NCBI GenBank assembly: GCA_002839315.1
Contig: PGXV01000011.1
Location: 1 to 64,000 of the forward strand
Direction of reading: 5' to 3'
Length of the DNA: 64,000 bases
Source of the DNA: Spirochaetae bacterium HGW-Spirochaetae-3
GTDB taxonomy: Bacteria; Spirochaetota; Spirochaetia; Treponematales; UBA12059
Below the pieces are notes generated by a model that saw only the letters and a list, made by a program, of their open reading frames with translations, did not search any database and was not told the origin of the DNA. Every line of letters begins with the position of its first letter. The first letter of the stretch is position 1. The position numbers were made by a program, and so were the translations under genes. Shown one piece after another: positions 1-64,000 of the stretch.

Positions 1-97
1 CGACCCTGCCGAGCTCCACCGGGCTCACGCCGGACAGCGCGCCGTTGAAGCTACCTACCGCCGTCCTGGCGGCTCCCGCGATGAATACGTCTTTCAT
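1..97 (-). CDS. Acetyl-CoA acetyltransferase (thiolase), N-terminal fragment
   Basis: Only the first 32 codons are inside the window; the gene runs off the left edge. The reading begins MKDVFIAGAARTAVGSFNG, the usual thiolase N-terminus (hydrophobic strand, then an R-T-(A/P)-x-G-x-F-x-G motif). The ATG at 97 is preceded by GGAGGAT at 101-107. Thiolase would split acetoacetyl-CoA into two acetyl-CoA (or run in reverse). It follows atoA on the same strand, but a terminator at 146-176 lies between them, so it is probably transcribed separately. The catalytic cysteines lie outside the window. Confidence 0.85.
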   Translation of the reverse strand, partial: MKDVFIAGAARTAVGSFNGALSGVSPVELGRV

Positions 98-145
98 GAT
101 ATCCTCCTAAATTGAATAAAAGCGAATCACCTCTCACCCGAATGA

Positions 146-176
146 CAAAAAGAACCGCCCGACAAGGGGCGGTACT
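146..176 (-). terminator. Intrinsic terminator after atoA
   Basis: Read on the minus strand, a 7-bp GC stem (ACCGCCC/GGGCGGT, plus coordinates 154-160 and 167-173) is followed by a T-rich run (146-153). It lies directly after the atoA stop codon and separates atoA from the thiolase. Confidence 0.8.
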
Positions 177-181
177 CAAGG

Positions 182-853
182 CTATTTAAATTCCTTACAA
201 CCAGGCGCAACGACGATATCCGCGTTCGTATGCTCTACGATCCATTCGGGCGTATACGGCGCGAAATACTCCTCCAGATGGAACGTTCCGCCCTTGACGG
301 TAAAATAGCCAACATCGGTAACGACGATATCGACCTCGTGCGCGGCGGTCAAAGGCAGGGCGCAACGATGCTTGAGTTTCGACGCCCCGGTCTTCTCAAG
401 GTGGGTCGTCGCGGCTATGACCTTCTTGGAGCCCGCGACCAGGTCCATCGCGCCGCCCATGCCCGGTACCATCTTGCCGGGTATCTTGTAATTGGCGAGG
501 TTGCCTTCCTGGTCGACCTCCAGCACGCCGAGCACGGTATAGTCGACGTGGCCTCCCCGGATGATGCCGAAGCTCGTGGCGGAATCGAAGAAGCAGCCGC
601 CCGGGAGCACGGTGACAGGCATGCCTCCCGCGTTCGTCAGGTCCTTGTCTTCGTCCCCTTTCGCCGGGGCCGGACCGAGGCCCATCATGCCGTTCTCGGA
701 CTGTAGTATCACGGTGACGTCCTGGGGCACGAAGTTTCCTACCATGGTCGGGAGGCCTATGCCCAGGTTGACGACGTCGCCGGACGCGAAGAAGCGCGCT
801 ATCCTGCGCGCGATTATTTCCTTGTTCTCTATGTATTCGATCATGTCCGGCAC
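182..853 (-). CDS. atoA: Acetoacetate CoA-transferase, beta subunit
   Basis: This is the beta subunit of a family I CoA-transferase, which moves CoA between an acyl-CoA (butyryl- or acetyl-CoA) and acetoacetate. The family signature is visible: GIGLP at residues 31-35 and S-E-N-G at 52-55, where Glu53 is the expected catalytic glutamate that carries CoA. The length, 223 aa, is normal. The gene starts 3 bp after the stop of atoD, so the two are translated together. In lysine fermenters this enzyme uses the acetoacetate made by Kce, which is encoded at 32897-33724. The start could also be the ATG three codons downstream. Confidence 0.92.
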   Translation of the reverse strand: MPDMIEYIENKEIIARRIARFFASGDVVNLGIGLPTMVGNFVPQDVTVILQSENGMMGLGPAPAKGDEDKDLTNAGGMPVTVLPGGCFFDSATSFGIIRGGHVDYTVLGVLEVDQEGNLANYKIPGKMVPGMGGAMDLVAGSKKVIAATTHLEKTGASKLKHRCALPLTAAHEVDIVVTDVGYFTVKGGTFHLEEYFAPYTPEWIVEHTNADIVVAPGCKEFK

Positions 854-856
854 CCC

Positions 857-1531
857 CTACTCGGCCTGTACTATAAAGTCGACGAAGATGCTCGCCGTAT
901 GGACGTCGTCAGGGTCTATATCGCCGATCTCCACGATCTCCTCAGCCTCGACGATGACAGTCTCGCAGGCGGTCGCCATGAGCGGGTTGAAGTTACGGGC
1001 CGTCTTGGCGTAGACGAGATTGCCGGCCCTGTCAGCCTTCTTGGCCTTGATGAGAGCGATGTTTCCAGGCAGGCCTTCCTCTAGCAGGTATGTCTTGCCC
1101 TTGAGGACGATCTTCTGTTTACCCTCCTCCACCTCGGTGCCGACTCCGGTAGGGGTCAGGACGCCGCCCAGGCCGTTTCCCGCGGCGCGCACGCGCTCCG
1201 CTAGGGTACCCTGGGGGACGAGGACGACCTCGGACTCGCCGTGGTTCATCTGCCTCTGCGTCTCCGGATTCGTGCCGATGTGCGACACGATAATCGTCTT
1301 GAAGGCTTTGGCTTTAATGAGCGGTGCGGGACCCGAGGATCGCCCCTTCTCCTCATTGTATATGCCGGTATCGTTGGCCACGAGCGTCAGACCGCTCGTA
1401 CCTGCCGCGACGAGGGCCTTGACGATGCCGTCGGGACAACCGCATCCCAGGAATCCGCCGAGATGCACCACGTCGCCGGGCTTTACCTTTGCCGCGGCCT
1501 GGGCGGCGCTTATTATGGGTTTCTTGATCAA
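857..1531 (-). CDS. atoD: Acetoacetate CoA-transferase, alpha subunit
   Basis: This is the alpha subunit partner of AtoA. I place the start at a TTG (1531), because GGAGG (1538-1542) lies six bases upstream and the protein then opens like other AtoD subunits, giving 224 aa. An upstream ATG at 1597 would add about 22 residues with no resemblance to the family. The glycine-rich CoA-binding loop GGFLGCGCPDG lies near residues 25-35. It forms a tight pair with atoA. The terminator at 1614-1650 isolates the pair from the antiporter gene upstream, so it probably has its own promoter in the short gap. Confidence 0.9.
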   Translation of the reverse strand: MIKKPIISAAQAAAKVKPGDVVHLGGFLGCGCPDGIVKALVAAGTSGLTLVANDTGIYNEEKGRSSGPAPLIKAKAFKTIIVSHIGTNPETQRQMNHGESEVVLVPQGTLAERVRAAGNGLGGVLTPTGVGTEVEEGKQKIVLKGKTYLLEEGLPGNIALIKAKKADRAGNLVYAKTARNFNPLMATACETVIVEAEEIVEIGDIDPDDVHTASIFVDFIVQAE

Positions 1532-1613
1532 GATTGACCTCCACGAACATACGATAGGACGAGTAGCGACAGTATACCACGAGGGGCGGGAGAGCAAAAG
1601 ACAAGGTTTGCCC

Positions 1614-1650
1614 TAATAAAAGGCCGGCCGCGATGGGACGCGGCCGGCCT
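1614..1650 (-). terminator. Intrinsic terminator after the first NhaC gene
   Basis: A 12-bp GC stem (1621-1632 with 1639-1650, loop ATGGGA) reads on the minus strand into a T-rich stretch (1614-1620). It closes the transcript of the gene at 1701-3347. Confidence 0.88.
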
Positions 1651-1700
1651 ACGTATCGATGCCCGTCGGGGCAGGGACGATTCCCGCCCCTCAGGACCGA

Positions 1701-3347
1701 TCAGTCCTCGAGCTTGTAGTGAGCCTCGCCGAACCACTTGGGCAGTAGCAGGGTACCGGAGACGAACACGGCACCAGTCACGACCAGGCCGACGATGGCG
1801 TTGAATCCCGTAAAGCTGGCGGCCAGGATACCGAGGCCGGCGCTGAAGGCGACGAACGCCGCGTACGGTAGCTGGGTGGCCACGTGCTCGAGGTGCGGGC
1901 ACGCCGCTCCGGTCGATGACAGAATGGTCGTGTCGGATATCGGCGAGCAATGGTCTCCGAATACCGATCCGCCGAGGACGGCGCCGAGAGCGAGCGCGGT
2001 GGCGTTGAGGACGGCGGTGGGCTCGAACCCGGCGCTACGCGCCAAGGTGATCACGACAGGCATGGTTATTGGGACCATGATACCCATGGTACCCCAGCTG
2101 GTGCCAGCCGCGAAGGAGATGAGGCAGGAGATGATGAACACGATTATCGGTATGACCGCGAGCGGGAAGTTACCGTTCACGACGAAGTCGGAAACGTACG
2201 CGGCCATGCCGACGCCGCCATCGGCGGGAGCGCTCTTGATGATGCCGCCGATACCCCAGGCCAGGGTCAGGATGGTTACTGCCGGGGTCATGGCCTTGAA
2301 ACCGTCGAGCAGAGCCTCTCCGCCGGTCGTCATCTTGATGAGGCCGCGGAAGATGAAGAACACGTAGGTAAGGGCGAGGGCGAGCATCGAGGCGTACAGG
2401 AGGGCCACGGATGAATCGCAGTTGTTGAAGGCCTCGCCGAAGGAGGTCGCGGCGATGGCTGCGCCGAGCGTAGCTACCTGGCCTTCGCCGGTCCCGACCT
2501 GCGACATCCAGAACTGGAGCGGGAAGAACGAGAGGGCGAGGAGGATGAAGACGGCGATCGGGATCACGAAGTCGAAGGGCTTAGCCTTGCCGGAATCGTG
2601 AGCCTTGGACTCGACCTGGGCGGCGATAACGCCGTACTTCTTGGAGTCGTAGAGGCCAATGCCCTTCTCGGCGCGGGCCGCGGAGCGGGCCATCGGGCCG
2701 AAATCCTTGTAGGTGATCGTGATGAACAGCACCATGAAGACAGCGAAGATGGCATAAAGATTGAATGGGATCGAACGGAGGAACATCGACATGGGCGAAA
2801 CCCCGAGGGAATCGAATTCGGGTCCGCTAAACTGGCCCATGACGTAGACGACCCAAGTAGACAACGGAGCGAGTATGCATACCGGCGCAGCCGTCGAGTC
2901 GAGGATATACGCCAACTTGGCGCGGGAGATCTTCTTCGCGTCGCACAGCGGCCTCATGCAGGTACCGATGGTCAGCGAGTTGAAGTAGTCATCGAAGAAG
3001 ATGAGGACGCCGAATACCCAGGTGAACAGGAGTGCACCGGTCTTCGACTTGATCTTCTTGGACGCCCAGTCGCCGAGCGCGTAGGCCGAGCCCGTCTTGG
3101 CCAGAAGTCCCACGAGCATGCCGAGCATGATCGTGAATAGCACGATGCGGATACTCCAGCCGTCGGCGAGGGTATCGGCTATCCTGTCGGCCAACGCGAA
3201 GAAGGCCAGGACCGGATTGCCGCCCGCGACGATGAGCGTTCCCGACAGAATGCCGAGGAAGAGCGAGACGATCACGTCCTTGGTAAGAATCGCAAGGGCA
3301 ATCGTCAGTACCGGGGGAATGATGGAAAGAATACCGAAATGCTCCAT
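1701..3347 (-). CDS. NhaC-family Na+/H+ antiporter-type carrier (copy 1)
   Basis: A 548-aa polytopic inner-membrane protein of the NhaC family, with about a dozen hydrophobic segments. Conserved membrane motifs include the FFDDYFNSLTIGT segment and GSVFGDHCSPISDTT near the C-terminus. NhaC members exchange Na+ for H+, and several relatives exchange or import amino acids or organic acids. NhaC-type carriers are often found beside lysine-fermentation genes, so lysine/Na+ transport is a reasonable inference. A GGAGG sits just before the ATG. It is a close paralogue of the next gene upstream (3494-5128), and both are flanked by their own terminators. Substrate unknown. Confidence 0.88.
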   Translation of the reverse strand: MEHFGILSIIPPVLTIALAILTKDVIVSLFLGILSGTLIVAGGNPVLAFFALADRIADTLADGWSIRIVLFTIMLGMLVGLLAKTGSAYALGDWASKKIKSKTGALLFTWVFGVLIFFDDYFNSLTIGTCMRPLCDAKKISRAKLAYILDSTAAPVCILAPLSTWVVYVMGQFSGPEFDSLGVSPMSMFLRSIPFNLYAIFAVFMVLFITITYKDFGPMARSAARAEKGIGLYDSKKYGVIAAQVESKAHDSGKAKPFDFVIPIAVFILLALSFFPLQFWMSQVGTGEGQVATLGAAIAATSFGEAFNNCDSSVALLYASMLALALTYVFFIFRGLIKMTTGGEALLDGFKAMTPAVTILTLAWGIGGIIKSAPADGGVGMAAYVSDFVVNGNFPLAVIPIIVFIISCLISFAAGTSWGTMGIMVPITMPVVITLARSAGFEPTAVLNATALALGAVLGGSVFGDHCSPISDTTILSSTGAACPHLEHVATQLPYAAFVAFSAGLGILAASFTGFNAIVGLVVTGAVFVSGTLLLPKWFGEAHYKLED

Positions 3348-3440
3348 GATTAGATGCCTCCTTTAATTATGGAACCGAAATGCATCGCAATAGAGTGCAC
3401 CCGATTACTGAAATTCTCAATCTTTATTTATTGACCGAGC

Positions 3441-3475
3441 GAAAAAAGCCGCCCGCGGGTTTCCGCGGGCGGCTT
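3441..3475 (-). terminator. Intrinsic terminator after the second NhaC gene
   Basis: The stem AAGCCGCCCGCGG (3447-3459) pairs with CCGCGGGCGGCTT (3463-3475) across a 3-base loop. On the minus strand it is followed by TTTTTTC. It ends the 3494-5128 transcript, so the two antiporters are separate transcription units. Confidence 0.9.
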
Positions 3476-3493
3476 GGAACGAACGGCGGTTTC

Positions 3494-5128
3494 TTATTCG
3501 ATGCCGTAACGCTTTGGCCCGAACCAGATTGGAAGCAGGTACGTGCCGGCTACGAACGGTACGGCCGTCACGACTATCCCGACGATCGGGCTCCAGGACA
3601 GCCCTCCCGCGATCGTGCCTAGCATGACGCAGAACGCGACGAATAGGGCGTACGGTAGCTGGGTGGCGACGTGCTCGAGGTGCGGCGCGGCCGCGCCCGT
3701 AGAGGACAGTATCGTGGTATCGGAGATCGGGGAGCAGTGATCGCCGAATACAGAGCCGCCCATGACCGCGCCTATGGTGAGGGCCGTGGCGTTGACCGCC
3801 TCGGCGGGAGAGATCCCGGCCATCTTGGCGAGCTGCACGATGATGGGTACTGATACCGGCACCATGATTCCCATCGTGCCCCAGCTGGTGCCGGAAGCGA
3901 ATGAGATTATTGCGGAGAGGAGGAATACTACGAGCGGCAGGAACGATATCGGGAAGTTGCCGCCGACGACTACTTCGGCGATATATATGCCGAGGCCCAC
4001 GCCGCCCTCAGAGGCGGGAGTCTTTATGACGGTGCCCAGGGCCCAGGCGAGAGTCAGTATCATCGCGGCCGGCACCATGGCGCGGAAGCCGTCGAGCAGG
4101 GCCTCCCCGGCGGCCTTGATGTCCAGTAGCCTCCGTGCGACAAAGTATACATAGCCGAAAGCCGTGGAGAAGATCAGCGCATACATCAGCGCCATCGAAG
4201 AATCGGTGTCGTTGAAAGCCTGGCCGAGCGGTATCTCGGATATCGCCTGGCCTATGCTGGTTATTTCCACGCCATCGACGGCGTTCATCCACGTGGTCAT
4301 CGGGAAGAAGAACAGCGCTATCGCGATGACGGCGCCGATAGGGATGAGGAAGTCGAACGGCTTGGCGTTATTGGTATGGACCTTCGACTCGACCTGGCTT
4401 ACTACTACGCCGAATTTCTCCTCGTCGAAGAGCCCGAGCCCTTTCATGGCGCGCGCTTCCGAGCGAGCCATGGGACCGAAATCCTTGTGGGTGAGCGTGA
4501 TAAACAGCACCATGAAAACCGCGAAAATCGCGTAAAGATTGAAGGGAATGGATTTGAGGAAGAACGTGAACTCGCCGACGCCGAGGCTCTGCCACTCGGG
4601 CATTTCCTTATAGGTACCGATGACGAAGGCGACCCAGCCGGAGATCGGCGCGAGTATTGCCACCGGGGCGGCCGTAGAGTCGATGATGTACGCCAGCTTG
4701 GCGCGGCTTATCTTCTTGGCGTCGGTCAGCGGGCGCATGCACGTTCCGATGGTCAGCGAATTGAAGTAGTCGTCGAAGAAGATAAGCAGGCCGAAGATCC
4801 AGGTGAATATCAGCGCGCCGGTCCTCGACTTTATCTTCTTGCCGGCCCAGTCTCCCAGAGAGTACGCCGCGCCCGACTTGGACAGCAGCCCGACCATCAG
4901 GCCGAGGAGGATGGTAAACAGCATGATGCGGATGTTCCAGCCGTCGGCCAAGGTATCGGCGATCAGGTCGGAAAGCCTGATCAACGCATAGTACGGGTTA
5001 CCGCCTGCTGCGATGACCGTTCCCGACAGGATGCCGAGAAACAGCGAGATGACGACGTCCTTGGTGACGACCGCCAAGACGATGGTGAGCAAAGGCGGTA
5101 GGATGGAAAGCAGTCCAAAATGTTCCAT
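3494..5128 (-). CDS. NhaC-family Na+/H+ antiporter-type carrier (copy 2)
   Basis: A 544-aa polytopic membrane protein, collinear with the product of 1701-3347 along its whole length. The N-terminus (MEHFG-L-SI-PP), the FFDDYFNSLTIGT segment and the GSVFGDHCSPISDTT segment are essentially identical. This is a tandem duplication that has diverged mainly in loops and in the middle region around residues 260-300, which suggests a division of labour such as different amino acids or directions of exchange. GGAGGC lies before the ATG at 5128. The context with atoDA favours a role in amino-acid fermentation, but this is inference. Confidence 0.88.
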   Translation of the reverse strand: MEHFGLLSILPPLLTIVLAVVTKDVVISLFLGILSGTVIAAGGNPYYALIRLSDLIADTLADGWNIRIMLFTILLGLMVGLLSKSGAAYSLGDWAGKKIKSRTGALIFTWIFGLLIFFDDYFNSLTIGTCMRPLTDAKKISRAKLAYIIDSTAAPVAILAPISGWVAFVIGTYKEMPEWQSLGVGEFTFFLKSIPFNLYAIFAVFMVLFITLTHKDFGPMARSEARAMKGLGLFDEEKFGVVVSQVESKVHTNNAKPFDFLIPIGAVIAIALFFFPMTTWMNAVDGVEITSIGQAISEIPLGQAFNDTDSSMALMYALIFSTAFGYVYFVARRLLDIKAAGEALLDGFRAMVPAAMILTLAWALGTVIKTPASEGGVGLGIYIAEVVVGGNFPISFLPLVVFLLSAIISFASGTSWGTMGIMVPVSVPIIVQLAKMAGISPAEAVNATALTIGAVMGGSVFGDHCSPISDTTILSSTGAAAPHLEHVATQLPYALFVAFCVMLGTIAGGLSWSPIVGIVVTAVPFVAGTYLLPIWFGPKRYGIE

Positions 5129-5222
5129 GATCAGGTGCCTCCTTTAGCCAATACGAAGATAATCCATAAGCCTGCATCAAGATTCTATGAAATGCAACGT
5201 TTTTTTTAGGAAACCGGCCGTA

Positions 5223-6353
5223 TCAGAGACCTAGAACAGACCAGCAGGCGTCGGCCAGCTCCTGGAACCGCTCGTGCGCGGATCGCAATTCCTGGAATCT
5301 ATTGCAGGTGAACGAGAACACGAGACCGCTCGGCGGATCGGCCCAGCCGAAGGCGCAGCCTCCCTGGCCGGAGTGGCCGAACGTTTTCTCCGTGGCTCCT
5401 CGCCCCATGTGGCGAATGTCACGATCGGGAAACGGCGAATATCCGCCGAGGCCGTAGCCCATCGCCCAGCGGACCCGCATGCCCGTACCGCCGTCTGGTC
5501 CTTCGTAACGCATGGTCGTAGCCTTGGCTACCGTAGCCGCAGACAGGTACCGACGCCGCTCGTAGGCGCCTCCTTGCAGTAGCATCTCGTAGAACGCCGC
5601 TATATCGCGAGCAGTCGTATTGAGGGATGCCGCGGGGAGGAAGAGCCTTCGGTAGAGCGGATTGGAGAAAACACGCCTGGCCGCGGCCTGTTCCGGGTCC
5701 GCGGTATAAATCCTGGACGCGCGCCCGTATTCGCCGAAAGGGAGGCCGGCATAACTGTCTGCCATGCCGAGCGGTTCGAGGAAGGATTCCGTCAGGTAGT
5801 CGGAGGCATTCATGCCGGAAGCCCTGCGGATAAGCTCGCCGAGGACGAATGCCCCCGAAAACGGATGGTAGACGACCGCGGTGCCGGGTTCGTATTCCGG
5901 CACGAGTGCCGCGGCCCTCTTGGCTCCTCCGCGGGGCGAGAGCCAGGAAATAAGATCACCGATCGTCGCCTTCCCCGGGATCCCCGCCTGATGGAGCAGA
6001 ACATTGGCTATCGTGATCCCGCCCTTGCCTCTCGCCCCGAATTCCGGCCAATACTTCGCTACCGGAGCGTCGAGATCGAGGGCTCCTTCATCGGCGAGCT
6101 TGTGGACGCACGTCGCGGTGAAGGCTTTCGTCGTCGAATACGCCATGAACGGCGTGGTAGCCGAGACGCGTCGACGGCGACCGTCGTCGGCGTAGCCTCC
6201 CCAGCGGTCGACTACCGTCCGCCCGTTCAGCTTCACGCAGAGCTGGGCGCCGAAATGCAGCCCGCGCTCCAGTTGCTCGTCGAAGACCTTGGCGACCCGG
6301 TCAAAGCCCGGTTCGATACAACCGCTCCCGTCCGCCGCGGGCGTCTCGTTCAT
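5223..6353 (-). CDS. Serine hydrolase of the beta-lactamase/esterase (S12, family VIII) fold
   Basis: A 376-aa protein with the penicillin-binding-protein-like triad. The S-T-T-K motif at residues 73-76 gives the nucleophilic Ser73 and Lys76. Tyr162 sits in VVYHPFSG. A GHSGQGG block near 326-332 replaces the KTG motif. This pattern is typical of EstB-like carboxylesterases. There is no signal peptide, so it should be cytoplasmic and act on imported molecules. Its start overlaps the end of the MFS gene by four bases (ATGA), so the two are co-translated and controlled by the operator at 7710-7736. Deacylation or hydrolysis of an SQ-derived ester is my hypothesis. Confidence 0.85.
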   Translation of the reverse strand: MNETPAADGSGCIEPGFDRVAKVFDEQLERGLHFGAQLCVKLNGRTVVDRWGGYADDGRRRRVSATTPFMAYSTTKAFTATCVHKLADEGALDLDAPVAKYWPEFGARGKGGITIANVLLHQAGIPGKATIGDLISWLSPRGGAKRAAALVPEYEPGTAVVYHPFSGAFVLGELIRRASGMNASDYLTESFLEPLGMADSYAGLPFGEYGRASRIYTADPEQAAARRVFSNPLYRRLFLPAASLNTTARDIAAFYEMLLQGGAYERRRYLSAATVAKATTMRYEGPDGGTGMRVRWAMGYGLGGYSPFPDRDIRHMGRGATEKTFGHSGQGGCAFGWADPPSGLVFSFTCNRFQELRSAHERFQELADACWSVLGL

Positions 6354-7696
6354 ACCGTCCCTTCCGCTTTCACCTCCCCGGTACCGACGCCGAGAAGGCT
6401 CAGGAAGGATAACAAGAAGAAGACAGGGCAGACGATGAAGATGACGCTATAGTCGCGGCCGGCGAGGTCGATGATACGGCCGTTGAGTATGGGACCGATG
6501 GTTCCGGCGAAAGTCGTGGCGATGAAGTATAGCCCCGAATAGGTTCCCATGAGGTCTTCCGACGTCGACGTATCGAGTATCATCGGTAGGCAGTTGATAT
6601 TGACCAGCGCCCAGCCGAAGCCGCCGACGAAGAGCATGGCCGCGACCATCGGGAACGAGGGAAACAGCCAGATAGCCACGAGCGCTACGGCGAATACGAG
6701 GAGCCCGGCCGATATGGTAAGCTTGCGGCCGAATCGCTTCGCCAGCGCCGCGCTCGGCATCGCGAAGATCAGGAACGACACGTACGAGACGGCGAGGAGA
6801 ACGGCCGCGAAGGACGGCTTCAATCCGAGCGCGGTTACCGCGAACGATGAGAAGAAGGTCTCCAGAGCCATATATCCGACCATATAGAAGAATACAGTCA
6901 AGACGAGGCGGAACAGGCTCCTCTTGTTCGCCGCGGGCACGCTCTTGAGCTTGGACAGGACCCTGAGGCCGCCGGGGGTATCCGCGGCCTCTGCCAGCTC
7001 CTTCGGTTCCTTGATTTTGATGAAAAGAATGGCGATGGCCAGTAACGTTACCACCGCCCCGAACCAGAACGGCAACGCCTCGAGAACTCCGAAGAGCATA
7101 CCTCCGACGACGAAGGCCAGGATGCCGCCGATGCCTGACATGATATTGATGATGGCGTTGGCTTGGGACCGAAGCGGCGAGGGGAACAGGTCGGGCATGA
7201 GAGCGAAGAGGGGCGTCCTCCAGAGGGCCATGAACAGCACCATAGCGAGCGCCGCGGCGATCGTGATCGCGAAGGGCCCGGAGAGCGATGCGATCTGGCC
7301 CGAGAGTCCCGCGGGAATGAGCATCGGCCCGATAGGGATAAGGGCGAAGGCCAAGGCCGATAACGGCGCGAAGATCAGGATGTACGGCATGCGGCGACCG
7401 AACCTGGTCCGCGTCTTATCGCTGATCGGCCCCATGATGGGTTGAATAAAGAACGCCGCGACGTTGTCCAACGTCATGATGATACCGGTAATGGTGGCGG
7501 AAAGACCGAAACCTCTCGTCGCCTGGCCGCTCGAGAACGAGGCGCTGCCCGCTTGCAGGAAGATGGGCATGTACGTATTGTACAGCATCCACATGAGCTG
7601 GGCCCCGAACAGACCGAAGCCTAGCAGGATCGCCTTGCTATAGTATTCTTTTGTCATCGGTTTCGCCGACGATCTTATACCGCCGCTTGATGTCAC
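6350..7696 (-). CDS. MFS transporter, glycoside/cation symporter-like
   Basis: A 448-aa membrane protein with about 12 hydrophobic segments. It resembles the GPH (glycoside-pentoside-hexuronide:cation) and SLC45-like branch of the MFS. The cytoplasmic loop after segment 2 carries the KTRTRFGRRMPY motif, and the second half repeats it with AKRFGRK. The ATG at 7696 has GGAGGA immediately upstream. It is the first gene of a two-gene unit with the serine hydrolase, and its promoter contains a copy of the ROK operator. It probably moves SQ, a sulfoquinovosyl glycerol or another SQ derivative; direction and substrate cannot be read from sequence. Confidence 0.85.
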   Translation of the reverse strand: MTSSGGIRSSAKPMTKEYYSKAILLGFGLFGAQLMWMLYNTYMPIFLQAGSASFSSGQATRGFGLSATITGIIMTLDNVAAFFIQPIMGPISDKTRTRFGRRMPYILIFAPLSALAFALIPIGPMLIPAGLSGQIASLSGPFAITIAAALAMVLFMALWRTPLFALMPDLFPSPLRSQANAIINIMSGIGGILAFVVGGMLFGVLEALPFWFGAVVTLLAIAILFIKIKEPKELAEAADTPGGLRVLSKLKSVPAANKRSLFRLVLTVFFYMVGYMALETFFSSFAVTALGLKPSFAAVLLAVSYVSFLIFAMPSAALAKRFGRKLTISAGLLVFAVALVAIWLFPSFPMVAAMLFVGGFGWALVNINCLPMILDTSTSEDLMGTYSGLYFIATTFAGTIGPILNGRIIDLAGRDYSVIFIVCPVFFLLSFLSLLGVGTGEVKAEGTV

Positions 7697-7709
7697 ATAA
7701 TCCTCCCTT

Positions 7710-7766
7710 TATTTATTTTCTTTCTGTAAGTAAATACTAGGTATCATGGACATCAGGAACTGTCAA
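7710..7766 (-). promoter_or_regulatory. Promoter and ROK-type operator of the MFS/hydrolase unit
   Basis: On the minus strand a TTGACA -35 (7761-7766) lies upstream of a palindrome at 7710-7736. The palindrome has 11-bp arms (one perfect GTAAGTAAATA, the other with two mismatches) around a 5-base spacer. The same arms and spacing occur at 10204-10230 and 19690-19716. The operator here lies just downstream of the presumed -10. Confidence 0.7.
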
Positions 7767-7811
7767 TGAAAAGACCGAGTAAGGGGAACCGCCGTGAGCC
7801 TCGGAAGATGT

Positions 7812-8789
7812 TCAGGTCAAGTTTACGCCGAGGGTCTTGATCGAACCTACCGTTTCGAGCCCGGCGGGTTTGGCCACGCCGCTAAAGATCTCGACGTCGC
7901 CGATCGATAGCCTGGCGCGCATTACTGCATCCACAGATTCAGCGATGCGCCGTTCCATACGGCCGGCCACGGGAGCCAATAACAAGCCTCCCCTGCCTCG
8001 CGTCAGGCTTATCTCGAGGGTTTCCTTCTTACGCCTTATTACGATGCATATCTCGCTATCGCTCGATCGGGCGTCGATAATCCTGGAACCATTCCAGCTC
8101 GCCCATACCTTCGCGGGCGTATCACCGCCGGGCAGGCTCATCGCGCATATGAAGCCGGGGAAGCTACCGCCGAGCCAGGGTATGTTCGCCAGGGAGAACA
8201 TCAACGATACGCCCGGCTGCGCGAAGGCGTTGGATTGAGCCCATATCCATGCGGACGGCATTGACCGTCCCCAGTCCTTCTCGATGTAGCCGCGGCCGCC
8301 GTCCATAGAAAGGCTGTCGCCGTCAAACTCGATTGAGCCACGTACTTCATGGTCGAGAGAGACAAGGCCGTGATTGCATTCCATGAAGGGGAAGAAGCTG
8401 TATGGCCCCATGATACCGGGATTCCACGGCCGCGCGGGATAGGATACGAGGGGGCCGTACTCGAGCCGCGCCGACAGGGCTCCATCCGGACCGTCCAGGT
8501 GCAGGTCCAACCCCTCGGAGCCGAAGCGGTTCGGTCCTATGTTGATATCCAGCTTCCTTCTGTCCCAGCTAAAGGCGTCGAAGGGAAAATCGTACCAGCG
8601 CGTGGTACCGGCGGTACCGTCGATGACTTGGACGAAGCTTCGCCTCGGCCCGCCGTCCGAATCTATGGAAATCCCCGGTATGAATGCCCAGGCTTTTCCA
8701 TCCGTCGATACCTGTTTGAAGTACCATCCCTCGAAGTAGGAGCGTCTACGTCTAGCGCCCTGGAACAGCGCAGGCTTCAATATGGACAT
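7812..8789 (-). CDS. Tocopherol-cyclase-like (lipocalin-type beta-barrel) protein
   Basis: A 325-aa protein with the typical opening of the tocopherol cyclase family (KPALFQG, then SYFEGWYFK at about residues 17-25). Further family-like blocks follow, such as MGPYSFFPFMECNHG and GYIEKDWGRSMPSAWIW. Plant members cyclise tocopherol precursors. Bacterial members are widespread in anaerobes that make no tocopherol, and their function is unknown. There is no signal peptide. It lies divergently from the ROK regulator gene, 64 bp away, inside the SQ locus. Binding or processing of a lipid such as SQ-diacylglycerol is a guess from context. Confidence 0.75.
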   Translation of the reverse strand: MSILKPALFQGARRRRSYFEGWYFKQVSTDGKAWAFIPGISIDSDGGPRRSFVQVIDGTAGTTRWYDFPFDAFSWDRRKLDINIGPNRFGSEGLDLHLDGPDGALSARLEYGPLVSYPARPWNPGIMGPYSFFPFMECNHGLVSLDHEVRGSIEFDGDSLSMDGGRGYIEKDWGRSMPSAWIWAQSNAFAQPGVSLMFSLANIPWLGGSFPGFICAMSLPGGDTPAKVWASWNGSRIIDARSSDSEICIVIRRKKETLEISLTRGRGGLLLAPVAGRMERRIAESVDAVMRARLSIGDVEIFSGVAKPAGLETVGSIKTLGVNLT

Positions 8790-8853
8790 GGCTTACCTTC
8801 TTTGTATATTCGATTTACGGTCCTATCCGCCACTGAACCGCGGATAAGAGATT

Positions 8854-10143
8854 ATGGATATAATCGATCAAGCGCCAGGCGATGTCAAAGATATATACGT
8901 TCTCGCAGGGACAACCGGTTTCGGGTTGCCTGGTTCGGCTTTGATGCTATATCATCGTACGGCTATGTCCCCAACAAACAATCCACTTCGCGTGGCCGAC
9001 GTTCGCGAGAGAAACGAGAAGCTGGTCCTCAGGCTTATTCGAGAATCGGGGGCCGTAGGCCTCTCGCAGTCCGAGACGGTCGTAGCGACGGGCCTACGGG
9101 CGCCTACGATCCTACGCATCTTCTCGAGCCTCGAGGAGGCGGGATTCATAGAACCTCGCACGGGAGCCTCGGCGAAGGACAATGACAGAGAGCGCAAGGG
9201 GCGGCCCAGAATCTCGTATATCGTCAAGGCAGGGGCTCTCTATTCGCTCGGCGTCGAATTCTGGGTAGATAGCGTTACTCTTGGCATCTTCGATTTCAGG
9301 GGGACGAGGATCGCGTCCCGGGTTCGGCCCCTCCCGCGGGGAACGGACGCGGATACCGTCACGGACCTGATCGCGGAAGAGGTCGATTCGACGATAGACT
9401 CGCTCGGCCTCGAGCGGAGCCTCGTGCTCGGTCTCGGGCTCGGAGCCCCCGGGCAGGTCAACGTAGGGAAGAGAGAGATAGCCTTCTATTCGCGTATCCC
9501 GGGAATGCGCGACTTCCCTATAGCTTCGAGGCTCGAGGAGAGGCTCGGCTTTCCCGTATCCATACACAACAATTGCGCCGTCATCGCGCTTTCCGAATTC
9601 CGTTACGGCGGGCTCGTGGAGACCGACTCGCTTTTCATGTTTCTCCTCCGCTCCGGCGTCAACGGGGCATTTATAAACAAGGGGAAGATCTACCTCGCAT
9701 CCGACGGAACGACGATCGAAACGGGGCACATCACCGTCGACTACGAAGGCCTGCCCTGCGCATGCGGGGCGCGAGGATGCCTCGAATCGTACATAACCGC
9801 GCTGGAAAGGCCGACCATTGAAGCCGGAAAATGGCTTTTCGAAGGGATGAGCGCACGGATCGAAGCCGGCGACGAGGACGCGACAACGACGCTTCGAGAG
9901 GCGGCGCGATATTTATCGGCTGCGATGCGTACCGTCTCGCGGCTCTTCAGGCCGCGGACGTTCCTGATCGAAGCCGTAACCGTCCCTATCGCCTCGAGGC
10001 TCTCCGCCCTCGTGGCCGAGAGCCTCGAGGAATCCGCCTCGGGCTTCGATACGCCCATGCCTCTGTTCGAGGCTCGAGCCTACGATCCCGAACTAGCCCA
10101 ACGAGGCGCGGCCGATCTGGTCATAGACGCTTTTCTATCGTAG
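8854..10143 (+). CDS. ROK-family transcriptional repressor (NagC/XylR type)
   Basis: An N-terminal winged helix (VLRLIRESGAVGLSQSETV and following) is joined to a ROK sugar-kinase-like domain. The zinc-binding C-x-C-G-x-x-G-C-x-E motif is encoded around 9754-9784. The start is uncertain: the ATG at 8854 has only a weak ribosome site, and the ATG at 8965 would begin closer to where relatives start. Proteins of this class bind palindromic operators and release them on binding a sugar. The gene is followed, 40 bp after its stop, by a promoter with a perfect 45-bp palindrome, and two further copies lie in the locus. It is the obvious candidate for their regulator, with SQ or a derivative as inducer. 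Confidence 0.88.
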   Translation: MDIIDQAPGDVKDIYVLAGTTGFGLPGSALMLYHRTAMSPTNNPLRVADVRERNEKLVLRLIRESGAVGLSQSETVVATGLRAPTILRIFSSLEEAGFIEPRTGASAKDNDRERKGRPRISYIVKAGALYSLGVEFWVDSVTLGIFDFRGTRIASRVRPLPRGTDADTVTDLIAEEVDSTIDSLGLERSLVLGLGLGAPGQVNVGKREIAFYSRIPGMRDFPIASRLEERLGFPVSIHNNCAVIALSEFRYGGLVETDSLFMFLLRSGVNGAFINKGKIYLASDGTTIETGHITVDYEGLPCACGARGCLESYITALERPTIEAGKWLFEGMSARIEAGDEDATTTLREAARYLSAAMRTVSRLFRPRTFLIEAVTVPIASRLSALVAESLEESASGFDTPMPLFEARAYDPELAQRGAADLVIDAFLS

Positions 10144-10182
10144 AGCATCCTTGTCAGGCGTATTCCGGTTCGAAAAACTCGA

Positions 10183-10239
10183 TTGACATTTGTTTCTCCC
10201 TGGTATTTACTTACTAACGGTAAGTAAATACCAGGGAGA
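10183..10239 (+). promoter_or_regulatory. Promoter and perfect palindromic operator of the sulfoglycolysis operon
   Basis: A TTGACA -35 (10183-10188) is followed by a perfect inverted repeat with 20-bp arms (10195-10214 and 10220-10239) around the spacer TAACG. The core is TATTTACTTAC-N5-GTAAGTAAATA. The palindrome covers the presumed -10 and ends inside the ribosome-binding site of the next gene. Confidence 0.82.
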
Positions 10240-10243
10240 CAAG

Positions 10244-11560
10244 ATGAAGCGTAGCATAAGACTCGGTCTCGTGTGCTTTGCCCGAGAGACATTCGATTTC
10301 AAGGCGGCCGCGGAGATATACGGCAGGATAGCGGCCGATCTTTCCGGCCTCGAGAACGTCGTCTGGGAACGCGTCCCCGACCTCGTCATATCGGTGGAAG
10401 ACGCCAGGAAGGCGGGCGCGAGGTTCGCGGCCGCCTCACTCGATGCCGTCGTCTGCGTATCGGGAACCTTCCATCTCGGACACCTTGTCCTCGAGTTAAG
10501 GAAACAGGCTCCCCTTCCCATCCTGCTGTGGGGACTCGATGAATTACCGTACGACGGAGGCAAGATCCGACTCAACTCGGTATGCGGCGTCAACCTGGAC
10601 GCGTCCAACCTATACAAGGCCGGAGTCGACGACTACCACGCCACGGTCGGTTCGAAGATCGACGAGAACTGGGTCGACGCGATACGCGCCGTTTCGGCCA
10701 TGAAGAACTCCCATCTCGGGATAGCGGGCTACCGGGCTCACGGTTTCTTTAACCTGAGCGTCTCGGATCCCGACCTGTACGGCGACACAGGGCTCCTCCT
10801 CGACCATTTCGAGCTTTCCGACATCTTCGGGGAACCCGTCGAGGCCGAGAGCATCGCGTCTAGTCGGGAGAAGATGCTGGACACGTTCGACGTCTCGGGT
10901 ATTTCAGAGGCTCAGGTTTCCAAGGTATCGGAGCTCACCGCCAGGCTCGACTCGTTCTGCGCCAGAAACGCGCTCGACGCGCTCGCGATACGTTGCTGGC
11001 CCGAATACGCCCGCGATTTCGGCATATCGCCATGCGCCGCGATGTCGCTACTGCAATCGGAGGGACGGCTACTCGCCTGCGAAGGAGACGTCGAGGGAGC
11101 CATCTCCATGCTCCTCCACAAGGCGATCGGCGCCGAGACTCCCTATCTATTCGACTTTTCACAATTCGACTTCGAGGAAAACTTCGCCCTCTTCTGGCAT
11201 TGCGGCGTCGCGCCGTGCAATCTCTGGGACGGGAGCTCCTGCCGTTCCCTCGACACCTACTTCGCCGGAGGCAAGGGCGTCACGGCGGATTTCGTCTTGA
11301 AGAGCGGGGAACTGTCCATCGCCCGAATCGACGCCGCGAGAGGCAAGCGAAGGCTCTTCCTCCAGAGGGCCCGGGCCGTTCCCATGGAGAAGGAACTGAA
11401 GGGGACGTACATGAAAGCGGTGTTCGACAGGCCCGTCCGCGAGATACTGGATCTCATAATCGAAAAAGGGATCGCCCATCACGCCTCCGTGGCGTACGGG
11501 GACTTCATAGAACCGCTCCGTATCGTAGCCAGGCTCAAGGGCTGGGAGATAGTCGAGTAG
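10244..11560 (+). CDS. Ketose/aldose isomerase of the L-fucose isomerase type; likely sulfoquinovose isomerase
   Basis: A 438-aa protein of the FucI/AraA-type isomerase fold (an N-terminal half with VVCVSGTFHLGH, and a C-terminal barrel domain). I start it at the ATG at 10244, since AGGGAGA lies four bases upstream; the longer frame from 10190 runs through the operator. Isomerases of this type, called SqvD or SftI in other sulfoglycolysis clusters (from memory), turn SQ into 6-deoxy-6-sulfofructose. It is the first gene of the operon running into the transketolase genes. The substrate is inferred from the neighbours and from the absence of any other SQ-to-sulfofructose enzyme here. Confidence 0.8.
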   Translation: MKRSIRLGLVCFARETFDFKAAAEIYGRIAADLSGLENVVWERVPDLVISVEDARKAGARFAAASLDAVVCVSGTFHLGHLVLELRKQAPLPILLWGLDELPYDGGKIRLNSVCGVNLDASNLYKAGVDDYHATVGSKIDENWVDAIRAVSAMKNSHLGIAGYRAHGFFNLSVSDPDLYGDTGLLLDHFELSDIFGEPVEAESIASSREKMLDTFDVSGISEAQVSKVSELTARLDSFCARNALDALAIRCWPEYARDFGISPCAAMSLLQSEGRLLACEGDVEGAISMLLHKAIGAETPYLFDFSQFDFEENFALFWHCGVAPCNLWDGSSCRSLDTYFAGGKGVTADFVLKSGELSIARIDAARGKRRLFLQRARAVPMEKELKGTYMKAVFDRPVREILDLIIEKGIAHHASVAYGDFIEPLRIVARLKGWEIVE

Positions 11561-11631
11561 CATCGCGCGGATCATGGCACGATGCGACGGGATCACGTCA
11601 TGAATACGGTTTTCGGAGGAGACGTTAAACG

Positions 11632-12462
11632 ATGACCAAGCAAGAATCAGCGGATATCGCGGCCCAGGCCAAGCAAATCCGCGGCAAGACGATAGATGCC
11701 ATAGGCTATCTCGGCGTCGGGCACATAGGCGGCGCCCTCTCCATCGTGGAGCTACTGGCCGTTCTCTATCACCGGCATATGCGCATCGACCCCAACGATC
11801 CCTCATGGCCGGAGCGCGACAGGTTCGTGCTATCGAAGGGACACGCGGGGCCGGCGCTGTACGCCACCCTCGCGTTGAAAGGGTTCTTTCCCCAGGAATG
11901 GCTCCATACGCTCAACAAGGGCGGCACGAGGCTCCCGAGCCACTGCGACCGCAACCTGACGCCGGGGATAGACATGACGACAGGTTCGCTCGGCCAGGGG
12001 CTATCGGCCGCCTGCGGCATAGCGCTCGCCGCCCGTATCGACGGGCGGGAATCCTTCACGTACGCCGTCATCGGCGACGGAGAGTCCGACGAGGGGCAGG
12101 TCTGGGAGGCGGCGATGTTCGCGGCGCACCAGCGGCTCGGCCGACTTATCGCGTTCACCGACTACAACAAGATGCAGATAGACGGAAAGACGAACGAGAT
12201 CCTCGACCTCGGCAGGCTCGAGGACAAATGGGCGGCCTTCGGGTGGGAGTCGGCTCGCGTCGACGGCCATGATATCGAGGCGATAGACGCGGCGATAGGG
12301 GCGGCGAAGGTCCGCGCCGATACCGCGGGGGCGAGGCCTACGATGATCGTGCTCGATACGGTCAAGGGAAAGGGCGCCGCGTTCTGCGAGGGCTCCGTAG
12401 GTAGTCATAACATGGCCTTCGATTACGCGACCGCGCTCAACGCCATAGCGGAACTCGGCTAG
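11632..12462 (+). CDS. sqwG: Transketolase, N-terminal (ThDP-binding) subunit; sulfofructose transketolase
   Basis: A 276-aa split transketolase subunit. The thiamine-diphosphate motif runs from GDGESDEGQ to the DYNKMQIDG region (about residues 148-183), and GVGHIGGALS and SKGHAGPALYA are typical of the family. GGAGG precedes the ATG. In the sulfo-transketolase pathway the enzyme removes C2 from sulfofructose to give 4-deoxy-4-sulfoerythrose. After isomerisation it removes C2 again to give sulfoacetaldehyde, each time making xylulose 5-phosphate from glyceraldehyde 3-phosphate. Subunit letters follow my memory of the SqwGH name. A housekeeping transketolase would look similar; the flanking genes make the sulfosugar role likely. 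Confidence 0.85.
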   Translation: MTKQESADIAAQAKQIRGKTIDAIGYLGVGHIGGALSIVELLAVLYHRHMRIDPNDPSWPERDRFVLSKGHAGPALYATLALKGFFPQEWLHTLNKGGTRLPSHCDRNLTPGIDMTTGSLGQGLSAACGIALAARIDGRESFTYAVIGDGESDEGQVWEAAMFAAHQRLGRLIAFTDYNKMQIDGKTNEILDLGRLEDKWAAFGWESARVDGHDIEAIDAAIGAAKVRADTAGARPTMIVLDTVKGKGAAFCEGSVGSHNMAFDYATALNAIAELG

Positions 12463-12481
12463 AGACAGGCAAGGAGTTAGA

Positions 12482-13459
12482 ATGACCACCCAGAAAAAAG
12501 AGATGCGCGCGGTCTACGCCGAGACGCTCGTTGAACTGGCGAAGGATGACGATAGCATAGTCGTACTGGAGGCGGACCTGATGAAGGCCTCCGGCACCGG
12601 TCCTTTCCTCGCGGCCTTCCCCGACCGATGCTTCAACCTCGGCGTCGCCGAGGCCAACATGGTCGGCGTGGCCGCCGGGCTGTCGTCGGAAGGGAAGATT
12701 CCCTTCGCGACTACCTTCGGCTGCTTCGCGTCGAGGCGCGCCTTCGACCAGTTCTTCGTCAGCTGCGCGTACGCCCGGCTCAACGTGAAGCTGATCGGCA
12801 CCGATCCCGGCGTCTCCGCCGCCCTGAACGGCGGCACCCATATGCCTTTCGAGGACCTGGCGCTGATGCGCTCGGTACCCGGAATCGCCGTCATCGAACC
12901 ATCGGACGCGGCGTCGCTCCACGGGCTCCTCGGCGCCATGGCACGGAGGAAGGGCTCCGTGTATATGCGGCTACACAGGAAAGCCGTACCGGACCTGTAT
13001 CCCGCCGACGAGCGATTCGAGATCGGCAAGGCCAAACTACTCCGCAAGGGCGACCGCGTGGTCATAGTGGCGCTCGGCCCGCTGATGGTCGGCGAGGCGC
13101 TCAAGGCCGCCGACGCCCTCGCGGCGGAAGGGATCAGCGCATCGGTCATAGACGCGCTGACGCTGAAGCCGCTCGATACCGAGATGATACTAACCGAGGC
13201 TCGCCGTTGCGGCGCCGTCGTCACCGCCGAGAACCATCAGATCATAGGAGGCCTGGGCTCGGCCGTCGCGGAGCTACTCGCGGAGACGGGCGTCGCCCGC
13301 CTCGCGCGCGTCGGCATCCAGGACGAATTCGGCGAGGTGGGAACCCAGGATTACCTGATGGATCGCTTCCGCCTCCGCGCCGAGCGCATCGTCGAGCTAG
13401 CCAAGGGACTCGTCACCGGGGATACCCATACCGTCAACGAAGGAGCTATTCATGGCTGA
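12482..13459 (+). CDS. sqwH: Transketolase, C-terminal (pyrimidine-binding) subunit
   Basis: A 325-aa partner of the preceding subunit, with the pyrimidine-binding and C-terminal domains of transketolase. It includes the conserved glutamate region (FNLGVAEANMVGVAAGLS, about residues 51-68) that activates ThDP, and the C-terminal AENHQIIGGLGSAVAE block. It begins 19 bp after the N-terminal subunit. Its last 8 bases overlap the next gene, so expression is tightly coupled. Splitting transketolase into two chains is common in anaerobes and in known sulfo-transketolase clusters. Confidence 0.85.
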   Translation: MTTQKKEMRAVYAETLVELAKDDDSIVVLEADLMKASGTGPFLAAFPDRCFNLGVAEANMVGVAAGLSSEGKIPFATTFGCFASRRAFDQFFVSCAYARLNVKLIGTDPGVSAALNGGTHMPFEDLALMRSVPGIAVIEPSDAASLHGLLGAMARRKGSVYMRLHRKAVPDLYPADERFEIGKAKLLRKGDRVVIVALGPLMVGEALKAADALAAEGISASVIDALTLKPLDTEMILTEARRCGAVVTAENHQIIGGLGSAVAELLAETGVARLARVGIQDEFGEVGTQDYLMDRFRLRAERIVELAKGLVTGDTHTVNEGAIHG

Positions 13460-13940
13460 TACGATCAGGCTCGCCATCGCGAGCGACCTCTCGGGATTCC
13501 CCCTGGCCCGGGAGATAGTCAGGCACCTCAAGGAGACCCATCCAGAGGTCAAGATCATCGACTTCGGCATAGAGAGCGCCGAGGCTCCCCTGCCGTATTT
13601 CGTTCAGGCCCCCAAGGTAGCCAAGGCGCTACAGGCCGGCGAGGCGGACAAGGGCATCCTCGTCTGCGGGACCGGCCAGGGAATGGCTATCGTCGCCAAC
13701 AAGCACAAGGGCGTCTACGCCTGCGTCGTAGACGACTTGTTCTCCGGCGAGCGCGCCAAGATAGTCAACAACGCCAACGTCATAACGATGGGCGGATGGA
13801 TTACCGCGCCGTTCCTCGGCGCGCAGATCGTCGACGCGTGGCTGTCGGTAGCGTTCACCCAGAAGATGGAGTTCAAGAAGGATTTCCTGACGAACGCCTT
13901 CAATAAGGTAGTAGAGCTCGAGAACGAAGCCTTTAAATAA
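13452..13940 (+). CDS. sqwI: RpiB/LacAB-type isomerase; likely 4-deoxy-4-sulfoerythrose isomerase
   Basis: A 162-aa protein of the ribose 5-phosphate isomerase B family. The conserved cysteine loop ILVCGTGQGMAIVANK is present (about residues 69-84), as is the NNANVITMG stretch. A phosphopentose isomerase would not be expected in this position. In the transketolase type of sulfoglycolysis an RpiB-like enzyme (SqwI) converts sulfoerythrose to sulfoerythrulose, so that transketolase can act a second time. The gene overlaps the transketolase subunit before it. The phosphate-binding residues of RpiB may be changed; an alignment would be needed to see this. Confidence 0.82.
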   Translation: MADTIRLAIASDLSGFPLAREIVRHLKETHPEVKIIDFGIESAEAPLPYFVQAPKVAKALQAGEADKGILVCGTGQGMAIVANKHKGVYACVVDDLFSGERAKIVNNANVITMGGWITAPFLGAQIVDAWLSVAFTQKMEFKKDFLTNAFNKVVELENEAFK

Positions 13941-13952
13941 GGAATGATCACC

Positions 13953-15359
13953 ATGAACGATAATGAGACCATGATTGCCGGCCTCGTCGCCAAGGCTCGC
14001 GCGGCCCAGGCGGTGGCGGCGGGCTGGGACCAGGCGCGGGTCGACGAGGTCTGCGTAGCCGTGGGCTGGTCGGTCTACAACGACGAGCACATCGCGGCCC
14101 TCGCCGCGAGCGCCGTCGAGGAGACCGGCATGGGCGTCGTCGCCGACAAGGTGGCCAAGCACAAGAACAAGGTGCTCGGCGTGCTGCGCGACATCAGGGG
14201 CGCGAAGAGCGTAGGGCTCATCGAGGTCGACGAGGAGCGGGGACTCAGGAAATACGCCAAGCCGGTCGGCGTCGTAGGAGCCCTGGCGCCCGTCACAAAT
14301 CCTACCGCGACGCCGTCTTCCAACGGCTTGTCCATACTCAAGGGGCGCAACGCCGTCATATTCGCTCCCCATCCCAAGGCCAGGCGCTCGAGCGCGATGG
14401 CGATAGGATTCATGCGCGACGCCCTGGCGCGCGTCGGGGCGCCGGTCGACCTCGTTCAGATGATAGAGGAGCCGAGCGTCGAACGGACCCAGGAGCTGAT
14501 GCGCCAGGTCGACCTGGTCGTCGCCACGGGAGGCGGCGCCATGGTAAAGGCCGCCTACTCCTCGGGCACGCCCGCCTACGGCGTGGGACCGGGCAACGCG
14601 GTGCAGCTGCTCGTCGAGGACGCCGACCCCGTAGACGCCGCCGCGAAGATCGCCGCCAGCAAGGCGTTCGATAACGCGACGAGCTGCTCCAGCGAGAATT
14701 CCGTCGTGGCCCACGACGCTGTATACCCGGCCTTCGTCGACGCGATGCGGACCAACGGCGGCTACCTCTGTTCCGCGGCGGAGAAGGCCCTGCTACGATC
14801 GTGGCTGTGGGTCGTCGGCAAGGACGGGCACGAAGGGCTGAATCCCAGGATAATCGCCAAGGGAGCCGCGGCGATAGCGGCCGGCGCCGGGTTCTCCGTG
14901 CCGGCCGGCACGAGGGTGCTGATAGTCGAGGCGGAAGGAAACCCGGCGACGGAGAAATTCGCCCAGGAGAAGATATCGCCGGTCATATCGTTATGGCATT
15001 GCGCCTCGTTCGACGATGGCCTCGGCCTGGTCGTCGGAATAACCGACGCCTGCGGCACCGGGCATTCGTCGGGAATCTTCACGTCCAAGCCCGAGTATAT
15101 CGACCGCATGGGTACGACGATGCGTTCTAGCCGCATCATGGTACGCCAGGGCATGGCCTCGGGAAACGGCGGAACCTTCGCCAACGGCATGCCGTCGACC
15201 GTCACGCTCGGCTGCGGCACCTGGGGCGGCAACATCACGACCGAGAACATCCATTGGAAGCATTTCATCAACGTGACCTGGCTGTCGTTGCCCATAGCGC
15301 CGAGCAGGCCGACCGACGACGACATCTTCGGCGCGTACCTGGCGAAGTACGGGAAGTAG
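13953..15359 (+). CDS. sqwD: CoA-acylating aldehyde dehydrogenase; likely sulfoacetaldehyde dehydrogenase
   Basis: A 468-aa member of the acylating aldehyde dehydrogenase family. The catalytic Cys lies in DNATSCSSENS, and GVGPGNAVQ is the usual nucleotide-side motif. I prefer the ATG at 13953 to the one at 13944, because AAGGA then lies at normal distance. The reaction expected is sulfoacetaldehyde + CoA + NAD(P)+ to sulfoacetyl-CoA. It is 12 bp after sqwI and 9 bp before the ligase beta subunit. The following CoA ligase shows that the acyl-CoA is used for ATP, which points to the sulfoacetate branch and not to isethionate. The specificity is inferred. Confidence 0.83.
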   Translation: MNDNETMIAGLVAKARAAQAVAAGWDQARVDEVCVAVGWSVYNDEHIAALAASAVEETGMGVVADKVAKHKNKVLGVLRDIRGAKSVGLIEVDEERGLRKYAKPVGVVGALAPVTNPTATPSSNGLSILKGRNAVIFAPHPKARRSSAMAIGFMRDALARVGAPVDLVQMIEEPSVERTQELMRQVDLVVATGGGAMVKAAYSSGTPAYGVGPGNAVQLLVEDADPVDAAAKIAASKAFDNATSCSSENSVVAHDAVYPAFVDAMRTNGGYLCSAAEKALLRSWLWVVGKDGHEGLNPRIIAKGAAAIAAGAGFSVPAGTRVLIVEAEGNPATEKFAQEKISPVISLWHCASFDDGLGLVVGITDACGTGHSSGIFTSKPEYIDRMGTTMRSSRIMVRQGMASGNGGTFANGMPSTVTLGCGTWGGNITTENIHWKHFINVTWLSLPIAPSRPTDDDIFGAYLAKYGK

Positions 15360-15368
15360 GCGAAGACG

Positions 15369-16541
15369 GTGAAGCTATTCGAATACCAGGCCAAGGCCGC
15401 GTTCGCCGAGCGCGGGATAGCCGTGCCAGAGCGGCGCCTGTGCGATACGGCGGACGAGGCCGCGGCTGCCGCGGCGGAACTCGGCTGCCCCTGCGTCGTC
15501 AAGAGCCAGGTGCTCGCCGGCGGTCGGGGCAAGGCGGGCCTGGTACGCGTCGTCGCTTCCGTCGAGGAAGCGCGCGCATACGCGGCGGAGCTCCTGACCG
15601 GAACGCTCGGCGCGGCCCACGGCGTGAGGAAGCTGCTCGTCGAGGCGGCGGTAGACTTCGCGCGGGAACTGTACCTGTCGATCACCGTCGATCCGGAGGC
15701 CGCCACGGCGCTCGTGCTCGCCTGCGCGGACGGCGGCGTAGAGATAGAGGAGTTGGCGCGGATGTCCCCGGAACGTATCATACGCGAGCGGGTCGATATC
15801 GACGTCGGGCTCCTCCCCTTCCAAGCGCGCAACATCGCGTACGCGCTCGATCTGGAACCGGGACAGGCCACCGGGTTCGCGGCGCTGCTGACCGGGCTCT
15901 GGAAGACGTTCCGCGACGAGGACGCAGAGCTCGTAGAGATCAACCCGCTCTTCGTCACCGAATCGGGCACCTTGGTCGCCGGCGACGGCAAGCTGGTCGT
16001 CGACGACAACGCCGCCTTCCGTCAGGGAGGCGCGGTACCGTCCCGCGAGTACTTCGATTCCGACGTCGCCTTCGAGGCGGCGCTCGAGGGCATCCCCTAC
16101 CTGCAGTTCGACGGCGACATATCGCTGATGTGCGCCGGGGCAGGCCTGACTACCGTCGTATACGACCTGGTCAACTACGAGGGGGGGACCGTGGCCAACT
16201 ACCTGGAGTTCGGCGGCCCGAACTACAGGAAGGCCGTGCGGGCGATGGAGCTTTGCCTCATGAACTCCCCGAAGGTGATACTCATAGTCACCTTCGGGAC
16301 GATAGCGCGCGCCGACGTCATGGCCGAGGGCATCGCCGAGGCGATAGCCAAGCTCCGGCCTCGCTGCCCCATCGTCGCGTGCATACGCGGCACCGGCGAG
16401 GAGAAGGCCGTAGAGACGCTGAAGGCCGCGGGGCTACAGCCGCTCTTCGATACCGAGGAGGCGGTCGGACGGGCCGTCGCCCTCGCCGCCGCGCCGAGCC
16501 GCGGGACCGAGCCTGGCGGCGATTCCGGAGGACGGCCATGA
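15369..16541 (+). CDS. sqwK: ADP-forming acyl-CoA ligase, beta (ATP-grasp, SucC-like) subunit; likely sulfoacetate-CoA ligase
   Basis: A 390-aa homologue of the succinyl-CoA synthetase beta chain. The N-terminal ATP-grasp fold is clear (MKLFEYQAK opening, KSQVLAGGRGKAGLV at about 45-59, EINPLFVTESG near 195-205), and the C-terminal part carries the CoA-ligase lobe. The start is GTG. In this context it should convert sulfoacetyl-CoA + ADP + Pi to sulfoacetate + CoA + ATP, conserving energy. Clusters of this type have been described with the names SqwK and SqwL (recalled, letters not checked). An ordinary succinyl-CoA synthetase is less likely because there are no TCA-cycle genes nearby. Confidence 0.82.
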   Translation: MKLFEYQAKAAFAERGIAVPERRLCDTADEAAAAAAELGCPCVVKSQVLAGGRGKAGLVRVVASVEEARAYAAELLTGTLGAAHGVRKLLVEAAVDFARELYLSITVDPEAATALVLACADGGVEIEELARMSPERIIRERVDIDVGLLPFQARNIAYALDLEPGQATGFAALLTGLWKTFRDEDAELVEINPLFVTESGTLVAGDGKLVVDDNAAFRQGGAVPSREYFDSDVAFEAALEGIPYLQFDGDISLMCAGAGLTTVVYDLVNYEGGTVANYLEFGGPNYRKAVRAMELCLMNSPKVILIVTFGTIARADVMAEGIAEAIAKLRPRCPIVACIRGTGEEKAVETLKAAGLQPLFDTEEAVGRAVALAAAPSRGTEPGGDSGGRP

Positions 16542-17428
16542 GCATATTCATAGATAGAAGCGACCGTGTACTCGTTCAGGGCATCACCGGGAACGAGGGC
16601 TCGTTCTGGACGCGGCACATGATGGAGCTAGGCACCGCCGTCACGGTCGGCGTCACGCCGGGCAAGGAGGGCCAGAGCGTAGAGGGCGTTCCCGTGTACC
16701 ACACGATACGCCGGGCCGTCGCCGAGAGGCCCGCGGACGCCGCGATGTTGTTCGTCCCCCCGCGCTTCACCCGCGACGCCGTCTTCGAGGCGCTCGACTC
16801 GGGACTCAAGAAGATCGTGACGATAGCGGACGGCATACCGCTACAGGACTCCGTACAGATACGCAAGGCCGCACTCTCCTGCGGCGCCCGCGTCGTGGGC
16901 GGCAACACCTCGGGAGTCATCAGCCCCGGCCTGGCGATGATGGGCATGTTCCCCTACTGGATAGAGCGGGTCTACCGCCCCGGCCGCATCGGCGTGATGA
17001 CTCGCTCGGGATCGCTGACCAACGAGGTGACCGCCATGGTGGTACGCGCCGGCTTCGGCGTATCCACCCTCGTCGGCGTCGGCGGCGACCCGGTGCCCGG
17101 CACGCGCTTCGCGGAGATGCTACCCGACTTCCAGGACGATCCGGGCACCGACGCCATCGTCGTCATAGGCGAGCTCGGCGGCACGATGGAGGAGGAAGTA
17201 GCCGAAGCTATGCTCTCGGGCGCGTTCACCAAGCCGGTCGTCGCGTTCCTGGGCGGTCGGACCGCGCCGGCGGGCAGGCGCATGGGCCACGCCGGCGCGA
17301 TCGTGACCGGCGGCAAGGGCTCGGTAGCGGACAAGATAGCCGCGTTCGAGAAGGCCGGCGCTCTCGTCGCCGACAGGCCGCGCCTGGTAGGCGAACTGCT
17401 CGTTCGCGCTCTCGGGCCGCGCTCGTGA
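16538..17428 (+). CDS. sqwL: ADP-forming acyl-CoA ligase, alpha (SucD-like) subunit
   Basis: A 296-aa SucD-type subunit. The N-terminal Rossmann CoA-binding domain (VQGITGNEGSFW at about 14-25) is followed by the ligase domain with the phospho-histidine motif GHAGAIVTGGKG near residues 249-260. The ATG at 16538 overlaps the beta-subunit stop by four bases, and its own stop overlaps the GTG of the exporter gene. A much longer reading frame passes through the same stop from 15254, but upstream of 16538 it is only a shadow of the beta subunit. Confidence 0.85.
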   Translation: MSIFIDRSDRVLVQGITGNEGSFWTRHMMELGTAVTVGVTPGKEGQSVEGVPVYHTIRRAVAERPADAAMLFVPPRFTRDAVFEALDSGLKKIVTIADGIPLQDSVQIRKAALSCGARVVGGNTSGVISPGLAMMGMFPYWIERVYRPGRIGVMTRSGSLTNEVTAMVVRAGFGVSTLVGVGGDPVPGTRFAEMLPDFQDDPGTDAIVVIGELGGTMEEEVAEAMLSGAFTKPVVAFLGGRTAPAGRRMGHAGAIVTGGKGSVADKIAAFEKAGALVADRPRLVGELLVRALGPRS

Positions 17429-18888
17429 AGACTGAAGCAAGCGCGAAGGGCACCGCCTACCGCGTCGGGGCGATAGCGCTCGCCGTCGCGGCGCTCATAC
17501 TCGCGATGGTAGCGCCGCTTCCCGACTCCATCCTGACGATACGGGGCGCGACGCTCTCGCCGCAGGGCAGAGCCGCCATCGCGACGCTCGTATTCGCCCT
17601 CGTCCTGTGGATCTCCGAGGCCCTGCCCTTCCACGTCACGGGCCTCCTGGCGATACTCGTCATGACCCTTCTAGGAGCCGGCGGCTACGCCGACATAGTT
17701 CGCTACGGCTTCGGGGACGACGTCGTCGTGTTCTTCATAGGCGTCCTCGTGATCGCCGCCTGTCTCCGCCGCTCCGGCCTGGCCAAGCGCGCCGGCTCGA
17801 TCGTGCTCGCTATAACGGGAAACTCGACGAGGGCCATAGTGCTCGGGTTCCTCGTAGCGGGCGCCTTCCTCGCGATGTGGATAACGGCGCTCGGTTCCGT
17901 AGCGATCATCATGCCGCTCGCCCTCGGAGTGCTGACCGAGGAGGGCGAGAAGCCGGGAGAGAGCAGGTTCGGGACCGCGCTGATGATAGCCACCGCCTGG
18001 GGGCCGCTGATCGGCGCGATGGCGACGCCCGCGGGCTCCGGCTCCAATCCCATAGCGATACGGTTCATGTCCGAGATCGCGGGCTACGACATCGGGTTCC
18101 TCGGCTGGATGGCCTTCGGCGTGCCTACGGCTATCATCCTTCTGCCCGCCGCGTGGCTGATCATACTGCTCTTCTTCCCTCCCGAGCGGCGCGCGCTGCG
18201 GAAGAGCGTCGAGGAGATCCGCTCGGAAGCGAGCGGGCGCCTCCCGCTGACGCGCGACGAGAAGTCCGTAGGCCTTATTTTCCTGTCAACCATCGCCCTA
18301 TGGATGCTGTCGCCGGCGATAGCGCACGCGATAGGAATGAAGCTACCCATATCGGTAGGCGCGCTTATAGCCGTCGTGGCTATCTTCGCTCCTGGCGTGT
18401 CGACGTATAAATGGAAGGATATAGAGAAGGATATCGACTGGTCCGGCATCCTGCTGATAGCCACCGGCATAAGCCTGGGCACCACCCTGTACAAGACGGG
18501 AGCCGCGGCCTGGGTCGCGGCCGGCATACTGGGCGGCATAGGTTCCCTGTCGATCTTCTGGCGGCTGGCGGCGGTCTCGCTCGGCGTATTCTCCATCAAG
18601 GTCGTGTTCTCGTCGAACACGCTCACGGGCACCATCATCGTTCCGCTCGTGCTAGCGCTCGGAACGAGCCTCGGACTCGATGCGCGAGGCCTGGCGCTCG
18701 CGGCGGCGCTCACCGCCAACCTGGCCGTCATACTCGTCACCACGAGCCCCGTCAACGTCGTGCCATATACCGCCGGCTATTTCACGATACGGGACATGGC
18801 CAAGGCCGGGCTCGCGCTCGCGGCGGTCTCCGCCTTGGCCATAGCCGCCGTCGTAAGCGTCATAGGCGGCGTCGCCGGCATAGTGTAG
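17425..18888 (+). CDS. SLC13/DASS-family anion transporter; likely sulfoacetate exporter
   Basis: A 487-aa protein with 11-13 hydrophobic segments of the DASS (divalent anion:Na+ symporter, SLC13) family. Paired Ser-Asn-Thr-like motifs are visible (ATPAGSGSNPIA at about 193-204 and SSNTLTGT near 396-403). It starts with GTG, overlapping the ligase stop. Proteins of this family carry dicarboxylates, sulfate and sulfonates. Its place after the last pathway enzyme suggests removal of sulfoacetate, though uptake cannot be excluded. Confidence 0.8.
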   Translation: MKTEASAKGTAYRVGAIALAVAALILAMVAPLPDSILTIRGATLSPQGRAAIATLVFALVLWISEALPFHVTGLLAILVMTLLGAGGYADIVRYGFGDDVVVFFIGVLVIAACLRRSGLAKRAGSIVLAITGNSTRAIVLGFLVAGAFLAMWITALGSVAIIMPLALGVLTEEGEKPGESRFGTALMIATAWGPLIGAMATPAGSGSNPIAIRFMSEIAGYDIGFLGWMAFGVPTAIILLPAAWLIILLFFPPERRALRKSVEEIRSEASGRLPLTRDEKSVGLIFLSTIALWMLSPAIAHAIGMKLPISVGALIAVVAIFAPGVSTYKWKDIEKDIDWSGILLIATGISLGTTLYKTGAAAWVAAGILGGIGSLSIFWRLAAVSLGVFSIKVVFSSNTLTGTIIVPLVLALGTSLGLDARGLALAAALTANLAVILVTTSPVNVVPYTAGYFTIRDMAKAGLALAAVSALAIAAVVSVIGGVAGIV

Positions 18889-18900
18889 CGAGGAGGAACC

Positions 18901-19608
18901 ATGGACGCTCATTCGCTCGCCGAGAAGAACCCCGGCATGACGGTAGTAGCCGTCGACGATCACCGGATCGATCCGTACTGCCGCACGCTCGCCGTCCCGG
19001 GGATATCGGGCCTCGTGCAGTTCGCCGACGGTCTCATCCCCGATAATCTCGACGCGAACCTGTATATCGCCTCGAGCCCAGAGCTCGAGTCGCAAGAAGC
19101 CTGCGGCGCCTTCTCGGCGTTCTTCGGATACGCCGATATACAGGTAGGCTACAACGCCGGCCCCAATTCTACGCTTAACGGTCTCGAGTGGCACAGGACC
19201 CCGGAAGTACTCGTAGCCGTCAGCGATATCGCGTTGCTGGTAGGCAGGGTCGAGGACATAGAGACCGACTCCGCCGGCGAAACCCGCTACGACTCGAGTC
19301 GGGTCGTGTGTATTCTAGTCCCGCGGGGGACCGTGCTCGAGCTACGGCAAGGAACGCTCCATCTCGCGCCGTGCCGCCTCCGCGACGCGGGCTTCAAGAC
19401 CATCGTCGTACTGCCTCGCGGTACCAACGCGCCCCTCTCCGCGACGGAGATCGCCGCCGCCCGCGAGGCCTCGTCCTCGGGTAACATCGAAGCGGGATTC
19501 CTGTTCATGCGTAATAAATGGATCATCGCGCATCCGGAGCGGGCCGTCCTCGTCGATAAGGGAGCCCGGCCGTGCATACGCGGGAAGAATACAAGGATCG
19601 CGTATTAG
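18901..19608 (+). CDS. DUF4867-family protein (cupin-like)
   Basis: A 235-aa protein that I match to DUF4867, a family seen beside sugar isomerase genes and, as far as I recall, in other sulfoglycolysis clusters. Visible blocks include EAFSAFFG-like ACGAFSAFFGYADIQVGYN, NSTLNGLEWHR and VPRGTVLELRQGTLHLAP; the last is typical of a cupin barrel with a possible metal-binding His/Glu set. It follows the exporter by 12 bp with GAGGA before the ATG, so it is the last gene of the operon from 10244. A mutarotase or isomerase accessory role is possible; its function is unknown. Confidence 0.7.
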   Translation: MDAHSLAEKNPGMTVVAVDDHRIDPYCRTLAVPGISGLVQFADGLIPDNLDANLYIASSPELESQEACGAFSAFFGYADIQVGYNAGPNSTLNGLEWHRTPEVLVAVSDIALLVGRVEDIETDSAGETRYDSSRVVCILVPRGTVLELRQGTLHLAPCRLRDAGFKTIVVLPRGTNAPLSATEIAAAREASSSGNIEAGFLFMRNKWIIAHPERAVLVDKGARPCIRGKNTRIAY

Positions 19609-19668
19609 GCGGAGCCGCTCCCGCGACGGCGCTCCTCGGGCGAACTGGCCTCGTTTCATTGTTTTTTA

Positions 19669-19719
19669 TTGACAGGTAGTCAATGCCATGTATTACTTAC
19701 TATAAGTAAGTAATACATG
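19669..19719 (+). promoter_or_regulatory. Promoter and palindromic operator of the ABC importer unit
   Basis: A TTGACA -35 (19669-19674) and a TATTAC -10 (19691-19696) are spaced 16 bp apart. The -10 lies within a perfect palindrome with 14-bp arms (19687-19700 and 19706-19719) around the spacer TATAA. The core TTACTTAC-N5-GTAAGTAA equals that of the operators at 7710 and 10195. The rest of the 247-bp gap to the next gene holds no ORF of note. Confidence 0.8.
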
Positions 19720-19855
19720 CTCGCAGGTGGATACTTCACGTACCCGGCGATCCCGACGTGAAAAGCATCGGCCGACGGAGACGCGCTCGCCGCCACGAGC
19801 CAACGGAAAGCTGTAAGCTTCCGAACATTCCCGGCTCTAAGGAAGGAAGGAAACG

Positions 19856-21184
19856 ATGAAGTCAAAAATTTCTGTTCTCCTCATCGTGCTACTGGCAGTT
19901 TCAGCTATGTCCGCGTTCGCCGTGGGCGACAAAGACTCGGGAACCGCCTCGGGAGCTCCGGCTCGAACCATCAACGTCCTACTGTGGGACGATCCGTATC
20001 CCAAGGCACTCATGGCCATGCTGCCCGAGTTCACCGCTGCGACCAACATCACGGTCAATATCGAGATGCTCCAGCCGCCGCAGGTACTCACCAAGACCGC
20101 CATATCCGTTACACCGACGAGCACCGACTACGATGTAGTGGGCATAGACGAGGGAAATATCCCCGTGTTCGCCTCCTTGCTACTCCCGTTCGATTCCTGG
20201 TACAAGGGCACCGTCTATCCCAAGACGGATCCCAAGTCGATAACCCCCAAGATGTATAGCATCGGTACCTGGAACGGCGTACAGGTCGGCGTGCCCATCA
20301 ACGGCAACCTCTACGTATGGATGACCCGCAAGGATCTCATCGAGAACCCGACCTACAAGGCCCAGTTCAAGGCCAAGTACGGCTACGACCTCGGCGTTCC
20401 CAAGACCTTCAAAGAACTGCTCGAGATGGGGACGTTCTTCTACGAGAACGACATAGCGGCCGGCTTCGGCCCCTTCAACGGCGGACCCGCCGGCGTGCTA
20501 TCAGAAGCGGTCTTCATGTGGGAATCCTTCGGCACCAAATTCATCGACTATACCGGCGGGACCTACAAGGTAGTGCTCGATCAGGCCAAGGCCGTCGAAG
20601 GCATGGAATTCTACAAGAAACTGATGGCTATCTCCCCCAAGGGAGCGGAGACCATGGCTCACGTCGAGCGCCAGGCCGCCTTCGCCGCCGATCCCAAGGG
20701 CGTGTTCTCCATGTTCATCTGGCCCGCCCAGATCGCCGCGTACGAGGATCCCGCCAAGTCGCTCGTCGCGGGCAAGATCGCCTACTCCGCGCCGCCCGCC
20801 GGTCCCCGCGGACAGGCCGCCGTCACCGGAGCCTGGGCCATCGCCATTCCCAAGGCCTCCAAGAACCAGGAAGCGGCCGCCGAGTTCGTCTACTGGTGGT
20901 CAAGCAAGGCAATAGCCGACAAGCTCGTCCAGGCCAACACCATTCCGGCCCGTACCGAGACCCTGACCAACCCCGCCTACGCCGCCAGCAAGCCTTGGCT
21001 TCCCGCCCTCGCCGACTCTATGAAGGTCGCCGCATCCAGGCCGCGCTTCAAGGAAATCGGCCAGGTTCAGGACGTCGTCAAGAAGTACTGGGTCATGGGC
21101 ATCACCGGCGCCATGCCGACGAACGAAGCGATCCGTATGATAGTCAAGGAAACCAATGACATTCTCCAGAAGGCCGGCTACTAG
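19856..21184 (+). CDS. ABC transporter substrate-binding protein (sugar type, SQ or SQ-glycoside candidate)
   Basis: A 442-aa secreted protein. It has a Lys-rich N-terminus, a hydrophobic core at residues 6-20, and a likely signal peptidase I site after AFA (about residue 21); no lipobox cysteine is present. The body resembles family 1 sugar-binding proteins (for example INVLLWDD, and TGAWAIAIPKASKNQEAA near the C-terminus). GGAAGG precedes the ATG. It starts the unit that continues into two permeases and lies behind an operator copy, so it should deliver SQ or sulfoquinovosyl glycerol from the periplasm. Confidence 0.87.
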   Translation: MKSKISVLLIVLLAVSAMSAFAVGDKDSGTASGAPARTINVLLWDDPYPKALMAMLPEFTAATNITVNIEMLQPPQVLTKTAISVTPTSTDYDVVGIDEGNIPVFASLLLPFDSWYKGTVYPKTDPKSITPKMYSIGTWNGVQVGVPINGNLYVWMTRKDLIENPTYKAQFKAKYGYDLGVPKTFKELLEMGTFFYENDIAAGFGPFNGGPAGVLSEAVFMWESFGTKFIDYTGGTYKVVLDQAKAVEGMEFYKKLMAISPKGAETMAHVERQAAFAADPKGVFSMFIWPAQIAAYEDPAKSLVAGKIAYSAPPAGPRGQAAVTGAWAIAIPKASKNQEAAAEFVYWWSSKAIADKLVQANTIPARTETLTNPAYAASKPWLPALADSMKVAASRPRFKEIGQVQDVVKKYWVMGITGAMPTNEAIRMIVKETNDILQKAGY

Positions 21185-22103
21185 CCAAACCGGGAGAGTC
21201 GCATTAAGAAGGTCGGGGGGCCAAGGGTCCCCCGTTCCTTTTCTAGTGCCTGCGCTCCTGATCGTATTCGCGGTCCTCATCTTCCCTATCGTGTTCTCGT
21301 TCGTCGTGTCGCTATTCGACTGGCCGCTGTCGGCCGGCGGCGGCCAGCGTCGTTTCGTCGGGGCCGGTAACTACAAGGACCTGGTAATGGACAAGGAATT
21401 CTGGAACAGCCTCAGGCTGCAACTGGGATTCATATTCATAGCCATACCCTTGGAGCTGGTTCTCGGCTTGGCGGCCGCGCTACTCCTCAATCGGGAGTTC
21501 CAGGGAGGCCGCGTCGTTCGGGCCCTCATCCTGCTTCCCGTGTTCTTCCTGCCCGTGGTATCGGGCATGACCTGGCGCTTCATGCTACAGCCGCGGTACG
21601 GAGCGCTCAACAACTTCCTCCTGTCGCTCGGGGCCCCGGAGATCACCTGGTTAGGGCATCCGACGTTCGCGTACGCCGCCATCATCGTCCAGGATATCTG
21701 GCGTATGTGGCCGTTCGTATTCATGCTCCTGTATGCCGGCTTAGCGGGTATCCCGAGCGACGTCCTGGAGGCCGCGGAAATAGACGGGGCGACCTTCTGG
21801 AAGCGCCTGTTCCTGGTCATCCTGCCCTTGATGTATCCGACCATACTGACCGCCTTGCTCCTCCGCATAATAGACGCGCTCAGGATATTCAGCGAGGTCT
21901 ACGTGATGACCGAGGGAGGCCCGGGAATGTCGACCACCCTGTTCAGCCTGTACACGCACAGGCAAGCCTTCGGATACATGAAGGTAGGCATGGCGAGCGC
22001 CATGGCCATGTTCCTTCTGACCATTTCCGTCATCTTCGCCGTTACCCTCGTACGCAAGAATATGAGCCTTGAAAAGCTCGAGGACCAGGGAGGCAACCGA
22101 TGA
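21156..22103 (+). CDS. ABC sugar transporter permease 1 (MalF/UgpA type)
   Basis: A 315-aa permease with six or seven hydrophobic segments. The cytoplasmic EAA loop is clear (EAAEIDGATFWKRLFLVILP). The first 28 bases overlap the end of the binding-protein gene; a start a few codons downstream is possible. It forms the transmembrane channel with the next gene product. The cluster contains no ATPase subunit, so a shared MsmK/UgpC-like ATPase elsewhere in the genome must power it. Confidence 0.88.
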   Translation: MTFSRRPATSQTGRVALRRSGGQGSPVPFLVPALLIVFAVLIFPIVFSFVVSLFDWPLSAGGGQRRFVGAGNYKDLVMDKEFWNSLRLQLGFIFIAIPLELVLGLAAALLLNREFQGGRVVRALILLPVFFLPVVSGMTWRFMLQPRYGALNNFLLSLGAPEITWLGHPTFAYAAIIVQDIWRMWPFVFMLLYAGLAGIPSDVLEAAEIDGATFWKRLFLVILPLMYPTILTALLLRIIDALRIFSEVYVMTEGGPGMSTTLFSLYTHRQAFGYMKVGMASAMAMFLLTISVIFAVTLVRKNMSLEKLEDQGGNR

Positions 22104-22933
22104 CGATGGCCAACAGGCGAAAGACGATAACGACCGCGGTCATGTTCTTCGCGATAGCCTTGCTACTCATCGAGCTCTATCCGATCATCATTACCCTGCT
22201 CAACGGCTTCAGGAGGGATATCGTAATCCTCTCCGGCCAGAAATTCGAGCTCAACCAGCTGACGCTCGACAGTTACATGCTGGTTTTCAAGAACAGACAG
22301 ATGATGAAGGCCATGGGCAACTCCGTAATCGTAGGGCTTTTGTCCACGGCCCTATCCGTAGGCGTCGGCGCCATGGCCGCCTACGGTATCTCTCGGTTCA
22401 AGTTCAGGGGACGCAACGCGCTGGCGTACAGCTTCCTCGTATTCAGGATGCTCCCGCAGATGTCGCTCGTCGTGGCGCTGTACATGATGTTCAAGGCCGT
22501 CGGCCTGCGAGATACCATCTTCGGCATTACACTGGCGCATTCCAGCTTCAACGTGCCGTACGTGATATGGATGCTCATCCCATTCTTCACGGCCGTCGAC
22601 AAGAGCTATGAGGAGGCAGCCATGGTGGACGGATGCACCCGCTGGACCCTATTCAAGCTGGTTTTCCTGCCGCTGGTAGCACCCGGGCTCGTCGTCGCGG
22701 CGGTGTTCGCCTTCATTAACAGCTGGAACGAATTCCTCTACGCGCTGATACTGACGGGCGTCAAGGCCAGGACCGCGCCGGTAGCCATCTCCAGCCTCAT
22801 AGGAGGCGATACGCTGACCTGGGGGCAGATGTGCGCTGCGAGCACGGTCATGCTGACGCCGGTATTCGTATTCACGCTCGCAATGCAGCGATTCCTGATA
22901 CGCGGCGTCGCCGCGGGCGGGGTGAAGGGCTGA
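22100..22933 (+). CDS. ABC sugar transporter permease 2 (MalG/UgpE type)
   Basis: A 277-aa permease. Its ATG overlaps the stop of permease 1 (ATGA). Six hydrophobic segments and an EAA loop (EEAAMVDGCTRWTLFKLVFLP) place it in the MalG family. It is the partner of permease 1. The gene is followed by a hairpin and T-run at 22968-22996, so most transcripts of the importer may end here before the sulfoquinovosidase gene. Confidence 0.88.
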   Translation: MTMANRRKTITTAVMFFAIALLLIELYPIIITLLNGFRRDIVILSGQKFELNQLTLDSYMLVFKNRQMMKAMGNSVIVGLLSTALSVGVGAMAAYGISRFKFRGRNALAYSFLVFRMLPQMSLVVALYMMFKAVGLRDTIFGITLAHSSFNVPYVIWMLIPFFTAVDKSYEEAAMVDGCTRWTLFKLVFLPLVAPGLVVAAVFAFINSWNEFLYALILTGVKARTAPVAISSLIGGDTLTWGQMCAASTVMLTPVFVFTLAMQRFLIRGVAAGGVKG

Positions 22934-22967
22934 TGCGGAATCAGGCCCCCGTTTCCAGATAGCATCG

Positions 22968-22996
22968 TGTCCGCGCCGAGGCGCGGGCATTTTTTT
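22968..22996 (+). terminator. Intrinsic terminator/attenuator between the importer and the sulfoquinovosidase
   Basis: The stem 22968-22976 pairs with 22981-22989 (core CCGCGC/GCGCGG, loop CGAG) and is followed by seven T (22990-22996). It lies 13 bp before the start of the GH31 gene, whose ribosome site (GGAGG) comes directly after the T-run. No other promoter is evident, so the GH31 gene may depend on read-through. Confidence 0.75.
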
Positions 22997-23009
22997 CACG
23001 GAGGACATC

Positions 23010-25073
23010 ATGCTCGTTATCAAGAGCGACGCGTCGGGATTCTCGGTCTCGTTCGGCGGGATCCGCCTGCTGTCGCATTCGCGGACGGAACCAATGGCCT
23101 ACGTCGGACGCGGAGTCGAGCGCATAGACATGTATCGCGGAAACTTCGACGTGCGGGACAGGATAGAGGAACGCGTCGCGCTGACCGACTTCACCGTCGA
23201 CGAGTCGGCCGGTACTACGCGCATAACGCTATCCCGCGGCGACGACTACCGTCTGTCCTTCTCGCTGAGCGAGGAGGACGGCCGCCTCGTGGCGCGCCCG
23301 TCGGTCATGGCGGCGACCGCCATGGCCGGCCGCGCGGGAGTCCCGCGCGCCGCCGCACCTAACAGGTTCTGGTTCAGGCTGCCCGCCGAACCCGGCGAGT
23401 CTACGTTCGGCTGCGGCGAGCAGTTCTCCCATTTCAATCTCCGCGGCAGGAGATTCCCGCTATGGACGAGCGAGCAGGGCGTCGGCCGCAACAAGCGCAC
23501 CCGCGTCACCTGGGAGGCGGACGTCGCCGACCGGGCCGGAGGGGACTACTGGTGGACCTTCTTCCCCCAGCCTACCTTCTCGTCGTCGCGGCATTACTAC
23601 CTGCACGCCGATTGCCCCGCCTACGCGGCCTTCGACTTCTCCGCCCCCGGTTTCCACGAGCTCGAGTTCTGGGCCATTCCCGAGAGCCTCGTCTTCGGCA
23701 CGGGCGCGTCTATGCTGGAACTCGCTACCGCCGTTTCCGGACTGCTCGGCCGTCAGAGAGAGCCGCCCGACTGGACCCACGACGGCGTCATCCTGGGCAT
23801 GCAGGGCGGCACGGAAGTCTGCGAGGCACGCCTGAGGCGGGCGAAGTCGCGCGGCGTTCCGGTCGCCGGCATATGGGCCCAGGACTGGGAGGGCATCAAC
23901 GTGACGAGCTTCGGCCAGCGGCTCCGATGGAACTGGGCCTGGGACCCCGAGCGCTATCCGGCTCTCCCCGAAGCCATAGCCCGCTGGCGGGCCGATGGCG
24001 TTCGCTTCCTCGGTTACGCGAACCCGTATCTCGCCGCGGGCAAGCCCCTGTTCGAGGAGGCGGCGGCGGGCGGGTTCCTCGCCAAGAACGCCGAGGGAGA
24101 GGACTACAGGGTCGATTTCGGCGAGTTCGACGCCGGCATAGTCGACTTCACCAACCCGGCCGCCTTCGCCTGGTACAAGTCAGTCGTGCGCAGGAACCTC
24201 GTCGACTTCGGCCTCTCCGGATGGATGGCCGACTTCGGAGAGTACCTGCCTACCGACGCCGTCCTCTTCGACGGGACTCCGGCGATGCTCGCCCATAACC
24301 CATGGCCGGCGATGTGGGCGCGCGTCTGCCACGAGGCGGTCGCCGAGGCGGGCAAAGCGGACGACGTCGTCTACTTCATGCGCGCCGGATATACCGGTAG
24401 CCAGCGCTGGTGCCCCAACATGTGGGCGGGCGACCAGAACGTCGACTGGTCCGCGGACGACGGGTTACCTTCGGTCATACCCGCCGCGCTGTCGCTCGCC
24501 GTCTGCGGGCACGGCGTCCATCACAGCGACATCGGCGGCTACACCACGCTGTTCGGCATGAGGCGCACCAAGGAGCTGCTCCTGCGCTGGGCCGAGTTCG
24601 CCGCGTTCACGCCGATGATGCGTAGCCACGAGGGCAACAGGCCGGGCGACAACTGGCAGTTCGACTCCGACGACGATACGCTCGACGCGATGGCCCGCCT
24701 CGGCAGGCTGTTCGTCGCCCTCAAGGAATACCGCAAGGCCGCGCTGGCGGAGAACGCACGCGACGGCGTCGCCGCCATGCGCCCTCTGTTCTTCCACTAC
24801 GAGGACGACGAGGCCTCGTGGCGCATACAGGACCAGTACCTGTTCGGACGGGACCTGCTCGTAGCCCCGGTCGTAGAGGAAGGGGCCGCATCCAGGCTCG
24901 TCCATCTACCGGTCGGAGACGAAACCGACGAGTGGGTCCACCTGTGGAGCGGAAAGCGTTACCGCGGAGGCGACCATACGGTGCCCGCCCCGCTGGGCGA
25001 ACCTCCCGCGTTCTGGCGTAGCGGCTCTGCGTGGAAGGACCTGTTCTCGTCCCTGCCGGGCATCGTGGGATAA
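23010..25073 (+). CDS. yihQ: GH31 sulfoquinovosidase
   Basis: A 687-aa glycoside hydrolase that frees SQ from sulfoquinovosyl glycerol and related glycosides. It matches E. coli YihQ (678 aa) closely over the C-terminal two thirds. With a constant offset of +3, the YihQ residues I recall are present: nucleophile Asp408 (in WMADFGEYLPTD; D405 in YihQ), acid/base Asp475 (in WAGDQNVDWS; D472), and the sulfonate-recognition set Gln291, Arg304, Trp307 and Tyr511 (Q288, R301, W304, Y508). General alpha-glucosidases of GH31 lack this set. There is no signal peptide, so the enzyme is cytoplasmic and needs the importer. This gene anchors the interpretation of the whole locus. Confidence 0.95.
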   Translation: MLVIKSDASGFSVSFGGIRLLSHSRTEPMAYVGRGVERIDMYRGNFDVRDRIEERVALTDFTVDESAGTTRITLSRGDDYRLSFSLSEEDGRLVARPSVMAATAMAGRAGVPRAAAPNRFWFRLPAEPGESTFGCGEQFSHFNLRGRRFPLWTSEQGVGRNKRTRVTWEADVADRAGGDYWWTFFPQPTFSSSRHYYLHADCPAYAAFDFSAPGFHELEFWAIPESLVFGTGASMLELATAVSGLLGRQREPPDWTHDGVILGMQGGTEVCEARLRRAKSRGVPVAGIWAQDWEGINVTSFGQRLRWNWAWDPERYPALPEAIARWRADGVRFLGYANPYLAAGKPLFEEAAAGGFLAKNAEGEDYRVDFGEFDAGIVDFTNPAAFAWYKSVVRRNLVDFGLSGWMADFGEYLPTDAVLFDGTPAMLAHNPWPAMWARVCHEAVAEAGKADDVVYFMRAGYTGSQRWCPNMWAGDQNVDWSADDGLPSVIPAALSLAVCGHGVHHSDIGGYTTLFGMRRTKELLLRWAEFAAFTPMMRSHEGNRPGDNWQFDSDDDTLDAMARLGRLFVALKEYRKAALAENARDGVAAMRPLFFHYEDDEASWRIQDQYLFGRDLLVAPVVEEGAASRLVHLPVGDETDEWVHLWSGKRYRGGDHTVPAPLGEPPAFWRSGSAWKDLFSSLPGIVG

Positions 25074-25091
25074 GGTACCCGTCATTATCTT

Positions 25092-25145
25092 CCGGGAGAG
25101 AAGGGCGCGATCCGGGCCCCGAAGCCGCCCCCTTCCCTCCCGAGG
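25092..25145 (+). other. Inverted repeat after the sulfoquinovosidase
   Basis: CCGGGAGAGAAGGG (25092-25105) faces CCCTTCCCTCCCGAGG, giving an imperfect stem of about 12 bp around a GC-rich loop. There is no T-run, so it may be an RNA 3'-end stabiliser or a weak terminator. The rest of the 117-bp gap shows nothing. Confidence 0.5.
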
Positions 25146-25190
25146 CGTCAACCATGTAGTACGCCGGCCCCGCATAGCCCGGAGGGTGCT

Positions 25191-25499
25191 ATGGCCAATC
25201 GCGTTACGTCGACATGGTGCCCTGAAGCGGCCCCCGCCCATCGTGAAGCAAACGACTCTCGTCGCGAAGCAACCGCCGCCCGTCGCGAAGCAACTATCGC
25301 CCGTCGCGGAGTAACCGCCGCCCATCGCGAAGCAACCGTTGCCCGTCGCGAAGCAACGACCGCCCGTCGCGAAGCAACCGTCGCCCAAAGAGAAAGACAA
25401 GCCGCCCGTCATGCGGCTGTGCTCCCTTCGGCGTTCAATCAGCTAGAACACGTCGCCATAGGCGGCTATGGATCAATCGGGGGAGGTATCGCTATATGA
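25191..25499 (+). CDS. Small hypothetical protein with seven-residue repeats
   Basis: A 102-aa frame with a good ribosome site (GGAGGGTGCT before the ATG). Its stop overlaps the start of the next gene (ATGA), which supports real translation. The middle is about eight copies of a seven-residue unit close to (H/R)-R-E-A-T-x-A, encoded by a 21-bp tandem repeat, and would form a charged helix. The C-terminal 25 residues are glycine-rich and uncharged. I recognise no family. It may instead be a non-coding repeat that happens to be open. Confidence 0.45.
   Translation: MANRVTSTWCPEAAPAHREANDSRREATAARREATIARRGVTAAHREATVARREATTARREATVAQRERQAARHAAVLPSAFNQLEHVAIGGYGSIGGGIAI
25237..25404 (+). repeat. 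21-bp tandem repeat, about eight units
   Basis: Units follow the pattern CCCGTCGCGAAGCAACCGNNG. The first and the last are the most degenerate, and the inner copies differ by one to four bases. The unit is a multiple of three and the frame stays open throughout. Confidence 0.9.
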
Positions 25500-26191
25500 T
25501 CAAGACCTCGCAGTCAAGGTTCTTGCACGAGGCGCGGACGTTCATAGAGAACGCCGCGGGCCTTTCCGAGATCTCGTCGGTGCTGAGCGCGTACGGATAT
25601 AGCGAGGCCCGGTTCAAGAAGGGCAAGGAACTCCTGCGCGCCGCGGACGAATCGACCAAGCGCAAGGCCGTCGAATACGGCGAGCGTTCCGAGGCGGCTT
25701 CCGATTTCGCGTCGGCATGGGCGGCCGCCAACGTCGTCTACGCCAAGACGCTGAAACTGGCGCGCATCGCCCTCGGCGACGACGCCAAGAGCTTCAAGGC
25801 GCTCAAGCTCGTCGGGCCGAGGAAGCAGAGCTTCTCCGGCTGGTACGATCAGGCGGGGACCTTCTACCGCAACCTGACGCGCGACCCGGAGTTCGTCGCC
25901 AAGATGGGCGCCTTCGGTTACGACAGGGAGAAGCTTGACCGCGAGGGGCGATGCATAGAGGAAGCCAACGACAAGTGCAAGGCGCACGCGTCAGAATCCG
26001 GTTCGGCGCACGCGTCGACGGCGGAGTACGACCGGAAGCTGCGGGAGCTCGACTCCTGGGTATCCGACCTCCGCGCCGTGTGCGAGGTTGCGTTCTACGG
26101 GGCCAAGGAAGAGCTGGAGAAGCTAGGCCCGCTGGCTCCGATACGCCGGCGCCGCGCGGGCGCGAGGAAGAAGTCCATAGCGACAGTGTAA
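25496..26191 (+). CDS. Hypothetical helical protein
   Basis: A 231-aa protein, predicted mostly alpha-helical and highly charged, ending in a basic tail (RRRRAGARKKS, about residues 217-227). There is no signal peptide or membrane segment. I do not recognise a family. Its build (sequential helices with Tyr, Glu and Lys) resembles the other unknown at 52242-52709, which also lies next to a 21-bp tandem repeat. It is coupled to the upstream repeat ORF by a 4-base overlap and followed by a long hairpin. It may bind nucleic acid through the basic tail, but nothing proves it. Confidence 0.7.
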   Translation: MIKTSQSRFLHEARTFIENAAGLSEISSVLSAYGYSEARFKKGKELLRAADESTKRKAVEYGERSEAASDFASAWAAANVVYAKTLKLARIALGDDAKSFKALKLVGPRKQSFSGWYDQAGTFYRNLTRDPEFVAKMGAFGYDREKLDREGRCIEEANDKCKAHASESGSAHASTAEYDRKLRELDSWVSDLRAVCEVAFYGAKEELEKLGPLAPIRRRRAGARKKSIATV

Positions 26192-26198
26192 GCAATCA

Positions 26199-26235
26199 GT
26201 GTGAGTGTGAAGATACCGTATCCTCACACTCACAC
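26199..26235. terminator. Long hairpin after the 25496-26191 gene
   Basis: GTGTGAGTGTGA (26199-26210) pairs perfectly with TCACACTCACAC (26224-26235), and the inner GATAC/GTATC extends the stem. There is no T-run on either side, so it could act as a factor-dependent or bidirectional stop, or as a repeat element. Confidence 0.6.
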
Positions 26236-26250
26236 GCCACCAGGGTGTAA

Positions 26251-26290
26251 TCAGTAATCAGTAATCAGTAATCAAGATACCGTATCTTCC
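26251..26290. repeat. Dispersed intergenic repeat, copy 1
   Basis: A run of (A)ATCAGT units leads into ATCAAGATACCGTATCTTCC, whose core AAGATACCGTATCTT is a palindrome. A second copy differing at a few positions is at 48055-48087. Confidence 0.65.
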
Positions 26291-26311
26291 ACAGATCACT
26301 GATCACCTCTT

Positions 26312-26496
26312 CCTCACTTCTTCTCGGCCAGCTTCTTCACGATGTACGTGGCGACGTCGGCCTTCGCTTCGCTCAGTCCGGATCGCAAGGAAATTTATTG
26401 TACGGCGTCGCGGCGCCGGAGTACCGGCGGCGCGACGTGCGATACATTGGCGTACGCGCCGCTAAAGCCGTATCCACCGGCTTCGGCCGCAGCGAG
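26312..26496 (-). pseudogene. Duplicated kamE 3' end carrying an inserted palindromic element
   Basis: Positions 26312-26359 are identical over 48 bp to 26497-26544, the true end of kamE including its stop codon. After 26359 the copy is interrupted by a 90-bp element (26360-26449) and resumes with GCGTACGCGCCGC at 26450, matching kamE at 26548. The insert contains a GC-rich stem (GTCGCGGCGCCGG / CCGGCGGCGCGAC around AGTA) flanked by GGAAATTTATTG and CGATACATTGG, which resemble the ends of the elements at 59012-59281. Confidence 0.75.
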
Positions 26497-26498
26497 CC

Positions 26499-27230
26499 TC
26501 ACTTCTTCTCGGCCAGCTTCTTCACGATGTACGTGGCGACGTCGTTCGCGTACGCGCCGCGGCCGAAGCCGACGTCGAAACCCAGTTCCACGGCGAGCTT
26601 GTTGCCGATACGGGGGCCGCCGGCGACCAGGATGAACTTGTCCCTGACGCCCTTTGCCTCGAGGAGTTCTATGAACTCGGTCATGTTGTGGATATGGGTG
26701 TCCTTCTGCGTGACCACCTGGCTTATGAGGATCGCGTCGGCCTTGACCTTGATCGCGTACTCGATGAGCCGCTCGTTGGGCACCTGCGCGCCGAGGTTAA
26801 AGGCCTCCATCTCCGGATAGCGCTCGAGGCCGAAGTGGTGGTTGTAACCCTTCATATTTATTATAGCGTCGATGCCGACCGTGTGCGCGTCGAAGCCGGT
26901 GCACGCGCCGACGATGACGACCTTGCGGCCGATATGCTGCCTGATATACTCGTTGACGCCGTCCATGTCCATGGACGCGTCGGCGGACGCCTCGTCGGCG
27001 ACGACGGAGTCGTAGTCGATTGACGACTCCGTCTTGCCGTACGCGACGTACATCGAATACTCGGCCGACAGCGGGTTGGAATGCACCACCTCACAGTCCT
27101 TGAATCCCCATGACAGCACGAGCTTGCGAGCCGCCTCGCGCCCCTTCGCGCCGTCCGGGACGGGAAGCGTAAAGGACAGCTGGACCTTGCCGTCGTCCAT
27201 GGTATCGCCGTATGGCCTTACTACCTTCAT
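26499..27230 (-). CDS. kamE: Lysine 5,6-aminomutase, beta subunit
   Basis: The 243-aa B12-binding subunit of D-lysine/beta-lysine 5,6-aminomutase, an adenosylcobalamin- and PLP-dependent enzyme. The cobalamin motif D-x-H-x-x-G is at residues 114-119, so His116 is the lower axial ligand. Lys127 lies 11 residues later, the same spacing as the PLP-binding lysine (K144 after H133) of the Clostridium sticklandii enzyme. It follows kamD by 11 bp in an operon that starts at kamA. The 3' end of the gene has been copied just downstream. Confidence 0.93.
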   Translation of the reverse strand: MKVVRPYGDTMDDGKVQLSFTLPVPDGAKGREAARKLVLSWGFKDCEVVHSNPLSAEYSMYVAYGKTESSIDYDSVVADEASADASMDMDGVNEYIRQHIGRKVVIVGACTGFDAHTVGIDAIINMKGYNHHFGLERYPEMEAFNLGAQVPNERLIEYAIKVKADAILISQVVTQKDTHIHNMTEFIELLEAKGVRDKFILVAGGPRIGNKLAVELGFDVGFGRGAYANDVATYIVKKLAEKK

Positions 27231-27241
27231 GTCGTCCTCCC

Positions 27242-28813
27242 TTACCGTTTCAGCCCGAGTTCGCGCATAAGGCCGGACTCGAACGGGTTGTAATACGCGG
27301 GGCCCTTCTTGACGAGTCCCTCGAAGCCCTTGCCGCCGTCCTTGGGCCGCTTCACCTCGGCGAACAGTCCCTGCTCGATCGCGTCGAACATGCCGGTCTT
27401 CTCGACGAGCTCCATGAAGTCGATGGTCTCCTTGAGCACCTGGTGGGCCCGGCCGACTACGATGCCGTCCTGCTTGAACTCGATGTCATCGTAGAAGCCG
27501 TCGACGTAGTTCATCACGTAGCGCGCGTTATCGACCGCGAGGAAACGGTCCATCATGAACGGCGTATGGATCGCCTCGGTCAGCATCCCGAGGAGGTGTA
27601 TGCCCTGGTCGGTCGCCTTGGACACGAAGTTGAACAGCGTGTTCATCGCGACGCCCTTGAAGATGTCGCCGGACATGAACTTGGTCGGCGGCATGTACTT
27701 GAGCGGGTGCTCGGGGAATATCTCGCGCGCCATCTGCGCCTCGGCCAGCTCGTACATGAAGCCGTTCTTTATCGTCGGGTCCATCTCGAAGGCGTGGCCC
27801 AAACCCTGGAAGCGGGCCTCGAGGCCGGCCTGGAAGGCGAAGCGCTCGTTGAGGAACTGGCTCGCGAGAACGGTATAGGCCTTCTCGAACGCGTCGCTCG
27901 TCGTAAGGTAGTTATCCTCGCCGGTATTGATGATGATGCCGGCGTAGGCGTTTATCATACGGCTGAACTTCTGGTCGACGAAGGTGCGGTACATATTGAT
28001 GTCGCGGAACAGGATACCGTACATCGAGTCGTTGAGCATCATGTCGAGGCGCTCTACGGCGCCCATCGCCGCTATCTCCGGCATGCACAGGCCGGACGCG
28101 TAATTAGTAAGGCGGATATAGCGCCGCTGCTTCTCGCCTACCTCGTCGAGGGCGGCGCGCATGATGCGGAAATTCTCCTGCGTCGCGAAGGTGCCGCCGA
28201 AGCCCTCGGTGGTGGCGCCGTACGGCACGTAGTCGAGGAGGCTCTGCGCCGTCGTGCGTATGACGGCTATCACGTCGGCGCCCTGTTCGGCGGCGGCGGC
28301 GGCTTGCTTCACGTCCTCGTAGATATTGCCGGTGGCGACTATCAGGTAGAGGAGGGGGCTGTTGTTACGGCCCTTCCACTCCTCCAGCTTCCCCTCGCGG
28401 AAGCCGCGGTTCTCCTTGACGCGGCGTAGCGAGGCCGCGACGAGCTCGTCGGCCTTGGCCTCGATGGCCTTGCGGTCGCCGAGGCTCATGCTCGTCACGT
28501 CGAAGCCGGCGGCTATCTTGTCGTTGAGCGCCTGTACGGTGCCGCCCGTCTTCACGAGCGCGTTGACGTAGCGTAGCGTCGCTCCGTCCTCGAGGGCGGT
28601 CGGGTCGGCCGCTCGTATCCTGTCTACGACCAGGTTCGGGACCGGTACGCCGTCGGAGTTCGCCCCGTCGGCGCCCGCGAGGCGGAGCGTCGCGCGCTCC
28701 ACGGTCACCGAGCTGTGCCCGTCTATGAAATCCTGCACGGGCGCGGTAATGCGCTCGGCCAGCGACCGCGCGTACGCGACGCGATCGGCCGGTAGGTTCA
28801 GCTTGTTTCTCAT
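27242..28813 (-). CDS. kamD: Lysine 5,6-aminomutase, alpha subunit
   Basis: The 523-aa catalytic barrel subunit of lysine 5,6-aminomutase, which shifts the terminal amino group of beta-lysine to give 3,5-diaminohexanoate. Typical segments are visible, for example the N-terminal MRNKLNLPADRVAYARSLAE and GTFATQENFRIMRAALDEVG. The length agrees with the family. Its ATG overlaps the stop of kamC by four bases, and kamE follows 11 bp downstream, so all three are coupled. Confidence 0.93.
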   Translation of the reverse strand: MRNKLNLPADRVAYARSLAERITAPVQDFIDGHSSVTVERATLRLAGADGANSDGVPVPNLVVDRIRAADPTALEDGATLRYVNALVKTGGTVQALNDKIAAGFDVTSMSLGDRKAIEAKADELVAASLRRVKENRGFREGKLEEWKGRNNSPLLYLIVATGNIYEDVKQAAAAAEQGADVIAVIRTTAQSLLDYVPYGATTEGFGGTFATQENFRIMRAALDEVGEKQRRYIRLTNYASGLCMPEIAAMGAVERLDMMLNDSMYGILFRDINMYRTFVDQKFSRMINAYAGIIINTGEDNYLTTSDAFEKAYTVLASQFLNERFAFQAGLEARFQGLGHAFEMDPTIKNGFMYELAEAQMAREIFPEHPLKYMPPTKFMSGDIFKGVAMNTLFNFVSKATDQGIHLLGMLTEAIHTPFMMDRFLAVDNARYVMNYVDGFYDDIEFKQDGIVVGRAHQVLKETIDFMELVEKTGMFDAIEQGLFAEVKRPKDGGKGFEGLVKKGPAYYNPFESGLMRELGLKR

Positions 28814-30510
28814 GCTCCATCCTTCTTTAGGTAGTATCGGGCCCGTTCGACGATGTTCCGTTCGAGGCCCAGGAACGACGCTATCGCGAGCGCGTCGCTT
28901 TCCGAGCCGGAGCCGTCGTCATCCTCGACCTCGTATCTCATATACCTGTTGATGCCGGCCAGGCGCTCGGCGAGCGCTCGTCCGGCCTCGTTCCCGTCCG
29001 GTCCGGCCTCGTTCCCGTCCGGTCCGGCCCCGTTCAAGGCCGCCGCGGCCGCGGCCTTGTCGAGGCCGCGCATCCGTACGTACTCGGCGCCCTGTACGCG
29101 GGCCACGCCGCGGAAGTGCGTCGCGAAGAACGCCCTGTCGCCGGACTGCGCGGCGTACGTCTCCACCACGGCCGACAACAGCGCTTCCGCCTCGTGCGAG
29201 CCGGTGGTCCTCGCCAGCTCGTCGAACGCTATCAGGGCGTCGCCGCGCCGCGTCGCGTCGCCTCCGGAGGCCTCGCCTCTAGAAGAGGCGATGAGCCTCC
29301 ATATCTCCAGCCCGAAGCCGGAGAGTCCGGCGAGGCGCTCGCCGGACAGCTCGCCTACGTATTCCACGCGATCGTAGACGCGCGTCCCAAAGCGCCTGGC
29401 TGGCACGAACAGCCCTGCCTGCGTCAGCAGTTGCAAGAAAAGTATCGTCTTGAGGACGACGGTCTTGCCTCCCATGTTCGATCCGAACAGCGCTACCGCG
29501 CCGGCCCGGAATTCGGCCGAGAGCGGCGAGTAGACCAGGCCCATACGCTCGCACTCGTCGGCGCACGGCACGAACCGTGCCGCTTCCAGTATCGTGGCGT
29601 CGCTATCGAGGTCGGGCCGGCTCATATTCAGCTCGATGGCCAGGGCGGCGCCCGCGCGCGCCCGGTCCCAGCGCGTCGTGGCGGAGACGGCGCGGGCGAG
29701 TTCGGGCATCGCGGCGGCCGCAAGGGCGGATACGCGCGCTATCACCCGCTCCTCGGCGCGTCGTTCCGCCTCCAGGCAGCGCTCCCTGTCGGTCATCGCC
29801 TCGACGGCCGCGGCCGAAGGCAGCAGTCGGACGACGTAGCGCGAGTCGTCGAACGGCTCGACGGAGTAGCGCCCCCCCGAGGCGGCCATGGAACGCGCCG
29901 CGTCCTTGGGCGCGACGAGGAATTCGCGGCCGTCGAACGATAGCCCGAACGACAGCCTCGCCTCCGCCTCCGCCCTGACGCGCTCGCGCGCTATGACGGC
30001 GTCCGCGGCCGCGACGCCAGCCCTCGCCTCCGCCAGCCCTCCGTCGAACGAGTCGGCTACGTAGAACGTCTCGGGATCGGACCCGCCCTTTCCTAGCTCG
30101 GCCGCCAGCGCGCTCGCGGGAGAATCGGGGCCGGGCGACTCGAGACCGAACCGCTCGGCCATGGCAGGCCCGAGCGACGTGGCGACGCCGCGGTAATTGG
30201 CCATGAACTTCTTTATCTGGAACAGCTCGAGTAGCTCGTACGCGTCCTTGGGTTCGAGCGTCAGGCGCGGCATACGCCGCAGGTGGTACGTCACCCGGTC
30301 GAGCGACGACGCGTCGCCCGCCTTCGATCGGATGAACGCCGCAGCAGCGGCTATGTCGTCGTATCGACGCTCGAGCTCCTCGCGGTCCGTGTATATAACG
30401 CGCGCCTCTGCCTCGTCCCTGCCCCACGGCGTCAGCGGCCGATAGCGCTCCCAGAAGTCGTCGAGCTGGGCGAAGGACCACGCCTCCCCGCGGGTATCCC
30501 CCTGGCTCAT
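28810..30510 (-). CDS. kamC: MutS-like ATPase of the lysine aminomutase operon
   Basis: A 566-aa protein with a C-terminal MutS-type ATPase domain. The Walker A is GSNMGGKT, the Walker B region is DALIAFDELARTT, and ATHFRG follows. The N-terminal part lacks the DNA-mismatch-binding domain. Such genes always sit with the aminomutase genes, and a role in protecting or reactivating the radical enzyme has been proposed but not shown, as far as I know. The protein carries a duplicated GPDGNEA (21-bp repeat, 28981-29022). It is coupled to kamB and kamD by 4-base overlaps. The kamB/kamC letters follow gene order. Confidence 0.82.
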   Translation of the reverse strand: MSQGDTRGEAWSFAQLDDFWERYRPLTPWGRDEAEARVIYTDREELERRYDDIAAAAAFIRSKAGDASSLDRVTYHLRRMPRLTLEPKDAYELLELFQIKKFMANYRGVATSLGPAMAERFGLESPGPDSPASALAAELGKGGSDPETFYVADSFDGGLAEARAGVAAADAVIARERVRAEAEARLSFGLSFDGREFLVAPKDAARSMAASGGRYSVEPFDDSRYVVRLLPSAAAVEAMTDRERCLEAERRAEERVIARVSALAAAAMPELARAVSATTRWDRARAGAALAIELNMSRPDLDSDATILEAARFVPCADECERMGLVYSPLSAEFRAGAVALFGSNMGGKTVVLKTILFLQLLTQAGLFVPARRFGTRVYDRVEYVGELSGERLAGLSGFGLEIWRLIASSRGEASGGDATRRGDALIAFDELARTTGSHEAEALLSAVVETYAAQSGDRAFFATHFRGVARVQGAEYVRMRGLDKAAAAAALNGAGPDGNEAGPDGNEAGRALAERLAGINRYMRYEVEDDDGSGSESDALAIASFLGLERNIVERARYYLKKDGA

Positions 30511-31415
30511 GCCGCCCTCCCCTCTCGGACCTCGTACGGATTGTACGCTACGAGGGCGACGAGGGCGTCGTCCGCCAGGCGCGACGAGAAATCGTCGTCG
30601 GAGACGCCGCGGCAGGCTACGACGAAGCCGCCGAATTCGATACGGCGGCCGACGTACAGAGTCCGTTCGCGTAGAAAGGCCGACAGCTCGGAATCTCCTA
30701 TGAATACCTTCGTAAAATCCTCCACGACGACCGCCTTGGCTCCCTTGGGAATGCGGGCCATGGTAGCCGCGGTAAGCGCGCCGTCGAACGTGAACGCCTC
30801 GGCGCGCGCGGCGTCGTCGCGCGCGGCGTCGACGCGAGGCGCCACGGGCAACGACGCGAGCGCGGCGATCCGCCGAACGCGGGCCGCGGCCTTCTCGAGG
30901 TTGCCGCCGTCGACCCTGAGCGTATACACGAAGCGCGCTCCGCCGACGGAGGCGGCCTGCGTTATCCTGTTGATCGCCCCGTCGACGAGCACCGTACCGG
31001 AGTAGCCGTCTACGATGCTACGGATCGCCCAGGCGACCAGCGAGTTCCCTTCCGGCCCGACGAGGGATACGGTCGCCGCCCGGTGCGCCCGCGCGACGCA
31101 TAGGCGGCCGAGCGCGGTGGAGCCGGGCAGGACGTCGAGGATCTCCGGGGAGCAGGGTCGGGCGAAGCGCTCGGTCGTTACGACGATATCGCCTTCGGCC
31201 ACGGGCACCGCCGGCTTTCGGGCGCCCGACAGGAAGTCGCGCGCCTCCCCGTCGTACCCCACGGTCAGGAGCGCCGGCCCGGGCAGCCCAGCGGCGCGCG
31301 CGCCCCTCCGCGCTATCTCGGCGGCGCGGTTCATGAACGTAGTCTTGCCGCAATGCTTCTCCGGCCCGGTCACGAACGTGACCCTGCCCAGGAAATCCTC
31401 CGCCTTATCCAACAT
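30507..31415 (-). CDS. kamB: P-loop NTPase of the lysine aminomutase operon
   Basis: A 302-aa protein with an N-terminal Walker A (GPEKHCGKTT, residues 17-26) and a Walker-B-like region near VLVDGAINR. It belongs to the accessory pair found between kamA and kamD in lysine fermenters. It probably works with KamC to maintain the B12-dependent mutase; that role is an inference from the constant linkage. The start overlaps nothing upstream; kamA ends 41 bp before it. Its stop overlaps the kamC start. Confidence 0.78.
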   Translation of the reverse strand: MLDKAEDFLGRVTFVTGPEKHCGKTTFMNRAAEIARRGARAAGLPGPALLTVGYDGEARDFLSGARKPAVPVAEGDIVVTTERFARPCSPEILDVLPGSTALGRLCVARAHRAATVSLVGPEGNSLVAWAIRSIVDGYSGTVLVDGAINRITQAASVGGARFVYTLRVDGGNLEKAAARVRRIAALASLPVAPRVDAARDDAARAEAFTFDGALTAATMARIPKGAKAVVVEDFTKVFIGDSELSAFLRERTLYVGRRIEFGGFVVACRGVSDDDFSSRLADDALVALVAYNPYEVREGRAA

Positions 31416-31456
31416 CTAAAATCCTCGTATCCTCTTCGTTCGCTTTTTATTAACCA

Positions 31457-32752
31457 TTACTTGCGCTTACGGGGGATGAACACGTTCGAGCCGCGGGCGG
31501 CACGGACCAGGTTCTTTGGCTCGAGGGTCTTCTCGTCCCCGGACAATAGCCGCGCGACGCCGCAGGTGGCGTTGAGCTGGGGCTCGTCGGAGCAGATGCT
31601 GCACTTGCCGCAGTCCTCGTGGTAGCCGTCCGGCTCGTCGTAGGTCGTGATGACGCCCTCGTAGTTGCGCAGTATGACGCGCTTGTCGTTGCTGGAGATC
31701 AGGTAGTCGGGCATCACCGGCGTCTTGCCGCCGCCGCCGGGAGCGTCCACGACGAAGGTCGGCACGGCGAGGCCGGTCGTGTGGCCGCGCAGGTTCTCTA
31801 TGATCTCTATGCCCTTGGAGACAGTGGTGCGGAAATGGCTGATGCCGCGCGACAGGTCGCACTGGTAGATGTAGTACGGGCGCACGCGTATGGTCAGGAG
31901 CTTCTGTACGAGCTGCTTCATGAGCACGGGGCAATCGTTGACGTCGCGCAGCAGTACGCTCTGGTTGCCCAGGGGGATACCCGCGTCCGCCAGCTTTCGG
32001 CAGGCCTCGCGGGCCTCGGCGGTGATCTCCTTGGGATGGTTGAAGTGCGTGTTGATGTACAGCGGGTGGTACTTCTTGAGCATGTTTACGAGGTCGTCCG
32101 TGATGCGCTGGGGCATGACGACCGGCGTGCGGGTACCGATGCGTATCATCTCCACGTGCGGTATGGCGCGTATCTTCTTAATGATGCTCTCGAGCTTGTC
32201 GTCCGACAGCACGAGCGGGTCGCCGCCGGATATCAGCACGTCGCGGATGATCGGCGTCTTCCTGATGTACTCGATGGCGGCGTCGACCTGGTGGTCGAGC
32301 ATGTTGGCGTCTTCCTCGCCGACGATGCGCCTGCGCGTGCAGTGGCGGCAGTTCATCGAGCAGATGTGCGTGACGAGCAGCAGCACGCGGTCGGGATAGC
32401 GGTGCGTCAGACCGGGCACCGGGCTGTCGGAATCCTCGTGTAGCGGGTCGTCCTGGTCGCTCGCGTCGAAGTGCGTCTCCGGAAGGCGAGGTATCGCCTG
32501 GAGCCGGACGGGGCAGCCGGCGTTGGCCGGGTCGATGAGCGACGCGTAGTACGGGGTGATCGCCATGCGGAACACCTTGAGCACCTCGGAGATGTCGGAC
32601 TTCTCCTTGTCGGTCAGCGGCACGACCTTGGCGAGCGTCTCCACGTCCTTGATGTCGTTCTTCATCTGCCAGCGCCAGTCGTTCCACTGCTCGGGCGTAA
32701 CGTCCTTGTACAGCGGTATGCGCTTATAGTCGAATGACGGATACGTATGCAT
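31457..32752 (-). CDS. kamA: L-lysine 2,3-aminomutase (radical SAM)
   Basis: A 431-aa radical SAM enzyme that converts L-lysine to L-beta-lysine using PLP and S-adenosylmethionine. The iron-sulfur motif C-x3-C-x2-C is at residues 131, 135 and 138 (CSMNCRHC). The PLP lysine lies in VDAPGGGGKTPV. A C-terminal Cys cluster (CGKCSICSDE and a later Cys) fits the zinc site of clostridial enzymes. AGGAGG lies before the ATG. It is the first gene of the kamABCDE unit and the first step of lysine fermentation. Confidence 0.95.
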   Translation of the reverse strand: MHTYPSFDYKRIPLYKDVTPEQWNDWRWQMKNDIKDVETLAKVVPLTDKEKSDISEVLKVFRMAITPYYASLIDPANAGCPVRLQAIPRLPETHFDASDQDDPLHEDSDSPVPGLTHRYPDRVLLLVTHICSMNCRHCTRRRIVGEEDANMLDHQVDAAIEYIRKTPIIRDVLISGGDPLVLSDDKLESIIKKIRAIPHVEMIRIGTRTPVVMPQRITDDLVNMLKKYHPLYINTHFNHPKEITAEAREACRKLADAGIPLGNQSVLLRDVNDCPVLMKQLVQKLLTIRVRPYYIYQCDLSRGISHFRTTVSKGIEIIENLRGHTTGLAVPTFVVDAPGGGGKTPVMPDYLISSNDKRVILRNYEGVITTYDEPDGYHEDCGKCSICSDEPQLNATCGVARLLSGDEKTLEPKNLVRAARGSNVFIPRKRK

Positions 32753-32896
32753 AAGATCCTCCTAAGAATAATCCAATCACAGAGGCGCAGAGAAAAAAGA
32801 TAGGAATAATTATAAACCTCATATCTATCCTCTTTCTTCTGTCTCTTCCAGTATTCCTCTGTGTCCCTATGCCTCTGTGGCAAATTCCTTCTTTAT

Positions 32897-33724
32897 TTAT
32901 CCTCGTAGTTTCAGGTAGGAACGAACGTCGTCGGGGGTCGCGGGCTTGAGGCCGGCCTCGTGGGCTATCCTCGCGGCGCGCTCGACGAGCTCGGCGTTGC
33001 TCTTCGCGAGCACCCCCTTGCTGAAGTAGACGTTATCCTCGAACCCGACGCGTATCCAGCCTCCGGCTGCGATAGCGCCGAACTGGGCGGGCAGCGACGC
33101 GCGGCCTATGCCCATCACGGTGAAATCGGCGCCGTCGGGGAGAGCGCGCACGCACGCCGACAGGTTCTCGACGGTGTACGGCAAGGCTGCCGGCACGTTG
33201 AGTACGAAGCCGTAGTGGAACGGCGCCTCGAGGAGGCCCTCCTTGATCAGGTAGCGGCTCGCGTAGACGTGCCCGAGGTCGAAGCACTCGAGCGTCGCGC
33301 GGACCTTGCGCCTGCGGAATTCCTCGGCGAAGGCGCGCATCGTCGGGAGGTCGTTGACGATGTACTCGTCGCCGAAGTTGACGGTGCCGCAATCCAGGGA
33401 GGCCATCTCCGGTTCCAGTTCCTTGACCGGCCTCAGCCGCTCCTCGGCGGTATCCCCTACCGCGCCGCCGGTGGTTATCTCGATGACGATATCGGTCTTC
33501 TTCCGAATCGCGTCTATCGCCTCCTTGAAACGGGAGACGCTCTGGGTGGCGTTGCCTTTCTCGTCCCTCACGTGGAGGTGGAGTATCGCCGCTCCCGCCG
33601 CCCTGCACTCCTCGGCCGCGGTCGCGACCTGCTCGGGGGTTATGGGTAGCGCCGGATTCTGGGCGACCGTCGTCTCGGCGCCGGTGCACGCACAGGTGAT
33701 TACTAGTTTGCCGTCAAGAGCCAT
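32897..33724 (-). CDS. kce: 3-keto-5-aminohexanoate cleavage enzyme
   Basis: A 275-aa member of the BKACE (DUF849) family. It joins 3-keto-5-aminohexanoate with acetyl-CoA and cleaves it to acetoacetate and 3-aminobutyryl-CoA. The zinc-binding HLHVRD motif starts at His49, with His51 the second ligand, and Glu17 lies in the expected N-terminal position. AAGGAG precedes the ATG. Between this gene and kamA are 144 bp without an ORF. The acetoacetate made here is the substrate of AtoDA at the left end of the window. A strongly folded leader (33743-33901) lies just upstream. Confidence 0.93.
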   Translation of the reverse strand: MALDGKLVITCACTGAETTVAQNPALPITPEQVATAAEECRAAGAAILHLHVRDEKGNATQSVSRFKEAIDAIRKKTDIVIEITTGGAVGDTAEERLRPVKELEPEMASLDCGTVNFGDEYIVNDLPTMRAFAEEFRRRKVRATLECFDLGHVYASRYLIKEGLLEAPFHYGFVLNVPAALPYTVENLSACVRALPDGADFTVMGIGRASLPAQFGAIAAGGWIRVGFEDNVYFSKGVLAKSNAELVERAARIAHEAGLKPATPDDVRSYLKLRG

Positions 33725-33742
33725 ACGAACTCCTTGTAGAGA

Positions 33743-33901
33743 AGGATCGCGGCGGGCGGAAGAAGTCCGCTCGGGCGGCAGGATCGAAAAGGATGCGCGT
33801 AAACCGGGCCTCGGGATTCAATCCCCCGACCGCCGCTTCCGGGCATCCCATATGATCCTGCCGCACCTTTCGGGCTCCTGTATACTGCCCGCCGCGATTC
33901 C
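33743..33901 (-). ncRNA. Structured leader: nested inverted repeats before kce
   Basis: Three pairs nest around one centre: 33743-33757 with 33887-33901 (AGGATCGCGGCGGGC and its near-perfect complement), 33776-33785 with 33854-33863 (CGGCAGGATC, perfect), and 33791-33796 with 33843-33848. A central TCGGGATT/ATCCCCCGA closes the fold. The kce ribosome site lies 7-12 bp beyond the outer arm. It could be a regulatory RNA or a foldback element. I found no match to the lysine or cobalamin riboswitch core. Confidence 0.45.
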
Positions 33902-34261
33902 AGGATTCAGAGACATTTGGATAGATGCAGAGAATCGGCATGAATGGTCTCGTCCACTCTTCGGACCCTTCTCGATCCGTATTCCGATACGTTCCAGCTC
34001 GCGAACGCTCGTCCAGGCACCATGCCTTAGGCCGCGCTCGCTCGCCGCGCCGGGGACGGGGAGCCCCCGGGGCGAGAGACGGTTTCCCGTCTTCTCACAT
34101 TCTATTACGTCAGGCTCTATTCTTACCGGCCGTTATCGGCCGCGCACGAACCGGGAGACGGACTGCCCCCGCCGGTAACTCGCGCGCTCGCGCGATCCGG
34201 CTCGCCGTCCTCCCATCGCCAGACTACTCTACCCGATTCCGACGAGCGGAACCGCCTTTCA
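33902..34261. other. Intergenic region between kdd and the kce leader
   Basis: About 360 bp with no convincing gene on either strand. It is GC-rich with several small hairpins (for example GAGACGG-TTTC-CCGTCTT near 34079-34097, and a G/C-block pair near 34050-34075). A promoter for kce would be expected here, but I cannot point to a clear -35/-10 pair. Confidence 0.4.
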
Positions 34262-35302
34262 TCACTTTACGTACTGATCCTCGAAGAACTTGCGAAGCTG
34301 GGCGTTCTCGCGGAGCTCCCATAGCGTAATCTCGGCGTGGTCCTTGGTATAGCCGTTGCCGATGATCATCGTGACGTCCTTGCCGATGCCTTCCGCCCCG
34401 AGAGCGGCGCGGGTAAAACTGGTCGCCATGCTGAAGAAATAGACGATGCCGTCGTCGCGAACGGGCATGATGCTCGACATTTCGGTACCCTGGATGTTGA
34501 CGCAGTTGATGACTATGTCGACTTCCTTGCCATTGTTCGCCTTGAGGACCGCTTCGCGCATCTCGACCGGCTTCTGCGCGTCGACCATGACGATCTCGTG
34601 GCAGAGGTGCATCTCGGTGAGGGGCTTCACGTACTTCTGGTTGCGGATGTTGGCTATGACCTTGCCGGTCGGCCCTACGCGCTTCATCGCCTCGTAGCAG
34701 CACATCAGGCCCGACTTTCCGCCGGCGCCGAGTATCAGGACGCTGTCGCCGGGCTTCACGAGCTTGGCGGTCTGCGCGGGCGCTCCGGCGATATCCAGGG
34801 CGGCGAGCGCGAGTCCCTCGTCCATGTCGGTCGGGAGCTTGGCGTAGATACCGGACTCGAACAGGATGGCCTGTCCGTCGATCAGCACGCGATCCACCTC
34901 GGGCATCACCTTGATGATCTTGTTGATCTTGAGCGGGGTGAGGGACAGCGATACGAGGCTGGCGATCTTGTCGCCGACCTTGAGGTCGCGGTCCTTGAGA
35001 GCGGATCCGATCCTGGCTACCTTGCCTATGAACATGCCGCCGGAACCGGTTACCGGGTTCTGCTGCTTGCCGCGGGCCGCCACGATCTCCATGATCTTCT
35101 TGCCGATCTTGTCGACGTCCCCGCCCGCCTCTTCCTCGATCTGGGTGAAGCTGGCGGAGTCGACGTTGAGCGCGATCACGTCGAGCAAGATCTCGTTGTC
35201 GTAGACCTTCGACATGTCGTTGTCGATCCGCTGCGCGGTCTGCGGCATGGCGCCAACCGGTTCGATGACGCGGTGGGTGCCGTACTTGCATCCTGAAGCC
35301 AT
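34262..35302 (-). CDS. kdd: L-erythro-3,5-diaminohexanoate dehydrogenase
   Basis: A 346-aa NAD(P)-dependent dehydrogenase that oxidatively deaminates 3,5-diaminohexanoate to 3-keto-5-aminohexanoate, the substrate of Kce. The Rossmann loop LGAGGKSG follows an N-terminal GroES-like region. The opening MASGCKYGTHRVIEPVGAMP is typical of Kdd. AGGAGG lies before the ATG. It is the most upstream lysine gene here and is separated from kce by 537 bp, so it may have its own promoter in the 35303-35516 gap. Confidence 0.93.
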   Translation of the reverse strand: MASGCKYGTHRVIEPVGAMPQTAQRIDNDMSKVYDNEILLDVIALNVDSASFTQIEEEAGGDVDKIGKKIMEIVAARGKQQNPVTGSGGMFIGKVARIGSALKDRDLKVGDKIASLVSLSLTPLKINKIIKVMPEVDRVLIDGQAILFESGIYAKLPTDMDEGLALAALDIAGAPAQTAKLVKPGDSVLILGAGGKSGLMCCYEAMKRVGPTGKVIANIRNQKYVKPLTEMHLCHEIVMVDAQKPVEMREAVLKANNGKEVDIVINCVNIQGTEMSSIMPVRDDGIVYFFSMATSFTRAALGAEGIGKDVTMIIGNGYTKDHAEITLWELRENAQLRKFFEDQYVK

Positions 35303-35516
35303 AGTACCTCCTGTAGGGAATTTTCCGGGAGAATCGGATTGCGATGTCGCCGGATTGAATAAAGGACTATCACTTATAAACCCGCGCGCGAATCGCCGTC
35401 AAGTTATCAAAAAATAAGACAGCGCTCCGTTGAGCGCGAGCGGCCCCAGGAGCGCTACCGTAGCGCGGCTAGAAGCGGCTTGATTGTATATATGTTTTTC
35501 CATATATTATTGCGAT

Positions 35517-36002
35517 ATGAATAGCCGCTCAAGGATACAATCGCTAGCGTCGATCGCCTTCGTCTCGGCGGTCGCGGTCGGAGGGTTCTTCTTCCCCCTC
35601 GCGGGCTTCGCCGTGGCGCTCGTTATGGCCGCGGCGATCGCGATGACCATCGTAAGGCCCCGCTCATTCTGCTCGCGAGCCTGCCCAAGGGGAAAGGCGC
35701 TGGGAATGGCGCTTAAGCCGTTTAGCCGCGGGAGGCCCCTGCCCCCCGGAGCCGTTACTCCCGGTCCGAAGCGGGCGCTCTGCGGATTCATGATGCTCTG
35801 CGTCATTGGCAACGTCGCGCGGCTCGCTGGCAGTCCGGTAGCGCTCGGGCGCTTTTTCTGGGGGCTGTGCGTCGTATCGCTGGCGGCGGGCGTCGTCGTA
35901 GGCCTCGCGTACCGCCCTCGGGCATGGTGCGCCGTCTGCCCCATGGGGACGCTTCAGGATACCGTCGGCGGCGTCTTTACGAAGAAGCCGCCGAAGGACT
36001 AA
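35517..36002 (+). CDS. Membrane-anchored 4Fe-4S protein (NapH/polyferredoxin-like)
   Basis: A 161-aa protein with about four hydrophobic segments and two cysteine groups: FCSRACPRGK near residue 50 and WCAVCPMGT near residue 142. The last is typical of the Fer4_5 family of membrane iron-sulfur proteins. I prefer the ATG at 35517; a start at 35484 would lie in a T/A-rich promoter-like stretch (TATATA). Role unknown; electron transfer at the membrane is likely. An unrelated small hairpin (GCGCTAC-C-GTAGCGC) lies at 35452-35466. Confidence 0.7.
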   Translation: MNSRSRIQSLASIAFVSAVAVGGFFFPLAGFAVALVMAAAIAMTIVRPRSFCSRACPRGKALGMALKPFSRGRPLPPGAVTPGPKRALCGFMMLCVIGNVARLAGSPVALGRFFWGLCVVSLAAGVVVGLAYRPRAWCAVCPMGTLQDTVGGVFTKKPPKD

Positions 36003-36007
36003 GTCGC

Positions 36008-36544
36008 TTACCGGGCCTTGTACCAGGCCTCGTCGGAGTCTTCTATACGGGAGGCGAATTTGCTGAATAGCTCCGGAGAGAAATGGGTCGCCTCGAGCAG
36101 GACCCAGCGCCTGGCGCCGACCCAGTCCGCGCCCAGCTCCACGTAGCGGGCGTAGGTCTGCAGGTACGTCTCGACGATCAGCAGCTTGGAGATATCGCTA
36201 GGGGACGCCGCGTTGAACGGCAGCCTATAGATCCTGAGCGCCGTGGCGGGCTCGATGCGCTCGGGATTGGCGATCGACTCCTTGTTGGTCATGTAGACGA
36301 CGGGCCAATAGCGATAGTCGCCGAAACGGGCGGCGCTGATGCCCTTCAGCGTATCCCCGGAGACTATCGTATAGCCCTCGTTGACGTCGGACTTGAGGCT
36401 CTCGAGCCCCGGTCCCATATCGGACGACGCGACGGTCGACGCGGCGCCTACCGCCGTCGTCGCCGCTCCGGCCGCGGTGACCTGGGCGAAGGCCGCCGGT
36501 ACGAGTAAAAGCGCTATCAGCGCTACGATAAAAAGCTTCTTCAT
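36008..36544 (-). CDS. Secreted LysM-domain protein
   Basis: A 178-aa protein with a classic signal peptide (MKKLFIVALIALLLVPAAFA, cleavage after AFA or AQA), an Ala/Thr-rich linker and one LysM-like domain (YTIVSGDTLKGIS onward, about residues 58-105) that should bind peptidoglycan. The C-terminal 70 residues are helical and unassigned. It converges with the gene at 35517-36002, leaving 5 bp between them. Confidence 0.82.
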   Translation of the reverse strand: MKKLFIVALIALLLVPAAFAQVTAAGAATTAVGAASTVASSDMGPGLESLKSDVNEGYTIVSGDTLKGISAARFGDYRYWPVVYMTNKESIANPERIEPATALRIYRLPFNAASPSDISKLLIVETYLQTYARYVELGADWVGARRWVLLEATHFSPELFSKFASRIEDSDEAWYKAR

Positions 36545-36689
36545 TATAATGTCCCCCTTGTCGTGATGGTTCGCGCTCGTATGGGTTCGCGTCCCCTAAC
36601 GGCGCGCACGATAATGTTAATCCGGCCCGACCGGCAATGCAAATCACCGGGACTATCGCGTTTTTCCCGCGGGACGGTATACTGTCCCC

Positions 36690-37160
36690 ATGGTCACAGA
36701 CTGGGGACATTCATTAAGCAAGCTGGAACGGGCGCTGATCATCGCGCTGGCCGTGATCTTCGTCGTCGTCGTCGCCGGTACCGTCTGGGCAGGGCTGACG
36801 GGCTCCAGGGCCAGGAAGCTGGCAAGGGAAACCGTACCGACGGGCATGACCGACGCCGGCGTCTACGACGGGCTCGGCCGGATAAGGGCAAGGACCTCGG
36901 GCGGGCGCTCCGCGGTCGTCGTCGTCGACATAGCGTTTCCGTACGACGCGTCGGACAGGCAGTTCCGCGAGGAGCTGGCCCGGAAGCGCGGCGACCTGAA
37001 GTCGGCCGCGACGTCGTTCTTCGCGTCACGCACGATCGAGGAGCTGCATCCGTCGAACGAGGCGGTGATCAAGGCCGCGCTCAGGGATACGCTTAACGGC
37101 CTCCTGTCGCTCGGCTCGATAGAGGAACTGTACTTCTCGGAATTCCGAGCCATCGAGTAG
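36690..37160 (+). CDS. FliL-like flagellar basal-body protein
   Basis: A 156-aa protein with a short cytoplasmic N-terminus, one membrane helix (about residues 15-35) and a periplasmic domain ending in LNGLLSLGSIEELYFSEF, which is the characteristic end of FliL. FliL supports the flagellar stator. There are no other flagellar genes nearby, so this is either a displaced fliL or a paralogue. It supports a motile, possibly spirochaetal, host. An overlapping longer frame from 36563 is a shadow. Confidence 0.7.
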   Translation: MVTDWGHSLSKLERALIIALAVIFVVVVAGTVWAGLTGSRARKLARETVPTGMTDAGVYDGLGRIRARTSGGRSAVVVVDIAFPYDASDRQFREELARKRGDLKSAATSFFASRTIEELHPSNEAVIKAALRDTLNGLLSLGSIEELYFSEFRAIE

Positions 37161-37191
37161 GAGGCGCCGCTGAAGCCGCCGGGCCCACGGC

Positions 37192-37875
37192 TCAGGCCTC
37201 GCCGAGAACCTCGAGCTCCATATCGTCGAGGAAGCGGCGCATGCGCGCGTGGCGCTCGGCGGCGAGAGCCCGGCCGCTCGCGGTATACAGCGCGTCCTTG
37301 AGCCCGGCTAGCTTTATCTCCCACTCCCGCTGTAGCGAATCGTTCTCCGTGGCGTTGTTGGCCGGGTCGACGCCGTCCCAGGTCTCCCGCGCGTAGTGCA
37401 CCGACCTACCGTGCTCGCCGAGCCACAGGTAGGCGCGCGCGACGCCGACGGCGCCCAGCGAGTCCAGCTTATCGGCGTCGTAGAGGCACTTCGCCTCGAT
37501 GCTGCCCGGAGCGCGTCCGCGGCGGTGCCTGTGGTTCAGCACGGCCTCGAGGACGCGCTCGATAGCCTCCGTGGGGAGGCCCCGCGACTGGAGGAACGGC
37601 CGCGCCAATTCTACGGACAGCTCTTCGTGACGGTCGGGGTCGGGGCCGACCCGGGGTTCCAGGCCCCTGCCTATATCGTGGAGCAGCGCGGCGAGCCGTA
37701 CGACGAAAAGATCGGCGCCCTCCTCGCGCGCGAGGCGCTCGGCGGTAGCCAGCACGCGCTCGACGTGGGAGAAATCATGGCAGGGCGGCGTCTCGGCGTG
37801 CCGCTCGATCGCGAAGGCCCTGGCCGCCTCGAGCGCGGCCGCCTCGGCGGCAAAGCCGCCGTTTTCCTTATACAT
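37192..37875 (-). CDS. HD-domain phosphohydrolase
   Basis: A 227-aa protein of the HD superfamily. The metal-binding pattern is H-x-x-x-V (HDFSHVERV, about 35-43) followed by LLHDIGRG (about 67-74), with a later D in DADKLDSLGAVGVAR. These enzymes hydrolyse phosphate esters or nucleotides, and this subgroup (YedJ/YpgQ-like) has poorly known substrates. It ends convergently with the fliL-like gene and is divergent from the DUF6941 gene. Confidence 0.85.
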   Translation of the reverse strand: MYKENGGFAAEAAALEAARAFAIERHAETPPCHDFSHVERVLATAERLAREEGADLFVVRLAALLHDIGRGLEPRVGPDPDRHEELSVELARPFLQSRGLPTEAIERVLEAVLNHRHRRGRAPGSIEAKCLYDADKLDSLGAVGVARAYLWLGEHGRSVHYARETWDGVDPANNATENDSLQREWEIKLAGLKDALYTASGRALAAERHARMRRFLDDMELEVLGEA

Positions 37876-37960
37876 GGGTACAGGATAGCGAAGCGGCCGG
37901 ACGATGGCTAGACGATATACCCGCTTGAAGTCCGGGCCCCGATACCGCTATACCGTCCGC

Positions 37961-38368
37961 ATGAATGTAGAAATACTGGCGCTCTGCGACTTCGCGCAGG
38001 ACGCGTCCGGCAAGCTTACGGTACTGGGAGCCTTCGACGCGATAACGGTACGGGAATTCCCGTCCGTCCACCAGCTACTGTGCGTGGCGGCACGGGTCCG
38101 CTTCCAGGTATACGAACTCGGCGCGCACGCGATGCGGATTGACCTGGTCGACGCGTCGGGAGACAGGCTGGCGCCGCCGCTGGAAGGATCGATGCATGTC
38201 AACGGCATCGGAGGCGACTCGGCATGCGCCAACCTGGCGCTCAACGTGTTCAACCTCCGCCTGGAACGCGAAGGTTCGTGGCGGCTCGTGCTATCCATCG
38301 ACGGTCAGGAACGGGCATCGACTCCGCTGTACGTACGCAAGGCCGCGTCGCGGGCCAGGCGCGAGTAG
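37961..38368 (+). CDS. DUF6941-type protein
   Basis: A 135-aa protein starting MNVEILALCDFAQ, the typical opening of a small conserved family (DUF6941) with a beta-sandwich look and a GKLTVLGAFD segment. Function unknown. I choose the ATG at 37961, because the 19 codons before it are unlike the family. It is divergent from the HD gene, and the two share an 85-bp promoter region. Confidence 0.72.
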   Translation: MNVEILALCDFAQDASGKLTVLGAFDAITVREFPSVHQLLCVAARVRFQVYELGAHAMRIDLVDASGDRLAPPLEGSMHVNGIGGDSACANLALNVFNLRLEREGSWRLVLSIDGQERASTPLYVRKAASRARRE

Positions 38369-38618
38369 CACCCTTTAGACCGATTCGCCCCTCGGCATTC
38401 TTCCGATAACGAAACACCAATATCAATCCACGCGTTTCTATGTTTCATTTGGATACACCCAACTGCACCCATTCTCCGCGATGAGTGTGTAATTTTTATA
38501 CAAATCATATTGCTTCTAGAAACTCAATCGGCCAGTATTATCTTAAGGATATTATTATTTCTTTTTAGAATATACACATAGGATTAATACTACATGCTTC
38601 TTCTTTCCAACATAATCT

Positions 38619-38634
38619 TGGCACGATTCTTGCT
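38619..38634 (+). promoter_or_regulatory. Sigma-54 promoter of hsp20
   Basis: TGGCACG-N4-TTGCT matches the -24/-12 consensus of RpoN promoters at every key base. It lies 83 bp before the hsp20 ATG. The 38369-38618 stretch upstream is unusually AT-rich, holds no ORF, and should contain the enhancer sites; GCTTCTAGAAAC near 38511 is a short palindrome that could be one. Confidence 0.85.
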
Positions 38635-38717
38635 TATATATAGATGGACGGGGAGAACGGCCGTAGGCCATAGGCTCCACGCCAAAACGTCATACCACAC
38701 CTTTATGGAGGTTTATC

Positions 38718-39161
38718 ATGAAGAGCGTCATCACCTACAATCCCAATTCAATGCTTTCTGCCCTTGACGACTGGGAGAAGGTAATCGGCGATTACTTCGG
38801 TCGCGATTACCAGTACAGCGCCGGCACCAGGGGCTACCCCGCCGTCGATATACGGGAGGAGAAGGAACGCTACGTACTGGAGGCCGAACTACCCGGTCTC
38901 GCCGAGAAGGACGTGGACATCAAGGTAAACGATCGCATCCTGACGATAGCCTCTTCGAAGGAAGAGGAGAAGAAGGCCGAGCGCGAGGGCGTCTGGCTGA
39001 TCAGGGAGCGCGGTATCCGCACCTTCCGCAGGTCGTTCAGCATGCCCAGGGACGTCGACCTCGACACGATCAAGGCTTCCTTCAAGGACGGTCTCTTGAC
39101 CGTGCTCCTGCCTAAACGCCCCGAGGCTAGGGAAAAGACGGTGGAGATATCCCGAGAGTAA
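38718..39161 (+). CDS. Hsp20/alpha-crystallin small heat-shock protein
   Basis: A 147-aa small chaperone with the alpha-crystallin domain (about residues 40-135). Typical parts are YVLEAELPGLAEKDVDIKV, the FRRSFSMP stretch and the conserved GLLTVLLPK near the end. These proteins hold unfolded proteins for refolding. GGAGG precedes the ATG. The gene stands alone between a sigma-54 promoter and a strong terminator, so it is a single-gene stress unit. Confidence 0.93.
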   Translation: MKSVITYNPNSMLSALDDWEKVIGDYFGRDYQYSAGTRGYPAVDIREEKERYVLEAELPGLAEKDVDIKVNDRILTIASSKEEEKKAEREGVWLIRERGIRTFRRSFSMPRDVDLDTIKASFKDGLLTVLLPKRPEAREKTVEISRE

Positions 39162-39198
39162 TAGCCAGGAAGCGCGGTTCCCATAGGGAAGCTCAATG

Positions 39199-39236
39199 AA
39201 AGAACGGCCCATCGCCTAGATGGGCCGTTCTTTTTA
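39199..39236 (+). terminator. Intrinsic terminator after hsp20
   Basis: A perfect 15-bp stem (39199-39213 with 39219-39233; AAAGAACGGCCCATC) and a five-base loop lead into a T-run. The A-rich left arm lets it work in both directions. Confidence 0.93.
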
Positions 39237-39360
39237 GTAGTAATACATTCAAATTTAACCGGTTTACCCGCGACGTTTTCTGGTCCATGTAAAAAGAGCG
39301 CTTGCTTTCTTAAATATGGGAGCTTACAATAGCGGGGTAATGTTCCATTAAGGAGGAACC

Positions 39361-40944
39361 ATGAAACGTGCTCTGTCAGGTCTACTTCTCATCGTTCTGG
39401 CGGCGACCCTCGTCGTCTCCTGCGGCGGCCCCGGTGCCGCAAGCAAGGGCGTTGAGTTCATTATGGGCAATGGCGCCGAACCCCAGACGCTTGATCCATC
39501 CAAAATCCAAGGCGTCCCCGAGCATCATATATATATGGCGCTGTTCGAGGGCCTCGTAGGTTATGATCCCAAGACGTCGCTCGCGACGCCCGGCCTGGCC
39601 GAGAGCTGGACCGTCAACCCCGCTGGCGACCAGATCACCTTCAAGCTCCGCAAGACCACTTGGTCTGACGGCACCAAGATCACGGCCCAGACCGTAGTCG
39701 ATAGCTGGATCCGTTCCCTCGATCCGGCCACCGCTTCCGAATATGCCTACATGACCGGAATGGTCGTAAAGGGAGCCAACGACTATAACAGCGGCAAGGC
39801 CGGCAAGGAAGCCGTACAGATCCGCGCCCTCGACGATTACACCTTCCAGTGCGATCTCCTCGGCCCGATGCCCTACGCCGTCGACATGATGGCCCATTAC
39901 GCGTTCGCCGTCCTCCCGATGCACGTCATCAACGCCAAGGGCGACGACTGGATCAAGGCCGAGAACTTCGTCTGCAACGGCCCGTTCAAGCTCCTCGAGT
40001 GGAAGCCCCAGGAATCCCTCGTCGTCGTCAAGAACGACAAGTACTGGGATGCCAAGGCCGTCAAGCTCAGCAAGGTCACCTTCCTCCCGATCGACGACAA
40101 CCTTACCGCCTATAACAAGTTCAAGGCCGGCGAGATGGACTGGAGCTATGGCATCGCGATCGACCTGATCGACGAGATCAAGCTCCGCCCGGATTATCAG
40201 GTTTCCCCGCAGGTCGCGACCTACTACTACATATTCAACATGACCCGCGCTCCGTTCACAGACGTCCGCGTCCGCAAGGCTCTGACGATGGCCCTGGACA
40301 AGCAGGAACTCGTCGACAAGGTGATGAAGGGCGGACAGCTCGCCACCACGTCGATGGTCCCGGCCATGGCCGGCTACACCCCCGCCACGGGCCCCGCGTT
40401 CAACGTCGAAGAGGCGCGCAAGCTCCTCGCCGAGGCCGGTTTCCCCGACGGCAAGGGCTTCCCCAAGACCCCGATCATCTATAACACCAGCTCCGGCCAC
40501 AAGAAGGTCGCCGAGTGGGTACAGGAATCCTGGAAGAAGAACCTCGGCATCGACGTGACGCTCGTCAACCAGGAGTGGACGACGTTCCTCGACACGCGCT
40601 CGAATTCGCACGACTTCGATATCGCGCGCGCCGGCTGGGTAGGCGACTACCTCGACCCGAACACCTTCCTCGACATGTTCATCATCGGATCCGGCAACAA
40701 CGACGGCCTGTACGCCAATACGGAGTACGACGCCCTCATCAAGAAGGCCGCGACGATGGCGCCCGGTGCCGAGCGCATGGCTACCATGCAGCAGGCCGAG
40801 GCTCTCCTCATCACCAAGGATCAGGCCGTTATCCCGTTCTACCACTATGTCAATCAGGATATGATCGACGTCACCAAGTGGGACGGCTGGTATCCCAATC
40901 CGCTCGGCGCTCACGAGTGGAAGTACATCTCTCTGAAGAAGTAA
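39361..40944 (+). CDS. oppA: Oligopeptide-binding lipoprotein of an ABC importer
   Basis: A 527-aa family 5 binding protein. The signal peptide ends in the lipobox LVVSC, so Cys21 is the lipidated residue. The family signature GLVGYDPKTSLATPGLAESW is present. It captures peptides in the periplasm for the permease encoded downstream. AGGAGG precedes the ATG. A terminator directly after the gene separates it from oppB, as expected when the binding protein is needed in excess. Peptide uptake fits an amino-acid fermenter. Confidence 0.92.
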   Translation: MKRALSGLLLIVLAATLVVSCGGPGAASKGVEFIMGNGAEPQTLDPSKIQGVPEHHIYMALFEGLVGYDPKTSLATPGLAESWTVNPAGDQITFKLRKTTWSDGTKITAQTVVDSWIRSLDPATASEYAYMTGMVVKGANDYNSGKAGKEAVQIRALDDYTFQCDLLGPMPYAVDMMAHYAFAVLPMHVINAKGDDWIKAENFVCNGPFKLLEWKPQESLVVVKNDKYWDAKAVKLSKVTFLPIDDNLTAYNKFKAGEMDWSYGIAIDLIDEIKLRPDYQVSPQVATYYYIFNMTRAPFTDVRVRKALTMALDKQELVDKVMKGGQLATTSMVPAMAGYTPATGPAFNVEEARKLLAEAGFPDGKGFPKTPIIYNTSSGHKKVAEWVQESWKKNLGIDVTLVNQEWTTFLDTRSNSHDFDIARAGWVGDYLDPNTFLDMFIIGSGNNDGLYANTEYDALIKKAATMAPGAERMATMQQAEALLITKDQAVIPFYHYVNQDMIDVTKWDGWYPNPLGAHEWKYISLKK

Positions 40945-40956
40945 GCTATTTTTAAT

Positions 40957-40986
40957 AGCCCGGTGCTTTGGCACCGGGCTTTTTTA
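40957..40986 (+). terminator. Intrinsic terminator between oppA and oppB
   Basis: A 10-bp stem AGCCCGGTGC/GCACCGGGCT with loop TTTG is followed by a run of T. The remaining 194 bp to oppB contain no ORF and may hold a second promoter. Confidence 0.92.
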
Positions 40987-41180
40987 ACCAGTAAAAGTTA
41001 AACATATTTCATAAATTAAAACATCATTTCAATATTCGGCGCTTATGCTCTGTTTCCGCTAGCGCTATACTAAAAACTGGGTTTATACTGTGCATCGCGA
41101 CACGTTTTTCCATATGGAAAGACGTAGCTCGCAGGATCGTCACGATTTGCCGATCCGTACCCCTAATAAGCGAGGAAACG

Positions 41181-42110
41181 ATGTCGAGATTCATCGTCCG
41201 CAGATTTCTGAGCGTTATTCCAACGTTCCTGATAATCGTTACGCTCAGTTTCTTCTTGATAAGGCTCGCCCCGGGCGGGCCTTTTGCGCGTGAAAAGAAG
41301 ATACCGCCCGAGATATTGGCTAACATCATGCATAAGTACCATATGGATGAGCCATTGATAAACCAGTATTTCCGTTACGTCGGAGACGTGCTACATTTCG
41401 ATCTCGGGCCGTCGTTCAGGTACAAGGACCATACGGTTAATGAGTTGCTAGGCGCGGCCTTCCCGGTGTCCATAACGCTCGGCGTCGTCTCTCTCGGCCT
41501 CGCCGTATTCTTCGGTACCTTGGTCGGCATCATATCGGCGTTGAGACAGAATAAATGGCAAGACTACGCGGCGATGTCCGTCGCCGTTCTAGGTATCTCC
41601 ATACCGCTGTTCGTCGTTGGCCCTATATTGATGCTTGTCTTCGCCCTTAAGCTGAAATGGCTGCCTACCTCGGGGTGGATCAACAGCCGAGCCGGATGGA
41701 CTACGATCATCATGCCTTCGATGACGCTGATGCTTCCCTATTTCGCCTACATCGCGCGTATGTCGCGCGGATCGATCATCGAAGTGCTCAGGTCGGACTA
41801 TGTCCGGACGGCTCGAGCCAAGGGCCTCAAGGAGACCGTTGTCATCAGGAAGCACGTCCTCAAAGGCGCGATGCTACCGATAGTCACCTACCTCGGGCCG
41901 GCGTTCTCCGGCATCATTACCGGATCGGTCGTCGTCGAACAGATATTCGTAGTACCGGGCATAGGCAAGATATTCGTACAATCGGCGTTAAACCGCGACT
42001 ATACGGTCATCATGGGCGACGTGATCGTCTATTCGATCATCCTAATCACCGCCAATTTCGTCGTGGACATCCTGTACGGCCTCCTCGACCCGCGTATCTC
42101 CTACAAATAA
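41181..42110 (+). CDS. oppB: Oligopeptide ABC transporter permease OppB
   Basis: A 309-aa permease with six hydrophobic segments and the typical N-terminus (RFIVRRFLSVIPTFLIIVTLSFF-like, first helix at about 10-30). The EAA-type loop contains SDYVRTARAKGLKE. It pairs with OppC. It begins after a 236-bp gap that includes the oppA terminator and is followed by oppC after 10 bp. Confidence 0.93.
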   Translation: MSRFIVRRFLSVIPTFLIIVTLSFFLIRLAPGGPFAREKKIPPEILANIMHKYHMDEPLINQYFRYVGDVLHFDLGPSFRYKDHTVNELLGAAFPVSITLGVVSLGLAVFFGTLVGIISALRQNKWQDYAAMSVAVLGISIPLFVVGPILMLVFALKLKWLPTSGWINSRAGWTTIIMPSMTLMLPYFAYIARMSRGSIIEVLRSDYVRTARAKGLKETVVIRKHVLKGAMLPIVTYLGPAFSGIITGSVVVEQIFVVPGIGKIFVQSALNRDYTVIMGDVIVYSIILITANFVVDILYGLLDPRISYK

Positions 42111-42120
42111 GGAGCCTGGA

Positions 42121-43206
42121 ATGCCCACACTCGCAAAGAAGAACGACAAGGTCGTCAACGAGTTCAACCAATATGTCAAGCCGGTGTCGCTCTGGGCGGA
42201 CGCATGGAAAAGACTCAGGCGCAACAGGATGGCCGTCATCGGCATGTGGATCGTAGGTATCTACATGGTCGTTATTTTCGGCGCCGCGCTGCTGCCGTTC
42301 AAAAGCTATACGGAGCAGCAGATGCTCCACGTCAACCTGCCGCCTTCCTTCAAGCCGGCCGGCCTCGTAGCCATGGGACAGCTTGAAAAAAGGAAGAGCG
42401 ACCTGACCACCGCTATCGAGAAGAGCGGCCGCGTCGACTTGAAGACCGACCTCGTCCGCATCGAGGCCGAGATCATCCAGCTCAAGGGCGATATCGACGC
42501 CAATCCCGTCCACAAGCGCGTATACATATTCGGTACCGACTACCTCGGCCGCGATATGCTCGCCCGCACCATATACGGCGGGCAGATTTCCATACTGATA
42601 GGCTTGATCGGCACGCTGACCGCGGCCGTGATAGGCATCGTACTGGGAGCGCTCGGCGGCTACCTGGGCGGCTGGCTCGACAACCTGATAGGCCGTTTCG
42701 TCGACATCATGTACAGCCTCCCGTATATGCTGGTCGTCATCATCATCATGTCGATGCTACCGACCGGATCCAACAGTATCTTCGTGCTCTTTATCGCGAT
42801 AGCGATGATCTCATGGCTGACCATATCGCGCGTCGTACGCGGACAGATCATCAGCCTCAAGAATTCCGAGTTCGTAGAGGCCGCCAGGTCGATGGGCGCC
42901 GGTACCGGGCGCATAATCTTCAGGCACCTGCTACCCAACTCGCTGAGCATCATCATCATCTACGCGACGCTGCAGTTCCCGAGCTTCATCATGAGCGAGA
43001 GCTTCCTGTCCTTCCTGGGACTCGGCGTCTCGGCTCCGCTGGCATCCTGGGGAACGCTCGTCAGCGAAGGGGTCCAAGGCATGCAGCTATATCCCTGGCG
43101 CCTCCTCGTTCCGGCAATCACAATGACGGTATTCCTCTTCGCGATGAACTTCCTCGGAGACGGATTACGCGACGCTCTGGACCCTCAGAGCAAGAATAGA
43201 AGCTAA
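42121..43206 (+). CDS. oppC: Oligopeptide ABC transporter permease OppC
   Basis: A 361-aa permease with an N-terminal cytoplasmic part (WADAWKRLRRNRMAV) and six membrane segments. The EAA loop is FVEAARSMGAGTGRIIFRHLLPN. It is longer than usual by about 60 residues because of a charged periplasmic insert at roughly residues 75-135 (predicted helical, with heptad-like Lys/Glu/Leu), just before GTDYLGRD. Such inserts occur in some OppC proteins. Confidence 0.93.
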   Translation: MPTLAKKNDKVVNEFNQYVKPVSLWADAWKRLRRNRMAVIGMWIVGIYMVVIFGAALLPFKSYTEQQMLHVNLPPSFKPAGLVAMGQLEKRKSDLTTAIEKSGRVDLKTDLVRIEAEIIQLKGDIDANPVHKRVYIFGTDYLGRDMLARTIYGGQISILIGLIGTLTAAVIGIVLGALGGYLGGWLDNLIGRFVDIMYSLPYMLVVIIIMSMLPTGSNSIFVLFIAIAMISWLTISRVVRGQIISLKNSEFVEAARSMGAGTGRIIFRHLLPNSLSIIIIYATLQFPSFIMSESFLSFLGLGVSAPLASWGTLVSEGVQGMQLYPWRLLVPAITMTVFLFAMNFLGDGLRDALDPQSKNRS

Positions 43207-43218
43207 GGAGACCATCGA

Positions 43219-44202
43219 ATGACCGATGACGTCATACTCCAGGTCAAGGACCTGAAGGCATACTTCAAACTAGACGAGGGGCTCCTTAAGGCGGTCGACG
43301 GCGTCAGCTTCGATCTGCGCAAGGGCGAAACCCTCGGTATCGTAGGCGAGTCCGGCTCCGGCAAGAGCGTGACCAACCTCGCGATCATGCGGCTGATCCC
43401 CAGCCCGCCCGGGCGCATCGCCGGCGGCGAGGTCGAGTTCATGGGCAAGGACATCCTCAAGATGTCGGAGGAAGAGGTCCGCAAGATACGCGGCAACAAG
43501 ATATCCATGATCTTCCAGGATCCCATGACCTGCCTCAACCCGTTCCTGCGCATCAGCACCCAGATGGTAGAGACCATCGTGCTGCACCAGGGCCTGGACA
43601 AGAAGGCGGCCAAGGACAAGGCGATAGAGATGCTCAAGCTCGCCGGCATCCCCGCCCCCGAGAAGCGCATCGACCAGTACCCCCACCAATTCTCCGGCGG
43701 TATGCGCCAGCGCGTGATGATAGCCATGGCGCTGTCGTGCGAGCCCGAGATCCTGATCGCCGACGAGCCGACCACGGCCCTCGACGTGACGATCCAGGCG
43801 CAGATACTCGAGCTCATCAACGACCTTTCCGCCCGCCTCGGCACCGCGGTCATACTCATCACGCACTCCCTGGGCGTGGTCGCCGGCATGTGCGACGCTA
43901 TCTGCGTGATGTACGCCGGACGCATCGTCGAGCGCGGCAACGCGGACGAGATATTCGCGGACCCCAAGCACCCGTATACGCAGGGCCTCATTAAGAGCGT
44001 ACCGCGCCTGGACAAGATCTCGACGCAGCGCCTGTACTCGATACCCGGCCAGCCGCCGAACGTGATCAACCTGCCCGACTGCTGCCCGTTCTTCCCGCGC
44101 TGCGAGCGCGCCATGGACGTATGCAAGACCAAGTACCCGAAGGTCGCCGAGCTCAGCGCCAAGCGTAGCGTAGCCTGCTGGCTCTACGGGGAGGGAAAAT
44201 AA
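43219..44202 (+). CDS. oppD: Oligopeptide ABC transporter ATPase OppD
   Basis: A 327-aa ATPase. Walker A GESGSGKS (about 44-51), signature FSGGMRQRV, Walker B ILIADEPTTALD and the C-terminal oligopeptide-transporter extension with cysteines (CCPFFPRC...C) are all present. It powers import together with OppF. The stop is directly followed by the oppF ATG. Confidence 0.94.
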   Translation: MTDDVILQVKDLKAYFKLDEGLLKAVDGVSFDLRKGETLGIVGESGSGKSVTNLAIMRLIPSPPGRIAGGEVEFMGKDILKMSEEEVRKIRGNKISMIFQDPMTCLNPFLRISTQMVETIVLHQGLDKKAAKDKAIEMLKLAGIPAPEKRIDQYPHQFSGGMRQRVMIAMALSCEPEILIADEPTTALDVTIQAQILELINDLSARLGTAVILITHSLGVVAGMCDAICVMYAGRIVERGNADEIFADPKHPYTQGLIKSVPRLDKISTQRLYSIPGQPPNVINLPDCCPFFPRCERAMDVCKTKYPKVAELSAKRSVACWLYGEGK

Positions 44203-45216
44203 ATGAGCGCTAACTCCAACGAGACCATACTCGAGGTCAAGGACCTCAAGATGCATTTCCCGTACAGCACCGGTTCCTTGTGGACGAAGAAAAAAGGCTT
44301 CATATATGCCGTCGACGGCGTAGACCTGTCCATAAAGAAGGGCGAGACCCTCGGCCTCGTCGGCGAATCCGGTTGCGGCAAGTCGACGACGCTGCGCGCC
44401 GTGGCCCAGCTGTACAAGCCTACGGCCGGAAGCGTCTGCCTCAAGGGCCAGGAGCTGACGACCGCGACTCCCGCCGAGGTCATGAAGGCCCGCAAGGACA
44501 TGCAGATCGTATTCCAGGATCCGTACGCCTCGCTGAACCCCCGCATGACCACCCGGGACATCGTATCAGAGCCCATGCGCATCTTCACCAAGGCCAAGAT
44601 CCTCAGCCTGTCCAAGACCGAGATCGACGAGCGGGTCGAGCAGCTGATGGAGCGCGTCGGATTATCCCGGTTCTTCAAGAACCGCTACCCGCACGAGTTC
44701 TCCGGCGGGCAGCGCCAGCGCATCGGCATAGCGCGCGCCCTGGCGCTCAAGCCGGACCTGATGCTCTGCGACGAGCCCGTATCCGCCCTCGACGTGTCCA
44801 TCCAGTCCCAGATACTGAACCTCTTCAAGGACCTCCAGGAGGAGTTCGGGCTGACCTACCTGTTCATCGCGCACGACCTGGCGGTCATCCAGTACATCTC
44901 TAACCGCATCGCGGTGATGTACCTGGGCGTCATCGTCGAGCTGTCGGATTCGGCCGAGCTGTATACGAAGCCCCTGCATCCGTACACCCAGGCGCTTCTA
45001 TCCGCCGCGCCCATCCCCGACCCGGCTATCGAGCGCAAACGCAAGCGCATCATCCTGACCGGCGACGTTCCGTCGCCCGACAAGCGCAGGATCGGCTGCT
45101 ACTTCTACGACCGCTGCAGCAAGCGCATGGATAAGTGCGCCAATAGCGTACCCAAGCTCAGGGATGCCGGCGGCGGGCATCAGGTAGCCTGCTACCTGTA
45201 CCACGAACCGGCGTAA
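44203..45216 (+). CDS. oppF: Oligopeptide ABC transporter ATPase OppF
   Basis: A 337-aa ATPase with Walker A GESGCGKS, signature FSGGQRQRI, Walker B LMLCDEPVSALD and the C-terminal extension (CYFYDRCSKRMDKC) shared by OppD/F. It begins at the base after the oppD stop. It completes the five-gene Opp system, and a hairpin follows at 45241. Confidence 0.94.
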   Translation: MSANSNETILEVKDLKMHFPYSTGSLWTKKKGFIYAVDGVDLSIKKGETLGLVGESGCGKSTTLRAVAQLYKPTAGSVCLKGQELTTATPAEVMKARKDMQIVFQDPYASLNPRMTTRDIVSEPMRIFTKAKILSLSKTEIDERVEQLMERVGLSRFFKNRYPHEFSGGQRQRIGIARALALKPDLMLCDEPVSALDVSIQSQILNLFKDLQEEFGLTYLFIAHDLAVIQYISNRIAVMYLGVIVELSDSAELYTKPLHPYTQALLSAAPIPDPAIERKRKRIILTGDVPSPDKRRIGCYFYDRCSKRMDKCANSVPKLRDAGGGHQVACYLYHEPA

Positions 45217-45240
45217 CCGACTGCCCGCATAACGAGGCCA

Positions 45241-45273
45241 AGGCCCGCCGTCGCGCAAGCGACCGGCGGGCCT
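45241..45273 (+). terminator. Terminator after oppF
   Basis: AGGCCCGCCG-TCGC pairs with GCGA-CCGGCGGGCCT with one bulged base and loop GCAA. The following TTCCTC is a poor T-run, but the stem is strong. Confidence 0.75.
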
Positions 45274-45321
45274 TCCTCATCTATCGCAGCTCTCCCTGAA
45301 ATACCGTAGCGCGCGCTGCAC

Positions 45322-46152
45322 CTACATCATGATGCAGGTCATGCCCAGCAGGTGCTTCCCGATACCGGTATCACCGACGATAGCCACGTTCTCCTCGAGC
45401 CCGGGACGCCCCCACTTCGTGAAGAGCCTCCAGGCGTCCTCCTGCCTGATCCTGACCACCGTATCCGGGTCTTTCCCGATTTTATACTTCAGCTCTATTC
45501 TCTCATCCATCCATTCGACGAACCACGTACCGCCCGCCGTACCGAGTATTTCGACAGCGAGTATATGAGCGCCATCCTTCCTGAAATCCTTATAGTGATA
45601 CGGCAACGCCTGCATGAAGGTATCGAGCACCGGATAGTAGAGGCTCCTGTCGTAGAGCGGTTCCCTATGCAACGCCTCCCGTATCTGCGCCTGGTGGTGC
45701 CATCGCTCCGTATACTCCCTGGCTATGTCGAACCAGTTATACGAGCGCTCCTCCCCGGCCCAGCCTACGGGGAACATGGCGTATCCGAACGGATCCTTCG
45801 TCCTCAGGTATTCGTACAGCTCGTCCTGATACCGGCCGATCATGTCCGTCAGTATCCTCGGACTCGTACCGGAGAAGGCGGAGGCCCATCGGTCGGCCAG
45901 CCCGGTCAGGTAGCGGACGAGGCCGTCGTACGAGTCGACCGCGACCGTTTCGCCCGGACGGTAGCCGTCCCGTTCCGATGACAGTCGCCTGATTGACGTA
46001 TCCAGCAGGTGCGCGCAGATATCCTTGACCGTCCACGACGGGAAGTTCGTTTTGGCGTCCCAGTCATCGCGGCTCATGCCCGAGAGTATCTCCATGAGCC
46101 TGGCGTTCAATACCGGGAATAATTCTATCGATTCTATCCGCTGCTCGTTCAT
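45322..46152 (-). CDS. DinB/maleylpyruvate-isomerase-like metal-binding protein
   Basis: A 276-aa protein whose N-terminal 150 residues look like the DinB/MDMPI four-helix bundle. Examples are WDAKTNFPSWTVKDICAHLLD at about 31-51, whose His can bind zinc, and a later REYTERWHHQAQIRE with two histidines. The C-terminal third resembles the SCP2-like part often attached to this domain. Members transfer or isomerise thiol conjugates, but the substrate here is unknown. It stands alone on the minus strand. Confidence 0.72.
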   Translation of the reverse strand: MNEQRIESIELFPVLNARLMEILSGMSRDDWDAKTNFPSWTVKDICAHLLDTSIRRLSSERDGYRPGETVAVDSYDGLVRYLTGLADRWASAFSGTSPRILTDMIGRYQDELYEYLRTKDPFGYAMFPVGWAGEERSYNWFDIAREYTERWHHQAQIREALHREPLYDRSLYYPVLDTFMQALPYHYKDFRKDGAHILAVEILGTAGGTWFVEWMDERIELKYKIGKDPDTVVRIRQEDAWRLFTKWGRPGLEENVAIVGDTGIGKHLLGMTCIMM

Positions 46153-46319
46153 ACGATTCCCCCTCGCGCGCTATCGCCGTTTTCGGCACTTCAATATAAG
46201 GTAGAACGGCTCGTTGACGATCGACGAGGGCGTTCGAATAATCGGAGAACGTATGTTGGTAGCTACGGCACGGCATCCCGTTCCGGCTCTTACCGTACTC
46301 GGTCCACGGTTGCAGGTAT

Positions 46320-47159
46320 TCACGCTCGTCCGAGGCTCGCCAGAAAGGAATCCATGTAGCCGTAGAACTCCGCCGTATCGCTCAGGTGCACATTATGGTC
46401 ATCGGCCGACATCTCATGCGCCGTGCAACGCCGCAGCGCCGACCGCATCCGCAGGAAGTCCTCCCGGGGAACGGCGCCCTCCCCTTTCGCCTTTATAAGG
46501 AGCGCGGGGCAGCGTATCGAAGGCAACAGGTCGAACCAGTCCTTATAATACGCGATGTTCGCCGCCATCGCCTGGGGGCTGAACATCATCCCGTAACCGT
46601 CGACGGTCTCCTCGAGGCTGTTCATGAAGTATTCGTAGCTCAGGGCGGATTCCATCTCCTTCTGGATGAAGGCCCTCGCCTCGCGGAGGCTACTGAAAGG
46701 CAGCGGCCAGTCCTTGGTGATCGGGTCAATGGCGGCTATCGCGCCTAGCGGCGCCTCGTTCCTAGCAACGGGACCGGACGCCGACTTGTCCAGGATGGCG
46801 ACGGCGTCGACGCGCTCCGGATACAGGGCCGCCATATGCCCGGCGACGCCGCCGCCCATCGAATGACCTACGACGATGCAGGAATCGATGCCGAGGCTAT
46901 CCGTCAGCGAGACCATATCGGCCGCCATCTCCTCGTTCGTATACTTGGCTACGGGCTTCCCGCTCAGTCCATGCCCGCGCTGGTCGGGCGCCACGACGCG
47001 ATAGCGGTCCCCGTAGCGCTCCATGAAGTCGATCCACGTCTCTCCGCGCCCCCAACGCCCGTGCAGGCAGAGGATGGCCGGACCGCTCGTCCCGGTATCG
47101 CGGTAGAAGACGTCTACGTCGGGTAGCCGCGCCACGGCGCGGCTTATATATACGCTCAT
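46320..47159 (-). CDS. Alpha/beta hydrolase
   Basis: A 279-aa hydrolase of the alpha/beta fold. The nucleophile elbow is GHSMGG with Ser100, the oxyanion region is LCLHGRWG (about 30-37), and PDQRGHGLS is typical of haloperoxidase-like esterases. The catalytic His lies in ADDHNVHLSD near the end. I use the ATG at 47159, because GAGG lies before it and the family begins here; the upstream ATG at 47207 adds an unrelated tail. Substrate unknown. Confidence 0.85.
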   Translation of the reverse strand: MSVYISRAVARLPDVDVFYRDTGTSGPAILCLHGRWGRGETWIDFMERYGDRYRVVAPDQRGHGLSGKPVAKYTNEEMAADMVSLTDSLGIDSCIVVGHSMGGGVAGHMAALYPERVDAVAILDKSASGPVARNEAPLGAIAAIDPITKDWPLPFSSLREARAFIQKEMESALSYEYFMNSLEETVDGYGMMFSPQAMAANIAYYKDWFDLLPSIRCPALLIKAKGEGAVPREDFLRMRSALRRCTAHEMSADDHNVHLSDTAEFYGYMDSFLASLGRA

Positions 47160-47278
47160 GCTCGTTTCCTCTGGCTCATGGTACGCTCTCCCGGCTTCTC
47201 GCCGCAAGGTAATTTACGGATAAAACCATCCGCGGCCGGTGCCGAGGCGCGGAACGGCATCCCGACCCTATCCCGACC

Positions 47279-47923
47279 CTATTGCTCCGCTATGGCCATC
47301 TCGAGGCGGAAGCCCTTGAACCTCGCTCCGTTCCATCGATCGAGCAGCTCGCCGGCCCGGACCGTTACGTTGCCGGGACGCTCGCCGTTGGTATCCATAG
47401 CGAGCAACGAGTCGTATAGATGGTAGGACGGGCCGTCGTAGCCCAGCACCGTCACGTAATGCAGGTACTTCCGCGTACCCAGGATCACGACCGCGGGCCG
47501 TCCCGACGATACCGTCTCGCGTAGCCAGCGCTCCTTGCCCGCGTCGGATCGCAGCCCGAGGTACGACGCCTTGGCCGCTACGCCCCTACCCCGCAGGAAA
47601 CGGGTGATGCCCCAGGGATAGATATAGCCGTTGCCCAGCTTCTCGGGTATCGAGCGGTAAACATCGTATGGATCAACCCGCTCGCCCTTCGTCACGTACA
47701 GCGCGGCCATGGCCGCGTGCGCGCCGCAGGTATTGTCACGTTGCGTCAGGTTAAGCCCGTCGTCCCAGCTCAGGTTGAACGACGCCGGCGCCGCCTTCCG
47801 CGCCGACGGCGCCTCTACGTGCAGGTCCAGGCGGGCGGCGATTAGTACGCCGAGTATGACAAGGACGAACGGGATAATCGCCCAATACCGACGCGGCGTT
47901 TCTATCATAGCTTTCTTCTCCAT
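47279..47923 (-). CDS. C39-like cysteine peptidase, membrane-anchored
   Basis: A 214-aa protein with one N-terminal membrane segment (about residues 12-30) and an outside papain-like domain. The expected active site is visible: Cys in QRDNTCGAHAAMAAL, His in YLHYVTVLGYD and Asp in YHLYDSLL. I start it at 47923 behind GGAGTTGAG. Members of this fold process or cleave peptides at the cell surface. A 33-codon ORF ends two bases before its start codon (see 47925-48026), so the two are coupled. Confidence 0.75.
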   Translation of the reverse strand: MEKKAMIETPRRYWAIIPFVLVILGVLIAARLDLHVEAPSARKAAPASFNLSWDDGLNLTQRDNTCGAHAAMAALYVTKGERVDPYDVYRSIPEKLGNGYIYPWGITRFLRGRGVAAKASYLGLRSDAGKERWLRETVSSGRPAVVILGTRKYLHYVTVLGYDGPSYHLYDSLLAMDTNGERPGNVTVRAGELLDRWNGARFKGFRLEMAIAEQ

Positions 47924-47924
47924 C

Positions 47925-48026
47925 TCAACTCCTCTCCGCGTCGCCGTCGCGTACCTCGAACAGGCGCGCAACGAGCAGCGCGGCGCTCAGTACTATCCGT
48001 ATCGCCATAGCCTTGCCGAAATCCAT
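47925..48026 (-). CDS. 33-residue hydrophobic small protein
   Basis: An ATG at 48026 has a good ribosome site (AGGAG, 6 bases before). The frame runs 33 codons to a TGA at 47925-47927, just before the start of the peptidase gene. The product has a short charged start, a hydrophobic stretch at about residues 7-23 and an acidic/basic tail (EVRDGDAERS). It could be a small membrane protein or a leader peptide that couples translation of the peptidase. No family is recognised. Confidence 0.5.
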   Translation of the reverse strand: MDFGKAMAIRIVLSAALLVARLFEVRDGDAERS

Positions 48027-48054
48027 GAGAGCTCCTGTAAGTAGTGATCTGTTA

Positions 48055-48087
48055 TCAGTAATCCGTGATCAAGATAGCGTGTCTTCC
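48055..48087. repeat. Dispersed intergenic repeat, copy 2
   Basis: TCAGTAATCCGTGATCAAGA followed by TAGCGTGTCTTCC. It differs from the copy at 26251-26290 at four positions in the aligned core and lies between two genes, as that copy does. Confidence 0.6.
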
Positions 48088-48090
48088 GCG

Positions 48091-48939
48091 CTATACGACG
48101 TCGCCGTCGGGAGCCTTGGCGTCGGTCGCGAGGGCGGCGATAGCCGGGACCTTCCTGATGAGGACGTAGAGGGCGTAGATCGGTAAGGAAACAGTCATGC
48201 GCCATAGTCCAAGGTTGCCCATCCTGGAAATAGACAACGGCGGGAAGTTGAGCGCGATAAGGTTGAAGCCGATTGCGCCGGTATTGAGCGTGACAATGAG
48301 CGAGCTTAGCCCCGCTACGACCCCGATATAGCTGATCGCCCTATATCGATCCTGATTAAGGCGGATCTTCCGTATAGCCATGACCGATACGGCCGTCATG
48401 CCCAGGCCGAGCAGGAAGAACGGGACGTTCTTGCCGTTCACCTGGCCCCGCAGTCCGGCGAGCTCCAGGAGCGACCTGTCGGCTGCCTGGAAATTAAGAT
48501 TCCGGACGAACGGTCTCTCGCCCGATGTATCGATCAGAACGGTAATGGCGTAGTACGAGACGTCGGTACGTATCTCGTAGACGGTCGTAAAGTATTCCTT
48601 CTTGCCCGATTCGTCGGTAGAGGAGTTCGAACCGGTATCCATAAGCGTCATGGAGCGTATCGGCCGTACGTCGTTGGTTCTATACAGCTCCTCCAACGCC
48701 GGCAGGTACTGCGAATCGAACGCGCCGGGCATCGCCAGCGCCCTCATCCTGCCTAGGTCCTTGTTGATGAACGCCGCTATGAAGTCCTTGGCGAGCGTCT
48801 CGCTCTCCGCGTCCCTGGTCGCGAACATCAGCGTCTTCGGATCGACCGAATAATAGTACGCGCTGAAGACAGGCGGCAGGAAGCACAGCACCGATACGGT
48901 GTAGAACAGGACCGTCTTGACGGAACCGCGCAGGCGCAT
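48091..48939 (-). CDS. Unknown membrane protein
   Basis: A 282-aa protein with an N-terminal membrane segment (about 9-27), an outside domain of some 140 residues, then three further hydrophobic segments after residue 170. I recognise no family. It is in a row with two other small membrane proteins (48941-49507 and 49528-49938), the start being 1 base after the upstream stop, so the three form an operon of unknown role. Confidence 0.7.
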   Translation of the reverse strand: MRLRGSVKTVLFYTVSVLCFLPPVFSAYYYSVDPKTLMFATRDAESETLAKDFIAAFINKDLGRMRALAMPGAFDSQYLPALEELYRTNDVRPIRSMTLMDTGSNSSTDESGKKEYFTTVYEIRTDVSYYAITVLIDTSGERPFVRNLNFQAADRSLLELAGLRGQVNGKNVPFFLLGLGMTAVSVMAIRKIRLNQDRYRAISYIGVVAGLSSLIVTLNTGAIGFNLIALNFPPLSISRMGNLGLWRMTVSLPIYALYVLIRKVPAIAALATDAKAPDGDVV

Positions 48940-48940
48940 A

Positions 48941-49507
48941 CTACACGACCTCTCCGTCGGCTATCTTCCGGAGTATCATGACCGCGAACGAGTCTATATT
49001 CTCCCCGTCTAACTTTCGTAGCGACAGCTCCGCGAACGGCCGTATGCCCTTGAGCATGGCGGCGAAGTAATACTTCTTGCCCCGGACATCCGTGAACACG
49101 AACCATTGCAGGCTCGGCGTATATTTCAACGCGTGGATATCGCGCCAATACAGGTCGACCCGCTCCCCGGTGAACTTCATGTACGCAATCTTCTCCTCGT
49201 CGTAGGAATGCCGTTCCTGTATCCACGAGTATATCAGGTAGCAGCCCAGCAGCGAGAATACAAGGAAGACGAACGTCGTCAGGCCGCTCTCGGTACCGTT
49301 AGGGAACACGTTGGATATGATCGCTATCGCGGTAAAGAACGTGAAATCGAGGAGCCCAACGACCAGGACGAAGAGCGGAGCCGTCAGCTTGCCGCCGTTA
49401 TCGCTCAGCAGGTCCTTCTTCCTCGCCCTCGTCATGAGCCCCAGCGCCAGCGCCATTACGCCGCTCCAGATCAGCCACTGCATAGTGTTCAGGATGTTCT
49501 TCATCAA
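48941..49507 (-). CDS. Unknown membrane protein
   Basis: A 188-aa protein with three hydrophobic segments in the first 95 residues, followed by a cytoplasmic domain with the look of a small beta-rich (PH-like) fold (IAYMKFTGERVDLYWRDI...). I cannot assign a family. It lies in the three-gene membrane-protein set, 20 bp after the gene at 49528. Confidence 0.65.
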   Translation of the reverse strand: MMKNILNTMQWLIWSGVMALALGLMTRARKKDLLSDNGGKLTAPLFVLVVGLLDFTFFTAIAIISNVFPNGTESGLTTFVFLVFSLLGCYLIYSWIQERHSYDEEKIAYMKFTGERVDLYWRDIHALKYTPSLQWFVFTDVRGKKYYFAAMLKGIRPFAELSLRKLDGENIDSFAVMILRKIADGEVV

Positions 49508-49527
49508 TCGCTTCTCCGACGTAGTGC

Positions 49528-49938
49528 TTATAGCTCGCCCTTGTAGGTAATCTTCAGCAGTATCGGTATGACTATCGAGGTGACGCAGGTGGCGACGATC
49601 ACGACGATCTCCAGGCGGCTGCGCGCCGCGTCGTTCTTCATGATCGACTTGTCCAGGTACTTGATGACGTCGTTGTCCTCGTACATCGCCACGAGCCCCT
49701 TCATCAGCTTGTCGCGCGTGTCGTTGCCCTTGAGCAGTATGGCCACCGTGATGGTCGTGACCAGCACGCCCAGCGCGAAGAACACGATGAGGAAGGACTG
49801 GTCCTTCGACGACTGGGCCGCCGAGTTAATGGCCAGCATCATCAGGTTGAAGACTATCCCCAGCAGCATGAATAGGGAATCGACGTGCTTGTTCTGGGCC
49901 ATTTCCTTGGTCAGGTAATCATGCATCTTGTCTATCAC
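49528..49938 (-). CDS. Unknown membrane protein
   Basis: A 136-aa protein with three hydrophobic segments (about 22-40, 49-67 and 108-128) and a charged cytoplasmic loop between the second and the third. It resembles the Pycsar-effector-like membrane module only in general layout, which is not enough to call it one. It is the first gene of the set; the gap to the next gene upstream (49939-50075) shows no ORF. Confidence 0.6.
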   Translation of the reverse strand: MIDKMHDYLTKEMAQNKHVDSLFMLLGIVFNLMMLAINSAAQSSKDQSFLIVFFALGVLVTTITVAILLKGNDTRDKLMKGLVAMYEDNDVIKYLDKSIMKNDAARSRLEIVVIVATCVTSIVIPILLKITYKGEL

Positions 49939-50075
49939 GAGGAGCTCCCTATGCGATCGGCCTGATCGCGCGTACGTAGCGGCCTAAGGATACCATATGC
50001 CTTGATCCTACTATTCTCTTTCCGGTCTGTTCTTCTTTTATCCTCTTCGTTGATCCTCTGATGCTCCCCTGGCGA

Positions 50076-52016
50076 TCAGCGACCGCCGAGCGTCACGACG
50101 CGCTTGGCCTTGGGGTCCCAGTAAACGGTTGCGCCAGAACGCTCGTCGTAGTCGCCCGAATAGACGACGCCGCCTATGACCACCTCGGAGCAGGGTACTA
50201 GATCGGCGTCCTTGGCGGAGCCGGGGACCTTGGCGTAGAAGCTCAGCTCGACGACGGAGCCGTCGGGCGATACCCTGGCCCCGCCCGGATACTCCGGGTC
50301 CATCCTGGAGCCCTTGAGCGATACGGGCTTCCCGTCGCCGCGGGTCAGCGTAAGGCCGCCCTTGCCGCGCGACGCGAATACCAGCTCGGTCGTGCCGGGA
50401 ACGAAGGCCGGGTACCCGCAGGCCTTGAACGGCCCGAGGACGACGGCGTCCTTGTGCAGGTAGACGCCCGCGTCCTCGCGAGCCTCGAGGAAGGCGAACG
50501 AGGCGCCGTCGCTCGAGAAGGCGAATCCTTCGGGCGAGCCCGTCAGCGCTAACTGCACGCCGTCAACGACGACCGACGCGGTGGAGCCGTACCTGGACCT
50601 GAAGACGACGCGCTGTAGCCCGCCGAAGCGATAGAGGTACGCGTAGTATTCTCCGTCATAGGGCCCGGCTACGAGCTCGCCCGTCCCGTCGGGGCCGCCC
50701 ACGCGGTACAGCGTCGTCTTGTCGTCCTTGGCTACCGAAAAATAACCGTCGAAGGGTTCTACGGTCTCGGCGCCGGTGCGCGGATCCACGCGCCTGGTCT
50801 TGACGAGCTGGGTCGTATCTCCGACCCTCGAGACGGCCTCGGACTCGCGATAGGCGACTTCGCCGGACATCCTGACGCCGATGAAATACAGCCGATCCTC
50901 CCGGTCGAACGTCAGGTAGACGGCCATCAGGAGCGGACCCCAGCTAGTATTTCCCACGTGGACGTACTGCTGCTGTATAGGTCCCGAGCTGAAGCCGAAA
51001 GCCTCGCCCGACGGCGACTCGACGAACGCGTTGTCGGCGGCGGCGGCTCCGAGGAAGGGTCCGAAGCGCCCCTTCTCGGTCAGCGCGTAGTTCCTGTCGC
51101 CGGAGCGGTACCGTAGCGCGAACCCGTGGGAGCCCGACAGGAGCACGATCGGCTGTAGCTTCTCGATGAATTCCAGCCGTAGCGTAGTCTGCTCCATCCC
51201 GAGGCTCTTCGTCACGGCAACGGCGCCGAAGCCGTATCGGCCGTAGCCTTCCGGCAGCGGTACGGGCACGGGGAAACCCGACAGATCGTAGAAGCCCGGA
51301 TTGCTCGAGACCGCCGCGAGCCTCGCTTCTCCGTCGCCGCGGGTCAGCGCGACGAGCCACTCCTTGCCGTCGGCGTATTCCGAGACGATCAGCACGGAAC
51401 CGCCGTAGGCTATACCGCAGACGTCCGACAGGAGCGGTAGAGGGATGAATAGCCCGTCCCACAGGACGCCCTTATCGCCTCGCCTCTCTACCTTGACAGC
51501 GGCGCTCGCGCCGTCGACGCCGATGGCGGCGGCTCCGAGGAACACGTCTTCGGCCTCGCCGAGCGACTTGACGGCGACGCCGTCGTCGAGCAGCAGTTCG
51601 TAGACGCCGTCCTTGCGCTTGCCGGCGTACAGGCGGCCCTTGTGCTCCGGCGCGTCCTTCTTCTCGGCGCGGGCCGTGAGCGCGGCGTACGGCCCGAGCT
51701 TTTCGCCGGCCGGCCCGAGCAGGTACCAGGCGCTCGCGTCCTTTACGATGAACGACGTGACCGGTACGGTATCGCCGTTACGGACCGGCGACACCGAGGT
51801 AAAGGGACCGAACGAGCCGCTCGCCGTCGCGACGTACCAACTGGAGCCGCTAACGGCGACGCCGTAGTACGAACCGGACGTCGGGCCTTGCCACAGATTG
51901 AAGCCCTTGGCCCCGGAAGGGAACTTCCCCTGGGCTCCGACCGCCAAGGGCGACGACAGGAGCGCGCACGCTCCGACGATCACCGGTATAATCATCCGCA
52001 GGCGTACATGCTTCAT
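50076..52016 (-). CDS. Large secreted repeat protein, beta-propeller-like
   Basis: A 646-aa protein with a signal peptide (hydrophobic core at about 9-26, cleavage near VGAQ). The body contains many degenerate repeats of about 40-60 residues in which a G-P-F or G-P-x block follows a short strand (GSFGPFTS, EKLGPYAAL, KGRFGPFLG, DAVVLGPFKA), as in WD/WG-type propellers. It should be periplasmic or surface-exposed. No enzyme motif is apparent. I cannot assign a function. Confidence 0.65.
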   Translation of the reverse strand: MKHVRLRMIIPVIVGACALLSSPLAVGAQGKFPSGAKGFNLWQGPTSGSYYGVAVSGSSWYVATASGSFGPFTSVSPVRNGDTVPVTSFIVKDASAWYLLGPAGEKLGPYAALTARAEKKDAPEHKGRLYAGKRKDGVYELLLDDGVAVKSLGEAEDVFLGAAAIGVDGASAAVKVERRGDKGVLWDGLFIPLPLLSDVCGIAYGGSVLIVSEYADGKEWLVALTRGDGEARLAAVSSNPGFYDLSGFPVPVPLPEGYGRYGFGAVAVTKSLGMEQTTLRLEFIEKLQPIVLLSGSHGFALRYRSGDRNYALTEKGRFGPFLGAAAADNAFVESPSGEAFGFSSGPIQQQYVHVGNTSWGPLLMAVYLTFDREDRLYFIGVRMSGEVAYRESEAVSRVGDTTQLVKTRRVDPRTGAETVEPFDGYFSVAKDDKTTLYRVGGPDGTGELVAGPYDGEYYAYLYRFGGLQRVVFRSRYGSTASVVVDGVQLALTGSPEGFAFSSDGASFAFLEAREDAGVYLHKDAVVLGPFKACGYPAFVPGTTELVFASRGKGGLTLTRGDGKPVSLKGSRMDPEYPGGARVSPDGSVVELSFYAKVPGSAKDADLVPCSEVVIGGVVYSGDYDERSGATVYWDPKAKRVVTLGGR

Positions 52017-52241
52017 GGGGACGGTCCTTCCTGTACTACTTTGCTAGAGATGAAAACACCCTACTATTAAGGCACCGTTCCCCGTATCGCGCAAGATCGC
52101 CGTTAAATACGATTTTATCGATTTATCGCGTTTCTTCCTTGTTATTAGCAATGATACGGCCAACCCTTCAGTCGGGGCCCGAAACCGGAGGAATCCTCGG
52201 TCTCCGACCAGGACTTACACTTTCTACGTAAGGAGAAATGA

Positions 52242-52709
52242 ATGCCAAAACCGGATCAGATCAACCTGACGATCTCGGATGACGACGTGGCGACCATCCA
52301 TGCGACGATAGAGGTGCTAAGGGCCAAGCTGATGCCTCATCTCAAGACGCTCGCGGCCAAGGATCGCGGTAGCATGTTGAAACTGGGGAGCAAGTCCGTG
52401 GCTTTCGTACAGAAATCCTTCGAGTACGGCCGGCAATACAGTAACCTGGTACCGGCGTTCCTGGAGATGGATGCCTTCAGCGCGGATATCAAGGCTACCA
52501 ATACGCTGCAGGCGATGATACGAGCGCTAGAACCTATACTGGAAGCTCTGGACGACAGCCTGATGCTGGCCGGATCGGAGGCGTACGAAGGCGCGCTGAT
52601 GCTCTACCAGAACGTCAAAGGCGCGGCGAGGGCCAAGGATCCCAACGCGAAGACCATCCTGGATGACTTATCCGATCAATTCAAGCGAGCGCCTCACCGC
52701 AAGGATTGA
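52242..52709 (+). CDS. Conserved hypothetical helical protein
   Basis: A 155-aa, all-helical protein without a signal peptide. I recall relatives in Bacteroidota and spirochaetes starting with a similar (Q/D)-x-N-L-T-I-S-D-(D/E) stretch and a GSKSVAFVQKS(F/Y)E-like segment, all of unknown function. AAGGAG lies before the ATG. A 21-bp tandem repeat array begins about 100 bp after the stop, the same arrangement as at 25191-26191. The 225-bp gap before it is a divergent promoter region shared with the propeller protein. Confidence 0.72.
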   Translation: MPKPDQINLTISDDDVATIHATIEVLRAKLMPHLKTLAAKDRGSMLKLGSKSVAFVQKSFEYGRQYSNLVPAFLEMDAFSADIKATNTLQAMIRALEPILEALDDSLMLAGSEAYEGALMLYQNVKGAARAKDPNAKTILDDLSDQFKRAPHRKD

Positions 52710-52810
52710 CGAGCGCATACCGGCGCGCCGTGGAGACCTTCGGCGCCGGTTTCATTCGGGTAGCGAGACGCGGTTTGGCTATTCAGCCCATCAGCGCTTC
52801 GGCTCGGATG

Positions 52811-53041
52811 CCCTGTCGAGACCCTCGGAAGCCCTATCGAGACCCTCCGAGGCCCTATCGAGACCCTCCGAAGCCCTATCGAGACCCTCCGAGGCCCTAT
52901 CGAGACCCTCCGAGGCTCAATCGAGACCCTCCGAGGCTCAATCGAGACCCTCGGAGGCTCAATCGAGACCCTCGGAGGCTCAATCGAGACCCTCGGAGGC
53001 CCAATCGAGACCCTCGGAGGCCCTATCGAGACCCTCCGAGG
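52811..53041 (+). repeat. 21-bp tandem repeat, 11 units
   Basis: Eleven units of exactly 21 bp in a row (231 bp) follow the pattern C(C/T)C(T/A)ATCGAGACCCTCSGAGG. Two sub-types (CCCTAT and CTCAAT) are arranged in blocks, which indicates recent copying within the array. All three forward frames are open, so coding is not supported by frame alone. Confidence 0.93.
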
Positions 53042-53052
53042 CTCTCCGAATC

Positions 53053-53520
53053 TTATCCGAAGAAGCTATTCCAGAGGGTTTCCATCCACGAACGGGTTCT
53101 CCTCAGGATCGTAAGCGCGCCGAGCAGGATGAGCGTCGCGCCGAGCAGGATTCCGGCCGCGTAGGCCGGCGATACGCCCGTCGAGAGGACGGACGTCGCG
53201 GGGTCGGCGGGGTCGAAATACACGGGGACGATATCGCCGCGCTCGTAGGGGCCGCGGTACGAGTACGGATCGCCGACGCCGTACCCGACGATATTGTTGC
53301 GGTAGCGAACGCCAAGCGCCTCGTATTCATAGGCGATGATCAGTTCATCACTCTTGCCGCGCCGCACGATCCGGAACTCGACGATACGGCCGTCCGCGGC
53401 CGCGTACTCGACGGAACGAGACTTGCGCAGGTAATCGGGGGCGGAGACGAGGACGAGGAGGACGCCGATCGACGCGAGGAGCGCTCCCAGCGCCCGCGTC
53501 GATCGGCTCGCAGGATCCAA
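53053..53520 (-). CDS. DUF3592 membrane protein
   Basis: A 155-aa protein with membrane segments at both ends (about 12-28 and 118-140) and an outside domain of the DUF3592 type (YEALGVRYRNNIVGYGV, then VPVYFDPADPATSVL, the family's most typical stretch). Function unknown. It is last in a minus-strand set with the genes at 53522 and 53759, and the tandem repeat lies just beyond its stop. Confidence 0.82.
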   Translation of the reverse strand: MDPASRSTRALGALLASIGVLLVLVSAPDYLRKSRSVEYAAADGRIVEFRIVRRGKSDELIIAYEYEALGVRYRNNIVGYGVGDPYSYRGPYERGDIVPVYFDPADPATSVLSTGVSPAYAAGILLGATLILLGALTILRRTRSWMETLWNSFFG

Positions 53521-53521
53521 G

Positions 53522-53752
53522 CTACCCGAGCGCCGGCGCGCCCGCGAACGACGATACCGTCAGCAGCAGGCCGAACAGCAGCGGGACGAGGACGTACGAC
53601 ACGAAGTGCAGGGCGTCGCCGAGGCGTTCGCCGAAGCGCGCCTTCATCGGCTCTAGCTTCTTGAACGCGGACGGCCGCCTGACGCGCATCACGGCGGAAT
53701 AGGCGCCGTACGCGATGGCGAGGAGCCCTATGGCGAGCGTCGGCAGGCTCAC
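53522..53752 (-). CDS. Small membrane protein
   Basis: A 76-aa protein with two hydrophobic segments separated by a basic loop (RRPSAFKKLEPMKARFG). It lies 1 bp before the DUF3592 gene and 6 bp after the DUF1015 gene, so all three are co-transcribed. A Gly/Ala-rich helix at the start and the RxP-F-KKL loop recall small proteins beside DUF3592 genes. Function unknown. Confidence 0.6.
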   Translation of the reverse strand: MSLPTLAIGLLAIAYGAYSAVMRVRRPSAFKKLEPMKARFGERLGDALHFVSYVLVPLLFGLLLTVSSFAGAPALG

Positions 53753-53758
53753 GCGGCG

Positions 53759-55096
53759 TTACCTGACTATCTTCCTGGCTTCTATATAGAAGCGCTTCTC
53801 GGGAGCCTCGCCCATCGAGAAGGTCTTGCGGGGCATAGCCCCGTCCCGGATGACGGTGCCGAAGAAAGTAGACTTGTCTATCGGAGGCAGGTAGACGCCG
53901 ACGTTTCCGGGCTTCCTGGCGAGGGTCTCGAGGCTCTCGGTGCCGTGGATATAGTCGATGACGGTGCCCGCGTGCGCCTTAAGGTGCGCGTCGAGTATCT
54001 CCTGGATGGTACCGGCGGCTAGGTTGGCGCGCGGCTTGGCGAATCGGACGAGGCCGCTGCTCCCGGGGGAGACGATAGCGAAGCGATGCTCGCCGGAGGT
54101 CGGTTCGTCGGTCTTCTTGACGGCCGTCTTCCAGTCCATCGCCTCGAAACTGGCCCCGGCCGACGCGAGGTCGGCCATGAGGGCCCGTTCGTCGGCCTTG
54201 AAAAGCACGCGGTGTATAGGGTGGAACGGGAGGCCTTCATCGTAGATGTTGACGAGCTCGACGAGCGCGTAGCGGGCGGGGTGGGACATGATGTCCGCGT
54301 CGCCGGAGTTCGCCTTCTTGGTCTCTTCCCATATGGCCTTGGCGGTCGCAAGGGAGTGGTTGCCGTCGCCGACGGCGAACAGGAGCACGTCGGGGGAGCC
54401 GTACCTGGCCTCGTAGGCCGCGCGGTCTGCGACAGCCTCGAGGGCGGAGGCGACCGCGGCAATGTCAGCTTCGCTGGTGACGTGGGCGCCGCGCACGCGG
54501 CCGGAACCCTTCATCAGGTTAAAATCGTATAATTTCGCCAGCTTGTCCATCCTGGCATACAAGGGCTCGATGACGCTGCGCTTGGGATCGTCTATCAGCA
54601 GCATGATATGGGGCAATTCCAGGGGCGCGCCGCGGCGGATATCCATACGCGGCGGCAGGCGCTCTACGATGGTGCCCTCGGTCGGGCGGACGAGGCTCTT
54701 GACGCCCTTGCCGTACTGGTAGGCCTCGAGGTCGACGGCTATCATGAGGCCCTTGCGGGGATGCTTCTCGAACGGGGTCGAGCGCTCGACGAGCACGAAG
54801 CCCGGCTTCTGCCTGGTCAGGTCGCCGGCCTCGAGGTACGATCGCATCGCGGAGCGTATCTTCTCTACTCGGGCGGACTTGTCGGCGTCCTCGAGGTAGC
54901 ATTCGGGGAAAATGAGGTTAAGGGCGCTGGGTTCCGAACCCACTACGCGGGAGACGTCTTCCCAGTATTCGCGCTCGCTGGAGTACTGGTCGCAGGCCAC
55001 GACGGCCCACTTCGAATAATCGGTTCCGGCGGACGGCAGGTACACTTCCGGTACGGCGACGCCGAGGGCCGCCAGTCTTTGCGTTACATCGCTCAT
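53759..55096 (-). CDS. DUF1015-family protein
   Basis: A 445-aa cytosolic protein of the DUF1015 family (VVACDQYSSEREYW near residues 32-45, and AVGDGNHSLATAKA near 242-255, the most conserved block). Members are common in anaerobes and lie near amino-acid metabolism genes, but the function is not established to my knowledge. The start is close to AGGAGAAG. It is the first gene of a three-gene unit. Confidence 0.85.
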   Translation of the reverse strand: MSDVTQRLAALGVAVPEVYLPSAGTDYSKWAVVACDQYSSEREYWEDVSRVVGSEPSALNLIFPECYLEDADKSARVEKIRSAMRSYLEAGDLTRQKPGFVLVERSTPFEKHPRKGLMIAVDLEAYQYGKGVKSLVRPTEGTIVERLPPRMDIRRGAPLELPHIMLLIDDPKRSVIEPLYARMDKLAKLYDFNLMKGSGRVRGAHVTSEADIAAVASALEAVADRAAYEARYGSPDVLLFAVGDGNHSLATAKAIWEETKKANSGDADIMSHPARYALVELVNIYDEGLPFHPIHRVLFKADERALMADLASAGASFEAMDWKTAVKKTDEPTSGEHRFAIVSPGSSGLVRFAKPRANLAAGTIQEILDAHLKAHAGTVIDYIHGTESLETLARKPGNVGVYLPPIDKSTFFGTVIRDGAMPRKTFSMGEAPEKRFYIEARKIVR

Positions 55097-55237
55097 GATC
55101 TTCTCCTTTTACGCCCCGGACGCTCCGACGGGGACGCCCCGGGCGGGTGCCATTATGCGACGATTAGCCGGAATGGTCAAATCCGTCACTTGCGCGCCGG
55201 CGAACCGAAAGGCTACTATCGAACAGCGAGGTTCTCC

Positions 55238-56137
55238 ATGAGTCCCGATTACAAAGCGCTTTCCAAGAATAAAGCCATTGTCCTGGCGACGGCGACGGCG
55301 TTCATCTGGGGAATTTCGTTCCTCAGCATCAAGACCGCCATAGCCGTGGTACCGCCCATCAGCCTAGGGCTAGCCCGCTTCATCATCGCCTGCCTGATAC
55401 TGCTGGCGGTATTCGCGGCCAAGCGCAAGAGGCCCGCCCTTGCGCTAAAAGACCTGCCGCTGATGGCCGGTACCGGCCTCATGGGCGTGACGCTGTACTT
55501 CATAGGCGAGAACAACGGCGTCAAACTACTCTCGGCGTCGGAAGCCTCCATCATCGTCGGCACGATACCGGTCCTGACTATGCTGGCCGAGCGCGTCTTT
55601 ACGCGCTCCAGGCTGACCGCCGGTCAGTACGTCGGCGCGGGCCTTTCCGCGGTCGGAGTCTCGCTGATAGTGCTGGAATCCCTGCGGCTGAGCCCGGCGC
55701 CGCTCGGCTACCTGTACATGATACTCGCGGCCCTGTCGTGGGTCGCGTACGCGTTCATGACCAAGCCGCTCCTGGTCGAGTACGACAGCCTCGAAGTGAC
55801 GTTCTGGCAGAGCCTGTTCGGCGCGATCGGGTTCGTGCCCTTCGCGCTCTTCGAGCGCATGGACTGGTCGGCGCTGACGCCGCTCGTGGCCATCAACGTG
55901 CTGTACCTGGGAGTGTTCTGCTCGGCGATCGGCTACCTGTTCTACGTAGCCAGCCTCAAGACGCTCGGAGCCGGCGTCTCGAGCGTATTCATCAACCTGA
56001 TACCGGTGGTATCGGTGATCGCGTCGTTCCTGATACTGGGCGAACGGCTTAGCCCGATCCAGCTGGCGGGAGGCATCGTCGCGGTGGGCGGCGTATACCT
56101 GGCCAGCTTGGCGGGCAAGGCCCGCTCCGCTCAGTAG
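55238..56137 (+). CDS. EamA/DMT-family transporter
   Basis: A 299-aa protein with ten hydrophobic segments arranged as two EamA halves (ATAFIWGISFLSIKTA in the first; AALSWVAYAFMTKPLL in the second). Such carriers export or import small metabolites such as amino acids. I start it at 55238; longer frames extend into the opposite strand of the DUF1015 gene. It overlaps the end of the next, convergent gene by seven bases. Confidence 0.87.
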   Translation: MSPDYKALSKNKAIVLATATAFIWGISFLSIKTAIAVVPPISLGLARFIIACLILLAVFAAKRKRPALALKDLPLMAGTGLMGVTLYFIGENNGVKLLSASEASIIVGTIPVLTMLAERVFTRSRLTAGQYVGAGLSAVGVSLIVLESLRLSPAPLGYLYMILAALSWVAYAFMTKPLLVEYDSLEVTFWQSLFGAIGFVPFALFERMDWSALTPLVAINVLYLGVFCSAIGYLFYVASLKTLGAGVSSVFINLIPVVSVIASFLILGERLSPIQLAGGIVAVGGVYLASLAGKARSAQ

Positions 56138-57792
56138 CCGTCAGAGAGCGACTTGTTGACGTCCCGCTGGTACAGCTCCTGGTAGACGAAGCTCCTGTCG
56201 CGGAGCTTGTCCTTGATAGGCTGGGAGAAGGGAATCAGCCGCCAGAAGATACCCCGGACCTCCTTGTCCAGCTTCTGGATGCCGTCGCTCTCCTTCGTAA
56301 GCCAGATGATGTAGTCCTGGATGAAGAATTCCTTCACGTCGCCCTTGAGCTTCTGCTTCACGAACCATTGGTAGTACTGGCCGGTAATCCCCTCTTCCAT
56401 CCAGTAGTAGGAAGCCTTCTCCTTCGCTGCCTGCCAGCGCATGTCGGCCACGGCTATCGCTATAGCGATGCGGAGATTCTTGGGATACATCGGTACCGCT
56501 ATCCTCGCGCGGCTCGTATGCCGGTTGTAGCGATCGAAAGGTTCCCAGCAGACGCCGGTGTCGCCGTAGCTCGGCAGGAGTATGATGTAGGGCTCTATAC
56601 GGTTGAGGGCGCTCTTGTACGGTCGGCAATAGGCCTGGGTATCGATGCTCTCCAGCCACGCGAGCGCGTCGAGGACGTTCTCCCGGGTGCCGATCTCCCG
56701 CAGGTTCAGGTGGAAATACTCCTTGGTGACGAGCGGAAAATGGTTTCCCTGGCGCCCGGAGCACATCTTGAGCATCTGCCTGGCCGTGTCGAATTCCTGC
56801 GACAGCGCCTGCAGGTTGGCCTTGGTGTCCTCGCCGAGCGAGCCTACCTTGTCCTTGACGGTCTGTACGTCCTTGGTCGCCTCCTCGAACGCCTCGGCGC
56901 TGGAGACCAGCTCCTTGTCGGCCGCGAGCAGACGGCGCAGAATCTCGCCAAGCTCCGTAATAGTCTTCTTCTGCCCATCGTTATACGGCGCGGGCACTTG
57001 ATAGAAACCTGGCATGCCGCCGTGCTCGCAGACGATGTCTACGCGATCCCTGATCATGCCCTCGAGGGTCTTGCGTTCCTCCGCCTTGGCCTTCAGGAAG
57101 GCCTCGGCCGTATCGCGCTTGCCCATCGCCTTCTGCAACAGCGTATTGAATCGGGCTCGCTCATCGCCGCGGGCCTGGCTCACCTCATCGGTGCTGCTCG
57201 GGTTGATCTGGCCCATCGCGACGTGGCGGAGCCATTCGTCGAGATAGTATACCGGTTCCGCGCTCGTCTTCTGGTGAATGATCCTGGAGAACAGCGAGCG
57301 CTGCTCGGGTCCTATCATCGTCGGAAGCGCCAGGCCGAAACGCACCATCAGCTGCTTGGGGATTACGGGATTGTTCGCGACTACCCGCGGTATCATATGG
57401 GATACCATGTTCCAGTAGGCCGTGATGACCTGCTGGCGATACATGCCCCGGTCCTTGGGATCCGTCGCCTGAAGGTATTTCTTGAGGAGCTCGTGGAAGC
57501 GAAGGGAGCCTTCGCCCTCGCCGGCGAGCGCTTTCTGGTAGTACTGAGGGTCGTCGAAGAAGGTATTCGGTGGATCGGACTCGAAGCGGGCGACCGGCTC
57601 GTAGGCCTTCTTGGCCAGGTCCACCTCGAACTCGCCCTTGGCCTCGAGCTCGCCGGACACGCTCATGCCGCCGAACAGCGCCTCGAAGCTCGGGCCGTCC
57701 GCCGCGGGCTTGTGAGCCGCCGGCTTCATCGAGTACTCCTCGACTCCTCCGCCTATCAGCGCCGCAATCTCAGGATCGATCTCATCGGACAT
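56131..57792 (-). CDS. Large hypothetical protein
   Basis: A 553-aa soluble protein with no signal peptide and no membrane helix. The first 60 residues are low-complexity, with acidic patches. The middle (about 215-345) is a long helical, partly coiled-coil stretch. The C-terminal part has many Trp, Tyr and Arg residues (for example WRLIPFSQPIKDKLRDRSFVY). I know no family. Its length and the coiled coil suggest a structural or scaffold protein. Confidence 0.65.
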   Translation of the reverse strand: MSDEIDPEIAALIGGGVEEYSMKPAAHKPAADGPSFEALFGGMSVSGELEAKGEFEVDLAKKAYEPVARFESDPPNTFFDDPQYYQKALAGEGEGSLRFHELLKKYLQATDPKDRGMYRQQVITAYWNMVSHMIPRVVANNPVIPKQLMVRFGLALPTMIGPEQRSLFSRIIHQKTSAEPVYYLDEWLRHVAMGQINPSSTDEVSQARGDERARFNTLLQKAMGKRDTAEAFLKAKAEERKTLEGMIRDRVDIVCEHGGMPGFYQVPAPYNDGQKKTITELGEILRRLLAADKELVSSAEAFEEATKDVQTVKDKVGSLGEDTKANLQALSQEFDTARQMLKMCSGRQGNHFPLVTKEYFHLNLREIGTRENVLDALAWLESIDTQAYCRPYKSALNRIEPYIILLPSYGDTGVCWEPFDRYNRHTSRARIAVPMYPKNLRIAIAIAVADMRWQAAKEKASYYWMEEGITGQYYQWFVKQKLKGDVKEFFIQDYIIWLTKESDGIQKLDKEVRGIFWRLIPFSQPIKDKLRDRSFVYQELYQRDVNKSLSDGY

Positions 57793-57886
57793 CGCTCACC
57801 GCCCCGTCTACGTGGTATTCTTTTTAACGACGCTAGCAGTGTACCCCATAGCGGCCTACGAGACAAGTTTTACGGGTCGCGCCCGG

Positions 57887-58858
57887 TCAGGGACAGCGCG
57901 AGCGATGGAACAGCTCCGTCTCGCCTATCACCGCCGCGATATACGGGCATATGCCGTCCAGCGTGTACTGGTCTTCCTTGGTGATCACGTCGTCCTCGTC
58001 GTAGGACTGGATGACGACGATGCCGGTGATACGATCGCGACCGTAGAGCGGGGCGCCGAGCCAGTACTTCGACGGATACCCTATCTTCCTGACATCGGGA
58101 GGCAGGGGCGTCTTGCCGCTTTCGAATATGAAAGAAGCCTTACAGTGATTGTAGATGTAGCCGCATAAGCCTGAATCCAGCGTCCACGGCATGGTATCGA
58201 AGTCGTCCTTCTCATCGCGCCAGTACACCGGGCGAAACAGGCCGGCGGACGCATCGACCTTGGCTATGACGATATTGCGGCGGGCGGCCGGTATAACGCC
58301 CTGCATGACTTCATGGATTCTAGAGTAGAGATCCTTGATATCGACGGTCTCATCCAGCAACGACGCTATGCGCCGTATAGCCAGCTCCCTTTCCTGATTG
58401 GCCAACTGAACGGCCAAGGATAGCGCGTCCGCTACGCATTCGACGAATGCCAGGTCGTCGTCTGAGTACCGACCGCCGGGGACGTAGGTCTGGACGGCAA
58501 GCACTCCTAAGGGTAAGCCGTCGCGGTTGAGCATAGGCATACCGATATAGTCGCTCGGCAGGGAACCGATGGGCGTAACGCCGACCGGCGGAGTCGGGTC
58601 GACGGACAACCAGTACCGGTTCGCGGAATCCAGGACGTACGCGGTCCATCCTTCCCGGGGATACACTATCAGCGAGTCTTCGACCGCCGACACGTCGACG
58701 TAATAAGGGAAGCGCACGCCATCGCCCTCTACGAGGCTTACATACATATTCTCAGCCTGCATACGCGCGTTCAATGTTGCATGGCAAGCCGCGTATACCG
58801 ACGGCAAGGAACATCGCGAGTTTATTAGGCGCAATACTTTTCGGCAATCGTCGACCAA
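57887..58858 (-). CDS. Two-GAF-domain sensor protein
   Basis: A 323-aa protein with two GAF domains in tandem (about 15-150, with MLNRDGLPLGVLAVQT; and 165-315, with GAPLYGRDRITGIVVIQSYD). There is no kinase, cyclase or HTH output domain, so it must signal by binding partners. The ligand is unknown. The upstream region runs into the repeat array at 58917. Confidence 0.8.
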   Translation of the reverse strand: MVDDCRKVLRLINSRCSLPSVYAACHATLNARMQAENMYVSLVEGDGVRFPYYVDVSAVEDSLIVYPREGWTAYVLDSANRYWLSVDPTPPVGVTPIGSLPSDYIGMPMLNRDGLPLGVLAVQTYVPGGRYSDDDLAFVECVADALSLAVQLANQERELAIRRIASLLDETVDIKDLYSRIHEVMQGVIPAARRNIVIAKVDASAGLFRPVYWRDEKDDFDTMPWTLDSGLCGYIYNHCKASFIFESGKTPLPPDVRKIGYPSKYWLGAPLYGRDRITGIVVIQSYDEDDVITKEDQYTLDGICPYIAAVIGETELFHRSRCP

Positions 58859-59011
58859 GGAAGAATCCTCCGTAGCTAACGTCTATCAAGCTATGCTGAG
58901 AGTATTATACCATAGAAAGGACCGCCGGTAGGCGACCGGGTTCACGGATTGGCTCCAGCCCGCCGGAGATACCGGCGCGGCGCGTACCGTACTCCGCGGT
59001 AGCGGAGCATT

Positions 59012-59069
59012 GCGAGGAAATGTATTGAAGGTGTTCGCCGAGGGCGAACTGCGATACAATTCCCCTCGC
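59012..59069. mobile_element. MITE/REP-like palindromic element 1
   Basis: A 58-bp element with imperfect terminal inverted repeats, GCGAGGAAATGTATTG and CGATACAATTCCCCTCGC. The inner GTTCGCC/GGCGAAC completes a hairpin. It has no coding capacity. Confidence 0.6.
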
Positions 59070-59150
59070 TCCATACCGGTTTAACACATAAAAAGGACCG
59101 CCAGTAGGCGGCCGGGTTCACGGATTGGTTCTAGCTCGCCGGGGGTACCG

Positions 59151-59281
59151 GCGAGGGAATTGCCCTCCATTCGAAAACAACCTGTTTTCTCATTCCGGGC
59201 CGCGGTTCGCCCCTTCCGTGCGCATCCTGCGCACTCATCGCCGCGGTCGCGGCGCGGCGCGTACCGGTCAATTCCCCTCGC
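59151..59281. mobile_element. MITE/REP-like palindromic element 2
   Basis: A 131-bp element between GCGAGGGAATTG and CAATTCCCCTCGC. The ends are the same family as in element 1 and in the 90-bp insert at 26360-26449, but the inside is unrelated and GC-rich. It has no coding capacity. Confidence 0.6.
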
Positions 59282-59294
59282 TCCATACCGGTTT

Positions 59295-59338
59295 AGCACA
59301 TAAAAAGGACCGCCAGTAGGCGGTCCTTTTTATGTGCT
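59295..59338 (-). terminator. Terminator of tRNA-Ala, bidirectional
   Basis: A perfect inverted repeat of 20 bp per arm (59295-59314 and 59319-59338) with a four-base loop. The arms contain GGACCGCC and an A5/T5 run, so it can stop transcription in both directions. It begins 3 bp after the tRNA 3' end. Confidence 0.92.
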
Positions 59339-59341
59339 AAG

Positions 59342-59414
<73 letters not shown>

Positions 59415-59485
59415 GAAGCAATACGAGATTATCGGCGTCGTGCGCCGTAGGCATAGAGAAGGTAGTCGCGGGCGAGCTGGAGCGT

Positions 59486-60586
59486 ATGGGGCTGGAGCCG
59501 GGAGCCCGTTCGGCGGGGCGCGTGGGCTTCGAGGCCGACAAGGCGGGGCTCGCCAAGGCGCTCGTAGGGCTTCGAACCGTGGACCGACTGTTCCTGGAGG
59601 CTGGCGCGTTCCCGGCCGGCGACTTCGACGAGCTCTTCGACGGTATCAAGTCCATTCCCTGGGAACGATGGGTCGGCCCCGACGATCGCCTGGTCATCGA
59701 GAAGGCCCGCTCGCTTTATTCCAGGCTCGACGCCCAGAGTTCCATTCAAGCCGTAAGCCAGAAAGCGGCCTACGACAGGCTCTGCGAGAAGTATGGCGTA
59801 AACCGTATGCCGGAGACGGGAGCGACCGTCCTTACGCGGATTCGTATAGACAAGAACGTAGCCACCGTCGAGCTGGACCTCTGCGGCGAGGCGCTGTCGA
59901 GGCGGGGCTACCGGAAACGGCCTACCGAGGCGCCGCTCAAGGAGAGCGTGGCGGCAGCGGTACTGTTCATGTCCGGCTGGCGACGCTCGTTCCCGCTGTA
60001 CGACCCGTTCTGCGGCTCGGGTACGATACCGATAGAGGCGGCGCTGTACGCTTTCGACATAGCGCCGGGCCTGGGGAGAGGCTTCTCGTGGGAGCTCATG
60101 CCCGACGGCGGCGCCCGGGACGTGGCGCTCGCCAAGGAAGCCGCCAGGAACGCCGTCAACCTGGACCGCGACGTGACGATAGCCGGCTCGGACGCGGACC
60201 AGGCGGCCCTGGACGCCGCGTTCGCCAACGCGGGCCTCGCGAAGGTCGGCGACCGAATCCGCTTCTTCAGGGCCCGCGCCGAGGAGGCCGCCCCGTTCGC
60301 CGAGAAGGGCTTCATCGTCACCGATCCGCCGTACGGCAAGCGACTGGGTACGCCGGCGGAGGCGGACGCGCTGTACGCGTCGCTCGGCGCGTTCGCCGAA
60401 CGCTTCGATAAATGGCAGTTATGCTTCGTCGTCGACAGGGAGGACTTCGGGTCCTTCGCGGACAGGCGCGGCGAGGAGACCAAGCCCGACCGCCGCGGCC
60501 CCAGGCGAGCGGCCTGGAAAAAATCCAAGATCGTCGACGGAGCGGAGACGCGCTGGTTACAGAGAGCTATCGCTTCTTCGCGCTAA
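59486..60586 (+). CDS. Class I SAM-dependent RNA methyltransferase (RlmL N-domain/YcbY type)
   Basis: A methyltransferase for rRNA guanine N2, with a THUMP-like N-terminal part and a C-terminal MTase domain. The SAM loop is PFCGSGTIPIE near residues 174-184 and the catalytic motif is TDPPYGKR near 278-285. The first ATG is at 59486, giving 366 aa. However, homology clearly starts earlier: the in-frame codons from about 59432 read SASCAVGIEKVVAGELER, the usual beginning of this family. No ATG, GTG or TTG exists in frame between the tRNA at 59414 and 59486. The true start is therefore unusual (for example ATA, ACG or CTG) or the gene lost its first codons. Confidence 0.85.
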   Translation: MGLEPGARSAGRVGFEADKAGLAKALVGLRTVDRLFLEAGAFPAGDFDELFDGIKSIPWERWVGPDDRLVIEKARSLYSRLDAQSSIQAVSQKAAYDRLCEKYGVNRMPETGATVLTRIRIDKNVATVELDLCGEALSRRGYRKRPTEAPLKESVAAAVLFMSGWRRSFPLYDPFCGSGTIPIEAALYAFDIAPGLGRGFSWELMPDGGARDVALAKEAARNAVNLDRDVTIAGSDADQAALDAAFANAGLAKVGDRIRFFRARAEEAAPFAEKGFIVTDPPYGKRLGTPAEADALYASLGAFAERFDKWQLCFVVDREDFGSFADRRGEETKPDRRGPRRAAWKKSKIVDGAETRWLQRAIASSR

Positions 60587-61280
60587 GCCTCGCTACGATA
60601 CGCTCCGTGAAGGCATGGATACGCGCGTGGAAGAGGAGACCGAGAAAGAACAGGGCCGCGGCGATAGACAGCAGCACCATGGCGGTCCTGTAATCGTTCT
60701 CGAAGACGGCCGAGCCCAGGTAGGCGCTCCCGACGATGCCTGGCAGGCGGCCGATGGTAGAGATCGCTATGAAGTACGCGAGTGGAAGCCGGCTCGCGCC
60801 GGCCGCGTAGCTGAGCGCGTCCTTCGGTATCCCCGGTATGGCGAACAGAAGGAAGAATCCGGCGGCCGCCTTGTCGCCGGCGGTAGCCGCCTCGACGCGC
60901 TCGGCGCGCGCGGCCCCGAGCGTCGCCTCGACGAAGGGGCGACCGAGCAAGCGGCCGACGCCGAAGTTGCATACCGATCCTATGAGTATCCCTACGACCG
61001 ACCACAGCGTCCCGCCCCATAGCCCGAAGACGAAGCCGCCGGCAATCTGAACCACCTCGCCCGGTATCACGAACACGACGACCTGTATCACCTGCAGGCC
61101 GACGAACGCGAGCGGCGCGAGGGAGCCCTTGGAGTCGGTCCACGCCCGTATCGTCTCGGCTGATCGGAACATCCCGAACAGTTCGGAACGGAACGCGAAG
61201 GCCAGTACGGCGAGGATGGCGAGCAGCGCGGGGAAACCGGCGATGGACAGCCATCGCTTCCGGCGTTCACTCAATCGCAT
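60567..61280 (-). CDS. TVP38/TMEM64 (DedA-like) membrane protein
   Basis: A 237-aa protein with about six hydrophobic segments. The conserved core contains VVFVIPGEVVQIAGGFVFG and FLLFAIPGIPKDALSYAAG, typical of the SNARE-associated/TVP38 family, thought to move lipids across the membrane. Its 3' end overlaps the methyltransferase gene by 20 bp in opposite orientation. Confidence 0.86.
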   Translation of the reverse strand: MRLSERRKRWLSIAGFPALLAILAVLAFAFRSELFGMFRSAETIRAWTDSKGSLAPLAFVGLQVIQVVVFVIPGEVVQIAGGFVFGLWGGTLWSVVGILIGSVCNFGVGRLLGRPFVEATLGAARAERVEAATAGDKAAAGFFLLFAIPGIPKDALSYAAGASRLPLAYFIAISTIGRLPGIVGSAYLGSAVFENDYRTAMVLLSIAAALFFLGLLFHARIHAFTERIVARLSAKKR

Positions 61281-61348
61281 GATACGCCAATATACGGCAA
61301 ACCGCGCCGGTAGCCAAGCGCCCCTTGCTTCGATCCGGTCGGCGCCTT

Positions 61349-61999
61349 ATGCTCGAAGGCATGGCGAACGATAACATCCTGCAATTCGAGTCGGGCGAGG
61401 TTATCTTCAAGGAAGGCGAACGGGGAGACCGTATGTACATACTCCTCGCGGGCGCCGTAGACCTGAAGATAAAGGTCGACCGCGGCGAGACGGTGATCAA
61501 GACCGTCGACGCGCCCAACGAGTTCTTCGGCGAGATGGCGCTGCTCGACGAGCGGCCGAGGTCCGCGACGGCCGTCGCGCTCAAGCGTACCAACGTGCTC
61601 GCCGTGGACGGCCCGACCTTCGAGGCGATGATACTCTCCAACGGCAAGTTCGCGCTCAAGATCATCAAGGTGCTTTCGGAACGTATCAGGCGCTCCAACG
61701 ACCAGGTATCCGACCTCATAGAGACGATGCCGCGGGAGCGCATAGCCCGCGGCCTGGCCGACTTCGCCATAAACCACGGCGAGCGTATCCACGACGGCGC
61801 CGTCAAGATAAGCCTCGCGGCGGCGAAGGCGTGGATCAACGGCCATCTCGGCGTTCCGCTGGACGAGATAGAGTCGACCGTGTACCGGTTCATCAAGATG
61901 GAGACGGTTTCCTGGGCCGCGACGAGCGCCAAGACCCGAGAGCACGTCGTCCTGCCCGAGGCCTTCATACGGGAGAACGACCGTCGGTCCGAGAACTAG
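61349..61999 (+). CDS. Cyclic-nucleotide-binding (Crp-like) protein
   Basis: A protein of about 215 aa with an N-terminal cNMP-binding domain (FKEGERGDRMYILLAGAVDL near residues 18-37, FFGEMALLDERPRSATAVA near 56-74). The C-terminal part has SLAAAKAWINGHLGVPLDEIESTVYRFIK, which looks like a modified HTH, so it may still bind DNA. The start is ambiguous: ATG at 61349 or 61361 (the second gives MANDNILQFESGE). No target gene can be named. Confidence 0.78.
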   Translation: MLEGMANDNILQFESGEVIFKEGERGDRMYILLAGAVDLKIKVDRGETVIKTVDAPNEFFGEMALLDERPRSATAVALKRTNVLAVDGPTFEAMILSNGKFALKIIKVLSERIRRSNDQVSDLIETMPRERIARGLADFAINHGERIHDGAVKISLAAAKAWINGHLGVPLDEIESTVYRFIKMETVSWAATSAKTREHVVLPEAFIRENDRRSEN

Positions 62000-62052
62000 C
62001 GGAGCTCCCGTCCTTTCCAGTCCATAGCGAGTTGCTATATACTTGAATCGAT

Positions 62053-63513
62053 ATGGCATACAAGGATCTACAGGATTTCATGGCCGCCCTGGAAGCGAAA
62101 GGGCAACTCAAGCGCGTTTCGGTCGAGGTCGATCCGGAACTCGAAATAACCGAGATAGCGGATCGCGTGATGCGTACGCCCGGCGGCGGGCCCGCGTTGC
62201 TGTTCGAGAAGGTGAGGGGTTCGGCGTACCCCCTCCTGATCAACGCGATGGGCAGCGAGGAACGAATGGCGATGGCCTTCGGAGCGGCCAGCCTCGACGA
62301 GAAGGCGGCTGAGATTGAGGACCTGATAGCGTGGGCCTGGAAGCAGCTCCGCGGGTTCAACGTGTTCAAGGCCGTACCCGAGGCTCTCCCGAAGCTGCCT
62401 GTAGCGCTCAGCCTGTTCCCGAGGCGCGTAGCCAGGCCCAAGTGCCAGCAGGTCAAGGACGACGCGGCCGGCTTCGATAGCCTGCCGGTGCTCAAGTGCT
62501 GGCCGCTAGACGGAGGCCGCTTCCTCACCCTTCCGCTGGTTTGCACCCGCGATCCCGAGACGGGCGTCCAGAACGTCGGCATGTACCGCATGCAGGTCTA
62601 CGACGACAGGACGGCCGGCATGCATTGGCATCTCCACAAGGACGGCGCGCACTTCTTCCAGAAGTACAAGGCCCGTGGCGAGCGAATGCCCGTCGCGGTC
62701 GCACTCGGCTGCGATCCCGCGGTCACCTACGCGTCGACCGCTCCCCTGCCCGAGGGCGTCTGGGAGATGCTGTTCGCCGGATTCCTGCGCGGCAAGCCCG
62801 CCGAGATAACCAAAGCCACCCTTAGCGACCTGGACGTACCGGCGGACGCCGAGTTCGTGCTGGAAGGATACGTCGACCCCGACGAGGTACGCGTGGAAGG
62901 CCCCTTCGGCGACCACACGGGCTTCTATTCGCTCGAGGACGAGTACCCGGTGTTCCACCTGCAGCGCATAACGCGCCGCAAGGACCCGGTATACCCCGCT
63001 ACCATCGTCGGCATACCGCCCAAGGAGGACTGCTGGATGGCCAAGGCCACCGAGAGGCTCTTCCTGCCCCTGCTCAAGCAGCTATGCCCCGAGATCGTCG
63101 ACCTGTCGATGCCGCTCGAGGGCGTCTTCCATAATTGCGTCATCGTCTCTATCAAGAAGCGCTTCCCCGGGCAGGCCCGCAAGGTGATGAATTTCATGTG
63201 GGGCATGGGCCAGATGATGTACACGAAGCTCATCGTCGTGGTCGACGACGACGTGAAGCCGTCCGACGTGTCGACGGTCGCGTGGCGCGCGTTCAACAAC
63301 ATCGACGCGAGGAGAGACCTGGTGTTCTCGGACGGACCCCTGGACGCGCTCGACCATTCGTCGCCGATGCCGCGCTATGGTACCCGGCTGGGTATAGACG
63401 CCACGCGCAAGGGCCCCGACGAGGGGCACACGAGACCGTGGCCGTCGCCCTTGGCGATGGACGAGAGCGTCAAGGCGCTCGTCGACGGCCGATGGGACCT
63501 GTATGGCCTCTGA
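62053..63513 (+). CDS. UbiD-family decarboxylase (likely menaquinone precursor type)
   Basis: A 486-aa prenylated-FMN-dependent decarboxylase. The family core is visible: NVGMYRMQVYDDRTAGMHWHLHKDGA, then LGCDPAVTYASTAPLP, and the E-R-E set appears to lie in the VEGPFGDHTGFY and AKATERLFLPLLK blocks. It needs prenyl-FMN made by a UbiX elsewhere. The next gene overlaps it by 11 bp and encodes a UbiA prenyltransferase, the same pairing as MqnL/MqnP in the futalosine route to menaquinone. The pathway assignment is inferred. Confidence 0.88.
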   Translation: MAYKDLQDFMAALEAKGQLKRVSVEVDPELEITEIADRVMRTPGGGPALLFEKVRGSAYPLLINAMGSEERMAMAFGAASLDEKAAEIEDLIAWAWKQLRGFNVFKAVPEALPKLPVALSLFPRRVARPKCQQVKDDAAGFDSLPVLKCWPLDGGRFLTLPLVCTRDPETGVQNVGMYRMQVYDDRTAGMHWHLHKDGAHFFQKYKARGERMPVAVALGCDPAVTYASTAPLPEGVWEMLFAGFLRGKPAEITKATLSDLDVPADAEFVLEGYVDPDEVRVEGPFGDHTGFYSLEDEYPVFHLQRITRRKDPVYPATIVGIPPKEDCWMAKATERLFLPLLKQLCPEIVDLSMPLEGVFHNCVIVSIKKRFPGQARKVMNFMWGMGQMMYTKLIVVVDDDVKPSDVSTVAWRAFNNIDARRDLVFSDGPLDALDHSSPMPRYGTRLGIDATRKGPDEGHTRPWPSPLAMDESVKALVDGRWDLYGL

Positions 63514-64000
63514 GACCGGGTCCGCCCCGGCAGGCGGCCGCCTCGGCATGATAGGCGACGCGGTGATCGTCAGGCACACGCTGTTCTCCCTTCCCTTCGC
63601 CATCGTCGCGATACTCCTGGAGACCGGCGGCCGCCCCCCGCTGAGGTCGCTCCTCCTGATAGTGCTCGCGGCGGCGTCGGCGCGCAACGCCGCCAACGCG
63701 CTCAACAGGGTGATAGACGCGGACATAGACGCGAGGAACCCCAGGACCGCGGGCCGGCACCTGCCGGCGGGGCTGCTCTCGAAGAAGGAACTGCTCGTCT
63801 TCGCGGGCGTCATGGGCGCGCTGCTCGTCGCGTCGGCCGCGATGCTCAACTGGCTCTGCGTGGCCCTGCTACCGGTCGCGGCCGTACTCATAGGCGCCTA
63901 CTCGTTTACCAAGCGATTCACCTGGCTGTGCCACTACTGGCTCGGCGTCGCGTGCGCCGCCGCGCCGATGGGCGCTTTCATAGCGCTCTCGGGCCGCTTC
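63503..64000 (+). CDS. UbiA-family prenyltransferase, N-terminal part
   Basis: The gene runs off the right edge; 166 codons are seen. An ATG at 63503 overlaps the UbiD stop. The first Asp-rich motif NALNRVIDADIDARNPRT (about residues 69-86) and GRHLPAGLLS are diagnostic. Membrane segments follow (about 92-130). It should attach a polyprenyl chain to an aromatic acid before decarboxylation by UbiD, to make menaquinone or a related quinone. Confidence 0.92.
   Translation, partial: MASETGSAPAGGRLGMIGDAVIVRHTLFSLPFAIVAILLETGGRPPLRSLLLIVLAAASARNAANALNRVIDADIDARNPRTAGRHLPAGLLSKKELLVFAGVMGALLVASAAMLNWLCVALLPVAAVLIGAYSFTKRFTWLCHYWLGVACAAAPMGAFIALSGRF

Follow-up and report, generated by a model that had tools for sequence, protein, structure and literature searches.

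A serine hydrolase and MFS transporter gene pair accompanies SQ catabolism in Spirochaetes and may process an SQ ester

In the spirochaete genomes surveyed, a gene pair encoding a family VIII carboxylesterase-like serine hydrolase and an MFS transporter occurs only together with catabolic genes for the plant sulfosugar sulfoquinovose (SQ). The pair is apparently part of the SQ regulon, and we give an even chance to the proposal that it is a two-gene uptake-and-processing module of that regulon, handling an ester of SQ. The starting point was a stretch of 64,000 nucleotides of Spirochaetae bacterium HGW-Spirochaetae-3 (contig PGXV01000011.1, positions 1 to 64,000), referred to here as the window. 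A check of its open reading frames found the hydrolase, the MFS transporter and a tocopherol-cyclase-like gene, which the original prediction had joined into one side branch of SQ lipid use, at the positions given there.

Yearly production of SQ amounts to around ten billion tonnes, most of it in lipid form. The literature credits deacylation of the SQ lipid to lipases that are non-specific or not named (PMC9594981, PMC11968277). A gene pair that tracks the SQ pathway across spirochaete genomes, unlinked to it and mostly with the pathway's operator, gives a definite candidate for a step of ester processing.

The SQ gene cluster of the window

Sulfo-TK sulfoglycolysis, which employs SqvD, SqwGH, SqwI, SqwD and SqwKL, is described from Clostridia, Spirochaetes and others (PMC9594981, PMC12890257), and the protein families used for comparison were those of PMC9594981. 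Judged by its gene content, the core cluster of the window is this known pathway in its SqwD/SqwKL variant, a sulfoacetate-forming gene set combined with a YihQ-type sulfoquinovosidase, with all genes on the forward strand. It comprises an SqvD/SftI-like SQ isomerase (10244–11560; NF048012 at 186.7 bits against a cut-off of 700, PF02952 below cut-off), the split transketolase SqwGH (11632–12462 and 12482–13459; PF00456, and PF02779 with PF02780), the RpiB-like sulfoerythrose isomerase SqwI (13452–13940; PF02502), the acylating sulfoacetaldehyde dehydrogenase SqwD (13944–15359; NF047625 at 512 bits, below the cut-off of 600) and an SqwKL-like ADP-forming CoA ligase with succinate-CoA ligase-like subunits (15369–16541 and 16538–17428); none of the core-cluster proteins reaches the SftI and SauS equivalog cut-offs of NCBIfam. 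A DASS-family anion transporter, probably a sulfoacetate exporter (17425–18888; PF00939, TIGR00785 above cut-off), is followed by an SqvB-like DUF4867 protein (18901–19608; PF16161), of a family discussed alongside SQ pathways (PMC11968277). Further downstream are an ABC sugar uptake system consisting of a binding protein and two permeases (19856–22933; PF01547, PF00528) and the GH31 sulfoquinovosidase (23010–25073; E 1.7e-257 to YihQ, 5aed). Aligned to 5aed, the latter keeps the SQ-binding positions GIWAQDW, R-x-x-W and GGYTTLF.

Neither the serine hydrolase/MFS pair nor a shared operator is mentioned in the published accounts of sulfo-TK sulfoglycolysis (PMC9594981, PMC12890257), and a literature search for serine hydrolases in connection with SQ returned nothing relevant. 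The statement of the original prediction that the pair lies outside the described core pathway stands, in that we found no SQ pathway described with such genes. Compared with the sulfo-TK core, the pair is a satellite.

The hydrolase and the MFS transporter

The hydrolase gene (5223–6353, reverse strand) encodes a family VIII protein (class C beta-lactamase fold) of 376 amino acids, predicted to be cytoplasmic, which matches PF00144 at 237 bits in a Pfam profile search and has carboxylesterase 5gmx (E 4e-43) and Esterase A 5gkv (E 1e-40) as its nearest solved chains. Read against the family VIII motif table of PMC9795927, the esterase motifs attributed to it are all present: the nucleophile motif S73-T-T-K76, the catalytic-Tyr motif Y162-H-P and a third motif, H327-S-G-Q-G-G. 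S-x-[TS]-K is conserved across orthologues, among which Y-H and H-[SA]-G-Q-G-G are invariant. PF00144, S-x-x-K and Y-x-x are common to the hydrolase and the family VIII carboxylesterases (EstB/EH7, Esterase A and the LipL/LipE relatives), and its H-x-x third motif matches subfamily VIII.3; it scores far under the cut-offs of the LipL/LipE models. Hydropathy supports the further claim that it has no signal peptide, the maximum Kyte-Doolittle mean (15-residue window) over the first 60 amino acids being 0.69 as against 2.72 for the cluster's secreted binding protein. In the literature found on family VIII carboxylesterases, none is reported inside an SQ regulon.

The MFS gene (6350–7696, reverse strand; 448 amino acids) overlaps the hydrolase reading frame by 4 bases, and codon usage makes the ATG at 7657 its likelier start. 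Its product falls into the MFS_1/MFS_2 (GPH/sucrose-SLC45-like) group, with PF07690 at 118 bits and PF13347 at 85 bits, and shares the MFS_2 profile with the GPH and sucrose-SLC45 symporters. It matches the symporter models for GPH and sucrose, as well as SLC45A4, only weakly, and the score against the GPH model TIGR00792 (50.8 bits) is far below the cut-off of 231. A loop of the QPxxG...SRFGRR type appears similar to that of the sucrose/SLC45 carriers. Drug exporters, together with SLC45A4 and a lysolipid symporter, are its closest matches among solved chains, each with a weak E-value, and as exporters are included, the protein may possibly act in export.

These exporters are one of the attractions of a module resembling LacY–LacA of the lac operon, in which the hydrolase would transfer acyl groups to excess SQ or to analogues that cannot be metabolised, and the product would leave through the MFS protein. 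Uptake is already served by the ABC importer, and family VIII members can be acyltransferases, according to work cited in PMC9795927. Profile matches nonetheless place the MFS protein nearer to sugar symporters (MFS_2, GPH, sucrose), and among solved chains the hydrolase is closest to esterases; we consider an overflow function of this kind improbable.

A shared operator

Operator 1 of the MFS/hydrolase promoter (TTACTTACAGAAAGAAAATAA; 7713–7733, reverse strand), which has 0 mismatches to TTACTTNCNNNNNGAAARTAA, is accompanied by a −35 TTGACA at 7766–7761 on the same strand. Operator 1 sites, each with 1 mismatch to TTACTTNCNNNNNGAAARTAA, are found on the forward strand at the SQ isomerase operon (10207–10227, with its −35 TTGACA at 10183–10188) and at the operon of the SQ ABC transporter and sulfoquinovosidase (19693–19713). 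The pair therefore carries the operator that the original prediction had assigned to it, matched at both SQ operons. With up to 2 mismatches allowed, GTAAGTAAATACYAGG has exactly three matches in the genome of 3.88 Mb, at 7726 and at the half sites 10199 and 10220, and in 1000 Markov shuffles of the 200 bp upstream of the MFS gene no match as good as that of operator 1 arose. The ROK-family regulator encoded at 8854–10143 on the forward strand (start more likely 8992; PF00480, NagC/Mlc-like), a homologue of which adjoins SQ genes in many relatives, probably binds operator 1.

Exact copies of operator 1 occur at 21 places in 16 genomes, 17 of them before core SQ genes, 2 before this MFS gene and 2 at other genes. 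Upstream of the MFS gene the operator is found in G000, in G007 (0 mismatches) and in G045 and G010 (2 mismatches each); the G007 site is 125 kb from sqvD, and all sites within 2 mismatches in that genome fall at three loci, namely sqvD, the SQ ABC transporter and the MFS gene. A different sequence, operator 2 (GTTAAARNCYTTRAC), is otherwise the mark of a variant SQ operon; its sites in G042 are confined to the SQ operon and the MFS gene, and G086 has it at the MFS gene alone. The pairs of G015 and G026 have neither operator 1 nor operator 2 upstream; these exceptions aside, the pair has the same operator as the SQ core genes, and one that is rare elsewhere in the genome. Such a distribution of sites supports membership of the pair in the SQ regulon.

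Distribution and genomic context of the pair

In an order-wide sample of 149 genomes, 36 of which are SQ-pathway positive, the hydrolase is encoded in 12, all of them with SQ genes (naive Fisher p 8e-9); counted by genus, 7/7 genera are SQ-positive (p 3e-4). The same is seen within the window's family, where 9 of the 13 SQ-positive and 0 of the 10 SQ-negative genomes have the hydrolase (p 9e-4, or 0.006 when two doubtful genomes are counted as SQ-positive). A draw of 393 genomes from the phylum, 55 of them with a match to GH31 sulfoquinovosidase, gave 7/7 hydrolase-bearing genomes with SQ genes; in G010, which has the pair, SqvD and other SQ genes are present and the GH31 match is absent. The co-occurrence with sulfoquinovosidase genes that had been envisaged for all three genes held for the pair, in that 12/12 genomes have YihQ-type sulfoquinovosidase or SQ isomerase genes, and was not supported for the tocopherol-cyclase-like gene, as set out below. 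The hydrolase is absent from 24/36 SQ-positive genomes and is therefore accessory. Several pair-bearing genomes lack SqvD, and a pair unrelated to SQ was considered on that account and rejected because sulfoquinovosidase is found in those genomes; where contigs allow, they also have sulfo-TK genes, with a KduI-like protein heading the operon.

In other genomes the pair usually lies far from the SQ cluster. A tie to its local neighbours there (TrkAH, fucose genes, DUF1501) was rejected, as the contexts differ. The pair is found with an isethionate branch in G007 (Fe-ADH and TauE) and with the sulfoacetate branch in the window, G026 and G042, and is therefore unlikely to serve one end product; on the same grounds we disfavour export of the C2 end product as its role.

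The pairs of G042, G015, G026 and G045 sit among unrelated genes, which in G042 include an L-fucose utilisation cluster. This would suit a pair acting on a plant compound found alongside the sulfolipid, such as an acylated galactosyl-glycerol or a different plant ester, with SQ as the signal of plant material, and promiscuity is possible in family VIII enzymes (PMC9795927). Co-occurrence is, however, specific to SQ genes in all 12 genomes, and the operator-1 sites of G007 are all at SQ genes or the pair, which makes this reading a doubtful one.

The hydrolase stays with the MFS gene across families f1 and f4, mostly in overlapping frames, and intact orthologues keep the active-site motif (that of G054 is a fragment). 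In G007 the two are on separate contigs, both retained in an SQ-positive genome. Retention of this kind argues against an MFS protein that simply adds another import route for SQ or SQ-glycerol, with a general esterase carried along in a two-gene unit. MFS_2-family carriers do adjoin SQ genes elsewhere (L164:3493-4941 in G101) and the affinities of two importers may differ, but we judge this explanation to be distinctly unlikely.

A proposed role in SQ ester use

These observations are best read as import of an SQ ester followed by its deacylation in the cytoplasm, the nature of the substrate being our inference. In the presence of SQ compounds, repression at the common operator would be lifted, presumably through the ROK regulator, and an ester, either of SQ itself or of an SQ glycoside, would enter the cytoplasm by way of the MFS carrier. 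There the acyl group, of whatever length, would be stripped off by the family VIII serine hydrolase via a Ser-Lys-Tyr acyl-enzyme, and the released SQ glycoside would pass to the YihQ-type sulfoquinovosidase, the SQ then entering the sulfo-TK pathway. An ABC importer for SQ compounds is already encoded in the window, so a second importer would need another substrate or affinity. Also speaking against the proposal are the pairs of G015 and G026, which lack both operators, the G034 hydrolase with no adjacent MFS gene, the fragmentary hydrolase of G054, the 24 SQ-positive genomes devoid of the hydrolase and the possibility of export. Family VIII comprises carboxylesterases of a general kind; an ester of SQ with a short acyl chain, or the transfer of an acyl group onto SQ, would fit as well as the lyso-lipid or SQ-glycerol ester of the original prediction. 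The more specific idea of intracellular sulfolipid salvage, with acylated SQ compounds like lyso-SQDG or acyl-SQ imported by the MFS protein and delipidated by the hydrolase ahead of the sulfoquinovosidase, seems to us unlikely. Were it true, the hydrolase would be a sulfolipase dedicated to the regulon, in contrast to the non-specific lipases now held responsible for deacylation.

The tocopherol-cyclase-like neighbour

The third gene (7812–8789, reverse strand) encodes a tocopherol-cyclase-like protein of 325 amino acids with the AttH/CrtC double-barrel fold. It matches PF14249 at 48 bits (cut-off 26.6) over profile positions 144–216 only, that is 73 of 335. Its AF2 model (pLDDT 93.4) superposes on Fsa2, Phm7, CghA and AttH over ~280 residues at Z ~23 (VIA-align Z 23.6 to CghA and 20.7 to AttH 2ich), at 8–11% identity, from which no reaction can be inferred.

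The suggestion that this gene works with the pair did not hold up, and its inclusion in the module was rejected. The operator at 7713–7733 separates the 3' end of the tocopherol-cyclase-like gene from the start of the MFS gene, and the former gene is therefore outside the operator-controlled transcript. It has a promoter-like site of its own (8888–8860, reverse strand), and its upstream region in the window contains no operator within 2 mismatches. Order-wide it is associated with SQ (22/29 genomes, p 2e-11); inside the window's family no association is seen (p=0.31), and shared ancestry or lifestyle is therefore the probable cause. Among 80 loci of homologues, all inspected by tblastn, SQ genes are adjacent in 1 besides the window, and gene calls, recovered for 22 of the 80, gave no conserved neighbours of note. 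The gene is thus probably a neighbour that stands outside the module. In G033 a local link to SQ is possible, since the order tocopherol-cyclase-like gene, ROK gene, sqvD is as in the window and a site resembling the operator, with 2 mismatches, is present. As a separate observation, the tocopherol-cyclase-like gene family is widespread.

Genomic setting of the pair

The window (G000:C8:1-64000) belongs to a genome of 3.88 Mb whose nearest named relatives are uncultured Spirochaetes. Protein family searches identified a sulfoquinovose (SQ) cluster of the transketolase (sulfo-TK) type at 10.2-25.1 kb, which includes an SqvD-like isomerase (10244-11560), the split transketolase SqwGH, the RpiB-like SqwI, the acylating sulfoacetaldehyde dehydrogenase SqwD, the CoA ligase SqwKL, a DASS carrier, a DUF4867 protein, an ABC importer, and a GH31 enzyme. 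The last of these is YihQ-like (E 1.7e-257), with the SQ-binding positions kept in the alignment. The sulfo-TK pathway has already been described, including its sulfoacetate variant in Spirochaetes. Across the ROK regulator gene (8854-10143, plus strand) from this core, and at the coordinates originally predicted, the minus strand encodes a hydrolase (5223-6353), an MFS carrier (6350-7696), and a tocopherol-cyclase-like (TC) protein (7812-8789).

The hydrolase is a PF00144 member by profile search, and its closest solved structures are carboxylesterases. The esterase motifs expected of it are present (S73-x-x-K76, Y162, and H327-S-G), are conserved across orthologues, and fit subfamily VIII.3 in the motif table of PMC9795927. 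As predicted, there is no signal peptide; because a hydrophobic N terminus is absent, the enzyme is probably cytoplasmic. Its gene overlaps the MFS gene by four bases. The MFS protein matches MFS_1 and MFS_2, with weaker matches to the GPH and sucrose-symporter models and only weak ones to solved structures.

Downstream of the hydrolase lie tandem NhaC-like antiporter paralogues (1701-3347 and 3494-5128), at which no operator was seen. A CoA-transferase subunit pair (182-1534) and D-lysine 5,6-aminomutase/lysine 2,3-aminomutase genes (27242-32752) look like lysine fermentation.

Co-occurrence with SQ genes

Genomes were scored SQ-positive if they encoded SqvD at ≥60% identity or a sulfoquinovosidase at ≥50%, and 36 of 149 genomes from the order qualified. 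Of the 149, 12 carry the hydrolase, and every one is SQ-positive (naive Fisher p = 8e-9), as are all seven genera that carry it (p = 3e-4). These order-wide values ignore relatedness, and the test was therefore rerun inside the window's family, where the hydrolase occurs in 9/13 SQ-positive versus 0/10 SQ-negative genomes (p = 9e-4, or 0.006 when G019 and G046, with a 44% GH31, are scored positive). A phylum draw of 393 genomes contained seven hydrolase carriers, all SQ-positive, and close MFS orthologues (≥69%) occur in nine genomes, again all SQ-positive. G054 encodes a hydrolase fragment only, and in G062 and G045 the hydrolase runs off the contig end.

Operators of the SQ regulon

Allowing ≤2 mismatches, GTAAGTAAATACYAGG is confined in the window's whole genome to the upstream regions of the MFS gene and of sqvD, at the latter as the two halves of one palindrome; the ABC operon, too, is preceded by a related palindrome. 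The pair thus does carry the SQ-regulon operator (operator 1) first ascribed to it, in common with sqvD. When TTACTTNCNNNNNGAAARTAA was searched in 16 genomes and the genes at matched sites were read, 17 of 21 exact places preceded SQ genes (sqvD, sqwGH, an SQ-type ABC operon, or an SQase-transketolase operon), two preceded the pair's MFS gene (in G000 and G007), and two lay at other genes. These last (L233, G015:C128, site 7529; L232, G026:C13, site 7913) possibly mark a further sugar system that a related ROK regulator controls; the G015 site is upstream of binding protein, amidohydrolase, and MocA-type oxidoreductase genes.

The 2.7 Mb of G007 contain sites with ≤2 mismatches at three loci only (the MFS gene, sqvD, and the ABC operon), and 125 kb separate the MFS gene from sqvD. 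G045 has operator 1 at sqvD and the MFS gene only, and the MFS site of G010 has two mismatches, with further two-mismatch sites present. In G000, G007, G045, and G010, the observed match was equalled in at most 1 of 1000 shuffled upstream sequences; noise at two mismatches is illustrated by G034, with 28 matches versus 15 for the reversed control.

SqvD is absent from some hydrolase carriers. In G026, G042, and G070, where readable, a KduI-like gene heads the SQ operon behind a different site, GTTAAAGACTTTAAC (operator 2). In genomes for which the search gave no SqvD, KduI/IolB-like proteins of this kind, ~251 residues long (L185:5721-6476, minus; L188:2570-3337, plus; L189:6749-7504, plus), come first in the sulfo-TK operon, next to a ROK gene, and may be non-orthologous SQ isomerases; a literature search for KduI with sulfoquinovose returned nothing relevant. 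GTTAAARNCYTTRAC is restricted in G042 to the KduI-headed operon and the MFS gene; G026 and G003 each have it at a single place, at or beside the SQ operon. In G086 it occurs only at the MFS gene, this genome being 57% complete, so that the lack of other sites says little. A further match lies in G000; as at the MFS sites, its final bases overlap a possible -35 box. Upstream of the pair in G015 and G026, neither operator was found. Taken alone, membership of the pair in the SQ regulon is highly probable.

The third gene

The predicted model of the TC protein (pLDDT 93.4) is an AttH/CrtC-type double barrel, with Z-scores of 23.6 to CghA and 20.7 to AttH. The protein is common in Bacteroidales and others, and SQ genes adjoin its homologue in one of 80 loci, L012 (same contig as G033), which has the TC-ROK-sqvD order of the window and an operator-like site with two mismatches in the TC-ROK gap. 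No operator was found in the corresponding gap of the window, where the TC gene has its own promoter-like site, such matches being near chance level. Co-occurrence with SQ genes, proposed as a check for all three genes, held for the hydrolase and MFS carrier; that of the TC gene (22/29 order-wide) is gone within the family (p = 0.31). It was therefore dropped from the module and treated as a neighbour.

Role and history of the pair

The pair is found with both the isethionate branch (Fe-ADH and TauE, in G007) and the sulfoacetate branch, and it therefore most likely acts upstream of the point where these branches part, either in uptake or in an initial processing step. Use of SQ or SQ-glycerol needs no esterase, so a co-regulated hydrolase suggests that the substrate is an acylated SQ compound or that acyl groups are transferred onto SQ. 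We propose, at roughly even odds, that the MFS carrier would import an acylated SQ compound, which the hydrolase would then deacylate in the cytoplasm. Lyso-SQDG is one candidate substrate, though a rather unlikely one; acyl-SQ lipids that occur naturally in algae are mentioned in several papers.

By SqvD sequence, the window is closer to G007 and G045, which belong to another family (f4; 78-83% identity), than to G050 and G054 of its own genus (62%); judged from these identities, the operon form was probably exchanged horizontally between families. The MFS protein is 80% identical to that of G045, and the pair may have been exchanged likewise.
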